Part shown: positions 1 through 64,000 of the stretch, piece by piece
Position numbering within the stretch: position 1 is the stretch's first letter
Layout of the letters: each line of letters opens with the position of its first letter
Assembly (NCBI GenBank): GCA_021464245.1
Contig: JADCRB010000056.1
Coordinates: forward strand, 310,001-374,000
From: Carallia brachiata
Taxonomy: Eukaryota; Streptophyta; Magnoliopsida; Malpighiales; Rhizophoraceae
DNA length: 64,000 nucleotides
Direction: 5' to 3'
Program-made: the position numbers and the translations under genes
Notes under the pieces: model-generated
What the model saw: the letters and a program-made list of their open reading frames with translations, nothing else
The model's database searches: none
Told to the model about the DNA's origin: nothing

Positions 1-83
1 TGGGGAAGCATGAGGTTGTGTAATAGTATATTACAAGAAAAGCACAAATTTGTTGTATAAATCGAGAATATGATTTCAGTTTT

Positions 84-178
84 CAATCATTGTCTATTCA
101 ACAAAATTGCTTTGATTGAATACATAAATGAATAAGTATGCTCTAATGAAAGCCATTTTGTTGAATAGACAGCGATTT
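84..178. repeat. Short imperfect hairpin (inverted repeat)
   Basis: A perfect 17-bp inverted repeat (TGTCTATTCAACAAAAT at 91-107, its complement at 155-171) extends with two mismatches on the loop side to about 27 bp per arm, around a loop of roughly 27 bases. The arm length could suit a tiny MITE or a small-RNA foldback. No target-site duplication is obvious. The hairpin is seen directly; its role is unknown. Confidence 0.6.
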
Positions 179-1554
179 TTGCTTCACACATTATTAAGTT
201 TATTGAAATTCACTATAAATGATTTTCTCTTTTGGGCGAACTAATCACGTTCTTGTCATTTTGTGAATTAGTATCATGTAATTGGTTAAACTTAATAAGG
301 TACATCCACACAAATCAATGTGCATCAAGAGATATATTCTTTGCAATCAAAAATTTTACTATTCAAAGCCAAATTTTTAATTTTATATAAATAAATGCTA
401 CAAAAATATCAAAAGTGCAGTAGAGCATATTAAATTTGGAACTAAATTGACAAAATAAGAAACAAATTACAAATTGTAAACAAATTTATTATCAAATTAT
501 TGCACATCTAAATATTCTAATTACAAATTTAATAGTGATTGTTACATATTTATTGAATCGACAATAATTAAGTGATATTTTATTCAAGAGCATGTTTGAC
601 ATGAAATATGCTTATTGATACACAACATGAGTTAGTGATAATTCAATCGAACAAGGCTAGAGAAAGAAGAAGCATGCAAGAAAGAGGGTTGAGAAGAAGA
701 ATAACGGAGGAAGTAGTGGCAATCATAGAATTTTTGCATCGTCATTACTTTAGCAAGTTGGTTAGCAATAGCTTATAAATATGCCATCTATAAGTGATAA
801 CTCAATAGTATAGGAGCTGAGCAATTATAAGAAAGTGGGAATTAAATTTACTTGATTGAAAGTTAATGACATGCTTTTTTAATGCAGGCAAGTCAAGGTA
901 TTCTGTAACTAGGACGGGCTTCATCTTCTGTCATGGGAATGTGTGTCGGAGAAATGAACAATCTTGTTTAGGTACCAAAATTTGTTTAAATATGCAATTT
1001 ATGGCACTGAAATGGAAGATGCTTCCTTTAGATGGGGATAAGTGTGGTATGCCAGCATGATTGCATGTCATGACTGATTATTGTCTATTTTACTAATGTT
1101 ATAATGTCTACGGCAGCTTCCACAACATCCTTACATAGGGATGCCGTCTCCACCTTCAGCATTTATGTGGACTCTATATGCAAATCCATTGCTTGGTGGA
1201 CTATACGCTACTTTAGATGTTGACTCCAACAAGCATGGCATAGGAACATAGCAGCCTGGTATCTACTTGTTTATGTGTGTGCATGCTGAATTAATTACAC
1301 TGCTAGTGGTAAGCATTGATTTTCATTATGTTACTAGCCTGAACTACGTCTTGTTTTTGCAAGATGGCTATAAAAACAGATGCCTCATTAATGTGGAGGA
1401 TAAAACACTTCCTCATTTCTTTTGAGATATTGTTAGTGTCAGACATGTGATACTGAAGCGAAAGCAAGTCTAACTTGTTGCAGAAATATAAGCAACAGTT
1501 GCACATTATGGTGGACTTGTTGCGAAGAATGTTTGTGATGCTATGTTTTGATCC
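179..1554. other. Intergenic, no supported gene
   Basis: AT-rich DNA with only short ORFs that I cannot assign. The stretch at about 1110-1250 is less AT-rich and reads in one frame as a Pro/Tyr-containing peptide (for example HPYIGMPSPPSAFMW), weakly like the proline-rich region of G-box-binding bZIP factors. There is no bZIP domain, so this stays a curiosity and not a gene call. Confidence 0.4.
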
Positions 1555-1563
1555 TATTGGAAG

Positions 1564-3023
1564 GGGAAATTTACATTTGTCACCGTAGAAATAGGGTGTA
1601 TTTACAACTGATATCCCCTAATTTCAAAAATTACAAAAAACATACTCTGACTAACGGTTATTAGTCAACTCTGACGGAAAATATAAACTGACCTTCATAC
1701 CGTTGTATATATATTTAAGTTAGAAAACCCTAATTTAACTTTACAACCTCCTCAGCCACCTTAAATCTCTTTTTTTTTTCTTTCAATTCCAAAACCAAAA
1801 CCCAACAAATAAACTGAGATGATGGGTGGAAAGAAGAAAAAGAAGAAATTAACACTTAAAAAACTTTTGATGAGTACTAAATCAAGAGTAAGTTTTGCAA
1901 AAAAAAAAAAACACCAGCAATTGGACAATTGTAGTCCTCAAGCATGGTGGTTCTGTTGGTGCGTGTGTTGGATCTTTCTTTGCCAATAGCCAAGGTAATC
2001 CAACGATCTTCTATCTCAAAGGATTGTTAAAAGAGGAGAAAAAAAGAAAGAAAGAAAAATGTTAAACAACATCACATTCGTTCATCACAAAGTCATCGAT
2101 CCAATGGCTGTAGCTTAGCCAAGTATTTGCAATCTAAAGCCATCTTTTCCTTCCTCTTTTCTCTATCTCTCTATAACCCTTTTTACCAAACCTAACAAAA
2201 CCATGGATCTTTATATAGATGATCAAGAGGAATTTTCTAATTATTTAACTAAACACTTTTTCTTTTTTCTTTTTTGGGAAAAAAGGAAAACCCATAAAAA
2301 GAAAATATTTTGATTTTTTTTTCAAATTAAATTTTTCTGGGAAAAAAAATTCAAGTTTGGAACATAAATTGGAAGAAGAAGACGATTAGTTAATGGGCTT
2401 GGATTGGATACCAAAAAAGTAAATTTTTTTATTTTTTTTTCAAATTGACTTGTTTTGGGGAAAAAATTCAAAATTTGGAACATAAATTGGAGGTAGAAGA
2501 TGACACACGTACTTGCTCTTTGTAATAAACGCAAAGAATCTTTGTGAAGAATTTTCTTTCTTTAACTCTGATTGGGGTTCGAAGATGTTGGTAAGAAAAA
2601 GATTTTGCTTTTGGATGAAGACTGTGATGATTTTTGTGAGTTGGATCTTGATTACTTGGATTTCGATGATGGGTCTTTTGATTTGCTAGTGATGGTGGTT
2701 ATGGTTCTGTCATCCATGCCTTGATTCCATTGCTGTTTATTCTAATTTTTGTGTTTGTTTCAGTCTTGTGTGGCTCGACAAGAAGAAAATAAGCAATTTT
2801 TTAATTTTGTTTGGGATGTTTTACATGTAAGGGCATTTTAGACCCTTTTGCCCATTTATAATGCCCTTTTTGCAATTAAAAATAACTTTTACTGACGGCC
2901 ACTTAACGGAATATGTTTCTTATAACCGCAAATTAAATTTGTTATATTTTTTGTAATTTCTCAAATTAGGGGATGTCAGTTGTAAATACACCTTATTTTT
3001 ATGATGACAAATATAAATTAGCC
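1564..3023. mobile_element. Non-autonomous Mutator-like element (MULE), 1.46 kb
   Basis: Both sides carry the 9-bp direct repeat TATTGGAAG (1555-1563 and 3024-3032), the TSD length of the Mutator superfamily. The ends form long terminal inverted repeats: GGGAAATTTACATTTGTCAC at the left matches GGCTAATTTATATTTGTCAT read inward from the right, and similarity continues for about 80-90 bp (both arms share TGTATTTACAACTGA and CCCCTAATTT). No transposase is visible. The interior has purine- and T-rich stretches and short frames such as a DDFCELDLDYLDFDDG-type acidic peptide near 2620-2690, which could be captured host sequence (Pack-MULE) but is not identified. Confidence 0.85.
2323..2500. repeat. 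Diverged tandem duplication inside the MULE
   Basis: The segment 2323-2385 recurs at 2441-2500, offset about 118 bp. Both contain CAAATT, a run GGGGAAAAAA or GGGAAAAAAA, then TTTGGAACATAAATTGGA followed by GA-rich sequence. The copies have diverged by substitutions and small indels. Confidence 0.65.
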
Positions 3024-3032
3024 TATTGGAAG

Positions 3033-4341
3033 ATACTGTAATTTTTGGTAAGTTTATTAAAAGGTAGAAATGATAATTCATAGAAATGGAAAAGAAAATA
3101 TATGGCCGGTATGATTTATTTTATTAATATTATAAAATTAAATGATACAGTTTGTTAAAAACTCGAAAGTTCAGTTCGAAAATAGTGGGCTCGACTCTTC
3201 TTAAATAATACAAATGTTGAACCTTATTTTTAGGCTTGCTTAATAAATGAATCGACAATTGTCCTTAGTAATTTGGCTCAACTCATTTGCAGCTCTAACT
3301 GTGAGTTTGGAAAATAATTTGTTGGTTCCTTATCATAAAAAGATAATAATATGATATTTTTTATAAATTTTTTTTGCACGAACTGCTTTTTTGCATGAAT
3401 TTAACATTATCAAATAGATTCCGAGTATGAAAATTTTTTTGTTCATTTATCTGAATGAAATAAGAAGGCAATTTTATGAAACCATAGTAAAATTTTTTGC
3501 AACAAGAAAAAAATAATGTGAAGTACTTTTTTTTTTTCATTACAAAAAGTTTTACAGCAATTTCAAAAAATTGCTTCCTCATTTCATTTGGGAAATAATT
3601 CGATGTTGTACCTTTTTCTTATCAAATAAACATGGTTAAATTTAAAAAGTTTATAATTAGAATGTTTACAGCAATTCACTATGATTAAAATTAAATAAGT
3701 CGCATCAATAAAATTTTTAAAAAAACGAGGTAAGTTCCAATAAATTATTTTTTAGTTCCACAAATTAAGCAGTCTATGGAATGAACAAACTAATAGTCTA
3801 TTGCTTCTATTGAACAAATTAAATATCAGTTTGTTAAAAAAATTAACAATATTCAACAAATTTGAACAAATTAATATCATTATCTTAGTTTTAGCCAAGT
3901 ATCATTATTTTTCTACTTAGTTAAATTTAAAACAAAAATTGCTTCTATTGAATTTATAAAAGAACAAATATGTTCTAATAATTATCTATTTGTTACACAA
4001 ATTTAAAAAATCTGTTGTAATTGCTATTAATGACTCTCTATAGATAATTTAGCATGTGGCTAAAAACTTTTAGGCAAATCCACATAATTTTCTTGCCTCT
4101 ACTAAAAATTATTAGCTTTATACTTGATCAAAATGTAGTAAGTTGCTTTAATTGAATTCATAAAAGAATAGTTATGTTCTAATAAATTACTAGCTTATTC
4201 CAACAAACCTTCTAATATTGTATAATTAAAACTCAATTGATTGGATGTGATTTATACTACAGACTTGAGAATAGAAATACTTGTTTTGTACAACATAGGC
4301 CTTATATAACATCAAAACAAAGTTTCTTACAAAATAATTTT
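3033..4341. other. Intergenic, nothing recognised
   Basis: Very AT-rich sequence with many short homopolymers and no coherent reading frame, RNA gene or identifiable element. It separates the MULE at 1564-3023 from the foldback element that starts at 4342. Confidence 0.5.
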
Positions 4342-4966
4342 GGCTTAAAACAAGAGTTTACCATTCACATTTAATGGTTTCTATGATTGTGCCTCGCCAT
4401 GTTTTTTTGTTACATTATACCCTTCAACCTTTTCTCGTCCACTATTTATAACTTCTGCCATTAGTCAACCATTTTCTACGCAATATTTTTGCTATGTCAG
4501 CTGCCACATGTGATTTTTTTGATAGATTAGAAATTTGTTGACGTGACATATTCCAAAAATCAAATTTGTTGTAGTTTTTTTTATTTTGTTAATTTATAGT
4601 TTTAATATGATACAATGAAAAGGAAAAAACAATTTTCTTTTTGTTTTTGAAACATCATAGTTTTGCTTTTTAAAAAAACACAAAAAAAAATATAAAATTA
4701 GTTTTATTTTTTATAACTTTTTTCCAATTTTCTTCTTTTAAGTTTTCTTTTTAAAAAAATCATAATTTTATTTTTAATGATAAATTAATATTTTATAAAA
4801 AATTATTTTAATTTCTAAAATTAAATATTTTTTATGGTTTTCTTTTTTTGATGATTAAAAAAAAGGGACTTTGTATTTTTTTAAATTTATACTTTCAATT
4901 TTTTTAAAAAAAGAAAAATCCTAAAAATGAATTTGCACTTTTTTTGGAAAATTTATACTTTTAGTT

Positions 4967-5150
4967 TGTTAGAATATTCTAGATATTAGAATATACCAGA
5001 ATATTCTAGATATTATTCTGACATTATTATGGTTATGATTATGTAATTATTTTCATTTATTTCTTTCCTATTTCATAGGCAGTCTCTTTGTATAAATATG
5101 TGTATTCTCAATAATGTTGTACAACAATTTTTCTCTTCTTACACTTATCA
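4967..5150 (+). repeat. Copia 5' LTR (184 bp)
   Basis: Begins TGTTAGAATATTC and ends TTATCA, the usual TG...CA. It contains a tandem AGAATATTCTAGATATTA-type motif and TATAAATATG (about 5091-5100), a likely TATA element. It matches 10076-10264 apart from four indels of 1-2 bases. Confidence 0.95.
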
Positions 5151-5163
5151 TGGTATAAGAGCC
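5151..5163 (+). other. Copia primer-binding site (tRNA-iMet)
   Basis: TGGTATAAGAGCC directly follows the LTR. It matches the TGGTATCAGAGC complement of initiator tRNA-Met used by most plant copia elements, with one mismatch. Confidence 0.9.
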
Positions 5164-5529
5164 AAATTCAATTCAGTGAGATAGGGACTGTAGTTTTATC
5201 TATTTTCTTTTATTGTTATTTTTCCGGTGGAATCATCCGGCCTTGTCACTATCGCCGGTCGCCGGTCGCTAGTCGCCGGAAGCTATTCCATTGCTGCTGT
5301 CCCTTTGTAATCTTTAGTATTTCGGCCCGTCTTCTCAATTTGGTGAGCCCTTGGTCCCTCTTCTCTTCGGATTTCTTCACATCCACTTGCAGAAATCTGC
5401 TCTACAGGACACAGGATCTCATCAGACAAAAATCATCCTCATCGGACTTTCCACGCGCCGTCACGCGCCAAGCCGGCATTCTGCCCGGCGTCCTACTCTC
5501 ACCCACGCGCCGGTGAATCTGAAGGTTGA

Positions 5530-5781
5530 AGAAGACACGTCATCAGCCACATCATCAGCCACATAAGCAACACGTGCCACGTGTCCACAGATTATTGGTC
5601 AGAGTTGCCACGTCATCTGACACATGTCCTGCCACGTAATCTTCCACGTGTATTGCCACGTCATCTACACGTCAGCTCAGTTGACTGCCACGTCATCCGT
5701 TGACTGCCATGTCATCCGTTGACCGAATCGGTTCAGAGATTTGACCAGCCGGTTCAACCACTTCTGGGCCGAATTTTGACC
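5530..5781 (+). promoter_or_regulatory. Cluster of ACGT-core and TTGAC motifs in the copia leader
   Basis: The untranslated leader between PBS and gag has a degenerate repeat around GCCACGTCATC. It includes three CACGTG boxes (5571, 5578, 5645), many ACGTCA/TGACGT cores, and five TTGAC W-box cores (5681, 5700, 5719, 5741, 5776), most of the last group in TTGACT or TTGACC context. These are binding cores of plant bZIP and WRKY factors. Stress-responsive copia elements such as Tnt1 carry their control sites mainly in the LTR; here the dense cluster is downstream of it. That it regulates transcription is inference. Confidence 0.55.
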
Positions 5782-5927
5782 TGGTCAGACCGGTTCCCAA
5801 GGTTTTCCGACTCCTCTTTCCATTTTTGGTGTCTGTTTCTGCAATTCTAACTATACAGACTTGTTTTGGCATATTTCATACCTAAGTCTCCCTTTTCATC
5901 ACTATTGATATTGTATTTGCTACTATT

Positions 5928-6860
5928 ATGGAAAAGTTTGAAGTTTCTATGCCTATCAGCACTGTTCTCGATCGATGGACAAATTATCTTTTGGGTCTCA
6001 AGAGATGTACAGCTTTCTCATGGGGCGCAAACTGTGGCGCTATGTTAGTGGAGCCATTCAAGGCCTACCTTAACAAAGGGAAAAGAGAAGGAAGAAACGT
6101 CAGAGAAATTTGACAAGCTGGCTGAGCAACTTGAAGAATGGGAAAGCATCAATCATAAAATTCTCACATGGTTTGCAATACATCATCCCGAGCATCAAAC
6201 TTCAGTTTGGACGGTTTGGCACTGCAAAGGAAGTCTGGGATTTTTTAGCATCACGATACCAGTTTGTGATGTAGCACATCAGTATCAGCTTCTCGGAGAC
6301 CTCTATCATCTCAAACAACACCGGGTCAGTCTATTAATGCCTTTCTCTCTCAAATGCATGTCATATGGGATCAATTGGTTCTTGCTGAACCTGCATGGGA
6401 CTATCCTTCTGATGCTATTAAGTTCTCCCAATATAGAGATAGAATGAGAATTATGCAGTTTTTAATGGCTCTTACTAATGATTATGAGTCTGTGCGAGCC
6501 TCTTTACTTCATAGAGATCCACTGCCTTCTTTGGAAAGTGTTGTTGCTGAATTGCTTTCCGAGGAAACTCGTTTGTCCACTATGAGAGCTCATCGTCCTA
6601 CTGCACCTACTGATACAGTTTTACTCACATCCTTTCCTTCTGCACCTCGTAAAGTGATTTGTCAATATTGTCACAAGCCAGGTCATCTCATCTCAGAATG
6701 CCGTAAACTACAAGCCAAGCAACATTCTGAACTCAACAAATCCCAATCAGGTCCTATTCCTCAGCCACCAAATCCCAAGGTAAGTTTAATAGAGCCGCAG
6801 CTACCACTGCTATCACTGCTGACACTGAGGATTCATCTACTGACCTTGCGGTACTTTTAA
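5928..6860 (+). pseudogene. Copia gag, frame broken by small indels
   Basis: Gag coats the element's RNA in virus-like particles. It starts at ATG 5928 (MEKFEVSMPIS). The N-terminal part shifts frame several times between about 5970 and 6300. From 6354 the frame stays open for 168 residues through a retrotran_gag-like segment and the zinc knuckle CQYCHKPGHLISEC (C-x2-C-x4-H-x4-C, about 6658-6702). The frame leaves gag near 6780-6860 and protease follows at once, as expected for a single gag-pol polyprotein. Confidence 0.85.
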
Positions 6861-9800
6861 GTCGAGTTGATTTTGATACCCTTAAACAAGCTCTAGTTCA
6901 ATCCGGTACTTCCTCTTCCGCTCTATCAGTTGTCCCAGGTAACTTCACATCTTGGTTCTTTGACTCTGGTTGCTGTAATCATATGACTTCTAATCACACA
7001 CTCTTTACGTCAAAGCAAGTGTCTCCTTTTGCACCTATTATTCATACTGCTGATAATTCTCAAATGCATGTTAGCCACACAGGTCACATCTCTACCTCAA
7101 ATTTGACTCTATCAGATACTTTTTTGGTTCCAAATCTTTCCTTGAACCTTATTTCTGTGGGTCAATTATGTGATCTTGGTCTTGACTTACACTTTTCTTC
7201 CACTGGTTGTCGTGTGCAGGATCCAAAGACGGGTCAGATACTTGGGACAGGCCGTAAAGTTGGACGCTTGTTTGAACTTGTTTCCTTGAAACTACCTCAT
7301 TTCTCTCATAATCATTGTGCTGTATCAGTTTCCTCTGAACTCTGGCATTCCCGACTTGGTCATGTTTCTTCCTCTAAATTGAGTCCTTTAATTTCTAGTG
7401 GTATCTTAGGTTCTGTTAAGGATGTTGACATATCTTGTGTTACGTGTCAGCTTGCAAAACACCATGCTTTACCTTTTAATAAAAGTGATTCTGTTACTTC
7501 TGCACCATTTGATTTAATTCATTCTGATATTTGGGGACCTTCTCCTATTGATACTATGGGTGGATCACGATACTTTGTGATATTTGTGGATGATTACTCG
7601 CGTTATACATGGCTTTATCTTATGAAAAATCGTTATGAACTATTTGATATTTATTCTCAATTTGCTACTATGATCCAAACTCAATTTTCTCAGAACATCA
7701 AATTATTTCGTACTGATAATGCCATGGAATACAAGGATTCCAAATTCTTGCAGCTTCTCTCCCACAATGGAACTGTTATTCAACGTTCTTGTCCTAGTAC
7801 CTCCCAACAAAATGAACGAGCCGAACGGAAACATCGCCATATTCTCGACACAATCCGAGCTCTTCTTATCTCTTCTTCTTGTCCTGAATGTTTTTGGGGA
7901 GAAGCTGCTCTTACCGCCATATTCACCATCAATTGTGTTCCATCCAAAGTCATCAATAATATGTCTCCCTTTGAGCGACTTTATGGTAAACTGCCTACCT
8001 ATGAATCTCTCCGAGTCTTTGGTTGTGTTTGTTTTGTCCTTTTGCAGCCTCATGAACGAACCAAGTTGGAACCTCGTGCGCGTCTCTGTTGTTTCTTGGG
8101 TTATGGAATTGAACATAAAGGGTATCGGTGTTGGGACCCCGTCTCCCAACGTTTACGTGTTTCTCGTCATGTCCTTTTTTGGGAACATAAGATGTTTTCT
8201 TCTCTTTTTTCCTTTCAACTACGTGATTCTTCCCAATCTTTCTTTACTGATCCTTCTATTGAATTAATGTCAAACAATGTGAATACTCGCACATCCTATG
8301 CAGCTTTCCCCTACAGATCCTTTCCCTCCTGATCCTGACACAAGTTCAACAGGTGTTCCACCGGCTACTTCTGACGTATCTTTCCCATCTATGGATCCAG
8401 AGTCTCCCTCTGAGTCTCCTTCCATATCTTCAGATTCTGAGTCTTCTTTCGAGCCTTCACCTGTGCGTCGTTCTTCCCGAGTAAGTAAACTACCTTCTCA
8501 TTTTCAAGATTTTGTTGTTTACTCTACCATTGCTTCCTTATATGAACCTCAAACCTATCGCGAAGCCAGTACTAATCCTCTTTGGCAGCAAGCGATGGTT
8601 GAAGAATTACAGGCTCTATCAAAAACTCACACTTGGGATTTAGTTCAGCTACCTCCTGGTAAATCTGCCATTGGCTGCAAGTGGGTCTATAAGATTAAGA
8701 CCAAATCAGATGGATCAGTTGAAAGATATAAAGCTAGATTGGTAGCCAAAGGATTTACTCAGGAATATGGGATTGACTATGAGGAGACTTTTGCTCCTGT
8801 AGCCCGGATCACTTCAGTCCGGAGTTTATTGGCTGTTGCTGCAGTGCGACATTGGAAGTTGTTTCAGATGGATGTTAAGAATGCGTTCTTAATGGTGATC
8901 TTACTGAAGAAGTTTATATGCAACCACCACCTGGATATGACCATCCACCAAACATGGTCTGTCGACTTCGTCGAGCACTTTATGGTCTTAAACAGGCACC
9001 TCGGGCATGGTTTGCAAAATTCAGTACTACTGTGCAACAATTTGGCTTTTCTTCAAGTTCTTATGATACTGCCTTATTTATGCGCAAATCTGCTAAAGGG
9101 ATCATTTTACTATTACTTTATGTTGATGATATGATTATCACAGGAGATGACTTGCAGGGTATTCATAATCTCAAACAGTATCTCAGTCAGCAATTTGAAT
9201 GAAAGACCTTGGTCTCCTCAATTACTTTTTGGGACTCGAAGTTTCTTCTGATGCTACTGGATACTATTGTCCCAAGCTAAATATGCGTCTGATTTACTCA
9301 CTCGGGCCGGTATTAGTGACAGCAAATCATCTTCTACTCCTCTCGAGTACAATGTAAAATTTTCTCCCACTGATGGCACACTGTTGAAGGATCCTACTCT
9401 TTATCGTCAGCTAGTTGGGAGTCTAGTATATCTTACTGTTACTCGACCGGACATTGCATATGCTGTTCATGTGGTCAGTCAGTTCATGGCAGCACCTCGA
9501 TCTACTCATTATGCAGTTGTTCTTCGTATTCTTCGCTATGTCAAAGGGACTATGTTTTATGGGCTTCACTTCTCTGCTCAATCATCACTTAATTTGCAAG
9601 CCTATTCAGATGCTGATTGGGCAGGAGATCCCACAGATAGACGCTCTACTACAGGATATTGTTTCTTCTTGGGAACTCTTATCTCTTGGCGTAGTAAGAA
9701 GCAAACCGTCACCGCTCGATCAGCACTGAAGCCGAATATCGAGCTCTCGCTGAAACTGCATCCGAATTGATATGGCTTCGGTGGCTTTTACAAGATATGT

Positions 9801-10063
9801 GTGTCATACACTCTTCTGCCACACGGATTCATTGTGACAATCACAGTGCCATCCAGATTGCTCACAATGATGTTTTCCATGAGCGGACCAAACATATTGA
9901 GATAGATTGTCACTTTGTTCGCCACCACATTGTGCAGAATACCATTTGCTTGGTTCCAGTCTCATCTGCCGATCAGACTGCTGATATTTTTACTAAATCT
10001 CATCCGCCTGGCAGATTCTCTGATCTCCTTTCCAAACTCAAGTTGGCCAAACTACCATCTTGA
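6861..10063 (+). pseudogene. Copia pol (PR-IN-RT-RNase H), frame broken by small indels
   Basis: Protease is shown by FFDSG (Asp at about 6962). The integrase zinc region begins LWHSRLGH (about 7340) with CVTC. The integrase core has the triad Asp in HSDIWGP (about 7519), Asp in RTDNAMEY (about 7711) and Glu in NERAERKH (about 7817). RT spans about 8570-9200 with [18 protein letters not shown], the catalytic YVDDM at 9119-9133, and [13 protein letters not shown] just before it. RNase H has YSDADWAGD (about 9604) and a C-terminal half from 9767 to the stop at 10061-10063 (HERTKHIEIDCHFVRH). Frame breaks lie near 8300, 8890, 9200, 9260 and 9730; all appear to be indels, and no clear missense loss of a catalytic residue is seen. 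Confidence 0.92.
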
Positions 10064-10075
10064 GTTTGAGGGGGG
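10061..10075 (+). other. Copia polypurine tract
   Basis: TGAGTTTGAGGGGGG lies directly before the right LTR, the usual place and composition of the plus-strand primer. Confidence 0.85.
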
Positions 10076-10264
10076 TGTTAGAATATTCTAGATATTAGAA
10101 TATACCAGAATATTCTAGATATTATTCTGACATTATTATGGTTATGATTATGTAATTATTTTCATTTATTTCTTTCCTATTTCATAGGCAGTCTCTTTGT
10201 ATAAATATGTGTATATTCTCAATAATAGTTGTACAACAATTTATTCTCTTCTTACACTTTATCA
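10076..10264 (+). repeat. Copia 3' LTR (189 bp)
   Basis: TGTTAG...TTTATCA. It is identical to the 5' LTR except for four small insertions: AT within TGTATATTCTC, A in AATAATAGTTG, A in AATTTATTCTC, and T in CACTTTATCA. Confidence 0.95.
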
Positions 10265-11898
10265 TAGTTTTTAAAAACAAAAAAAAAAGAAAAAAAAAAT
10301 CTAAAACCGATTGAAGGGATCGATGTTTGAGGGTTGCGAGATTGGGATGAAGGATTGGGATTGGATACCGTGTTTGAGGGGCTGACATTGAGGGCGCGTC
10401 TGAGATATTGAGATTAGGGATTGGGATTGGATGGTGTTGAGGGCGGAAAGTGTGGTTGTGCTAGGGATGACATCGGGCTTAAGGGAGAGTGAGAGAGAAC
10501 AATGCTTTTTCGCAAGAATTATTGTTGCGTTGGAGGGGTCGCAGGCGCAACATAGGCGAAGTGAGAGAAAGGTCTGGAGAAGGCTGGACGTGGGAAAGAG
10601 AGAGCTAGCGTTGAGCTAGTAGAGAGAGAAACAGAGGCCAGTGCAGTGCTTTCATCACTGTCAACGCCGATGCTACTGGTTACCAGTAGCCAGCAACATT
10701 CAATCAATTTTAGGATTTTTTTTTCTTTTTTTTTTGTTTTTAAAAACTAAAAGTATAAATTTTTCAAAAAATGCAAAATCGTTTTTAGGGTTTTTCCTTT
10801 TTTTTTTGTATTTTTGAAAACTAAAAGTATAAATTTTAAAAAATGCAAAGTCATTTTTATTAATGATGACAAAAATAAAATTATATAAAATATTTAATTT
10901 TAGAAATTGAAATTATTTTTTAGAAAATATTTTTTTTGTTAAAAATCAAAATTTTGATTTTTTGTAAAAAAGAAAACTGAAAAAAGAAAGAAAATTGGAA
11001 AAAAGATACTAAAAAAAAAGGAAATTAATTTAACTTTTTTTTTGTTTTTTTAGAAAGTAAAATTATGATTTTGCAAAAAAAAATTTCTTTCCTTTTTGTT
11101 GTCTCATATTAAAAGTATAAATTAACAAAATAAAAAAATACAAAAAAAAATCTGATTTTCGGAATATGCTAAGTCAGCAAATTTTTCTGAAGTGGTATGC
11201 TGATATGTCAAAAAATATCATGTGTAGCAGCTGACATAGCGACGCGTGGCACAGAAAACGGTTGACTAATAGTAGAGAGTATAAATAGTAGACGGAAAAA
11301 TGTTGCAGGGTATAATGTAACAAAAAAACCGACGCAGGAAAAATTACGAAAACCATTAAACGTAGGAGGTAAAGTCTTGTTTTAAGCCAATAAGTTTCTA
11401 TACAAGTTCCCTTAGACATTTATCTCCTAAGATTAAGCACTTAAAGGAAATAAAATTGGAAACAATGTTTCTATATAAGCTCCCCCATTTTTGGGTGTCT
11501 ACGTAATTGGACCCATCTCAAAGTAAAAAGATACATAAACTCGAAAAAATGAGACAAGGGAACAAACGCATTGCAGCCGGCTGCATTGTTGCTACAATAA
11601 GACACTTAATTTTTGCAATGAAAAAACAAATGAAAGATACTTTCAATTTTTGTTGCAATAATTAAACTTCTTGTTGTAGCAACAATATGACAGGTTACAA
11701 TGCATTGACTCTCGTGTCTCATTTTTTAGCATCTAAGTAATTGGATCTATCTCAAAGGGAAAATATAAATAGACGCGAAATAATGAGACGCAGGAATCAA
11801 TGCATTGCAACTGGTCGTATTGTTGCTGTAACATGATTCTTAATTGTTGCAACGAAAAAGCAAATGAAAAATACTAACAATTTTTGTGGCAACAATTA

Positions 11899-12909
11899 AG
11901 GCATCGTTTGGTATGGATTTTTTTTTTAGTTTTTTGTTTATTTTTTGACAAAAAAATAGAAAACATGTTTGGTATCGTTTTTTTTTTCTGTTTTTTGCTG
12001 AAAAGTTGAAAGCATTTCTCAAAAAAAAAAAACAAAATGAGAAAATAATAAATGATACTTTCCTAATTTATTTTTCATTTTCGTTTCTATACTTTCTCTC
12101 ACAACCTTTTCTCTCTCTATCAACTGTTTTACCATATCTCTCTACTCATCCTCCCTATATCTCTCTCTAATCTTTCTCTCTCTAACCTTTTTCTCTTTAT
12201 GCCCTCTCTCTTTTTTCTCTCTCTACTCATTCTCTCTTTATCATCTCTCTCTCTCTCTCTCCGTCTCTCTCTCTACCATTCTCTCTACTTATTCTCTCTC
12301 TACCCTCTCTCTCTCATTTTTCTCTCTCTACCATTCTCTCTACTCATGCTCTCTTTACCCACTCGCTCTTTTCTTTTTCTCCGTCAACCATTCTCTCTAT
12401 TCATTCTCTCTACACTCTCTCTCTCTCTCCTTTTTCTCTCTCTACCATTCTCTCTATACTCACACTCTCTTCTTTTTTTTGCTCTACCATTCTTTCTAGT
12501 CATTTTCTCTCTCCCTCTCTCTCTCCTTTTTCTCTCTCTATCATTCTATCTCTACTTACACTCTCTCCGCTCACACTCTCTTTTTTGCTCGCTTGACCAG
12601 TCTCCCTACACATTCTCTCTCTACCCTCTCTCTCTCTCATTTTTCTCTCTCTACCATTTTCTCTACTCATTCTTTTTCTACCCTCTCTCTCTTTTCTCTT
12701 TCTACCATTCTCTCTCTCTCCTCTTTTTCTCTCTTTATTCATACTTTTTTTACCATTTCTATCACTATCCTTACTCTATCTACTTTCTTATTCTTGTAAA
12801 AAAAACAAAAATTGACAGTAATAAAAACAAAAATTCAACAAACAGTAAAAACAAAAAAACAAAAATTAAGAAACAGTAACAAACAATTGACAACGTCTCC
12901 AAACAGACC
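11899..12909. mobile_element. PIF/Harbinger-like MITE (1.0 kb) with pyrimidine-rich core
   Basis: Flanked by TTA at 11896-11898 and 12910-12912, the 3-bp TSD typical of PIF/Harbinger. The termini are inverted: AGGCATCGTTTGG at the left, GGTCTGTTTGG read inward from the right, resembling the GG...TGTTTGG ends of this superfamily. The uninterrupted neighbouring repeat unit reads AATTAAACTTCTTGTTGTAG where this copy reads AATTA-element-TTAAGCTTTTTGTTGTAG, which supports the boundaries. No transposase is present. A second inner AT-rich layer (11917-12060 and 12797-12890) surrounds the CT tract. Confidence 0.75.
12070..12790. repeat. ~700-bp polypyrimidine tract (CTCTCT/ACCATTCTCTCT minisatellite)
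   Basis: The plus strand is almost only C and T, with occasional A, built from CTCTCT runs and a recurring TCTACCATTCTCTCTACTCA-like motif. The Leu/Ser-rich frames read here are artefacts of composition. Long mirror-symmetric polypurine-polypyrimidine tracts can form triplex (H-DNA); that property is inferred. Confidence 0.9.
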
Positions 12910-13010
12910 TTAAGCTTTTTGTTGTAGCAATAATGTGGCCAGTTACAATCCGTTGGCACTCGCACCTTATTTTTGTGCGACTATGCAATTGAACCCAATC
13001 TCAAAATAAT

Positions 13011-15700
13011 TTATGCTTATTATTTTTTTGGGTCCACCCAACAAATTAAGGACCAAAGCTAAGAAAGTTTATTTTATTTCAAAATTAATTATTTGTCATT
13101 TTTAGTCATTTAATAAAAGAACAAATGCAAAATTTACAATTACAAATTTTAGCAATAATAGAGTAATATGTGAAACAATCAAAAGATGATGTACAACTAA
13201 AAAAAGCAGAATAAGCAACAAATTCTCCAAGAAACAATTAGACAAATTTCCATGTATAATTCCCTAGATGGATGTGCAACAATTACAATTGGATGTGCTA
13301 TAATACTGATATTAAAGTGAAACAAGCAAGCAAGTGCATTTGTAAGAGTTTGTACCTTACTACTTAATCAATTAGTCTTGGTGCAAATTTAATCAGACTC
13401 ACTGCAAATCAAAATTAGCCTTTGAAGTTCAAATTCACAATAAATCCTACCTAACCAAATTATTTTGCTATATTTATTTAAGAAAATGACAAGATTGTTG
13501 ACTTAGTACTATGTAAGTAGCTACAATTATAGTTACCTCATAATGCTACTAATGTTGTTTACATGGTGACTTGACAATTACCTTATTTGCAAATTAACAA
13601 GTACTTCTCCAACACTTATGTTTATACTCATTATCGATTGGCAAGTTTGAAGAAGAAGGAAGTACCTTTAACATCCATTCAGTGACTTCCTTTACCCCAT
13701 GATGTTAAGATAGGGCCATATTTCCATTCTGTTGTAGGTGTTAAGAACAATGGCTTCTTTTATATGATTCAAACTACAAAGCTCCCCAATGGCTCTGGGC
13801 CATTCAACTCTGGCAACAGCAAGATTTCACACATTGCAACTGGTGTAGTATGAACGCGAAGGCCAATTACCACAATACTGGCCCTTTCCTTTGTATATCT
13901 TGCTGGGGTCAATAATGATAATATCAGCTAAGCAATGTAACTGGCAAATTGAAAAAGTCATATATTTTTGTCATGCAAATTATTATGACTGCAATTTATA
14001 AAACACTAAAGAGATGATGCACTAAAGATTATTATTAAGTTAAATAATTTAATAGGAATAGTCATTTATTTATTTACTATAATCAAGGAACTAAAATATC
14101 GACAAGCATAAAACCTAAAATAATGAAGTTGTCCAAGTGTCAGCTTTTTCATATATGCAAATGTCCATTGACAGACATTGATTTGAAATGTTTAGGTTTC
14201 ACAAAATATACAACATTGTCTAAACCAAACTTTTTTTTAATAACGATTCTATGTTCACACAAAGTATCTCGCATTATTGAACTAATGCAAATCAATGAGT
14301 TTCCCAAGAAGAAGACCAATAAGATATCTAAACTGGGAGTGCATGTGATATAACAATTGAGTAAACAACAAGACAATAAAACCTAGATTACACTTCAGAG
14401 CAACAAATCAATTGCAATGAATACTACTCAAATGTTAGGAAAAAAAACAGAAAAAAAATATAGTCCAAAATTCTAAAGCTGAAAAATAAACAAAGAGAGA
14501 GGGAAATAGCCTAATAGGGACTCACTGTCAACGACAGAGATCTTGAATTGTTCAATAGCAAAACCAGTTAAGGAAGAAACTTAAGATCTCAATAATTAGC
14601 ACTTTGTAGCACCTATATTGTGAAATTCCATATCTCAACGGATTATAAACACCTTACTGAGCTACAGATGTAGAAAATCCCACAAAAGCTCTAAATTTTA
14701 TTATACAACAATGCTTCAAATCATGATCAAGCGCTACCAGTCAAAAAATTCAACTTCAAAATTGATATCTTCTTGCTCCATCGATTGTGCTTGCCCCATA
14801 TACTGCTGTTAACCGCTGCTTCGCCCACAAACGGCCGCATCGGTTGAAGAAAACAAGGCAGCCTAAGCAATTTCTGTGGTAGTTGCTTTCGACCATCCCT
14901 TCGTCTTAAAGCTAAAAAATAAACAAACTCTCCAACAAGAGCCCAATAACGTTAAATCAGAATACTCAACTACAATTAAGGAAAAAAGAAAACAACAATA
15001 AAAATTAAAAACTTTTTCAAAAGGGGGAAGTCACAAAAATCGAAGATTTTTTTGAGAATGTTGTCGATGAATTTTCATCGGAACACCTAGGTGTTTCGAC
15101 TCCTCTAGGGTAGTGTTGATGGCAATACCACCTGTACTTTTCGCTCTGACTTTCATCTTTGGCTCAATTGAAGAAAACCAACAATAGCAATAGTACAAAC
15201 AAGAACAATCACAATCACAATCTCAATGTTACATGTACTAGTAGTGTCAATGATAAGGAAAATGAGTGGGCTCATCGTCATTCTCATCTACTAAATGGAC
15301 TTAATTCAATAAACAATTGCCTTCACAAAGAAATTATGCTAAAGTGGCCCCCAAGAAAGTCAAGAGCGAGAGTTTGGGTAGTGCGAAAACAAAGAGTTCG
15401 GTGTCGTTTACACTAAAAAGAGTAAGAGAGAGGACGTGTTAACACAGGAAAATCTTCAAATTTTGCCAAGGCAGAGAAGGGATTGTCAAGTTGTGTTTGT
15501 TGCAGGAATATTGAACTCAAAACCTCAATGAAAAACACAAGGGTCAGGTTACATGGTGGCAATTCCAATGGGCTAAGTTTGTTGCAGGGAAACTAGAGTA
15601 AAATCAAGTTAGGACCAACGGATTTCATACAAGCATTTGAAACTATTAGGGTAATTTGAATGGTTTTTTCGAATTGGAGAAGAAAAGCCCAGGGAAGAAA
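13011..15700. other. Intergenic, no supported gene
   Basis: Mostly AT-rich. Two stretches are less AT-rich (about 13640-13920 and 14740-15420) and hold short frames I cannot match to any family, including a Asn/His-rich 85-residue frame at 15159-15416. The second stretch has dense codon-like composition on the plus strand but no splice-consistent long frame. Confidence 0.4.
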
Positions 15701-16139
15701 GATGGGATCAAAGATGTGGGCAGCCGACTGAGAAAAAATCTATAGGATTAGGTTTTCTTCTTTATTTTTTTAATTTGACAAACAATAATAAAATAAATTA
15801 ACAAATATCCTGATGCTTCTCTATTCGAATTTGAATTTTGAATTTCAAAAACGTATAACCTACTTTCGCGGCATCCTATTTCCTTTGCTGTATTATACTA
15901 TTTTTCTAATTGTGGGACCCACAATCCACCTGGCATGTGGTTGGCATTGGGCATTACCGTATGCCCATGTAATGACCCTCTTTTCATATTTACATTTCAA
16001 TTTTTGATTATTTTATTATTTAGTATAGTGGGCCCCCTTGTCCACGTCGGTGGGTACATGAATCGGTTTTATTTAGTCAGTCTAGGTACTTGTCCCCTTT
16101 ACACTGTGAGAAGCTATTAACTTTCAAAAAGTCTCTTTT
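15701..16139. other. Intergenic, nothing recognised
   Basis: AT-rich with a few GC-richer words (GTGGGACCCACAATCCACC near 15913 and GGGCCCCCTTGTCCACGTC near 16029, each with partial dyad symmetry). No gene, RNA or element boundary is visible. Confidence 0.4.
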
Positions 16140-17190
16140 TTTTTTATCGAAAGAAATCATTGCATTAAAATGATAAGAAATCGTACATAAGTTCGACGAG
16201 AAGGCGTTGGAAAAACTTGCATATGACATGAATAAAGGACAGCAACGATAGCCTACAAACGATATGGTCAAAATAATCATTTAATGACTGAGCATAAAGC
16301 CCGTTTTGAGAAAACACTCAAAATAGGATACTAACTGAACTAGTATTAAACTCACCCAAAATTGAAATTTTAGTTAAGTCTAGACCCGCCGGACCAAGTT
16401 ACACAAGACAGCAAATACCGTAATTCGGCAAACTTGTGATGAAAATTAATTGGATACGCCCGACAACGATTTCTTAGGAAACTAAACTCCGTAACAAGTC
16501 CCCCAATTAAAATTAAACTAACAAACACCATTCCCATCAGATCTGGATACAGCAGTAGCAGTGGAAAGCGGCGAGGGCCTGTACCGATGTCAGCGCTGGC
16601 AGCAACTGGGCAAGCGACGACAACAGCTGGGCCGGCAATGGCGATAGCAGAGCCAATGACAGCAGAAGCAGAGGTGTGGAAGTCGATGGCAGCAGCAATA
16701 GAACCAACAGCGGCGACCAGGGAACTACAGAGATAACAGTGGCGTCAGTCGCCGCATTGCAGAGATAACAGCAACGTTGGCTTTAGCAGCAACTACAGCG
16801 GAGGCGGCGACAAGTGCAAAGGAAGTGATGATAGGGGCAGAGGAAGCGGCAAGAAATATGGCAGAGGAGGCGGCAGAGATGGTGGAGGAGGCAAAAATGC
16901 TGTTTGAGTGTAGAAGATAATGGATCTGATGGAAAGAAAGTTGTGGGCGACCATTTTTAGGCTAAATCTAAAGGATAACAAAGAAAAACCCGTCATATTT
17001 TAAAGAGAGAAAAGAAATGATGGGTTGGAGAAAATGAAATGAAACCTAGGTAAAGAGGAGGAGTAAAGCAAACTAAAAGGGAGCTAGGAAGATGGCCGAC
17101 GGTGGTGGCTAGTTCCACCGCCGACCAAAGAGTAGTGGCTGTTTTAAGGCAGAGAGTTTGACAGATAGAGAGAGATAGTCCCCAAAATAT
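16140..17190 (-). mobile_element. Possible 3'-polyadenylated retroposon (minus strand)
   Basis: Read on the minus strand, a GC-rich leader (17100-16540; rich in GCC/GCT/CTG trinucleotides that encode Ala/Ser/Pro in several frames) passes into AT-richer sequence. It ends with ATGCAATGATTTCTTTCGAT followed by a run of A (complement of the T run at about 16136-16146), the look of a LINE or retrogene 3' end. I see no flanking TSD and no RT, so this could equally be a decayed gene. Confidence 0.3.
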
Positions 17191-17199
17191 TAGACTTAG

Positions 17200-18500
17200 T
17201 GTTTTAATTCAACATGTTTTAAAAGTATTTTATCCTATAGTAAAGTATAGTTTCATACTGATCTTACTTGCAATAGTTGCCTTATTGTCAAGAAACCATT
17301 CTTACATGGAAATCTTCATGAAAAAATTTACATACGTTAGCCATAAAGTTTTGTAGATCTAGAAATAGAGGACCATGTGCGCCTGTTAAAAAAATTACTT
17401 TATGGTCTCAAACAGTCAGTCAAGCAGTACTTCATGCAGTTTGACAATCTTATGATCGACAATAGTTACTGTAAAAGTAATTATGACTGTTGTGTCTATT
17501 ATATTTGTTCATAAATCTGTTACTCTTTGTTGATGACATGTTGATCGCTATGCAGGATGTGTCAAAAATCAATCAATTGAAGGCTCAATTGAGAAATTAG
17601 TTTGAAATAAAGAACTTGGGGGTAGCTAAAAAGATATTGAGAATGGAGATTCAGCGAAATCGAAGTGCAGGATCTTTGTACTTTTCACAAAGAAGTACAC
17701 TATCAAGGGTATAGAGCAACTTAGTAAGCATGACTACAAGCTTGTGAGACTCCATTAGCATGGCATTTCAAATTATGTACAATACAATCTCCTAAAATAA
17801 ATGAGAAAATGAAATAGATGGCACAATTTATATATAGTAATGCAGTTGGAAGTATCATGTATGTTTCAGTCTATACTAGTCTGGGCATTTTATATGTCGC
17901 TAGTGTTGTTTCCAAATTCATAGGTAACCGAGGTAAATTCATTGGAAGGAAGTAACATGGATCCTAAAATATCTCAAATGAACCATAGATGTTGGTTTTA
18001 GTATACAGAAGGAATAGTGGCACTAGTGCTAATATGGTTAGACACGTCAATCATGATTATGCTTGTGACTTGGAAAAAAGAATGTCTCTAATAGGTTACA
18101 TTTTCACTTTATATGATTGTTTTATTACCTAAAAGGCAATTTTATAGTCTACCATTATAATCTTTATAATAGAAGTTGAATACATGGCAGGTCTAGCAAC
18201 AATGAAAGAAGCATTGTAGTTGTGAGGTCTTTTTAGCAATTTGGATTTAGAACAGTGTTCTACTGTTGTATTCTACTATGGTATATTGTAACTGTCAATG
18301 TGACAAAAAATCAAGTGTATTATGAAAGGACTATGCACATTGACATAAGATATTATTTCTTCTGAGATATTATATCACAAAGAGAGTTCGCGGTGGAAAG
18401 CTTGGCTCGACTGATAATTCTAAGGATTTAACGACAAAACTCAATCCTACAGTCAAACTCGAATATAGTTTGGATTTGACTTGTGTTCATAGGAAGTGAG
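17200..18500 (+). pseudogene. Relic A: 3' part of copia pol (RT-RNase H)
   Basis: Heavily mutated but recognisable RT text: a LLYGLKQ-like segment near 17395, the catalytic box as FVDDMLIA near 17527, then VSKINQLKAQL and a RNase H tail ending near 18480. It closely parallels the relic at 56650-57850, including VSKINQLKAQL and the ATTGCAATAGTTGCCTTATT-type words. Stops and frameshifts are frequent. Upstream domains are missing: similarity to relic B starts at about 17200. Confidence 0.8.
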
Positions 18501-18569
18501 GCATGTGAAAGATGATTGGAGAATAACAATGATAGTCTTGACGCAACTCAAGTCAAGACGGAGATTTTT

Positions 18570-19445
18570 TGACAGCTGGTGCTATGATTAGTCAAGAAGA
18601 AATTTCAAAAAGTTCACAGGACAATTGTGGCTTGCATCAATTGCTAACAATAAATCCTTGTAAAGTCTTAATTGTTTTTTTTTTTTTGAGAAGAAAAGTC
18701 TTAATTGTTGATTATGGGTGACAGACACTTTGGTGTTTTGCCCAGTTTGTCAAAATCCGTGTGCTTCTCTTGGATGCTTGACCATTCAAATATGAATTTT
18801 CTCAACAAAATATAAGTAAGTGATGTTACGTGGTCATATTCTTCTTCTTGTTTTTTTTATTTTTTGAAATTATAAACTTTAAATATATTTAACATTACCT
18901 TAAATGTACTCAATTCATCCTAAACCTTGATTTTCCAAAAAAAAAATTAAAAATCTTTCTTAATGCAGTACCTAAATTTTTGTGCTGAGTTTAAATGATA
19001 TAAGGATGAATTTGTCTTATCATCTTACTTTAATCAATAAAAGTGTGACTTTGAATGGGGATAATGTGAAGAAAAAGTAAGGATGGATGGCGTCAAATGG
19101 ACCATGTTCATTGTTTCAGCATTTTTTTTTCCTTTTTTTAATAAATACATACGTGTGGCCTTTTAATAGGCATCTAATTCGAGAGAATGCAAAGCTTTTG
19201 TACATAGAGTTTTAATAGGCAGAATATTTGAGTAGTGAGATATATTAGGTGTAACTTATACATTTGTTGTTGTTTTATAATGAAATATATATATTTTAGT
19301 TATCTTTATTATAGACATAAGTTAAAAGTTGAACCACGTAAATTCTGTCTCTTTTGAGATTTTTATTCACATAATTATTTTTATCACATTTATTTGATTA
19401 AAATAATCATTTTATATCTAATGGTCTAGTGGATTTGTCACAACA
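18570..19445 (+). repeat. Probable 3' LTR of copia relic A
   Basis: It follows the purine-rich GACGGAGATTTTTT and starts TGACAG. It contains the AACCACGTAAATTCTGTCTC words typical of the U5 region of Tork-type plant copia LTRs and ends near CACAACA. It is paralogous to 57993-58605 but about 260 bp longer, mostly from extra sequence at about 18800-19030. Exact edges are approximate. Confidence 0.55.
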
Positions 19446-20092
19446 TTGACCAACTTCAATCCAAATTTGAGTTTATATGGAAGGAAAATAAAATGTATAT
19501 GATTGATTTAAAAAATTGAAGCATACGAGATTTGATTGTAAATATTTTTAAAACTTTAGGATTAAAATGACCTTTTTTTTTCCTTTAAATAACAAGTTCT
19601 ACTCATTTTTAGTAAGAACAAGGTAGATTGGACGTAACTACTCACTGACTTTTCTTTGTTGTTGCAACCTTTGAAACTTCAAAAAACATAGGCATACATA
19701 AGTTTGTATACAGAAAGCACATAGATTTTATAAAATAATAATATTTTTGTACTATTTAACAAGAGAATTTCATATAATATCTATACTTTATATTCTAAAA
19801 TAGCACTTATCTAAATCTAAATTTTAATTTTTTTGCAAAAAAAATAAAAAATATTTTTTTATTTCCTCAATGCATAACTCGATGGTGCATCTCTGTGTAT
19901 GTATTTGAGCCCTTGAAGATTATTGCAGGCTGTCAATATGTCTGCATCCGCGAGAAAAACCAAAGATGAGAAGATTGTTGGCTATATATGTGACACGCAA
20001 ACTTTATTTGTTTCCATTCGTCTGAAAAAACATGCATGCTTTTTAACAACACTTATCTCAGTTACATACACTAAGTTTTATATTATTTGATA
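19446..20092. repeat. Flank shared with 58606-59050 (segmental duplication)
   Basis: Non-coding sequence beyond the copia LTR also matches relic B's flank (for example AGGAAAATAAAA, ATTATTGCAGGCT.TCAATATGT and CAAAGATGAGAAGA in both). The two loci therefore arose by duplication of a segment and not by independent copia insertions. The homology resumes after the gypsy element at about 28860-28935 (TTTACAACACCGCTG versus TTTACAGCACCGCTG near 59015). Confidence 0.75.
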
Positions 20093-20106
20093 GTTTGGAT
20101 GAGATT

Positions 20107-20272
20107 TTTTTTTTTTTTTTTTGCTTATTAGGAGGTTCATTAGGTCTTGAGTTAGGCAATAAAGGTAATTCTCTCCTCCCATAAATCTCACTCTTCCCTT
20201 CCCAGAATTTGAACTCAAGACTTTTACAATAAAAGTCTTGAACTCAAATTATTGGGACGTCCCACGAGGAAC
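20107..20272 (-). mobile_element. tRNA-derived SINE, minus strand
   Basis: Flanked by a 14-bp TSD, GTTTGGATGAGATT (20093-20106) and GTTCGGATGAGATT (20273-20286). On the minus strand the body has GTCTTGAGTTCAAATTCTGG, whose GAGTTCAAATTC resembles a pol III B box, then GAAGGGAAGAGTGAGATTTA, and it ends in poly(A) (the T run at 20105-20122). The same family occurs at 52496-52612. It appears to carry a partial internal duplication of the GTCTTGA(G)TTCAA part. Confidence 0.8.
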
Positions 20273-20291
20273 GTTCGGATGAGATTATGAA

Positions 20292-21129
20292 TATAACGGG
20301 TAAATTTCGAGTTTAAAATAATTAAACTCGAAAATACAAAAATATAAATTATAATAAAAAATTGTAAAATAAAAAGAAAATTTACGTGGGGTCAATCTCC
20401 GTAGATCTTCCGATTAGTGTTCCTTTTTTGACTCCGTCAAGGGCTGCACGAGTTTGATCTTGACAGCAGTAAATTCCACAGCTTTATCTTGAATTGGGTG
20501 GACTGAAACTGGATCTGATTTTGACGTTTAGACTACAGTTAAGAACCACAGAGACCTGATCTGAGCCGATCTGGTTTAATTTCACCGAGGGTCGAAGGGA
20601 CTTGTTCTCGGATCAACTACTTGGATTTTGCTGAGGGCTGTATGAGGTTTGATCCCAACTGGATTTGCAATATTTTGATATTTTGGATATTTTCTCTCTC
20701 AGATTCTAATTTGAGGCGACTGGAGAGTATATACCCAAAATATTTTTGAAAATGTGTATGATAAATATTCTAAGTCTTTACTTTAGAAGATCGCACTTAA
20801 TAGCGTCTAAAGTGTATATGCCCAAAATATAAAAACGTATGGAAGAGAATGTTTTCTCTTTTTGGGACAATTGCAAATTGGATTTCCTTTGCAATTCCAA
20901 TTTGCAATTGTTGCTACCCGTGTTTGTTTTTTTTGTGTCTGTCCAATGGCCATTGGTTCTACTTATTTATAAGCTTTTTGGGTGCCACTGTGTGGTACTG
21001 TGCCACCAACCTTTTGCTGACCTTTTTTTTTTTTTTTCACCGGTGCCTAACTTTGAATTTTTTTTTCTTTTTCTAGAAGCTGACCTTCTAGATTGCCTCA
21101 TCTTTTTTTTTTTTTTTCATGTGTTTACA
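20292..21129 (-). repeat. Gypsy 3' LTR (838 bp)
   Basis: On the minus strand it begins TGTAAACACATG and ends CGAAATTTACCCG. The outer terminal dinucleotide is mutated (TA instead of TG on the plus strand at 20292); the inner end is intact. Confidence 0.93.
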
Positions 21130-21256
21130 AATGCCCACACTTCAAGGGTTGGTAAGAAAAAATTTTACAGAAATGATCCGAACCGAGTCTTGAAGTCCAG
21201 TTTGAAACTTGAGATGTCTTGATGAACATTGAATGTTGAAGCCTTCTATCTCCCCG

Positions 21257-21895
21257 CTAGACCTGCTTTTGTTGGATCTCAACAGGAAACAGATACGATC
21301 CTGAGAAAGTTAGCAGCCCAGCCAATATAAAAATTGAAGTTTTGGCTCCAGTTGCGTTCGAGCTTCCATAGCTCGTAAAGGTTGGCAAAGGTTCTTTGAA
21401 GTTCCAAAACTCTGGTGAGGATGATCCGGTATGCAAAGAACTTGAACCTCCCCAAGAGGAAGGCCAAGCACTTCGGAACTTCAAGACCTGCACACAGAGA
21501 GACTGACTGTAGTGATGATTCTCAAGTCTGCTTCGACGTAAGGAGAGTAGTTGGAACTTCCATGTACGTCGCTGCATCCAAAGGAAGATTAGGATGATTG
21601 CAGCGTCTCATCTCTCTGTGGTAGATGTGAACTAAAGAGAGTAGTTGGAACTCCATGACACCGATGGCGTTGGAGACTGAGTTTCGAGGGCTCTTAGGGA
21701 TCCCTCGAGGAAGACTACTCCTTCTTTTCTTAGCTCGTGCGCCTCAAACTTCTTAATCAAAGAACTTCCTAGGACAAGTGCAGAGACTAGCCATTTTCTT
21801 TTGAGAAGAAGAATAACTGAGGGGTGAGTATTATGACTCGGACATGTAGGATATATATACATAACATAAAGAGATTTTTTTTTTTGAAAAGTCAA
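21257..21895 (-). other. Unrecognised extra coding-like region next to the gypsy 3' LTR
   Basis: Two minus-strand frames, 21632-21895 (87 residues) and 21257-21577 (106 residues), lie between the homeobox gene and the 3' LTR. Composition is codon-like and less AT-rich than surroundings. The shorter-coordinate frame ends in a hydrophobic stretch (TSIFILAGLLTFSGSYLF) that could be a membrane segment. Upstream on the minus strand is a TATA-like ATGTATATATATCC (about 21850-21866). I do not recognise a family. It may be a second captured fragment or the 3' untranslated part of the homeobox gene. Confidence 0.35.
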
Positions 21896-21980
21896 AAAGG
21901 AGGTACACAGAATCGAGTAGGGTTCTCCATTTCCCTTTTCCCCATAAGAGACAAAAGAGGCAGCGGCTGATGCGGGTTAC

Positions 21981-22036
21981 GAAAGTCGTTACCGTATGCT
22001 ACAGAAGTCGTTGCCGTGTGCTGCAGAAGTCGTTGC
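21981..22036. repeat. 22-bp tandem repeat, 2.6 units
   Basis: Units GAAGTCGTT(A/G)CCGT(A/G)TGCT(A/G)C repeat directly just after the stop codon of the homeobox gene (minus-strand view). Confidence 0.8.
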
Positions 22037-22047
22037 ACCTTATCTTG

Positions 22048-22660
22048 TCAGCCGTCCTGGCGGGGCCCAAGGCGCAGCTCCAAGTTAAGCTCGGCCTCGT
22101 CTAGTGGGCCGATGATGTGGACGTTGCTGGAGCCTCCAGGCTGGTTGATGCTGCTGGAATATTCTGGGAAGAGAGACAAAGTTTCGCCGGAATGACTTCC
22201 TTCTGCTAGAAAAGTCCCTCTCCTGAACTTAAGTACTTAGGAGGAATTAAATCTTGACTAACTCCGTAAGACCACCAGGACCAGTACGCATGCTTCCACA
22301 AGCTACGGCTTTGATCGTTATAGCCTGAAGAGACCATTGCCGTGGTAGAACTCGGACCTGCTTCATTTGAGGGCGAAGCTGTATCGGAACGGCAGACTGC
22401 TCTTTAGAAAAAGCAGCTCTCAGTGCTAGTTTCTTCCTGCTTCTCTGATTCTGGAACCAATAAAACAAATTTTTTCCTTCGATTACCCCGAGCGGGCGCA
22501 ATCGTGAGACAAGTTGGTAAATTTGAGATGCATTAGGCATAATACCTCCATTGTTTTGGAAGACTTCCTCCAAAATTTGCAGTTGTGCCATGGTTGGTTG
22601 TCATGTTGTGCGGGGTGACCTTTCTTCTCCCTTATCTTGAGGTTCTGCAACTGGTTCCAT
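22048..22660 (-). pseudogene. WUSCHEL-related homeobox (WOX) gene captured in a gypsy element
   Basis: WOX proteins are plant homeodomain transcription factors that keep stem cells undifferentiated, acting in the nucleus largely as repressors. From ATG 22660 the frame reads MEPVAEPQDKGEERSPRTT, then a stop TGA (22603-22601) at the position of the conserved homeodomain Trp (a TGG-to-TGA change would explain it), then QPTMAQLQILEEVF, the second helix region LVSRLRPLGVIEGKN, and helix 3 LFYWFQNQRSRKK with Trp, Phe, Asn and Arg of the recognition helix. The frame ends at 22247. One frame over, 22198-22048 encodes TLSLFP (22182-22165), matching the WUS-box TLxLFP, and a C-terminal LNLELRLG EAR-like repressor motif before a stop at 22048. 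An intron or an indel must separate the two blocks. The order homeodomain, WUS-box, EAR motif is that of the modern WUS clade. It lies between integrase and 3' LTR, in the element's own orientation. Confidence 0.8.
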
Positions 22661-22859
22661 CTTTCTTGTGGCAGAGGAGCAAAGGTCTGGTAAGTGGTGA
22701 AGATCGGTTGAGACTGATGCTGAGTTTCAGACTTAAACCCTCCGTCGCTTTTATATTTTTGGGCCGTTCACAGTTTATACTCATGTGGGTCAGGAGTTGG
22801 ATTGGATTTTGAACTTGGGTTATGGACTGTATGTAGAACTTGTAATTTTTTGGGTTTTG

Positions 22860-23060
22860 GGCTTTGGATTGGATTTGGGTCGAGTATTTGAGCTTCTTGA
22901 CTTGGATTTTTGGATTTAGGTCGAGTGTTTGGGTTTTAGATTTGGATTTTTGGATTTGGGTTGAGTGTTTGGGTTTTGAGTCTGGACTTTTGGATTTGGG
23001 TTGAGTGTTTGGGCTTGGATTTTCGAGTTTGAATTTTCGCTTGGACTTTCAGATCGGGAC
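22860..23060. repeat. Diverged tandem repeat upstream of the WOX gene (TTGGATTTGGGTTGAGTGTTTGGG)
   Basis: A unit built from TGGATTTGGGT(C/T)GAGTGTTTGGGTTTTG recurs about four times. Read on the minus strand it gives a Lys/Asn/Pro/Thr-rich pattern that has no coding meaning I can support. Related wording occurs at 26720-26870. Confidence 0.65.
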
Positions 23061-23064
23061 TTCC

Positions 23065-23065
<1 letters not shown>

Positions 23066-23103
<38 letters not shown>

Positions 23104-23150
23104 CTTTTTGACTTTTTTTTTTTTTTTTTCCTTTTTTTTTTAAAACATAT
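23066..23150. repeat. Long T-rich (minus-strand poly-A) run
   Basis: About 80 bases almost entirely T, with a T homopolymer of more than 30 bases. It follows the pol stop codon on the minus strand; homopolymer length is likely to be uncertain in the assembly. Confidence 0.85.
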
Positions 23151-26100
23151 TTACACATAATACTGTTTCAGAAATTTACCATTGATCGGGCCAATTCGGA
23201 CGCCTTCTTGGTCTGACAGCATGTAAGCGTTGTGAGTATAGGCCTCCTGCACTAGGTATGGCCCGTCCCATTTGGAAGTAAGCTTGTCACCAGGCCGATG
23301 CTTCATGTTGATGGGCCGTCGCACTGCAAGAACAAGGTCTCCAACTTGAAAAGATCGAGGGCGGACCCTGCGGTTGAACGTGTTGGTGAGCCGGGCTTGG
23401 TAGCACTCAAGTTGCTGTTGTGCTTCAGCCTCCTTTCATCAAGGGCTTCTAACTCATCCAGACGTAGGCGAGCATTCTCCTCCTGTGTGAGTCCTTCCAG
23501 AACAGCCATGCGCAGAGATGGAATCTGTGTTTCCAACGGCAGTATTGCTTCGACACCGTAGACAAGTGAGTATGGCGTCGCCTGTGTTGGAGTCCGGTAA
23601 GTTGTACGATACGCCCATAATGCCTCCGGAATTCTGTCATGCCAATCTCTTTTGGATTTAGAGACTACCTTCCGCAATAGGTTGCATAAGGTCTTGTTGA
23701 ATGCTTCCAAGCCATTTGCTGGGGCATTGTACATGGATGACTTGTACTGCTTGAACTTGAACTTCTCGCAGAGCTTGTCCAAGCTGTTGTAGAACTGCTT
23801 ACCATTATCAGTGATGATGAATCGAGGGACTCCATAGCGATAGATCAGCTGAGTCCGGATGAAATTGGCAACATGCTCCTTCTTTACCTCTCTAAGTGGA
23901 ATGGCTTCGCCCATTTTGAGAAGTAGTCGTTGCTGCGAGGATGTACAGGTGACCCAGGGATGACTTTGGCAAGGGCCCCACTAAGTCGAGACCCCAAGCT
24001 TCAAAGGGCCAGGATGAGACAGTTGGATGCAGTGGCTCCGGTGGTTGATGTATGTAATTGCATGAAATTGACAAGCTTGACAAGTTTTAGCAAACTCAAT
24101 GGAATCACGTACCATGGTTGGCCAGTAGTATCCCATCCTTCTGAGTTGAAGTGCAACTTAGGCCCTGATTGATGTCCGCCACAAACACCAGAATGTGCTT
24201 CAGTGAGAGCCTGTTTTGCCTCTTCATTGCTAGGCAGCGAAGTAAAACTCCATCAAAAGACCTTCGATACAGAGCATCCTTGAGATATGAAGCGGGGAGC
24301 TCGTCGTTGAATTTCTGTCTTATGACGACGATCTTCGGGCAGCTTCCCGTGCTGTAGGTAGTCAATGATTGGTTGGCGCCAATCTCGTCCTCCGCGAGAC
24401 GTACAGATACAGCGTTGGCTGCTGTAGTTTCTTCATCATCCTTCTTGGCACTATCCATTTCTGGCATACGGCAACAACTGTAGCCTGGATTTCTGACTTT
24501 GCAAGAGAGGTGGCCAGGTTAGCCAACGCGTCTGCCTGAGTGTTTTCTCGTCGAGGCACATGCTCCAAGGTGATGCTTTCAAATTCATCCATTAGCTGTC
24601 GAGCACGTTGATGGTAAGGCGCAAGGTCCTCTTTCTTCACGTCATACAACCCTGTAAGTTGGTTGATGACGAGCTGGGAATCTCCATGGACTTCTATAGT
24701 TGGAATCTTCATATCGACAGCCATTTGAAGACCAATGATCAAAGCCTGGTATTCAGCAACATTATTTGAACATAACTCACCGAGAATGATAGCATATGGT
24801 AGTATTTGTCGTTGAGGAGTGACAAACACTATGCCGGCACCAGCACCATCACGTCTTGCTGCACCATCAAAGAACATCGTCCATGGTGGCAGTGTCTCAA
24901 TGTAAAAGACCTCTTCATCTGGAAGATCATCTGTGAACTCCCAATCTGACGGAAGGGTGATCTGCAAGGAAGTCTGCTAGAGCTTGTCCTTTGACTGCTT
25001 TTTGAGGCACGTAGACAATGTCGTAGCTTTGTAGGATTACTGCCCACTTGGCAAGTCGTCCTGACAAGATTGGTCTAGATAAGATATATTTGACAGGATC
25101 AGCTCTGGCAATGAGACGTACCGTGTGAGCTTGCATGTAGTGCCTCAGCTTGTCAATGGCAAAGAACAGTGCTAGACATGTCTTTTCAATGGGCGAATAA
25201 CTCAGTTCCGGACCGTTTGGTGTTCTACTCAAGTAATATAGGGCAACTTCTTTTCCTTGCTCATTTTCCTATGCAAGTAAGGCTCCCAAAGATCTTTCCT
25301 GCGCTGCAATGTAGAGAATCAACGACTTTCCTTGAATTGGAGCTCCCAGGACTGGTTGATTGGAAAGGTACTTCTTTATGCTCTCAAAGGGTTTGCTGCA
25401 AGCTTCGTCCCACTCGAAGTTGACATCCTTTTTCATTAAACGATGGAAAGGTTGACATTTCCCAACTAAGTTAGAAATAAAACGGCGAATGTAGGCCAGC
25501 TTTCCTTGTAAACTTCGCAGCTCGTACAGGCTTTTAGGTTCAGGCATCTTTTGAATTGCCTCAACCTTTGACTGATCAACTTCCATTCCACGATACCTTT
25601 TGGGGTGCGAAATACTGTCAACTCCTCGTCTTCTGGTGCCATTCTGATTTGGTTATAGGCTGAAGAACCATCCATGAAGGACAATGCTTCGTGACCCGTT
25701 GTTGCATCGACTGTGATCTCCGTTATTGGCAACGGAAATTCATCTTTCGGATAGACCCTGTTAAGATCTCGAAAATCAACACATACCCTTAACTATCCAT
25801 TCTTCTTTCTTACCGGGACTATATTGGCAATCCATGTTGAGTAGGTGACCTCTCGGATGAAACCAGCATTGATTAGCTTGTTAACCTCCTCCTCGATTTG
25901 TGGAATGAGTTCCGGGCGGAACCGTCGTTGTGGCTGCTTGACAGAATGAACACCTTTCTTTACTGCTAGATGATGCACTGCAATTTTTAGGTCAAGTCCA
26001 GACATTTCTTTGTAACTCCATGTGAATACATCCCTGTATTAACTTAATACCTGAACATATTTTTGTTCTTCTTCTACAGTAAGTAAAGCACTTACAAATG

Positions 26101-26190
26101 TAGGTTGGGGATCTTCTGGAAAGTCAAGATTGACCTCCTTGAGTAACATGTAATGCAGATATCCTGACTTCATTTTTTCTGTTTGATTAG
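23151..26190 (-). pseudogene. Gypsy pol: truncated RT, RNase H, second RNase H, integrase
   Basis: Read right to left: a pre-RT linker (about 26190-26030, with VFTWSYKEMSGLDLKI-type text), RT fingers (25793-26005, RFRPELIPQIEEEVNKLI), a palm fragment with SFMDGSSAYNQIRMAPEDEE and FRTPKGI, then a junction near 25595 where sequence jumps to MEVDQSKVEAIQKMPEPK. The YxDD active site and about 90-100 residues are missing. RNase H 1 is at about 25240-24930 (YSPIEKTCLALFFAIDKLRH). A second, archaeal-type RNase H is at about 24905-24480 (FFDGAARRDGAGAG, NNVAEYQALIIGL, GDSQLVINQL). Integrase follows: core Asp in WGLDLVGPLP, Asp in ITDNGKQF, Glu in ANGLEAFNKTL, and a C-terminal KWDGPYLVQEAY segment ending at the stop 23151. 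Stops and frameshifts interrupt it throughout. Confidence 0.92.
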
Positions 26191-26389
26191 ACGAGCCTGT
26201 CTTTGAAGCACTTCTGACTCGGGTTGGGTGTGTCCTTCCTCCTATTTAGGATTAATAAAAAAAAAAAAAGAAAGGGGCTAACCTTCTGGACACATAGTGT
26301 AGGACTGGGATGGTGCTTGCAGATGGAGCCTCCTACAAGCGAAGTTCAGCTGGCTGTGGCTGCTTCTCACCTGTTAGGGTCTGCATTGT

Positions 26390-26720
26390 TGTATTGTCGC
26401 CTTTTATACTCATGCGAGGTAGGAGTGTTGAATTGTGGTGTCGCCTTTTATACTCGTGCGAGGCAGGAGTGCTGAATTGTGATGGATTGATTATCGCCTT
26501 TTATACTCGTGCGAGGCAGGAGTGTTGAACTGTGGAGCTGTTCGCCTTTTATACTCGTGCGAGACAGGAGTATTTTGTTGAACTGGTGAGCTGTGGAGCC
26601 TGAGAGTTGGTGAGCTGTTGAGCTGCTGAGTTGTTGAGCTGTTAAACTGCTGAGCTATTTGGTGAGCTGTTGAGCTGCTGAACTGTTTGGTGAGCTATTG
26701 AGCTGCTGAGCTGGACTTTG
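26390..26720. repeat. Tandem repeats in the gypsy leader region
   Basis: Four copies of a unit starting CGCCTTTTATACTC(A/G)TGCGAG (26399, 26442, 26495, 26543), each followed by GGAGTGTTGAA(T/C)TGTGG-like sequence, then a GAGCTGTTGAGCTGCTGAG array to about 26715. A single related unit lies at about 22735-22800, next to the other repeat block. No coding frame is supported. Confidence 0.8.
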
Positions 26721-26879
26721 ATTCAGGGTTTAAGTTTTACCCTCGAATCTGGATTTGGACTTTGAATTTAGATTTGGGCTTTGAGCCCGAGTTTAGTCGA
26801 GTTTATGTTTGACTTTGAATTTGAGTTGGGATTTGTGATTTGCCCCCGAATCTAAATTTGAATTTTGATGAAGGGTTCT

Positions 26880-27160
26880 GACAATGCATAAGAGCTTCAG
26901 ACGTCTTTTTTTTTTCTTTTCTTTTTCTTTTTTTGGCTTTATTCATGCTTCTTGTTTTTTTGGTTTTTTTTTTTTGCACTTTTTTTTTTGATCTTTTTCT
27001 TTTTTTTGAAATTTTTTTGGCTTTTTTTTGAATTTTTTTATTTTATTTTGTTTTTTTTTTGAGAACTTTTCTTTTTTGCTTTTTTTTATTTTTCATTTTT
27101 TTTATTTTTATCTTTTTTTTCATTTTTTTATTTTTTTATTTTTTACATAACAATGCTTCA
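26880..27160. repeat. T-rich low-complexity tract
   Basis: Runs of T broken by single C, G or A over about 270 bases. Hydrophobic Phe-rich frames here are composition artefacts. The tract parallels the one at 23066-23150. Confidence 0.85.
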
Positions 27161-27165
27161 GAAAT

Positions 27166-27507
27166 TTACGGCAGTTTGGGCCAGTCTGGATGCCTTTTCT
27201 CGATAGCAGCAATTTGCTTGTCTACGATTTCCTGCAGCTGTAACATTCCTCTTTCGATTTCTGTAAGCAAGTCATCAAGGTTAGGAGCGTCTGTCGGCAT
27301 GGGGTCAACGTTGATAGATGATGCGCTACGAAAGACTGTTGTAGAAGGCTCTTCTAGTCTCTCCATGCTTACTTCTACAGAACGTGTCGGATCCGACTTT
27401 TCGGTAGAATTTGATGCTCTACCCCTAACTTCGGTGGGAATAGATGATCGATTCCTCCGTTTGATGGCAAAGTCACGTGAGAAATCTAACTTTTGTGTGA
27501 GCTGCAA
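27166..27507 (-). CDS. Gypsy ORF1, coiled-coil-like protein of unknown role
   Basis: An intact 113-residue frame near the 5' LTR. The C-terminal third (NLDDLLTEIERGMLQLQEI) has heptad-like Leu/Ile spacing. It lacks a zinc knuckle and I cannot match it to gag. The last ten codons overlap sequence resembling the integrase 3' end at 23151-23215, in another frame, so the C-terminus may be a fusion product. It could be a gag remnant or the small extra ORF found in some Tat elements. Confidence 0.4.
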   Translation of the reverse strand: MQLTQKLDFSRDFAIKRRNRSSIPTEVRGRASNSTEKSDPTRSVEVSMERLEEPSTTVFRSASSINVDPMPTDAPNLDDLLTEIERGMLQLQEIVDKQIAAIEKRHPDWPKLP

Positions 27508-27719
27508 GTCTTCTATTTTAATTTTGTTGGTGGCGAGAAACCTTGTTTTTGCGTGAGTCTGTGGACTCTTTTGAGTGGCAAGGAACTGTGTCAGTCCTCG
27601 GGTTTGTGGTCCTGCGTACCCAGGTAGGGTAGTTGATGCAGGCAGTGGAGCAGTTATCTTCTTTTTTGTGGAAGCAGTGGTTGTACTTCTTTTGGTGTCA
27701 TTTGATGTGCTGGATACTT

Positions 27720-27826
27720 GTTAAAAAAAAATATTTTTTTTACTTTTTCACCTTTTTCGTCTTTTTCTCTATTTTGTCTTTTTCTCTTTTTCTTTTTCTT
27801 TTTCTTTTTTTTTCTTTTTCTTCGGC

Positions 27827-27861
<35 letters not shown>

Positions 27862-27912
27862 TCTCTTTTCTGCTACTTCTTTTTTTGCCTTTTTTTTGTT
27901 TTTTTTTTTTAA
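27720..27912. repeat. T/CT-rich low-complexity tract near the gypsy PBS
   Basis: Almost pure T and C on the plus strand (purine-rich on the element's coding strand). Phe-rich frames are artefacts. Confidence 0.85.
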
Positions 27913-27938
27913 GGAACAAGAGATGGGAGGTGAAGAGA

Positions 27939-27960
27939 TCCCACCGAGCGTGCCAAAAAT
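27939..27960 (-). other. Gypsy primer-binding site
   Basis: On the minus strand TTTTTGGCACGCTCGGTGGG follows the 5' LTR end (TTTACA) after two bases. TGGCNCNCTCxGTGGG is the shape of PBSs in Tat-type elements. The exact tRNA is not assigned here. Confidence 0.65.
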
Positions 27961-27961
27961 T

Positions 27962-28805
27962 TGTAAAGGGTAAATTTCGAGTCTAAAATAATTAAACTCG
28001 AAAATACAAAAATAAATTACAATAAAAAATTGTAAAATAAAAAGAAAATTTACGTGGAGTCAATCTCCGTAGATCCTCCGATTAGTGTTCCTTTTTCTAC
28101 TCCGTCAAGGGCTGCACGAGTTTGATCTTGACAGCAGTAAATTCCACAGCTTTATCTTGAACTGGGTGGACTGAAACTGGATCTGATTTGGACGTTTAGA
28201 CTACGGTTAAGAACCGCAGAGACCTGATCTGAGCCGATCTGGTTTAATTTCACCGAGGGTCGAAGGGACTTGTTCTCGGATGAACTGTCTGGATTTTGCT
28301 GAGGGCCGTATGAGACTTGATCCCAGCTGGATTTGCAATATTTTGATATTTTGGATATTTTCTCTCTCAGATTCTGATTTGAGGCGACTGGAGAGTGTAT
28401 ACCCAAAATATTTTTGAAAATGTGTATGATAAATATTCTAAACCTTTACTTTAGAAGATCACACTTAATAGCGTATAAAGTGTATATGCCCAAAATATAA
28501 AAACGTATGGAAGAGATTGTTTTCTCTTTTTGGGACAATTACAAATTGGATTTCCTTTACAATTCCAATTTGCAATTGTTGCTGCCCCGTGTTTGTTTTT
28601 TTTGTGTCTGTCCAATGGCCATTGGTTCTGCCTATTTATAAGTTTTTTGGGTAGTACTGTGTGGTACTGTGTCAACAACTTTTTGCTGAACTTTTTTTTT
28701 TTTTTGTCGGTGCCTAACTTTGAAATTTTTTTTTTCTTTTTCTAAAAGCTGACCTTCTAAGATTGCCTCCTCTCTTTTTTTTTTTTTTTGTTTCATGTGT
28801 TTATA
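27962..28805 (-). repeat. Gypsy 5' LTR (844 bp)
   Basis: Matches 20292-21129 throughout. It keeps TGTAAAGGG at its inner edge (27962); its outer edge reads TTATA where the other LTR has TTACA. Confidence 0.93.
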
Positions 28806-30754
28806 ATGAATTCAAATATCAAATCTCACTTGAATCTTTTCCTTCCAATTCAATTAGACCAAATAAAATTGGACAGTTGTTTCCGGCAATTGTTTCGCCA
28901 CTTTGTTTACAACACCGCTGTACTTAAAGGATGTAGATTATTATTTGTTTAGAATGAAAGATCTTTTTTTTTTTTTCTTCTTTATAAATGTACGAAATAT
29001 GCACCAACTTAGCTATTGGGATGACCTGAAATAAGCAAACAGTTAGTCTTATATATTTTATATTTTTGTAATTAAATTTTATAAATTTGGACCGTTTTGA
29101 TTGAGTCTTAAACGTTAATAGATTTATTTCAATTAAATACAATTTTGGATAAAAAAGTTTTGACCATTAAGTACAGTTGGTTTTCACAGTTAAACATTGT
29201 GAAATATAAAGAATATGCAGAGTAAAAATTATTTAAAACCATAAAATTGCATATAAAACAATTATTCTAAATTATAATTTATTGAACAAAATATATCTCA
29301 AAAAACAGAAACCCAAAATGGAGATATTTGTCGCTGCTCTGTCTGCTGTAACCAAGCAAGGAGATGGTGGAACTCTTAGCCTTTCTTCTGCTTTCTTGGC
29401 CCCGCCGCGTTTGTTGCCAGGGATGGATCTTAATGGGGGCGAGGGGCGCCCCCTCCCCGACGGCCTTATTTATTCATAATTAGTGTATGCATAAAATTCA
29501 ACAGAAAAGCAATTTTAGTCCAGTGGTTAGTGCGCTTGCTTTCCCCTTTGAAGTCTTTCGGTGTTTTATTTTTGGGAATTTCACCCCAAGCACAAGTACA
29601 ACGACAGACAGTTGAAGTTCAAAGTCTCTTCAATCTTACAAATACAAAACGTCGTCAAAGACTATAGGATATACACAATATTTTTGAGATAAAAATGCCA
29701 CATGCAAAATATTTTTGGAATACAAATGTTATAAATAAATAGATTTACTTTGAAATGTTACTATTTAAGGCAGTAGTCTAATGATAATTCAGTACGTATC
29801 TTACGTAATTAATTCGAGTTCAAATTCAGGAGCTCACATTTTCCTCTAATCAATGGAATGGATGCCCTCACCTAAATTAGGGTTGAAGGTTTGGTCCAAG
29901 CGCAGCAGTTAGATCTAGATCTGACAATCATCGAGTAGATTATGGAAAAGTTACATCTGGACTTAATAATGTGGCAGTGGATTTATTCTTATGGAGGTGA
30001 TTAAATAAAGTATTCAAATGGGATATTACTTGGATACCAGTCTACAAGTGTGATAACAGATATACACACGCGATATGCTTTTTTTCACTGTTTAAAAAAA
30101 AGTTTGAAATGTCGCCAACACTATTTTTAGAAGTATTTTATTTTCTAAAAAATTAACTATTGGCAATGAATAATATAAAAAAAAAAATACATAGAAACAT
30201 ATTGTATATACAAATATGTTTTTTTTTATGGAATTAAATTTAATTTCATTGGTTCCAATATTTACAATGAAAAAACTTTCTCTGTAATCACTATCTTAAA
30301 GCATCTATTACAAAATTTTACAAGATATAAATGATTAAATAATTGTATCATTACTTATCTTTATATATATATATATATATATATATACTTGATTAGAAGA
30401 AAAATAGAAAGATAATATTCAAAAATTAAAACTCATAAAAACTAATTATGATGTTCATTAATTAAAATAATTAATATATTTTTATAAGACTAGTTTAGAT
30501 TAACTAGAAGTAAAAAGATTTTTTATAGTACTAAAATAAAAAAAGAATGTCAAAAATAATCATTTTATTGTTTAATCAGTAACAAGTTGTTTAAATTTAA
30601 TCAAATATTATAATTTCATTATATTCATTAGTAACGAAAATCAATAACAGTAAATAGTAATTAGTAATAGCAACAACAATTAATAACAGCAAACATTAAT
30701 TAACAATAAAAATAGCAAAACCAAACAACTCATGGGTGGGTTGTTTGGGACTAT
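28806..30754. other. Intergenic, no supported gene
   Basis: 28860-28935 is the continuation of the pre-insertion flank shared with about 59000-59060. A GC-rich patch at 29396-29465 contains the palindrome AGGGGCGCCCCCT. About 29515-29540 reads TTAGTCCAGTGGTTAGTGCG, like a tRNA-type A box, but no B box follows. A (TA)13 run lies at about 30363-30388. The frame at 29282-29479 is not assigned. Confidence 0.45.
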
Positions 30755-31040
30755 GCAGGCCATCCTCTTCTAGTAATTTTAAAGGGAATCAGAGGTGAGT
30801 ACCTAGTTGATGTTTTGGAGCTATTAACTATTGTTAGCAATATAATGGCCTAATCATCTATCGCTTTCCCAATTATATATGGAATTCGACTACCTCATTA
30901 CCCGTCAAGGCTTCAACAACAATTGGACAGCTTGCGGTAGATGGGCATATCCTATTCACTTTGTTCACTAGATTCACTGTACAACATGTACATAGGGATA
31001 GTAATCGAGTGACTCATATGCGCGAGAAGGGCTGTTAAGG
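30755..31040 (+). pseudogene. RNase H-like (RVT_3) fragment, probably from a LINE or host RNase H-like gene
   Basis: One plus-strand frame reads VKASTTIGQLAVDGH, then FTRFTVQHVHRDSNRVTHM. This resembles the C-terminal half of plant RNase H-like domains, in which a V(R/H)R..N.VAH motif is conserved. It is short, with stops upstream and no accompanying RT. Confidence 0.5.
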
Positions 31041-31410
31041 GGAGAAGAGTTTGTTTGGGATGAGTCTAGTGCTAACCAAGTCTTTTCCATTGTTGAATGT
31101 GATGCATGCCATTCTTCAGGTTAATCAAAACTTCTGCTTACAAATATATTCTCGATTGTACCCACTATACCAACTAATGTTTCCATCTTTGGTGTGTCTT
31201 CCTCTCTCACTTTCGCACTTGGAGGTAATATATGAGTGTTTAGAACTAGTGAGAATGAGTGTGATTAATTAGGGAATTTGTAATTAGCAAATACAATTTT
31301 TGTTTTAATTTTTTGGATTTATTTTTATTTTAATTCTGATTTCCGATGTTAGGCTTAATACATGTTTTATTTTTAGTTAAGTCTGATTAAGCTTACACAA
31401 TTACCCGTTC
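31041..31410. other. Intergenic, nothing recognised
   Basis: AT-rich sequence between the RNase H fragment and the start of the duplicated unit. A 73-residue frame at 31051-31272 has no recognisable feature. Confidence 0.4.
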
Positions 31411-32256
31411 GTTAGTCCATTTATTAGAATAAAAAAAACAGAGAGATATCACTTCTTTTAGCAAAATTTTAGACTCGACATCACTATTATATCATAGTCA
31501 GTAAATTAATAAATTCAAAAATAATGAAATTTTTTACAACAATGTGATAAACTTTATGGAAAGTATTAGTGCAATAATCAAACTAATAAAATTATAAGGC
31601 ATCGTAGATATGGTACAAAATGAACGTAGTGCACATTTTGTTAATTAATTAATTCTAATGTGTCATTAATTTCTATTCCCAAATATCGTTCTTTTTCCAT
31701 TGTCTTCCACAAAAGTGATGGCCATTTTGACCATGTCACTGCGACTGCCAACGTTGAAATGACCCTAGTACACATTTTGTTAATGCCAAAGCCGCAATTT
31801 TTTCTTGAAGGCATGTTGAAGCTTACAAATTCTTACCGATTATCAAAGAGATTATGTTTTATCGCTTCATTATAATAAGTGTTTATATTTGTCATCAAAG
31901 TTATTTAATAATCAATGTAAAGTTTTTTTTTTTTTTTATTAAGATAGTAACTTAGATTCGTGAGCAAAACACTTGATAAATTTAAATTCTTAAATAAAAA
32001 TATAAACAACTAAAAATAAACTCATATCATGACACTACAAGAGATCACTTCTTTTCAAGCTATTTTTTAATACTTTATAAGCGTTACTCCAAACTATAAT
32101 ATTTTAGCAACAAACGATCGTATGTCCATATATCAACACATACATATATATAATAAAACTTGATATTCAGGTAATATGTTGTCTGAATAACTTTTGGTAT
32201 GGTCGTAAACATTTATTGAAATACATATATTCGTTGGACTATAAAGGTTGCAGTTC

Positions 32257-34046
32257 TCACAGCACAGAGAGACTGCGCAAAACAACAGTCTCGACTGTTA
32301 GGCCTGGGCCGAACCCAAACAAAACACCCCATTCCAAACCTTCACCCGTTGTGGCCTTCCCCTCTTCTGCAGAGAGCTTTCGCATATGGTCCAATATAAA
32401 GAGCACAGAAGCACTCTGCAGGTTGCCATACTCACTCTGCACATGCCTTGTTGCTCTCATTTTTTCTTCCTTTAGTCCAAGTTCAGTCTCAATGGCGTCC
32501 AGAAGCCCCTCGCCGCCAGGGTGTACAATCCAAAAGAGTGAGTTCCAATCGCTAATGCCCATCGGCTTGAATGCTTCAGTAAGGCATTTTTCTACGTTCT
32601 TTGCAATCAATTGAGGGGCACCTTTTATTACGTGAAAAGTGAGACCCACTTCGCGGAGGTGCCCTGCTATGGCGCCATCAGAACCAGGAACAATTGTTTG
32701 TGCCGCGGACACCAACTGATACAACGGACGCTCGTGGACGGAAGCATCAGGGTCTGCACCAACAACAACAGCTGCTGCACCGTCACCAAATAGCGCTTGA
32801 CCCAACGTAGAATCCAATTGAGTCTCAGACGGGCCACGGAAAGAAATGGCTGTAATGTCGGAACAAACAGCAAGAACACGCGCGCCCTTGTTATTCTCTG
32901 CCAAGTCTTTGGCGAGACGGAGAACAGTCCCACCGCCGAAGCAGCCCTGCTGGTACAACATGAATCGCTTGACAGAGGGACTCAGGCCAAGAAGCTTGGT
33001 AAGCTGGTAGTCTGCACCAGGCATGTCGATCCCTGAGCTTGTGCAGAAGACAAGGTGGGTGATATTGGACTTGGGTTGACCCCATACTCCTCGATGGCCT
33101 TGGCGGCTGCTTTCATTCCTAGCTTTGGGACCTCCACCACCACTATGTCTTGGCGTGCATCGAGGGATGGTGCCATGTATTCGCACATGTTGGGATTCTC
33201 TTTCAGCAATTCTTCTGTCATGTGCATATGACGTTTCCTGATCTTTGATTTTTCACCTGCACATGTTAGTTAAAACAAATGTCATTTAGCCGCCTTTTGA
33301 CCAACGATCGGCTTCCCCCATCACTAGTATTCTGTTGCTTTTTTTTTTTTTTTAACAAAAATAATTCATGGACATTAAAGTAGCCGTCATGTTGCTGGGC
33401 GAAATAGATTTCCATTAAAGACCAGAGATTATTAGACTCAAAACAGAAATAAAAATGTTACAGCGTATCTCATGAGAAGGAGGAAAAGAAAAAAAAGCAA
33501 ACTGCATCGTTCGATTGGAGTCTTAGAAATGGAACATCAAAACAAAGGGATATATAAAATATATATGTAATTAATTTAGTGTGAAGAAGAAGAACACAAA
33601 GAAATTCTTGGTCTGAATCAGAGAAGATGAAAATCCCATACCAGCGACTGTCGTTGTTTTTCACTGCATCAAAGCGAATCAACACATCTAAATCTCCAAA
33701 TCACATAAACACAGCAACAAATATGGATCGATCCCAAAAAGATAGCGCAATCAAAAACCAATTGACAGCACAGAATATACAACCTTTCTCTTTTAAGCAA
33801 AAGAAGCTGTTGTCAATTAAGTAGTATAAATCTAAGTTGTGCTTGCAGCACCCTGAACAATAAAACAAAATTAAAATTGAAATGCTTTAGCCGTTGAAGG
33901 GTGTATATTTGTTAAAATTTCAGTGACTCCATCAGCAAAAGTTTGTTTGTCCGATCAAGAATAGATTCGGAGATCGTTTAAAAATCATTTCTGTTAGGTT
34001 TATTGAAGTAGAAAAAACAAAACAAAAAAGAATAGGTGATGAAGAA

Positions 34047-34080
<34 letters not shown>

Positions 34081-34279
34081 TAAATGAAAACATACACATG
34101 CGCTTGAATGTCTCTTTGAGTTCTGTCTTGTGCTCACTATTGGTAATCCTGAAGTAATAATCAGGGTAGTTAGCTTGATATACACAGTGTGATGGGTTAG
34201 CCGTACCAATAGCTAGTATGGTTGCCAGACCCGTGACTTTCTGAGTATTTTTGATTATGTCGTCCACCACTGAACTCAT
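32257..34279 (-). CDS. Type III polyketide synthase (chalcone-synthase-like), copy 1, frameshifted
   Basis: Type III PKSs are cytosolic homodimers that extend a CoA starter with malonyl-CoA and cyclise the product. Exon 1 is 34279-34096; exon 2 is 33256-32257. The 839-bp intron (GT at 34095, AG at 33257) splits the Cys of KRMC, the family's conserved intron site. Intact length would be about 393 residues. Catalytic Cys (QQGCFGGG), His (FWIVHPGG) and Asn (EYGNLQSA) are present, as are both gatekeeper Phe (QALFGDG, GLTFH) and GFGPGLTVE. Relative to alfalfa CHS2 (numbering recalled), cavity positions read Ser132 (CTSSG), Ser197 (TAISF) and Gln338 instead of Thr, Thr and Ser, so the product is probably not naringenin chalcone. 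A 2-base insertion at about 33084-33088 (EEY against EEW in copy 2) shifts the frame: pseudogene or sequence error. Confidence 0.9.
34056..34080. repeat. (AAT)n microsatellite in the PKS copy 1 intron
   Basis: About nine TAA/AAT units immediately downstream of the exon 1 splice donor. The array is nearly absent in copy 2 (45790-45805). Confidence 0.85.
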
Positions 34280-34418
34280 TATTTGTGCTTAATTTATACT
34301 GAACCTAACTTCTTAGTACTAAGGATAGGGAAGTGGGAGAGTTGCAGAGGTACGGTATGCAAATTGCCCAGCTTGTGTTTCTTTGCGGGTTGGGGATGCT
34401 AATGGCCTATGGCTATAG

Positions 34419-34431
34419 GTATATATATACA
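34419..34431 (-). promoter_or_regulatory. Probable TATA box of PKS copy 1
   Basis: GTATATATATACC on the minus strand, about 140 bases before the ATG. Copy 2 has the same word at the same distance (46141-46153). Further upstream, CCGTAGTGGACAAG and a GGCCAACGTGGCGG word (ACGT core; changed to CAACGCGG in copy 2) are near 34530-34555. Confidence 0.6.
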
Positions 34432-34449
34432 TAGATAATGCACACGATG

Positions 34450-35175
34450 ATGCAAATTGTAGTAGGTGTAGAGCATGGATGTTCCACATTCCACTTGGAC
34501 AATAATCATTCCTGTTTTTGGGCTTAACGCCGCCACGTTGGCCCCGTAGTGGACAAGGGACAATTTGGCCAAAATAATCCATACATATTTTTCCGATTAG
34601 AGATAATCACCCTGAACTTTATATAAGTGGAAAATTGACGAGGAAATAAATAAACTAAAGAGTAATGCAATGTAACGTCACAACTGCGGTCACGAATGAT
34701 TACAAAATTATTTATGATTTGATTAGAGGTTTTTTCTTTTTTTATAAAAATTAATTTTTTTAAAAAAGTAAATTTTAAGTAGTATCTAATATTATTTTAA
34801 ATATAAGTTTTATAATAAAAATAAATTTTAAATAATATTTAGTATTACTTTAAACGTATTTAACATTATTTTGTATCATAATTTTTAAAAAAAAAAAAAC
34901 ACCTTTTGATTTTGAAATAAAAAAAAGAAACCCACTTCTCATAAAACAACTTTTTTAGGTGGACTTTGGGAAGGGAAATTTCGTGATGAATTCATAAACT
35001 AAATGAAGTAAGTCAAAGAGAGGTTATTGGGGGTTGTTAGAGTCCATGTCAGCGTTGAATTTCTGTTGCTAGCGGATTATAGTTGTGTGCAAGTACAACT
35101 ACGAGAACTTGATTATTAGACTAATTCTTAAATACCCACCGTATTGTCCAGTGACTCCGTGTCCGTTCTTTTATA
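34450..35175. other. PKS copy 1 upstream region, no gene
   Basis: AT-rich promoter-side sequence shared with unit 2 (46160-46893). It includes a TAATATT-rich patch at 34770-34870. Nothing coding is visible. Confidence 0.45.
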
Positions 35176-35183
35176 ATTGATGG

Positions 35184-35813
35184 TAGGGGTGTTAAAAAGA
35201 AATTAAAAATTTAAGTTAATCAAAAAAATTAAACTAAATTGGATAATTTTTAGTTAACTAAAGTAATTTTGTAATAAATTAATCGAATCGAATAAAAATT
35301 AAAATTTTTAATTTAATTTTAATTTTAATATTAAAAAATTATAGTTATCCGAATCGAACTTAACTGAATCGAAATACTATACATCTATATATATATTTCT
35401 AATAATAGGAAAATATATTACTAATACAATAATTATTAACAAATAAATATCAATAAAATATTCTTATATTTCAAATTTTTTATTTATTTAATTTTATATA
35501 CAATGATAATTATAATTTTTTAATAATATATATATATATATAATAATTTTTTACATTTAAATTATAATTTAAATTTTTTTATTATTAAATTTAGTTAACT
35601 AAACAATTAATCGAAACTAAACCGAAATTTTTAATTAACTAAAATTTCAGTTAAGGAACAATTTTTAATTTTACATAATCAAAAATTTTAATTTATGAAT
35701 AATTATGGTATAATTTCTGTTAAGAAACAATTTTTAATTTGATATAATCAAAAATTTAAATCTGTGAATAATTATGATATTTAATTCAATTAACCAAATC
35801 ATTAACACTCCTA
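35184..35813. mobile_element. hAT-like MITE in unit 1
   Basis: Begins TAGGGGTGTTAAAA and ends TTAACACTCCTA, an inverted terminal repeat. It is flanked by the 8-bp direct repeat ATTGATGG (35176-35183 and 35814-35821), the hAT TSD length. The interior is AT-rich with CCGAATCGAA words. The orthologous copy in unit 2 (46902-47440) shows it was inserted before the duplication. Confidence 0.85.
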
Positions 35814-35821
35814 ATTGATGG

Positions 35822-36443
35822 GTCATCAGCGCAGGGAAAGGCGTCATTGTCAGGTCAGGACAATCTTAAGGCCATGCTAAAAGAAATCTTCTAATTTTGT
35901 TGGACTGATTTGACCAATGATGTTTACTATTTTCACATTTCAATTTCTTTGTTTTTTTTTCACTTTAAAAAAAAAAAAACTAATATGATAAAAAAAATAA
36001 TTATAAAATAGTCATAAGTAATAAAAAAAAAATTTTAGTAGAAACAAATTTTTTTTGAAATTTTTATGAGGAGTGGGTTTTTGTCGAGGCTGGGCAAAAA
36101 GGAGACTTTTAATATTACTAAGTTATATGTGGTAGTGCATTTTAATTTACGATGAATTAAGAAAAAGTTGGTTTAAGAATAAATATAATTAAAATATTAT
36201 TTGATAGTATTTCTTTTAATTGAATTTTAAAAGTACAGTACCCTCAAAACCAAGATTTGAAAAAAAACTACAAATTGAAGTTTTTTCCCGGTCGGGCAAA
36301 AAAATCAAAAGACCTCGCTGCATCTCAAATTAACGTGATGGACAAAAATATTTCTAGTGTTTCAATAGATTTCCACTATATAAGTTTTTGTTTTTCTTCT
36401 TCTTCTCTTCGCTGATTTTCTTCCACTCCAACGCAGACCTCCA
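35822..36443. other. Intergenic; upstream region of the GatA-like fragment
   Basis: AT-rich sequence shared with unit 2. A TATA-like CACTATATAAG lies at about 36375-36385, followed by a CT-rich leader, which resembles a promoter for the fragment that follows. Confidence 0.4.
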
Positions 36444-36766
36444 ACTTACATAGCCCTGCTCCGCTCATGTCTCCACATATCTGAGAACTTCCTCAAACAA
36501 GCCGCTTTTAGACGACAAGATTCACATGAGTGAGGTTGTAGGTCTTCTCGTCGGTGTGTTTGTCAGTTTCAAGGATAAGATTTGCTGAAGCAAACATGCC
36601 CTCCCCTGGTGTCTTCCTCATTTTCCGTGACTATAACTCTCCATATGATGCCATGATTGTCATGAGACACAAGGACATGGGTGGGATTGTCCTCGGGACG
36701 ACTAATTTAGTTGAATTTGGTATGAGAGGTACTACCGAAACTTTTGCCTTTCAAGTTTTTTGTTAA
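36444..36766 (+). pseudogene. GatA (glutamyl-tRNA(Gln) amidotransferase subunit A)-like fragment, unit 1
   Basis: GatA is the amidase subunit that converts Glu-tRNA(Gln) to Gln-tRNA(Gln) in chloroplasts and mitochondria. The frame at 36554-36766 reads RDYNSPYDAMIVMRHKDMGG, IVLGTTNLVEFGMRGTTET and FAFQV. These match the family pattern PPFDATAV...GGIVVGKTNLDEFGMGSTTE.SAFQV, with the catalytic-site Lys of GKTN replaced by Thr. Upstream, in another frame, is the family's LHVSENVLK.A...VGPLAGVLVG-like stretch. Stops and frameshifts, plus loss of the Ser-rich signature that should follow FQV, show a dead fragment of roughly 105 residues. Confidence 0.7.
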
Positions 36767-38685
36767 CAGTCTTCCCATATCCTCCCGAGGATATCTTTCT
36801 CCCCTAATTACTATCAAAAATGTCAACTTTGCTTGTCCAATACATGACCCAATGTCAATCTCAACTTCTGCTACATCTATTTAATATGAGATTTTTCAAT
36901 TTATTTTTTTATCTTTGTAGCCATATGATTATATGAAAATTCAGGTTGATTCAATCTCTGTAGAATTAAGTACAATTGTCTTTCCAATTTATCCTTTTCG
37001 CCATTCAAAGTATAGGGGTTTGGATGTGGTTTATCTCTACTAATGAGCATCTATGTGTGTTTGTGTTCCGTGACCATTGATTCCATGAGACCGTACCAGG
37101 AAAAATGCCAACTAATTTGTGAACGATGGATTGATCTCATAGAATTTGGCTACCTAAAGATACGCTCGAATCCTATGCTCTATTCAACGTCTAACCAGAT
37201 CTGTTACATTCTACTCGAAAAAGATATTTTGTTGCTCCAAATGCTCTTCTATAACAGCTTCATTATGCTTTGCTGAATGTCCGAATTACCTGTAGGTGTA
37301 AGACGCCGAGAAATGCAGTCTCGCAGCCGGTTTATCAGCCAGTCAATGCCATGTAGCTGTTAGTTCACAGAGAGTTCAGCGTAGCTTCCACCACTCCTCA
37401 GGCTCTCTTCTAGTGGTGTGATGATCACGGAAAGGTCAAAGTTTCATATTCCTGTACAACGTGGCCATTGTAAAAACTAGTGTGGTGGGACATAAATTAC
37501 CGAGAGTGTGTTGAAGAAGCTTGATCGTTTAAATTTGGGTGTTCGAAAGAAAAAGAACTTGGATTCATGTGCAAAGCCTATTTATCACATGATTACAGCG
37601 TTAGTTCTGTTATTTTGTTTAAAGTATATAACTTGTTATGGTTACCAAATGCAAATGGCTCTGATTTGCCAGTAACTATTATCTATTAACTTGATATTGC
37701 AGTTACTTTGATGAATTAGATTAATCTCCCTTATATATAGTTTGGATTCTCTTTTTAAATTATTTTTTTTCAATTGACAATATTCTTCTTTATATTGCAT
37801 TCAATATTTATGTCTCAAAAACCTAAAATGAAATATTTTTCTCTAATTCCCGAGCAAACAAAGTTACATTACAGATTTAGGGTTAACATTCAAATTAAAA
37901 TGCAAAATATGTGAATAAATATTGGGTTATATATATATAGTTTGATATTTAAACTAAGGAGCTGTTCTAACTACAATTTTACCTAACAAACAAAAAAATC
38001 ATATAATTTTGAGTAACAGCACTTTTATCCGAGAACTTTTGGTTACAGCATTTTATTTTATAGCATTTTATGTCACAGTATTACTAATCGGAGCCTAAAC
38101 ATTTTTATATCGATAAAGTTACTCAATTATTATTTTCACGTGACATAATCAGTTACAACATTACGTTTTTTTTTCTTTTTTTTTTTGTAAAAATAAGAGT
38201 AAAATCATGCATATATGATCTTTGCAACAATCTTAAGGATTCTTTTTTTTTTTTAATTTCATTGGACTAGACCCTTCCTCAGAGTATGACATTATTTTTG
38301 GAGATTCGACATCAATCTTCTTGTGATAACTTTTCAATGGGAATTTCTTAAATAGGCACAAAACATATAATAATATTAAAAATTTTGAAAATGGTGTCAT
38401 GAAATATATTAAAATGTATAATTATGAAAAAAAATCATTAATTTGTTTTCTTTTTTGATTTGATGGTGTTAGAAAAATTAACGATTTTTTTCATAATTAT
38501 ACATTTCAAAATATTTCATGACACGATTTTAGAGATGTTTAACATTACTTCAAAATATATATATATATTTCTTTTCTTTGGTATTATCAATTAAGCATAA
38601 ATAAAATTTTTGCGTCCTCCAATACAAAATTTCTGCTCGCGTGATCTGAAATGTCACTAGCTAATTTTGGCTTAGTGTATTAAGG
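36767..38685. other. Unit-1-specific and shared non-coding DNA
   Basis: 36767-37100 matches unit 2 (49318-49650). About 37100-38290 has no counterpart there: unit 2 joins CGTAC directly to TAATTTTTGG. The unit-1-only part begins with less AT-rich, transcript-like sequence (37070-37600; a frame at 37043-37276 includes YQEKCQLICERWIDLIEFGY) which I cannot identify. Confidence 0.5.
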
Positions 38686-38689
38686 GCCT

Positions 38690-39410
38690 ATTTGAGTTAA
38701 CTGTTAAATATTACTATTACTGATTGCTGTTGTTGATTACTGTTACTGATTACTAATTGCTGATTCCTACTTGCTGTTACTGATTACTGATAAAATTAAT
38801 GAAGTGTTTAGTTAATTTTATACTTACTGTTACTGTTAGATAATAAAATGTCTAATTTAGACATTTAATTTATGTAGATATATCATATCAAAAATTTTAA
38901 TATTTCATAATTTTATATTTTTTGAATAATATTTTATAAATAATATTGAGAATTGTTTTACTTAATTTCAACTTTTTAAAATATATTAATTTTTACTAAA
39001 TGATAAAAATTATTATATTTGAAATTTTTTTTATAGATGTCAGTATTAAAAAAAATTGAAGTGAAAAAAATATTATTTAAGAACAGTTAAAAAAAGAAAT
39101 TATTGAAATTATATAAATATTAACAAAATAAATTAACATATTAAATTCATGTGTGAAGTGAAAAAAATAATAGTAAAATTATATAGATATTCTTTAAGGG
39201 TAATTTAACCCATATAAATTATTATTAATATTAAAAAGTGAAAAGTAATCAAAAAAGAAGTAAAAAGTAGCCTGAATCTGCTTTTCAATTAACTATTTTT
39301 AGGAAATCAAATAAAAAAATAAGTAGAATCAAATAATAACACTAAAAAGTTTACCAAACACCTATCTTTCTACTTTTTGAAAATGAAGCGCAAATACACC
39401 TCTTTAAAAG
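38690..39410. mobile_element. Probable MITE or degenerate insertion, unit 1 only
   Basis: The insert starts near AGGGCCTATTTGAGTTAACTG and ends near TTACCAAACACCTATC, giving weakly inverted GG..CTATTTG / GGTGTTTGG ends. The inside has repeated TTACTGATTACTGTTACTG words. Unit 2 lacks it (GTGTATTGAGAAATTTACTT at about 49846). No clear TSD. Related wording at 30640-30735 suggests a family. Confidence 0.5.
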
Positions 39411-39901
39411 TTAATTCAAACCCCCCTAGAAATTTACTTATAGTATGTCCCTGACTATTTTAAAATAAGAAAAATTGATTTGTTCTACAAAATTGTGCGT
39501 CCTGAGTGCTTGGCTATCGACTAGAATAGTTTTAGTATATGTGCTCGGTCTTATGGCCAATGGCCTTAATATATCCCAAAACATGTACTTAGATACAACA
39601 GCACGTAGGCCTTGGATTTGACCCCAATTTTCTATGGAACCGAACAAGCTTTGGTTGTTTTTATCTTTATGGTATCATCAAACACAATTGATGAAAATTA
39701 CAAGATTGAGCCCTAAAAAAAATACATTATTCTATTTAGCTTATATAAGATATATGGTAAAAAGAGAAAATTTATCCTGCCTTCCCATATTTTTCACGAA
39801 AAAAAAAAAAAAGAGATATCTTCCCCCCCCCCCCCCTAAGTAGGAGCAAATCTTTTTTTGAACACAATACAATTTGCGACGTGGGATGTATTTTTTTAGA
39901 G

Positions 39902-39934
<33 letters not shown>

Positions 39935-42465
39935 TATTTTTTGGGTTGGTGGGTGGGAGTTGAAAGGTGGGAGGGCATATGACTCCTCGTGATAATTGTG
40001 TGATTCCGTAAGCATTGTCATGGTAACAATTCGGAATTTACGTGAAAAAGATCACTCATCATCGATAGAAGTATTAATTTAACGTGAAAATATAATTAAA
40101 ATTGGAAATTTTAGAAAGTAACAAGAACATGCACGCAAATTCAGTTTTAAAATATTTTTTCTTTTTTTGTTTTTGAAGAGAGTTATAACCTGTATACATA
40201 TATATAAATTTAGTTTAAAAATATAGCTTACAAAATTAATTTAAAAACTGTCAAAATAGCTTATAAATATATGTTGTATATGTTACGTGTTTTGAATTGG
40301 TTACGTAGAATAATTGGTTCACTAGCATTGTGTCAGTGAAGAGATTGAGAGTTTAAACAGCATCACTTCCAAATCTTTTTTTTTTTAAGTTGTAATATAA
40401 ATTTTGATTTTTTTTTAATTAAAAAAAAAAAAAAAAGAAGTTGTGCGTTTTGCTTTCATAGCGACAGATGATCATGGTCAAGTTTAGCACCGCCAAAGGA
40501 ATAGTCATAGCACTGGATGGGATTCCACTTGTCAAGCTAATAATCTGTGTGTGTTTGAATGCGAATCTATATATAATAACTAAAGCCGTGACTTCTACAT
40601 AACACGGGGATGCTTTAATCATCCATTTTCGCAATTTTTGAGAGTTTTACCATTTTGGGCAATAAATGTTTGTGATTTTCAATATTCACTCCCTATTTGG
40701 CAATTTTTTGAGAATTTCCCTATTCAGGGCAATAAATGCTTGTAAATATTGATTTCCTTTTGCAATTATTGAATTTGAACTTAAATGAATAACGTGTAAT
40801 ATAGGATAGGAAGAGTTTTTAGAAATAAATGTTTAACGTAATAAAAATATAAATAGTCACTTTGTCTCGTTAAAATAACAAAAATAAAATGAATGTTTGG
40901 GTGAATAAAATTATTAATGATTTTCATTTTGTTTAGTTTTCCTATACGTAAACCAAGAGAAGAGAACAGTTAAGAATGTCAAGGGTTCGAACTCTTAACT
41001 TTTCACTTACTGATATACTGTCAATACCGTTTGATCTGCATCCACACGACATTAACGATTTTCATTCAAAACTTTTAGATTGCCCAACTTATTTCATCTG
41101 TATTCATCTAATCATTTTATGAGCTCATAAGTTTTTTAAGACCATTGCTCTCCTACTTTCACCATATTTACATGCGTAGTTTTTCTTGCGTTCATAGAAA
41201 TTCACGTGAGTATCTTATTTCTTTTTACCCTGACACTTATATGAATCTAGATTTTTTTTTTCTCTATTCTTTAGAAAAAGACGAAAATGTATTCACAATA
41301 TTAATTTCGTTCTTTACTTCCCTCTTTTTACACCCCCTTCTTTTTTCTTTTTTCTTCTTTTAATATTTAATTTTTAGTTTGTATTTTGTTATATATACCA
41401 AATCACAATTGTTAATAAATTTTATAAGGTTACTTTTTTTTAATAGCTTCTCTCAAGTAATGCGTCTTTATTATTGTTTTTACATATAACCAACAAAGAG
41501 AGAGGAGAAGCAAATGGTATTCGAGGAGGTAATTTCTGTTGGTCCACTTTTTATATAATTGATTTGGGTTACTAATTTTGAAATATTGATAATTGAGTTA
41601 ATTTATAAAATAAATTGTTTAGTTGCTATAACTTATATTCTTTTGCACTTCCCGCATATTCGATTTGTCTAACTCGAACCAAATTTTTTTTAAGAAAAAT
41701 AAGAAAAATATTATTATCAATTTAATGCAGGAAAGACTATGTAACACAAGTATAAATATAGTATGTTATATCATTTTATCAAGATACGTCTTATTTGTTT
41801 ATATTTTTGTCCTCGATTATTTGAATGTTTACACGATATGTATTTTATTTTTTATAAAATCAAATTTAACGTAGATCCGCACGTTACACGGTGAAAAATC
41901 TAGTCTTAATTAATTGACCTAGATCGCATTGTTTTTGGACTCTCTGAAAACTAAAAGTGACTTCTTTTGTACAGAGATGTGATTCGATATTAAACATCAA
42001 CGTTATAAACCCTACTCATTCCTTTTCATTTGAGTTTTATTATATAAACGCAATCCATTTGAGATAGGATATTGTTCAAACATATTTTAGATATACAAAA
42101 AATGTGTACGCTAAAATTAAAAAAAATAAATTAGATACAATTTGCATACGCCTTGGACATGCCAAAAACACATTTCCAACACGGCATGGACACATTTTGA
42201 AGAAAAATTAAACCAAATGAAAGTAATGATGGCATGTCGGCCATCCTTCCCTTTTTTGGGTTTCCGACCGGAATTATGGGAGGAGAATGAGATAGGTTTT
42301 TTTTTTTTTTTTTTTTAAGTTGTATGCTCCTTTGTGTTAATTTTTAGTAGATATTATGAGATTTTAGATATAACATACAAATATATATTATGAGATTTAT
42401 TTCAAGAAAAAATTTATATAATCTAAAATTTACTATATAATCTATATTATATTTTGTGGGTTGAA
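39411..42465. other. Non-coding 3' half of unit 1
   Basis: AT-rich. It contains a C14 homopolymer (39823-39836), a (TTA)n microsatellite (39904-39935) and several T or A runs. 41500-41530 is the empty target site of the SINE seen in unit 2, and 40525-40535 is the empty site of the MULE-type MITE of unit 2. No gene. Confidence 0.5.
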
Positions 42466-43765
42466 ATTTAACCATAAGGATTTAGTGTGGGGGTATAACT
42501 CATGATATAGTGTAATTAACGCAATTTTTTTATCAGAATTGTAAGATATAAATTCTATTTTCTCATTTATTAGAATAAAAAATTTGAGAGATATCTCTTC
42601 TTTTAGCAAAATTTTGGACTTGACGCCACTATTGTATCATAGTTAACAAATTAATAAATTCAAATATAATGAAATTTTTTACAACAATGCGATAGACTTT
42701 ATGGAAAAAAATTGTTAGGTACAATAATCAAATTAATAAAATTATAAGGCATGGTAGATATGGTACAAAATGATAATATTACTATTTAAGGTGGTAACTC
42801 AACAGTAAGTTTACGTGAGTTTTTATACCTATACTCCCCTCTATCATAGGTTGGGTGGTCCTTAAGAGTAAAAAGTGATATGTTGTGATGGGTGCATCGC
42901 TCAGTAATTTTCGTGATCTCTAGTGGTGTAATTATGATCAGTTTCTCTAGTACTTGAATAATGGATATGTTCTTTTAAAGTAATTGAATAAGATTTTAAT
43001 AAATAAGAATTATTTTAGTTTCGATTAACAGATCTAATAAACGGTATATTTATGATAAAAAAATTTTATTATTAAAAAAAAAAGTAGTGAATAGTTTGTT
43101 AATTAATCCATTCTAATGTGTCATTAATTTCTTTTCCCAAACATCGTTCTTTTTCCATTGTCTTCCATAAGTGATGGCCATTTTGACCATGTCACTACGA
43201 TTGACAAAGTTGAAATGACCCGTAGTGCACATTTTGTTAATGCCAAAGCTGCAATTTTTTCTTGAAGGCAAGTTGAAGCATACAAATTCTTACTGATTAT
43301 CAAAGAGATTATGTTTTATCGCTTCGTTATAATAAGTGTTTATATTTGTCATCAAAGTTATTTAACAAAAAAAAAAAAGCTATTTAATAATCCATGTAAA
43401 GGTTTTTTTTTTTTTTAGTAAGATAGTAATTTAGGTACGTGAGCAAAACATTTAATTAATTTAAATTCTAAAAAAAAAATAAAAATAACTAAAAAAAATT
43501 TATATCATAACACTATGAGAGATCACTTCTCTCTAATTTATTTTTTATCACTTTATAAGCATTAGTTCAAACTACAATATTTTAGCAGCAAACGCTATCA
43601 GAGGTTATGCCCATGTACAAACACGCACACATATAGATCATAAAACTTAATTATACAGCCAAACTAAAAAATTATTCAGGCAATATATTGTCTGAATAAC
43701 TTTTGATATAGTCATAAGCATTTATTGACAGACATATATGCGTTGGACTATAAAGGTTGCAGTTG

Positions 43766-46001
43766 TCACAGCACAGAGAGGCTACGCAAAACAACAGTCT
43801 CGACTGTTAGGCCTGGGCCGAACCCAAACAAAACACCCCATTCCAAACCTTCACCCGTTGTGGCCTTCCCCTCTTCTGCAGAGAGCTTTCGCATATGGTC
43901 CAATATAAAGAGCACAGAAGCACTCTGCAGGTTGCCATACTCACTCTGCACATGCCTTGTTGCTGTCATTTTTTCTTCCTTTAGTCCAAGTTCAGTCTCA
44001 ATGGCGTCCAAAAGCCCCTCGCCGCCAGGGTGTACAATCCAAAAGAGTGAGTTCCAATCGCTAATGCCCATCGGCTTGAATGCTTCAGTAAGGCATTTTT
44101 CTACGTTCTTTGCAATCAATTGAGGGGCACCTTTTATTACGTGAAAAGTGAGACCCACTTCGCGGAGGTGCCCTGCTATGGCGCCATCAGAACCAGGAAC
44201 AATTGTTTGTGCCGCGGACACCAACTGATACAACGGACGCTCGTGGACGGAAGCATCAGGGTCTGCACCAACAATAACAGCTGCTGCACCGTCACCAAAT
44301 AGCGCTTGACCCAACGTAGAATCCAATTGAGTCTCAGACGGGCCACGGAAAGAAATGGCTGTAATGTCGGAACAAACAGCAAGAACACGCGCGCCCTTGT
44401 TATTCTCTGCCAAGTCTTTGGCGAGACGGAGAACAGTCCCACCGCCGAAGCAGCCCTGCTGGTACAACATGAATCGCTTGACAGAGGGACTCAGGCCAAG
44501 AAGCTTGGTAAGCTGGTAGTCGCACCAGGCATGTCGATCCCTGAGCTTGTGCAGAAGACAAGTGGGTGATATTGGACTTGGGTTGACCCCATTCCTCGAT
44601 GGCCTTGGCGGCTGCTTTCATTCCTAGCTTTGGGACCTCCACCACCACTATGTCTTGGCGTGCATCCAGGGATGGTGCCATGTATTCGCACATGTTGGGA
44701 TTCTCTTTCAGCAATTCTTCTGTCATGTGCATATGACGTTTCCTGATCTTTGATTTTTCACCTGCACATGTTAGTTAAAACAAATGTCATTGAGTCGCCT
44801 TTTGACCAACGATCGGCTTCCCCCATCACTAGTATTCTGTTGCTTTCTTTTTTTTTTTAACAAAAATAATTCATGGACATTAAAGTAGCCGTCATGTTGC
44901 TGGGCGAAATAGATTTCCATTAAAGACCAGAGATTATTAGACTCAAAACAGAAATAAAAATGTTACAGCGTATCTCATGAGAAGGACGGAAAGAAAAAAA
45001 AGCAAACTGCACCGTTCGATTGGAGTCAAAGGTGTGGTTTTAATGCCCACGCAATTTGTCGTCAAGATTTGTCGTGATATATTTAAAAAGAACAGCTAAC
45101 TTATTATAACTCTATTAATAAAAAAAATTAAAATATAAACTATTATTTTTTTTATCTTTTTTATTACGACACTTATAAAAAATTGTCAATCAATTTTTTC
45201 TTTTAAATATATCAAAAAAAAATTGAAACATTTTAAGGGTCTCCCAAACTCTTTCCATCTTAGAAATGGAACATCAAAATAAAGGATATATGATATATAT
45301 GTAATTAATTTAGTGTGAAGAAGAAGAACACAAAGAAATTCTTGGTCTAAATCCGAGAAGATGAAAATCCCATACCAGCGACTGTCGTTGTTTTTCATTG
45401 CATCCAAGCGAAGCAACACATCTAAATCTCCAAATCACATAAACACAGAAACAAATATGGATCGATCCCAAAAAGATAACGCAATCAAAAACCAACTGAC
45501 AGCACAGAATATATAACCTTTCTCTTTTAAGCAAAAGAAGCTTTTGTCAATTAATTAGTATAAACTAAGTTGTGCTTGCAGCACCCCGAAGAATAAAACA
45601 AAATTGAAATTGAAATGCTTTAGCCGTTGAAGGGTGTATATTTGTTAAAATTTCAGTGACTCTATCAATAAAAGTTTGTTTGTTTGAACAAGAGTAGACT
45701 CGGAGCTCATTCAAAAATCGCTTCTGTTAGGTTTATTTGAGTAGAAAAAAAAAAAAAAAAAAAGGGAATAGGCGATGAACAAATTAAAAATAATCATAAT
45801 AAAATAATTGAAAACATACAGATGCGCTTGAATGTTTTTAAGTTCTGTCTTGTGCTCACTGTTAGTGATCTTGAAGTAATAATCAGGGTAGTCGTCTTGA
45901 TATACACTGTATGGTGGGTTGGCTGTACCGATGGCTAGAACGGTTGCCAGACCCGTAGCTTTCTTAGTGTGTTTGATTATGTCGTCCACCACTGGACTCA
46001 T
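43766..46001 (-). CDS. Type III polyketide synthase (chalcone-synthase-like), copy 2, frameshifted
   Basis: Paralogue of 32257-34279. Exon 1 is 46001-45820; exon 2 is 44761-43766; the intron is 1058 bp. The Cys-His-Asn triad, gatekeeper Phe residues and C-terminal [13 protein letters not shown] are conserved exactly as in copy 1. Three frame breaks: a 2-base loss near 45836-45842 (exon 1, in KELKE(T)FKR), a 1-base loss near 44563 (HLVFCT region), and a 1-base loss near 44521 (MPGADYQL region). Exon 1 differs from copy 1 at about 11 of 57 residues, while exon 2 has only about six base substitutions in 1 kb. The TATA-box word at 46141-46153 is retained. Either a pseudogene, or a functional gene damaged by assembly indels. 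Confidence 0.88.
45028..45259. other. 232-bp insertion in the intron of PKS copy 2
   Basis: Copy 1 reads GGAGTC-TTAGAAATGG; copy 2 has 232 AT-rich bases between these words. The segment holds an imperfect inverted pair (TCGTGATATATTTAAAAAG near 45070 and CTTTTAAATATATCAAAA near 45200). No TSD or known terminus, so insertion in copy 2 or deletion in copy 1 cannot be told apart. Confidence 0.7.
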
Positions 46002-46140
46002 TGTTTGTGCTTAATTTATACTTGAACCTGACTTCTTAGCACTAAGGATAGGGAACTGGGAGAGTTGCAGAGTTATGGTATGCAAATTGCCCAAGTTTGT
46101 GTTTCCTTGCGGTTGGGGATGCTAATGGGATATGGCTATG

Positions 46141-46153
46141 GGTATATATATAC
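46141..46153 (-). promoter_or_regulatory. Probable TATA box of PKS copy 2
   Basis: Same TATATATACC word and spacing to ATG as in copy 1. Confidence 0.6.
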
Positions 46154-46901
46154 ATAGATACTGCACACGATGATGCAAATTGTAGTAGGTGTACGGCTTG
46201 GATGTGCAACATTCTACTTGGACAATAATCATTCCAGTTTTTGGGCTTAACGCCGCCGCGTTGGCCCCGTAGTGGACAAGGCATAATTTCGTCAAAATAA
46301 TCTTTTCACATTTATGTTTCCCATTAGAGAGAGTCACCGTCGACTTTGTAAGTGGAAAATTGAGAAGGAAGCAAATAAACTAAGAGTAATGCAATGTAAC
46401 ATCACAACTGCAGTCACGAAAAATTACAAAATTATTTATGATTTGATTAGGGTCTTATTTTTTTTATGAAAACTAATTTTTGTAAAAAAAAATTAGTGGC
46501 ATCTAATATTATTTTAAGTAATATTTAGTATTATTCTAAATATAATTTTTATAATAAAAAATAAATTTTAAATAATATTTAATATTATTTTAAATATATT
46601 TAATATTATTTTACATCATGATTTTCCAAAAAAAGTCATCACCTTTTGATTTCGAAATTAAAGAAAGAAACCCACTTCTTCTAGGTGGACTTTGTGTAGG
46701 GAAATTTCGTGATGAATTCATAAACTAACTTAGTAAGTCAAAAAGAAGGTTGTTGGGGGTTGTTAGAGTCCATGTCAGCGTTGTATTTTTGTTGCTAGCG
46801 GATTGCAGTTGCGTGCAAAGTGCAACTGCAAGAACTTGATTATTAGACTAATTCTTAAATACCCACCGTACTGTCCATGTCCGTTCTTTTATAATTGATG
46901 G

Positions 46902-47440
46902 TAGGGGTGTTAAAAAAAATCAAAAATTTAAATTAATTAAAAAAAATTGAACTAAATTGGATAAAATTTTGTGTTAACCAAAGCAATTTTGTAATAAGTT
47001 AACTAAATCGAATAAAATTTGAAATTTTTAATTAATTTCAATTTTTAATATTAAAAAATTGTAATTATCTGAACCGAATCGAACCGAATTAAAATATTAT
47101 ATATTTATGTATATATTTCTGATAATATGAAAATATATTGATAATATAATAATTATTAACAAATAAATAATAATAAAATATTCTTATGTTTCAAATTTTT
47201 TATTTATTTAATTTTTATATACAATAATAATTGTAATTTTTTAATATATATATATACAATAATTTTAAATTTTTTTGTTATTAAATTTAATTAACTGAAC
47301 AGTTAACTGAAACTGAATTAAAATTTTCAGTTAACTAAATTTTCTATTCAAGAATAATTTTTAATTTTATATAATCAAAAATTTTAATTCGTAAATAATT
47401 ATAATATTTAATTCAGTTAACCAAATCATTAACACTCCTA
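46902..47440. mobile_element. hAT-like MITE in unit 2
   Basis: Orthologue of 35184-35813: TAGGGGTGTTAAAA...TTAACACTCCTA. The left TSD is ATTGATGG (46894-46901); the right one has decayed to ATTCATTG. It is shorter by internal deletions. Confidence 0.85.
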
Positions 47441-48049
47441 ATTCATTGGTAATCAGGGCAGGGAAAGGCGTCATTTTTAAGGCCATGCTAAAAGAAATCT
47501 TCTAATTTTGTTGGAATGATTCGACCAATGATGTTAATTATTTCCACATTTCAATTTCTTTGTTTTTTTCCCATTTTTAAAAAGGGAAAAACTAATATGA
47601 TACAAAAAAAAAGTTGTAAAGTAACCATAAGTAGTAAAAAGTTTTTTTAGCAGAAACAAAATTTTTTGAATTATTTTAAAATTCAAAATTTAAAATAATA
47701 TTAAGTAAATTTAAGATAATAAGTACGTTTATGATTTAATTTTAAAAAATAATTTTTTATTATTTTAAAAACTAAATACATTCTTATGACTAGTTTATGA
47801 TTATATTCTGTATTTTTCTAATGAAACTCTTTTGAAATAAGGTCTAAGTGATCTCCGGCACGGTGGAGTCTCCTTCTTAATATTATGTGAGTTTTTATTC
47901 AAAGATTCGAGAAATTCTCCATTCTAACCTATGTCATGGGATATGAGAAGCTTTCCATAAGATGATTTTGTGGACTGCGATAAAATTGTTAACCTATGTC
48001 ATGGCAGGTCTTCGCCAAGGCCGGCCAAAAAGGAGACTTGTAATATGAC
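47441..48049. other. Intergenic, unit 2
   Basis: AT-rich. It includes a segment at about 47650-48000 not seen in unit 1 in which AACCTATGTCATGG occurs twice (about 47929 and 47991). No gene. Confidence 0.4.
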
Positions 48050-48058
48050 TAAAGTTAT

Positions 48059-48480
48059 TATGCACGGACACTTTTAAAATAATAGATGTTCGTGTTGAAT
48101 ATACGTATTAAATACGACACTCACACAATAATTCTTGGATATATGTCGAACACTCCAAAATATGTTTAATAAAAAAATAAAAAAAATTCGGACACAAGTA
48201 TCAGACACTTCTAATTCACGTATTAAATACCTTTAATACACATATTAGACACTTTTATATTTATTTGATATTTTAATTAGCATGTTATACACATACATAT
48301 ATATTATTTGTTTAAATATTTTGTTTTATACACTTAAAAACACACACACAGATATATATACACATATATATAATATATTTTTTCAAATTTATGTACAAAA
48401 TATAAATTACATCATAAAATACTATAATAATTATTATTATGAATTATATGTAGAAAAAATTTTAAATTTATTAAAATTAA

Positions 48481-48534
<54 letters not shown>

Positions 48535-48646
48535 GTTTAATATATTTTATAATTGTGTTTACTCTATATCTGTGTCTTAATTTTTTTAAAGTTTTCGTAT
48601 CTTCGTATTCGTATTGTATTATGTCCGTATCTGTGCATTTTAAGAT
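48059..48646. mobile_element. MULE-type MITE with GGACAC motifs, unit 2 only
   Basis: Flanked by TAAAGTTAT (48050-48058 and 48647-48655), a 9-bp TSD. The left end TATGCACGGACAC is inverted relative to GTATCTGTGCAT near the right end. Inside are ACACTCACAC and GGACACAAGTATCAGACAC words and a (TA)n array (48480-48532). Unit 1 has the uninterrupted site near 36118-36130. Related sequence without clear ends recurs at 59810-60060. Confidence 0.75.
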
Positions 48647-48983
48647 TAAAGTTATGTTTGATAATATGTTTCAACATGCTTGAATGGAGAAAAAGCTAGT
48701 TTAAGGTTAAACACAATTAAGATATTATTTAGTAGTATTTCTTGTAACTGAATTTTAAAAACATAGTGCCTCAAAACCAAGATTTGGAAAAAACTACAAA
48801 TTGATGTTTTTTTCCTGCGGGGCAAAAAAAAAATCAAAAGACGGCACTGTATTTCAAACTAACGTGATGGACAAAAATATTTCTAGTGTTTCAATAGATT
48901 TCCTGTTGTGCCACTATATAAAGTTTTTTTTTTTTTTCTTTCTTCTTCTTCTTCTCTTCGCTGGTTTTCTTCCACTCCAACGA

Positions 48984-49317
48984 ATGCCTGCAACTCACAT
49001 AGCCCTGCTCCGCTCATGTCTCCACATATCTGAGAACTTCCTCAAACAAGCCGGCCTTTTAGACAACAAGATTCACATGGGTGAGGTTGTAGGTCTTCTC
49101 GTCGGTGTGTTTGTCGGTTTCAGGGATAAGATTTGCTGAAGCAGACATGCCCTCCCCTGATGTCTTCCTCATTTTTCGTGACTATAGCCCTCCATATGAT
49201 GCCATGATTGTCATGAGACACAAGGACATGGGTGGGATTATCCTCGAGACGACTAATTTGGTTGAATTTGGCATGAGAAGTACTACCAAAACTTTTGCCT
49301 TTCAAGTTTTTTGTTAA
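48984..49317 (+). pseudogene. GatA-like fragment, unit 2
   Basis: Paralogue of 36444-36766. The first frame (from ATG 48984) reads LHISENFLKQAGLLDNKIHM and VGLLVGVFVGFRDKIC, matching the GatA LHVSENVLK...VGPLAGVLVGVKDNIC stretch. After a frameshift at the stop near 49137, the second frame reads ADMPSPDVFLIFRDYSPPYD and then TTNLVEFGMRSTT...FAFQV. The catalytic GKTN Lys is lost (LETTN). Preceded by TATATAAAG at 48915 and a CT-rich leader, as in unit 1. Confidence 0.72.
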
Positions 49318-50822
49318 CAGTCATACCACATCCTTCTGAGGATATCTTTCTCCTCTAATTAATATCAATCTCGACTTTTGCTTATCCAATCCATGATCCA
49401 ATGTCAATCTCAACTTCTGCTACATCTATTTAATATGAGATTTTTCAATGTTTTTATCCGTGTAGCTATATGATTATATGAAAATTCAGGTTGATTAATT
49501 CTCATTAGAATGAAGTACAATTCTCCTTCCAATTTATCCTTTTCACCATTTTTTGGTATAGGGGTTTGGATGCGATTTATCTTTACTAATGAGCATCTAT
49601 GTGTGTTTGTGACTTTTTGTACCGAGAACATTGATTCCATGAGAACGTACTAATTTTTGGAATTCGACATCAATCTTCTAGTGTATACGTAATTTTCAAT
49701 GGGAATTTCTTAAATAGGCACAAAAAATATATATATTTTTTCTTTTCTTTTGTATTATTAATTAAGCAGAAATAAAATTTTCGCGTCCTCCAAGACAAAA
49801 TTTAGGCTCGCGTGATCTGAAATGTCGCTCGCTCATTTTGGCCTAGTGTATTGAGAAATTTACTTATAGTAAGAAAAATTGATTTGTTCTACAAAATTGT
49901 GCGTCCTGAGTGCTTGGCTGTCGACTAGAATAGTTTTTGTATATGTGATCGGTCTTATGGCCAATGCCTTAATATATCCCAAAACATGTACTTAGATACA
50001 ACAGCAAGTAGGCCTTGGATTTGACCCCAATTTTCTATGGAACGGAGCAAGCTTTGGTTGTTTTTATCTTTATGGTATCATAAAACACAATTAGATGAAA
50101 ATTGCAAGATTGAGCCCTAAAAAAATAATACATTATTCTATTTAGCTTATATAAGATATATGGTAAAAAGAGAAAATTTATCCTGCCTTCCCATATTTTT
50201 CACCAAAAAAAAAAAAAAAGAAATATCTTTTTGCCCCCTCTAAGTAGGAGCAAATCTTTTTTTGAACAAAATACAATTTACGACGTGGGATGTATTTTTT
50301 TAGAGTTTATTATTATTATTAATATTATTATTATTATTATTTATCTTTTGGGTTGGTAAGTGGGAGTTGAAAGGTGGGAAGGGATATGACTCCTGGTGAT
50401 AATTGTGTGATTCCGTAAGCATTGTCATGGTAACAATTCGGAATTTGCGTGAAAGAGATCACTTATCATCGATAGAAGTATTAATTTAACGTGAAAATAT
50501 AATTAAACTTAGAAATTTTAGAAAGTAACAAGAACATGCACGCAAATTCAGTTTTATATATATATATATATATATATATGTTGCATATGTTGTGAATTTT
50601 GAACTAGTTACGTAGAATAACTAGTACACTAACATTGTATCAACAAAAAGATTAAAAGTTTAAACCCCAACTCTTTCAAATCTTTTATTTTTAAGTTGTA
50701 ATATAAATTTTAACTCTTTTGGAAAAAAAAAAAAAAAAGAATATTGTGCGTTTTGCTTTCATAGCGAGAAATGATCATGGTCAAGTATAGAACCGCCAAA
50801 GGAATAGTAATAGCACTGGATG
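49318..50822. other. Non-coding part of unit 2
   Basis: AT-rich, collinear with 36767-37100 and 39411-40525. It has a (TTA)n array (50311-50341) and a (TA)n array (50556-50579). No gene. Confidence 0.45.
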
Positions 50823-50831
50823 GGATTCCAT

Positions 50832-51393
50832 CTAGGTTGCACCGACACGGACACGGCGACACGGACACGTAGGATACAGATACGGCGACACGTCAATTTT
50901 AAAAAAATTAGGACACGGACACGGCATAGACACGTATGTATATATATATAAGTAAATATTATTATTTAAAATAAAATATAAATTATAACTTAAAATATAA
51001 CATATATAAATTTAATTTTTATTAAATAATCTTATAAAATTATTTTTTAAGTATATTTAAAATCTCCATACATATCAAATAATAAATATTAATAAAAAAC
51101 GATAACTTTAAAAAAAATTCAAATCTGTCCTAATTCCTACCCTCCTTCATTTAAATTAAAAAAAAAAAAAGACAAACCCATCCCTTTTCATTTTTTTACT
51201 TTTCTTTTTGTTAGCCGTGTCCGCGTGTCCTCAGCGTGTCCGAGCCGTGTCCGATTTTTTTTTTTTCAAATTTTTTTTGGCGGACACTTTTTGGCGTGTC
51301 GGACACGTGTCCGTGCCGTGTCCGAGGCGTGTCCGTGTCCGAGAAGTGTCCGACACAGACACTTCCTTAAAATAGGCGTGTCCGTGCATCCTT
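50832..51393. mobile_element. MULE-type MITE rich in ACACGGACACG/CGTGTCCGTGT, unit 2 only
   Basis: Flanked by GGATTCCAT (50823-50831 and 51394-51402), a perfect 9-bp TSD; unit 1 reads uninterrupted GGGATTCCACTTGTCAAG at about 40522. Ends are inverted (CTAGGTTGCACCGACACGG; AAGGATGCACGGACACG read inward). Arrays of (A)CACGGACACG lie at the left and of CGTGTCCG at the right (51217-51390), so the element can fold over about 100-170 bp per arm. No transposase. Confidence 0.85.
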
Positions 51394-51402
51394 GGATTCC
51401 AT

Positions 51403-52477
51403 TTGTCAAGCCAATAATCTGTGCGTGTTTGAATGCGAGTCTATATATAATAACTAAAGCCCTGACTTCTATGTAACACAGGGATGCGTTAATCATCCAT
51501 TTTAGCAATTTTTGAGAGTTTTACCATTTTGGGCAACAAATGTTTGTGATATTCAATATTCACTTTCTATTTGGCAATTTTTTGAGGATTTCCCTATTCA
51601 GGGCAATAAATGCTTGTAAATATTGATTTCCTTTTGCAATTATTGAATTTGAACTAAATGAATGACGTGTCATATAGGATAGGAAGAGTCTTTTTAAATA
51701 AATGTTTAACGTAATAAAAATACAAATAGTCACTTTATCTCATTAAAATAACAAAAAATAAAATGAATGTTCGGGTGAATAATGTTATTAATATTTTTAT
51801 TTTTATTTAGACTTCTTAGACCTAAACAAACCGGTCGGAAATGAGAGAACATTTAGTAAAGTCGAGAATTCGAATTCTTAACTTTTCAATTACTGACATA
51901 TTATCAATACCGTTTGATCTACATGTTTACGACATTAATGATTTTCATTCAAAACTTTTAGATTGCCCAACTTATTTCATATATATTCATCTAATCATTT
52001 TATGAACTCTTTAAGTTTTCAAAGACCATTTCTCTCCTACTTTCACCATTTTTACATGTGTAAGTTTCTCTTGTGTTCATACAAATTCACGTGACTTCAA
52101 TCACGTTCAATCTGACTTGCTGTTCTTGTAGATCTTGATTGTAAGACAATCCAATTTTAAATTCTGAGTGTCTTATTACTTTTTACCCTGCTACTTACAT
52201 GAAGTTAGATTTTCATTTTTTTTTTCTCTATTCTTTTGAAAAAGATGAAAATGTATTCACAATATTAATTTCTTTCTTTACTTCCCTCTTTATACATCTC
52301 CTTCTTTTTTCTTTTTTCTTTTTTTATATTATATTTAATTTTTATTTTGTATTTTTATTATATATGCCAAATCACAATTGTTAATAAATTTTATAAGCTT
52401 ACCTCTTTTTTTTTTTATAGCTTCTATCACGTGTTGCGTCTTTATTATTGTTTTTACATATAACCAACAAAGAGAGA
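51403..52477. other. Non-coding part of unit 2
   Basis: Collinear with 40536-41500. T-rich runs at 52210-52330. No gene. Confidence 0.45.
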
Positions 52478-52495
52478 AGAGAAGCAAATGGTATT

Positions 52496-52612
52496 GTTAG
52501 AGGTCTTGAGTTCAAATCCTGAGAAGGGAAGAGTGAGATTTAGGGGAGGGGATAGCTACCCTTATTGTGTAGTTTACGGTCCAATGGGCCTTCTCATGGA
52601 TCAAAAAAAAAA
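52496..52612 (+). mobile_element. tRNA-derived SINE, unit 2 only
   Basis: An 18-bp TSD, AGAGAAGCAAATGG(T/C)ATT, flanks it (52478-52495, 52613-52630). The body carries GAGGTCTTGAGTTCAAATCC with the B-box-like GAGTTCAAATCC, then GAAGGGAAGAGTGAGATTTA, and ends in A11. Unit 1 has the empty site at about 41503-41525. Same family as 20107-20272. It is 5'-shortened: no clear A box. Confidence 0.88.
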
Positions 52613-52630
52613 AGAGAAGCAAATGGCATT

Positions 52631-53780
52631 CGAGAAGGTAATTTCTTTTGGTCCATTTTGTATATAATTGATTTGGGTTATTAATTTTGAAATATTGATA
52701 ATTGAGTTAATTTATAAAATAAATTGTTTAGTTGCTATAACTTATATTCTTTTTCACTTACTACATATTCAATTTCATATAAATCGAACCCAATTTTTTT
52801 TACAAAAGTAAGAAAGTAATTATTATCAATTTAATGCAGGCAAGACTATGAAACACAAGTATAAACATAGTATGTTATGTCATTTCATCAAGATACGTCT
52901 TATTTGTTTATATTTTTGTCCTCAATTTTTTGAATATTTACACAATATTTATTTTATTTTTTATAAAATCAAATTTAATGTAGATCCGCAAGTAAAACGG
53001 TGAAAAATCTAGTCTTGATTAATTGACCTAGATCGCATTGTTTTTGGACTGTCTGAAAACTAAAAGTGACTTCTTTTATACAAAGATGTGATTCGATATT
53101 AAAACATCAGCATCATAAACCCTACTCATTTCTCTTGATTTGAGTTTTATTACATGAACGCAATTGATTTGAAATAAGATATGGTTCAGACATGTCTTAG
53201 ACACACAAAAAATATGTCTGCTAAAATTTAAAAGAGCTGAGTTATATATTTCAGGTGAATTGTCCAGGGTTTTGTTCTAGGAAAAATTACAATTGTTATT
53301 TTTAAAACGAAAATTGATATTTTTGAAATGTAAAAATAATAAATGTTTCAAAAATATCAATTATTTTTTTCAAAAATAACAATCTAAATTTCAACCGAGA
53401 CAAAATTTAAGATATAAACTGCCAGGACACAAACTTTCTTTCAATTTAAAAAAAAAAAAAATAGATACCATTCGGATACACCTTGAACACGATAAAGACA
53501 CATTTTGAGCACATCATGGACACATTTTGAAGAAAAATTAAACCAAATCAAAGTAATGATGGCATGTCAGCCATCCTTCCCTTTTTTAGATTTCCGAACG
53601 GAATTATGGGAGGAGAATGAGAGAGGTTTTTTTCAAAGTTGTATGTTCCTTTGTGTTAGTTTTTAATATATATTATGAGATCTCAGATATAATATATAAA
53701 AATATATTATGAGATTTATTTTAAGAATAAAAATTTATTTAATCTAAAATTTATTATATAATCTATATTATATTTTGAAC
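52631..53780. other. Non-coding end of unit 2
   Basis: Collinear with 41523-42465, with about 200 bp of extra sequence near 53230-53455. No gene. Confidence 0.45.
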
Positions 53781-53879
53781 AATAATATTTAATTATATTT
53801 ATGTGTATATATCTTTAACGTGTCGCGGTATTGATATCCGCCGTATCAATGTCGTCGTATCTGTGCCTTTGCAACTTTG

Positions 53880-56800
53880 ATGCAAGCTTAAAGCCAAGTT
53901 GCGTATTCTCTGTGTTCTTTGACTTTTTTGCTCACAAAATTGTATTTTAGACATTACTTGCCTAAAATAATTAGTTTGAATGGTTTAGTGAGTCCATCAC
54001 AAAAATTTAGTATCAAAGCTCAATCGATTGTTGTATATATTTTGTGATGGCCAAAACAGTCAGCAATAAAATACGTGGTAGAGAAATTCAATGATTAAAA
54101 TGACTAGATATGAGTCTTTTTAATTAGTCTAACGAGGGAATGTTAAGGCACTTAAAGGCAAGAAAGAATTACCTTAGACTATGTTGAAGGAGAAGAAAGA
54201 AGAGCTCATGGATAAGGCACAATATAAAATATTATTGTGCATATCAAATGAGGTACTACGCAAAGTTGCAGATCAAACCACACCTGTTCGTTTGTGGTTC
54301 AATTGGATTCTCGGTATATGACTAAGTCCCTGACTCTAAATGCTAGAAGGCACTCTGATTCAAGATTACCTAGTTGAGTTCAACAAAATTATCTTTGATG
54401 TGAAGAACATTGATGTTAAAATTGAACACGAGGACCAAGTTATTATATTGCGGTGCAAGTTACATCTTACGACAATTTTGTCGATACAACGTTGTACAAA
54501 AGGAAAAGTCTTTTCCTAAATGATGTAAAAGCATCACTAAATTTAAGGAAGTTTAAGAAGCAGATAACAGAAGAAGTCTTAGAGAATTAAACAAATGGCA
54601 TGGTTGTTAGGAGTCGATTAACTCAAAAGAGTTCCAATGGTAGAGACAAGTCTAGATCCAAATCGAGGCATAGTAAAGCAACATATTATCACTGTCATGA
54701 AAAGGGATATGTTAGGTAAAATTTTCCCAAATGGAAAGATAAAAAGTAGAAAGCTCATGATTCTACAAATACAACAAAAGTAGCAAGTGAAGTTCAAAGC
54801 TCTAATGACAATAATTTTCAAATGATGTCAGCAAACAACTCGAATGATGAGTTGACACTTGATATAGTTTGTACGTTCTACATTTGTCCAAATAAATACG
54901 GGGATCTACACTTACACTTCCATTAATAGTTAAACAGTTTTACTAAGGAACAACAAAAAATTATCTATTGTTGGTATAGGTAGTATTTAAGTCAAGATAC
55001 ACAAGGGCATTATCAAAACAATAGGCGTCCATCATCTTCTAGAGCTCAAAAAATCTCTTATTATTGAGTATAGTTAATTATCATGGCTAACGATACTCAG
55101 CCGAAAGTAGAATACTTAAGGTTTCTAAGAGTGCTAATATTGATGAAAAGAAGGTGAACAACTTCTATTATCTTTCAAAAAGTACAATTGTTGGTGATGC
55201 TAGTATATCAACAATAGATTCAAGTTCTAAAACTACTCAGTTACGACACATTTGATTGGACCACATGGGTAAGCGAAGTGCAACTGAGTTAAGTAAACAA
55301 GTTTTGATTGGAGGTCAGAAAATAAGCAAGCTGGAGTGCTGTGAGTATTGCGTTTTTGAAAAACAAAACAGAGTCAATTTTAGTACCATTATCCATAAAA
55401 GTAAACAAATGATGGACTTTATTTACTTTGACTTGTAGAGACCTACCTTAGTCCCATTGAAAGATGTTAAACGCTATATGTTACCTTTTGCTGATGAATT
55501 TTCAGAAAAAGTGTAGGTGTATTTCCTTAAACAAAAAAGTGTAAGTGTTCAACAAATTTAAACGGTAGAAAATCTTGATTGAGAAACAGCGTGGTACAAA
55601 ATCATGTGCTTAAGGACCCATAATGGTCTTGAGTACTATTTTGGTGAATTCAAAGAGTTTTGCAAAAATGAAGGTATCATTCGACATGACACAGTCAGAG
55701 ATACACAACAATAGAATGGAGTTACATAATGAATGAACAAAACACTCTTAGAGAGAGCTTGTTGCATGCTCTTGCAGGCAAAACTACCAATGACATTTTG
55801 AGTTGACACTGTCAATATGACTTGCTACTTAGTCAACCAATCACTGTTAATGACTAATGAGATGAAAACTATGAAGGAGGTATTTTTCAATTATCTTACT
55901 GATGACTCAATTCTTAAAGTATTTTGTTGTCCTACTTACGCTTATAAAAAAGAAGACAAGCTTGAATCAAGGGAAAAGAGGTGTATATTTGTCAACTATA
56001 GACAAGAGGTTAGAGGATACAGGTTGCATTATGTTTACCTAAATTCAGCTAAATTTTTTTATCAGTAGAGATATGACATCTAATGAGTCTGCAATGGTTT
56101 TGAAGAATAAGGGATCTATCATGGTTGATGATGACGATGGAATCAGTAATAAATAGAGCCAAAGGTGAAGATTTTAGATTCAGTGCGAAAAGACAGCAAA
56201 ATCAATCAGTGGATGGGATTGAAGAGTAAGATGTTTGCTAAAAACCTACAGAATCTAAGCAGTAGAAGTCGAAAGTTAAAAAACCATATGAGGACTCTTA
56301 TAGTATTACAAAATGCAAAGAAAATGGGAAATTGGATTGGCCATATAATATAGTGCAAAATCATTTGTATTAACCTTATCTATAACTGAGGAGATTGATG
56401 ATTCAGAATTCAATTCTCATAAAAAAAATGTTTTTAGTCATCAATTCTCTAAATGACTCGTTGTCACGACAAAGAAAATTGAGTGTTTTCTTAAGAATCA
56501 AATTTAAGAGCTAGTGCAGTCACCAAAAGATCAAAATATCATTGGATACAAATAGGTTTACAAACAGAAAAAAGAAATCCCAAGAATTGATAATGCTCGA
56601 TTCAAGGCACGTCTAGTTGCAATGGGTTTTACATAGTAAGAAGGTATTGACGGTTTAGAAGTATATTCTCTCATAGTAAATTATAATTCCACATAGGTAT
56701 TACTTGTAATAGTTGCCTTATTCGACCTACAGTTGAAGTAAGACAACATTCTTATATAGAAATCTTCATGATAAAATTTACATGCATTAGCAAGAAGGTT

Positions 56801-58605
56801 TTGTTGAAAATTACTTTATTGTCTCAAACAATCACCCATGTTGTGCTACTGCAGTTTGATAGTGGTTACTATATAAGTATTATAATAGTTGTGTCAATTA
56901 TAAGAGGTTTCTAGATAGTTCATTCATATATATGTTGCTCTGCATTGATGACATGTTGATCACTGTAAAGGACATGTCAAAAATCAATCAATTGAAGGCT
57001 CAACTGAGTAGTGAGTTTGAAATAAAAGACTTGGGGATAGGTATGAAGACATTGGGAATGGAAATTCACAGTGTTCGTAGCACGAGAACCTTGTACTTAT
57101 CACAAAAGAAGTGCATTATAAGGTTTTTGAGTGATATTGTGAGCACCCCATTAGCATGCCATTTCAAATTATATACAATGCAGTTACCTTAAATAAATGA
57201 GAACATGAGATAGATGGCTCAAGTTCCATATAGTAGTACAGTTGAAAGCATCGTGTATGCTACGGTCTTTATTCATTTGGACATTTCATACGCCATTACC
57301 ATTGTTTCCGGATTCATAAGTGGCCCATGTCAAATTTGTTAGAAAGCAATGAAATGGATCCTAGAATACCTCAAATGAACCATGAATGTTGATTTGGTGT
57401 AAGGAAGGAATAGCAACACCGATAATAATGTAGTTAGATATATTGATTCCGACTATACTAGCGACTTAAATAAGAGGAAATCTCTAATAAATTATGTTTT
57501 CACTTTGTTTGATTATGTCATTAGCTAGAACCAAATTTATAGTCTACCATTGTCTTGTTTACGACAGAAGCTGAATACATATCAGTTACAAAAGCAATGA
57601 AAAGAGAGTTATAGTTGTGAGGCCTTGTTGGCAATCTAGGTTTTCATCAGGATTTTATTGTTGTATATTAGACTGTCAAAGTGTTATACATTTGAGTAAA
57701 AATCAAATGTATTATGAAAGGATTAAGCACCTCAACATAAGATATCATTTTATCCAAGAATTATATCACAAGCAAAGGTTAGGTAGAAAAGATTGATACG
57801 ACTAACAATTCTCCTGATTTAATGACAATAGTTATTCTTATAGTCATTCAAATATAGTTTGGATTTAATTTGTGTTCATAATGACTGAGGTATGTAGAAT
57901 AGTTTTAGAGAATACCTATGATAGTCTTGACAGTACAAAAAAAAAAAGAAAACTATGACAGTCTTGACGCAGCACAAGACAAAGTAGAAATTTGTAAACA
58001 GTTGAAGCTTTAATTGCTCGAGAAGAAATTTCACAAAGTTCCAAAATAATATTGGCTTGCCTTAATTGCTGAGAATGAAAGCTACCACCAAACTTTTGTA
58101 AAGTCTCAATTGTTGACAATGATGACAGACGCTTAGGAGTTTTGTCAAGTCTATGAAAACCCATATGCTCCTCTAGGATTCTTGACCATTCATCTGTGAA
58201 TATTGTCCACTAAGGATGCTTGACCGTTCATCTGTGACTTTAAGTGGAAATAATGTTAAGAAGAAGTAAGGATGCATGGTGACAAATGGACTATGTTCAT
58301 TGTTTCAGCATTAATCTTTTTTTCTGTTTTCATAAATACATGTGTGGCCTTTTAACAGGCATCTAATCGGAGGGGGAGAGAGCAAATCTTTGTACAAGGG
58401 ATATCTAGTATATATATGCAGGATATTTGGACAATTAGCTACATTGAGTATAGCTTGCAAATTTCTTGTAGTTTCATAATAAAATATGCTCTGGTCATCT
58501 TTGTCATAGAAGTAGGTCAAAAGCTGAAGTATGTTAATTTTTTACCACATTTATTCACTTAAGATAATCAGATGAGATCCGATGGTCTAGAGGCTCCATC
58601 CCAAC
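53880..58605 (+). mobile_element. Relic B: decayed copia (Tork-like) element
   Basis: The 5' LTR is cut to its last ~130 bases (53880-54005; TTGCGTATTCTCTGTGTTC...), then a PBS-like TTAGTATCAAAGC (54007-54019). gag is at about 54140-54760 with a degraded knuckle YYHCHEKGY. A protease region lies near 54830-54930. The GAG-pre-integrase motif (DHMGKRSATELSK, ECCEYCVFEKQ) is at 55256-55380, integrase debris to about 56080, and RT at 56480-57190 with the active-site box as CIDDMLIT and QLKAQLSSEFEIKDLG. RNase H debris runs to about 57850, and the 3' LTR is 57993-58605. Many stops; long dead. Same family as relic A. Confidence 0.85.
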
Positions 58606-59060
58606 GTTGACCTGCTTCCATCTAAAATTGAATTTATCTAGAAGGAAAATAAAACATACATAAATGGCCTAAAAAATTAAAAATTTATAACATTGAATTA
58701 TAAATATTTCTAAAATTTCAGGACCAAGAGGACTTTTTTCCCTTTAAATAGTATGTTCTCCAAGTGTTTTTTTTTTTCCCACTAGTAAGAGCAAGTTTTT
58801 TTTTTTTTCTTTTGAGCAACTTGATTGGACTTACCTACTTGACTTTCTTTGTTTTTGCAGCCTTTGATAATTATTGCAGGCTCTCAATATGTACACATCC
58901 ACAAGAAAACACAAAGATGAGAAGACTGGTTTTTCTGGTGCAAAAAGATTACAAGATTGTTGGCTATGTGACACGCATACGCATATATGTGTTTCGGCTA
59001 TTGTTTGCCACTTTTGTTTACAGCACCGCTGACCTTATAGGGTGACGATTAGATCAATAG
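56650..59060. repeat. Segment duplicated at 17200-20092 and 28860-28940
   Basis: Shares RT-RNase H, the 3' LTR and about 450 bp of non-element flank with relic A in the same order and strand. This copy has the empty site for the SINE plus gypsy insertion of the other locus. Confidence 0.75.
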
Positions 59061-59558
59061 ATATGGCTGAAACGTGTCATTTTTTATTTCGTGATTTGCT
59101 TGATTTTGTCGGTGCCCGAGCTGATCCGGAGATTTGTATAACGTTAAATCACGGCACGATCAAAAGAGATGATAAGCTGTATTGGATACACATTAAAAAT
59201 AAATATAAAATAAATTTATAAATATATTGTTATCAAACAATGATTATAAATTTTAAATCTTACTAAAAATTTAAGTTAAAAATAAAAAAAAACTCAATTT
59301 AAAAATAAAAAAAACTCAAATTAAACTTATTTCTTATAAATATCAGATATTAAACTCTTTAACAGCCGTGTTAAACAGGCATCCTGTTATCTTCAACTTT
59401 TTGGCTTATGTCCACCGTCAATCTTGGTAGGTATGATTAACCACTATTGAACACTAATTTATGTACCAAAAAGTCTATGATCGGGAGTGCACATTATTGA
59501 CTTCAGAGGGTACTAGCTTCTCCAGACCTCCGTCATTACTAAGAAACTTCTACTTGGT
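58606..59558. other. Flank of relic B and intergenic DNA
   Basis: 58606-59060 is shared with locus A; the rest is AT-rich with no recognised feature. Confidence 0.45.
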
Positions 59559-59575
59559 GAGTTGGTCATCCTCTT

Positions 59576-59598
59576 TTTTTTTTTTTTTTTCTTACCGA
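59576..59598 (-). mobile_element. Extreme 5'-truncated retroposon (tail only)
   Basis: A 17-bp direct repeat GAGTTGGTCATCCTCTT (59559-59575 and 59599-59615) flanks only T15-CTTACCGA. On the minus strand this is TCGGTAAG plus poly(A), as expected for a LINE or SINE insertion that copied little more than the tail. Confidence 0.65.
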
Positions 59599-59615
59599 GA
59601 GTTGGTCATCCTCTT

Positions 59616-60555
59616 ATGTCAGTGTTTTTGGAGAAAAGTACATCGCGCAGCATGCACCTCTTGTTTTTATGAGCAATATGTCCCACCTCTTGATTAACTG
59701 GGTCAATCAGGATTAAAAGAAATTATGAAAAGACTCTTTTACCCCTCCTTATATATCAAAAAATTGACGGAGGCACGTGACTTTCAATACATGCGGCTGC
59801 TTCTAAAATCATGCGTCTCTGTATCAGAAACATGCGTTGACATATTTGTGAGATGCCACACTTATTTGATACCCTTCGACCTTGTATCAGATATTTTGAA
59901 ATATATTCAACAAAAAAAATATAAAAAAATTCAGACACACGTGTTATATACTTTTAATTCGCGCTTGAAACATATTTATTACATGTATTGAATACTTATA
60001 ATATGTGTATTTAATATTTTTAATTAATATGTCATATACATATTAGGCACATATTAATTTAATTGAAGTTTATTAAAAATCATACAGATATTTTTTTTCC
60101 CCATAAACATACTAATGAATAATTTGATATAAAAAAATCATAATTAATAGATATTTATTATTTATCAATTATGCAAACTGCTTTAGTTTTTTGAACTAAT
60201 TAACTATTATAATTTATAATTTCTTAGATATTATGCTATATATTTATTAAAATTATTAACAAAATAGTAATTATATCATAAAATATCATAATAATTATTA
60301 TAAATTATTTTTTGAAAAAATACTAAATTTATTAAATAATAATTAAATTAGATATATATAATATCTAATTTGTTTAAATTAGAAAAGACTAAGAAAAAGC
60401 GTACCTTCGCATGCTTTTCGTAAGTTATGTGTAGTTTCGCTTTCAGTTCTTTCATTTTTAGTTTGTGGTTTGTATATCACTCGATTTTGTGGAATTATTA
60501 GGTAAGTTTCTGATTCTAGTTCTTTATACATTCTTTTTATTTCCTCTTGTTTAAA
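59616..60555. other. Intergenic, nothing coding
   Basis: 59810-60060 resembles the GGACAC-type MITE at 48059-48646 (TTTGAAATATATTCAACAAAAA...TTCAGACACACGTG) but I cannot fix its ends. The rest is AT-rich. Confidence 0.4.
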
Positions 60556-61935
60556 ACTTCAATTCTTAGTGTCTAACACTCAATTTTGTTCCAAAACTTC
60601 AATGGATTTTATTCAAAACCTCAATTCCTAATAGTCAATTTTATTCCAAAACTTCAATAAGTTTTGTTCATAACGTCAATTTCCCGTGTCAAATAGCCAG
60701 TTTAGTTCCAAAATTTCAATGGGTTTATTCAAAACTAAAGGTGTTAAAAGTTGACTCAAGTCGAATCATCTGACTTAGTACATCTGAAACCAGACTTGAC
60801 TTAACTTGTTTTTACTAAAAAAAGTCAATGATCTATAACTCGTGGAACCCGAAACGGAAACAACTCGAAACTGAAGTGGCCCGAAACTCAAATTACCTCC
60901 AACCAGAGTAACTCGAAACCCAAAACCCTTAAAACCCGAAACCTGCAATAACCCGAACAAATCTTGACTTAATTCGACCTAAAATTTTAATTAATTTTTT
61001 ATTTGATTTGCTTTCATTTCAAATAATAATTGTTTTTTTTTAATTATTCTCTATATATTTGGATTATTATATAATTATACGACTTGTTTGTTTAAATATA
61101 TCAATTATCAATTATTTAATTTTATTTTTTTTAATTGATTAAATTTAATATAACTTATGTATTCTTCATATAGTCAACTTCTAAAATAACTCTATACAAA
61201 ATAGAATAAAAGAAAATAAAGATAAAGAAAAATACAAAAAGGTTCTAATTTTAATGAATGTTGTTAAATTGTCAAAAAAATGATTAAAATAAAAATAATT
61301 TTTTATTGTAGAGAAACCTTAAAAAAAGTGAAAGGAAAATAATTATTATATAACTAACATGACATGAATTTTTTTTACATAAATATTTTAAAATAACAAA
61401 GTGAATGAACTATAAATAAATTAAAATTTACTCCATTCTCATGAAATTTTTATATAATACAATTTTTGAAAATAATTATCTATGTTTTTTATGACTATAA
61501 TAATCTACTCATTATAGTAATTAACAGAAAAATCTTAAATTTATTGGGCAGATTATATCATTTGATATTTTCAAATAATTAAAATTTAAATTAGTCATAG
61601 TTTGATTAATTGTTTTAAATACTATAGTAAAGCATACAAACATGATTTTTGAGTCCGGTAAAAAGTTAAAAATGACGTAATGGATTAATCTGAGACCCAT
61701 CCGAAGCAGACTCAAAATTCAAAATACCCAAGACTTAACGAACCGGAGACTCAATGGACTCGAATAACCTGAGCCCTTAGTAACCTGAAATTCGAATAAT
61801 TTAAAACTTAAATAACTTAAAATTCAAATAACCCAATCTAAAATCAATCCTACCTGTATGTTTGCCACCTCTATTTAAAACCTTAATATTCCTAGTGTCT
61901 ATAGTCAATTTTATTCCAAAACTTCAATGACTTTC
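60556..61935. repeat. ~68-bp tandem repeat split by a MITE
   Basis: Three units built on TCAATTTTGTTCCAAAACTTCAATGG and TTTATTCAAAAC precede the MITE (60556-60735) and one follows it (61874-61935), showing that the MITE inserted into a pre-existing array. Confidence 0.75.
60736..61873. mobile_element. hAT-like MITE (1.14 kb) with AACCCGAAAC subterminal repeats
   Basis: Ends TAAAGGTGTTAAAAG and (read inward from the right) TAGAGGTGGCAAACA are inverted. The flanks TTCAAAAC (60728-60735) and TTTAAAAC (61874-61881) agree at 7 of 8 bases. Both subterminal zones (60770-60980, 61640-61830) are dense in CTCGAAAC, CCCGAAAC and ACCCGAA words. The middle is AT-rich. No transposase. Confidence 0.75.
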
Positions 61936-64000
61936 AGAATCTCCACGTTAAGAAAAAAGGATCCATTGCAGGGTCAGAAATTTTTAGGAGGTGCTTATTT
62001 AGGAAAAATAAAAATAAAAATAATGATGTTGGGCACGACTCCAATATCACGAAAGCACATGACCGGACTAGTAAGCAGCGTTTTTTTTGTTTCTTTTCTT
62101 AAATTCAAAGTCCAAAAGATATTTTTTTTTAAAATTATGATGTAGAATAATATTAAGTATATTTTAAATAATATTAAATATTATTTAAAATTTATTTTTT
62201 TATTATAAAAATTACATTTAAAATAACACTAAATACTACTTAAAGTAATATAAAATATTATTTAAGATTTATTTTTTTGATAAAAATTTAATTTTTACAA
62301 AAAAATTTAAAACTCAGACCAAAACCATTTGATAACTTCTTGTTAGAACATTGTTAACTGCTTTTTCATGGGTTACGTGATGTTTGGTTTGTAGTAAATA
62401 GTAATATCGAAAAAGTAACGTAAAAATGAATGGGATCAACTACTTATCTCCTATGCCTATTATTTGTTTTGTAAAAAGTGAATTCTCATTCTTTTAAAAA
62501 GGAGAATAAGATTTCTCACTTTAAAAAAATCACGATCTTCAAGTTCAACTTAATAATTCTCATTCTACTATTTACTATCTCTAACTCTCCAACTTTCTCA
62601 TTTCTTTTTAACATTTTCTTTAAAAAAAATTTTACGTCTCTCTCACCCGCCTTTTCTTTTCTATTTCTCTCCATTTTCTTTTGAATCTCTTATTAAAAAA
62701 ATTATTGTTGAAATGGGTTGTGAATTTTTTTTTATATTGGTATTATTATTATTATTATTTTTTGCTTTTAGTTATTCGTAAAATATTAACAACAAGAAGA
62801 AGAAGAAGAAGAAGGATAATAATAATAATAATAACAATAATAATAATTACTATTTTTATTATAAAAATATTGTAATTTAATTATTATTCTAAATTTTCAG
62901 TTATTTAATTTTTGTTATAATATAAATTATTTACATTATAATATTTGGCTATATTTCGTAATTTTTAATTTGATATTTATAATTTTTTTAATTATAATAA
63001 TATTTGTCTTATTTTATCATGATATAAATGTTGTCATATATTTGATATTGATTCTGATTCCCAACTGAAACGAATAATTATGGAAGGTTTTGATTCCGAT
63101 TATAGAATAAACAAATATATTATAAAATAAGTGATTCCGTTTTAATTTTACTCGATTCTAATTTTTATTTTAATTCCAATTCTAATTCTAAACTATAAAA
63201 GAAACAGCCCCTAGTTTTACCTTGTTCTAGGAAGTTAAATTTTCCTTCCAACAAAAGCAACAAATCAATGCAATATAGGTAGGCTGTATTGACTGGCACC
63301 TTGAGGACCCTAAATTCCTACATATTTTTAGCAGATTGTTGGTAGTCTTTGAGTTTTAGTTCATTAGAATATTATTGTAATACTTCCATTATCTTCAAAA
63401 ACTGAAGGGTGGCCTATGTCGCCGATGCTAGGCTTATATTTCAATAAACAAATATTTGTGTCTGCTTTGTTGCAATGATACATTCAACTAGTTTTGTGAT
63501 TATTGATTTCTTCTTTGGGGTTTATGCTATCATTGACAGTGAATATGTATCGCATTAGATCACAGTGCTAGATTTGTAATTATTGACCACTCACACTTGT
63601 GTTAGACTGACCGGCCTAGCGGAGCTTCAGCTGAATGGATTGTTAGTGTATTTTACCTCCACTCAACTTTACTGAATCGGGGGAAACAATGACAGAAGCA
63701 GAAGGAGAGTTGGAGAGGAGCCATCTCTACCATCCTCTCAAGTGTAATATAGGATGTGGTATATGAACGGTGATGCTTTTGTGCCATTTTTCTTATATTT
63801 TATTCAATCCATTGGCCTTGTTTATTTTGTGTACGTAGTAGTACTGGGGCCATGCACGTATTGAAAAAATCACATTTTCATTTCTTAAGTAGCAATACAA
63901 TGATTAGCAATGAGTTCATGCACACCTATCTGTTTACTTGGGTTCCAACCTTAAAATTTGATTTTGGTTGCTGTAAGAGTATTTTAGTCAGTTCATGTCA
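61882..64000. other. Intergenic; microsatellites and a possible MITE, no gene
   Basis: 62735-62870 is a compound microsatellite: (TTA)n, then (AAG)n, then (AAT)n. 62370-63215 starts near GTGATGTTTGGTTTG and ends near AAAGAAACAGCCCC. These look like PIF- or hAT-type GGGGCTGTTT ends, but no TSD is convincing. 63220-64000 is less AT-rich; I find no coding frame or RNA gene. Confidence 0.4.

Follow-up and report, generated by a model that had tools for sequence, protein, structure and literature searches.

Retroviruses transduce host transcription factors as v-onc genes. Plant LTR retrotransposons also carry additional open reading frames (ORFs), which may be env-like and in sense orientation or, as in Grande, RIRE2 and Retand, antisense. 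Whereas the additional ORFs described elsewhere are env-like or of unknown origin, the one considered here appears to come from a recognisable host developmental regulator. It resembles maize Bs1 in that a spliced host mRNA lies inside an LTR element, but its cargo belongs to a family for which about 700-800 pattern sites were counted. It shares with Arabidopsis WUSCHEL (structure 6ry3) an extra residue in helix 1 of the homeodomain, the residues that read bases, and the order of homeodomain, WUS-box and EAR motif. Half of the homeodomain residues nevertheless differ (32 of 64 are identical to WUS of the host), the recognition helix ends in RRSRKK rather than HKARER, and Arg occupies the S36 position. 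The cargo gene also lacks introns, is shorter than WUSCHEL, and exists in hundreds of copies.

Neither accessory ORFs nor gene transduction is new in itself. Among the literature matches listed, however, no case was seen in which a developmental master regulator of the host is present across an element family that numbers hundreds of copies. No earlier description of a WUS-type cargo in a retrotransposon family was seen among those full-text matches, which cover few subscription papers. The term 'homeo' is absent from the main texts of PMC7264820, PMC6317226 and PMC11963269, and 'WUS' is absent from those of PMC7264820 and PMC11963269.

We analysed a stretch of 64,000 nucleotides of the Carallia brachiata genome, called the window here, together with sister copies of the element elsewhere in that genome (designated by L numbers). 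From comparison of these sequences, we think it quite probable that a spliced WUS transcript was captured long ago by a Tat-lineage Ty3/gypsy element and was then maintained as an accessory gene. Its homeodomain would be under selection, and its product would be a putative nuclear repressor that aids the element.

Structure of the element in the window

The element occupies positions 28805-20292 on the minus strand (8514 bp), and TTCAT flanks both ends (Table 1). Its LTRs have TG..CA termini and a 5-bp target duplication when read by eye, with one changed base where the 5' LTR starts and another where the 3' LTR ends. A self-BLAST comparison finds the LTR pair to be 93.7% alike over 829 columns. 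Integrase frames reach down to about 23151 on the minus strand, and the cargo then lies between integrase and the 3' LTR in the orientation of the element. A second RNase H is present between the first RNase H and integrase, so that the domain order matches the one given for angiosperm Ogre and Retand elements in the available text of PMC6317226. The Tat-lineage gypsy label that the first-pass annotation had assigned consequently fits.

Table 1. Features of the element and its cargo in the window
Feature	Positions	Strand	Evidence or remarks
5' copy of the target-site duplication, TTCAT	28806..28810	.	read by eye
5' LTR	27962..28805	-	844 bp; ends by eye
RT / RNase H pieces	24927..25792	-	PF17917 E=2.2e-17; PF17919; PF00078 E=9e-7, just below its cut-off
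Second RNase H, of archaeal type; a hallmark of the Tat lineage	24362..24976	-	PF13456 (RVT_3) E=1.6e-25
Integrase piece	23303..23980	-	PF00665 E=5.3e-4, 20.6 bits, under cut-off of 32.6; adjoins cargo in sister copies
Conserved block ahead of the ATG with TATAAAAG-like site; may be promoter or 5' UTR	22661..22800	-	alignment of copies
WUSCHEL-type cargo ORF, broken	22048..22660	-	has a stop in place of the conserved Trp and a frameshift; lacks its terminal stop
Open stretch with homeodomain, starting just past the stop	22247..22600	-	PF00046; WUSCHEL 6ry3
WUS-box TLSLFP and EAR-like LNLELRLG tail	22048..22180 (approximate)	-	aligned with intact copies
3' LTR	20292..21129	-	838 bp; ends by eye
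3' copy of the target-site duplication, TTCAT	20287..20291	.	read by eye

The pol region of the window element is 98.6-99.0% like that of the young copy L018 (between -2400 and -600), whereas its cargo is only 88.0% like the L018 cargo, and the window copy therefore looks mosaic. The pattern extends over window positions 21129-25200, as though elements recombine between pol and cargo. In another young copy (L025), a single antisense frame of at least 110 aa, with a length of 113 aa, is found between the cargo and the LTR. The Retand sublineage has an antisense ORF, TRP28, between pol and the 3' LTR, according to the available text of PMC11963269.

Two other groups of features were observed in the window. 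Remains of a Ty1/copia-type retrotransposon lie on the plus strand at 6049-9770, with an integrase core and an SH3_retrovirus domain in 6731-8332. Two chalcone/stilbene-synthase-type genes (PF02797, PF00195) lie on the minus strand at 32257-33252 and 43766-44617 within a tandem duplication of about 11 kb (31617-42456 and 42564-53777), the pieces of which are 83-94% alike.

The cargo in the window copy

The homeodomain of the window copy matches PF00046 with E=1.1e-8 (35.1 bits against a Pfam cut-off of 22.9). Among solved structures, its best match is to Arabidopsis WUSCHEL (6ry3, E=2e-14), followed by STENOFOLIA (E=4.3e-13). Protein searches thus place WUSCHEL nearest and keep the domain inside the WOX family, as had been supposed from the first reading. 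The homeodomain part is found in a minus-strand frame that reads MEPVAEPQDKGEERSPRTT*QPTMAQLQ...FYWFQNQRSRKK, and a different frame past the frameshift carries the WUS-box and EAR part (GETLSLFPEYS...AELNLELRLG). Although the homeodomain and the WUS-box/EAR part occupy separate frames in this copy, reading these frames recovers, in the direction of the element, all three motifs that had been reported from the interval that separates integrase from the 3' LTR.

The cargo begins with an ATG at 22660, and alignment with an intact copy puts the end of the homologous ORF at 22057. Because the window copy has no terminal stop of its own, reading continues to 22048. Its internal stop falls on codon 20 of 207, where the other copies read have the homeodomain Trp, exactly as first described. 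The Arg codon that precedes this Trp is also altered, so both R38 and W39 (WUS numbering) are gone. Within the family, the window copy counts as an older member, and a broken one. A protein search with its broken homeodomain piece found no relative among 8 candidates.

Distribution of the cargo among sister copies

The genome (337.5 Mb) contains 734 sites of a 24-base homeobox pattern and 803 sites of an integrase pattern at up to three mismatches, and control searches with the reversed patterns return 0 sites for each. For 53 of the first 100 exact integrase sites listed, the same strand carries an exact homeobox site at a distance of 1226-2284 bp downstream. We fetched 10 of the 47 unpaired sites, and the block or a part of it is present with a less similar homeobox in all 10, so no family member that lacks the cargo was found in these 10 of 47. 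Locus L054 keeps only the first 219 bp of the block, and L053 has a part missing. On the same contigs, 22 of the 76 exact homeobox sites listed have no listed exact integrase site upstream. The pol region is directly upstream of the cargo in 19 of 20 high-scoring loci, with L027 as the exception.

Domain and DNA searches give a comparable picture. A PF00046 search returned 1346 candidates, of which 150 were scored and about 100 of these were judged by length and score to be of the element type; 25 element-type homeodomain copies were read as sequence. A DNA search with the cargo returned 1197 candidates, and the 40 that were scored, the window itself among them, are 86-100% alike. Three loci (L060-L062) fetched from the 150 listed of 3755 PF13456 candidates have no cargo downstream. 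These high-scoring loci are, by appearance, presumably LINE-type RNase H genes, and so they are not clearly sister Tat elements.

In the copies sampled, the WUS-type block is a trait of the element family and not a private insertion, although some members outside this sample may lack it. The presence of hundreds of copies indicates that the cargo spread with the element, and the earlier suggestions that it had done so and that more gypsy copies carry it both hold. That a later, independent insertion, with a target duplication of its own, brought the block into the window is extremely improbable. The same block adjoins pol in nearly all of the high-scoring loci and occurs in whole or in part at every further integrase site fetched. 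Nothing was found in favour of such an event, which the sister copies rule out.

An uninterrupted ORF from the Met to the end of the EAR motif is present in 12 of the 20 fetched copies (L011, L012, L016 and L018-L026), although this fraction is biased upward because the 20 were selected for high homeodomain scores. The earlier guess that intact sisters might exist was correct. Seven copies are identical over all 624 bp of the cargo. In four young copies, mismatches between paired LTRs number 10/546 (L019), 7/543 (L020), 7/775 (L022) and 4/186 (L014; 95.1-96.5% identity for these four with gaps counted), against 43/829 in the window.

Identity and donor of the cargo

An intact cargo protein of 207 aa matches PF00046 (E=2.2e-12), WUSCHEL 6ry3 (E=2.9e-18) and STENOFOLIA (E=7.2e-16). 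It has 419 protein matches, and many of the 120 listed are named WUSCHEL while others are hypothetical proteins. No protein among these 120 of 419 exceeds 53% local identity to the cargo, so that they include no close relative of it. Repeats are often masked in annotation, so relatives elsewhere could be missed. In viral contigs, six stretches matched a pattern, and none of them was a relative.

The cargo homeodomain is one residue longer than those of the host's other WOX genes. Its length is the same as in all 120 of the matches listed (of 419) and in both host WUS genes. The available text of PMC7203112 describes a single-residue insertion in helix 1 (Y54) as specific to WUS among WOX proteins. 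This residue is H in most of the aligned rows, Q in the window, and Y in L050, L054, L055 and L057. The latter four form a diverged cargo subfamily, in which the homeodomain reads NVYFWFQNRRHRE (L054) and NVYFFFQNRRNRE (L057).

The host itself has two WUSCHEL genes (L039/L044 and L040/L045) and pairs of WOX4-like, WOX1/3-like and WOX13-like genes, and this pairing suggests a past genome duplication. Host WUS is nearest to that of Erythroxylum novogranatense (64-66%), which would put the genome in Malpighiales close to Erythroxylaceae. Our labels for the host genes (WOX2, WOX4-like, WOX1/3-like and WOX13-like) are presumptive. When frames and intron borders are read by eye, each of the WUS genes (L044, L045) shows two introns past the homeodomain, whereas the cargo runs through without one. 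This difference indicates that a spliced transcript was captured.

The trees leave the donor unsettled. A tree of 33 rows groups the element copies with WUS (support 95/93), but a grouping with other WOX genes passes the AU test (p-AU = 0.31). In a run with 30 rows, the free tree instead joins the element copies to other WOX genes (78/73), and the grouping with WUS is also retained (p = 0.41). The cargo branch is very long in these analyses, at 0.9-1.7 changes per site. Residue identity in the homeodomain is 34/62 with host WOX2 and 32/64 with host WUS, which, like the tree results for other WOX genes, would agree with a donor elsewhere in the WUS clade (for example WOX2, WOX4 or WOX5) and convergent gain of the extra residue. 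We regard such a donor as rather improbable, and it overlaps in part with the capture proposed above. The highest alignment score, in all four cargo rows tested, is with the host WUS pair and is free of gaps, and the homeodomain of WUS length is universal among the best relatives listed. The first-pass proposal that a host developmental regulator was captured inside the element agrees with the shared orientation, the WUS-type order of domains, and the recurrence of the block in sister copies.

Conserved residues and motifs

Intact copies keep R38, W39, K82, N83, Y86, Q89, N90, R94 and R100, in a WUS numbering that is our own mapping onto residues named in the available text of PMC7203112. K92 and R96 are each replaced by the other basic residue. 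S36 is Arg in the intact copies, and an S36R change in WUS is described in the same available text (PMC7203112, which also names the WUS-box) as leaving TGAA binding similar and raising affinity for TAAT six-fold. Phe is found at Y86 in L054, and L057 has Phe both there and at the next Trp.

The WUS-box is a T-L-x-L-F-P motif located downstream of the homeodomain. Most rows, like the window, have TLPLFP or TLSLFP here, and the motif is altered in some others (for example, EILPLF in L010, L012 and L050). Both the WUS-box and the EAR motif are readable, with some residues changed, in the copy rows that reach them; the exceptions are L053, which is rearranged, and L054, which is cut off.

Tests for selection on the cargo

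Homeodomain omega is 0-0.28 in 14 pairs that compare the young copy L025 with copies that differ from it in this domain. The values are 0.07 with L011, 0.06 with L012, 0.26 with L027 and with the window, and 0.25 with L054. Homeodomain dS between the young copy and other subfamilies is 0.1-0.5. Pairs that involve broken copies give higher omega values of 0.75-0.84 (L009, L011 and L028 versus the window) and 1.01 (L027 versus the window).

A test for excess synonymous change took the neutral synonymous share (0.28-0.29) from the substitution spectrum of the flanks; its pairs share branches, and its p-values are uncorrected. Read with these limits, the homeodomain shows an excess between L025 and L011 (p = 0.0033), L012 (p = 0.0012), L054 (p = 0.007-0.018), L042 (p = 0.0030), L050 (p = 0.009), L055 (p = 0.021) and L041 (p = 0.039). 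The excess is not significant for L025 against L027 (p = 0.13), the window (p = 0.10) or L037 (p = 0.085), or for L011 against L054 (p = 0.13). Over the whole ORF, L025 has an excess with L011 (p = 0.045), L012 (p = 0.023), L027 (p = 0.0028) and the window (p = 0.026). Raw counts of codons fixed between two subfamilies are 8 synonymous and 13 non-synonymous. The whole coding region displays no extra conservation over downstream DNA in seven pairs (Fisher p = 0.19-0.86), whereas for the homeodomain compared in this way p falls below 0.05 in four of six pairs (range 0.009-0.12).

The block directly upstream of the cargo also seems to change slowly. In seven pairs, 4-11 of the 140 bases before the ATG have changed, whereas the rate downstream is 8-12% (Fisher p = 0.01-0.29, with two of the seven pairs below 0.05). 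A TATA-like block is conserved 60-100 bp ahead of the ATG, which makes a promoter of its own an equal candidate to the LTR for the putative expression of the cargo. The LTRs are not enriched for the WUS motifs TGAA and TAAT, and TGAA counts in the window LTRs are if anything low (8 versus 14.2 expected and 7 versus 13.4 expected). Self-regulation by binding to the LTR is consequently without support here.

The omega values and synonymous excess of the homeodomain, together with the slow upstream block, suggest that the DNA-binding part and perhaps the promoter have been kept. Moderate evidence thus points to purifying selection on the homeodomain while the subfamilies diverged. A WUS transcript captured once could also have hitch-hiked as a passenger without gain to the element, its ORF being intact merely because many copies are young. 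Many of the fetched copies are indeed near-identical and young, the ORF as a whole has diverged as much as the DNA downstream of it, and omega in the homeodomain rises to 1.0 in pairs of broken copies. The tail between the WUS-box and EAR motifs evolves quickly (omega 0.28-1.86), and captured gene fragments are known, as in maize Bs1 (available text of PMC7264820). The low homeodomain omega at appreciable dS between the young copy and other subfamilies argues the other way, as does the persistence of readable WUS-box and EAR motifs on either side of a drifting tail, and each of the 10 further sites fetched has retained the block, in whole or in part. A pure passenger is less likely than a maintained accessory gene, and we consider it unlikely.

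Possible history and function

In the history that we favour, a maintained accessory gene, spliced WUS mRNA would have been taken up by template switching. The intronless gene, placed downstream of integrase and ahead of the 3' LTR, then became an accessory gene, and in our sample it has been retained and has spread. The cargo may be expressed from the short TATA promoter just upstream or through a spliced LTR transcript. Judging from its motifs, the protein would enter the nucleus and bind WUS-type sites, and it could recruit TOPLESS-type corepressors, a role known for the WUS-box and EAR motifs. The benefit to the element is more speculative. The protein might favour a state like that of stem cells or the germline, or it might weaken host defence there. 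WUS-dependent mechanisms exclude viruses from shoot stem cells, and interference with this exclusion is an alternative conceivable benefit.

A stronger proposal can be put forward tentatively, and we think it more doubtful than not. The element would encode a working WUSCHEL-like regulator, a plant counterpart of a retroviral oncogene, that either drives cells to a stem-cell or germline fate or works as a decoy that counters WUS-dependent virus exclusion, so that insertions are inherited. In that case, the differences in its recognition helix and the Arg in place of S36 might reflect a shift to target sites of its own.

Implications

Extra genes are common in plant LTR retrotransposons, and their origin and function are mostly unknown; here, the source is a master regulator of shoot stem cells. 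With a clear source and hundreds of copies, some of them intact, the use of host developmental regulators by an element to gain access to the germline becomes testable. Counts of WOX genes in related genomes may include copies borne by elements, and WUS-like transcripts in those genomes may stem from elements.
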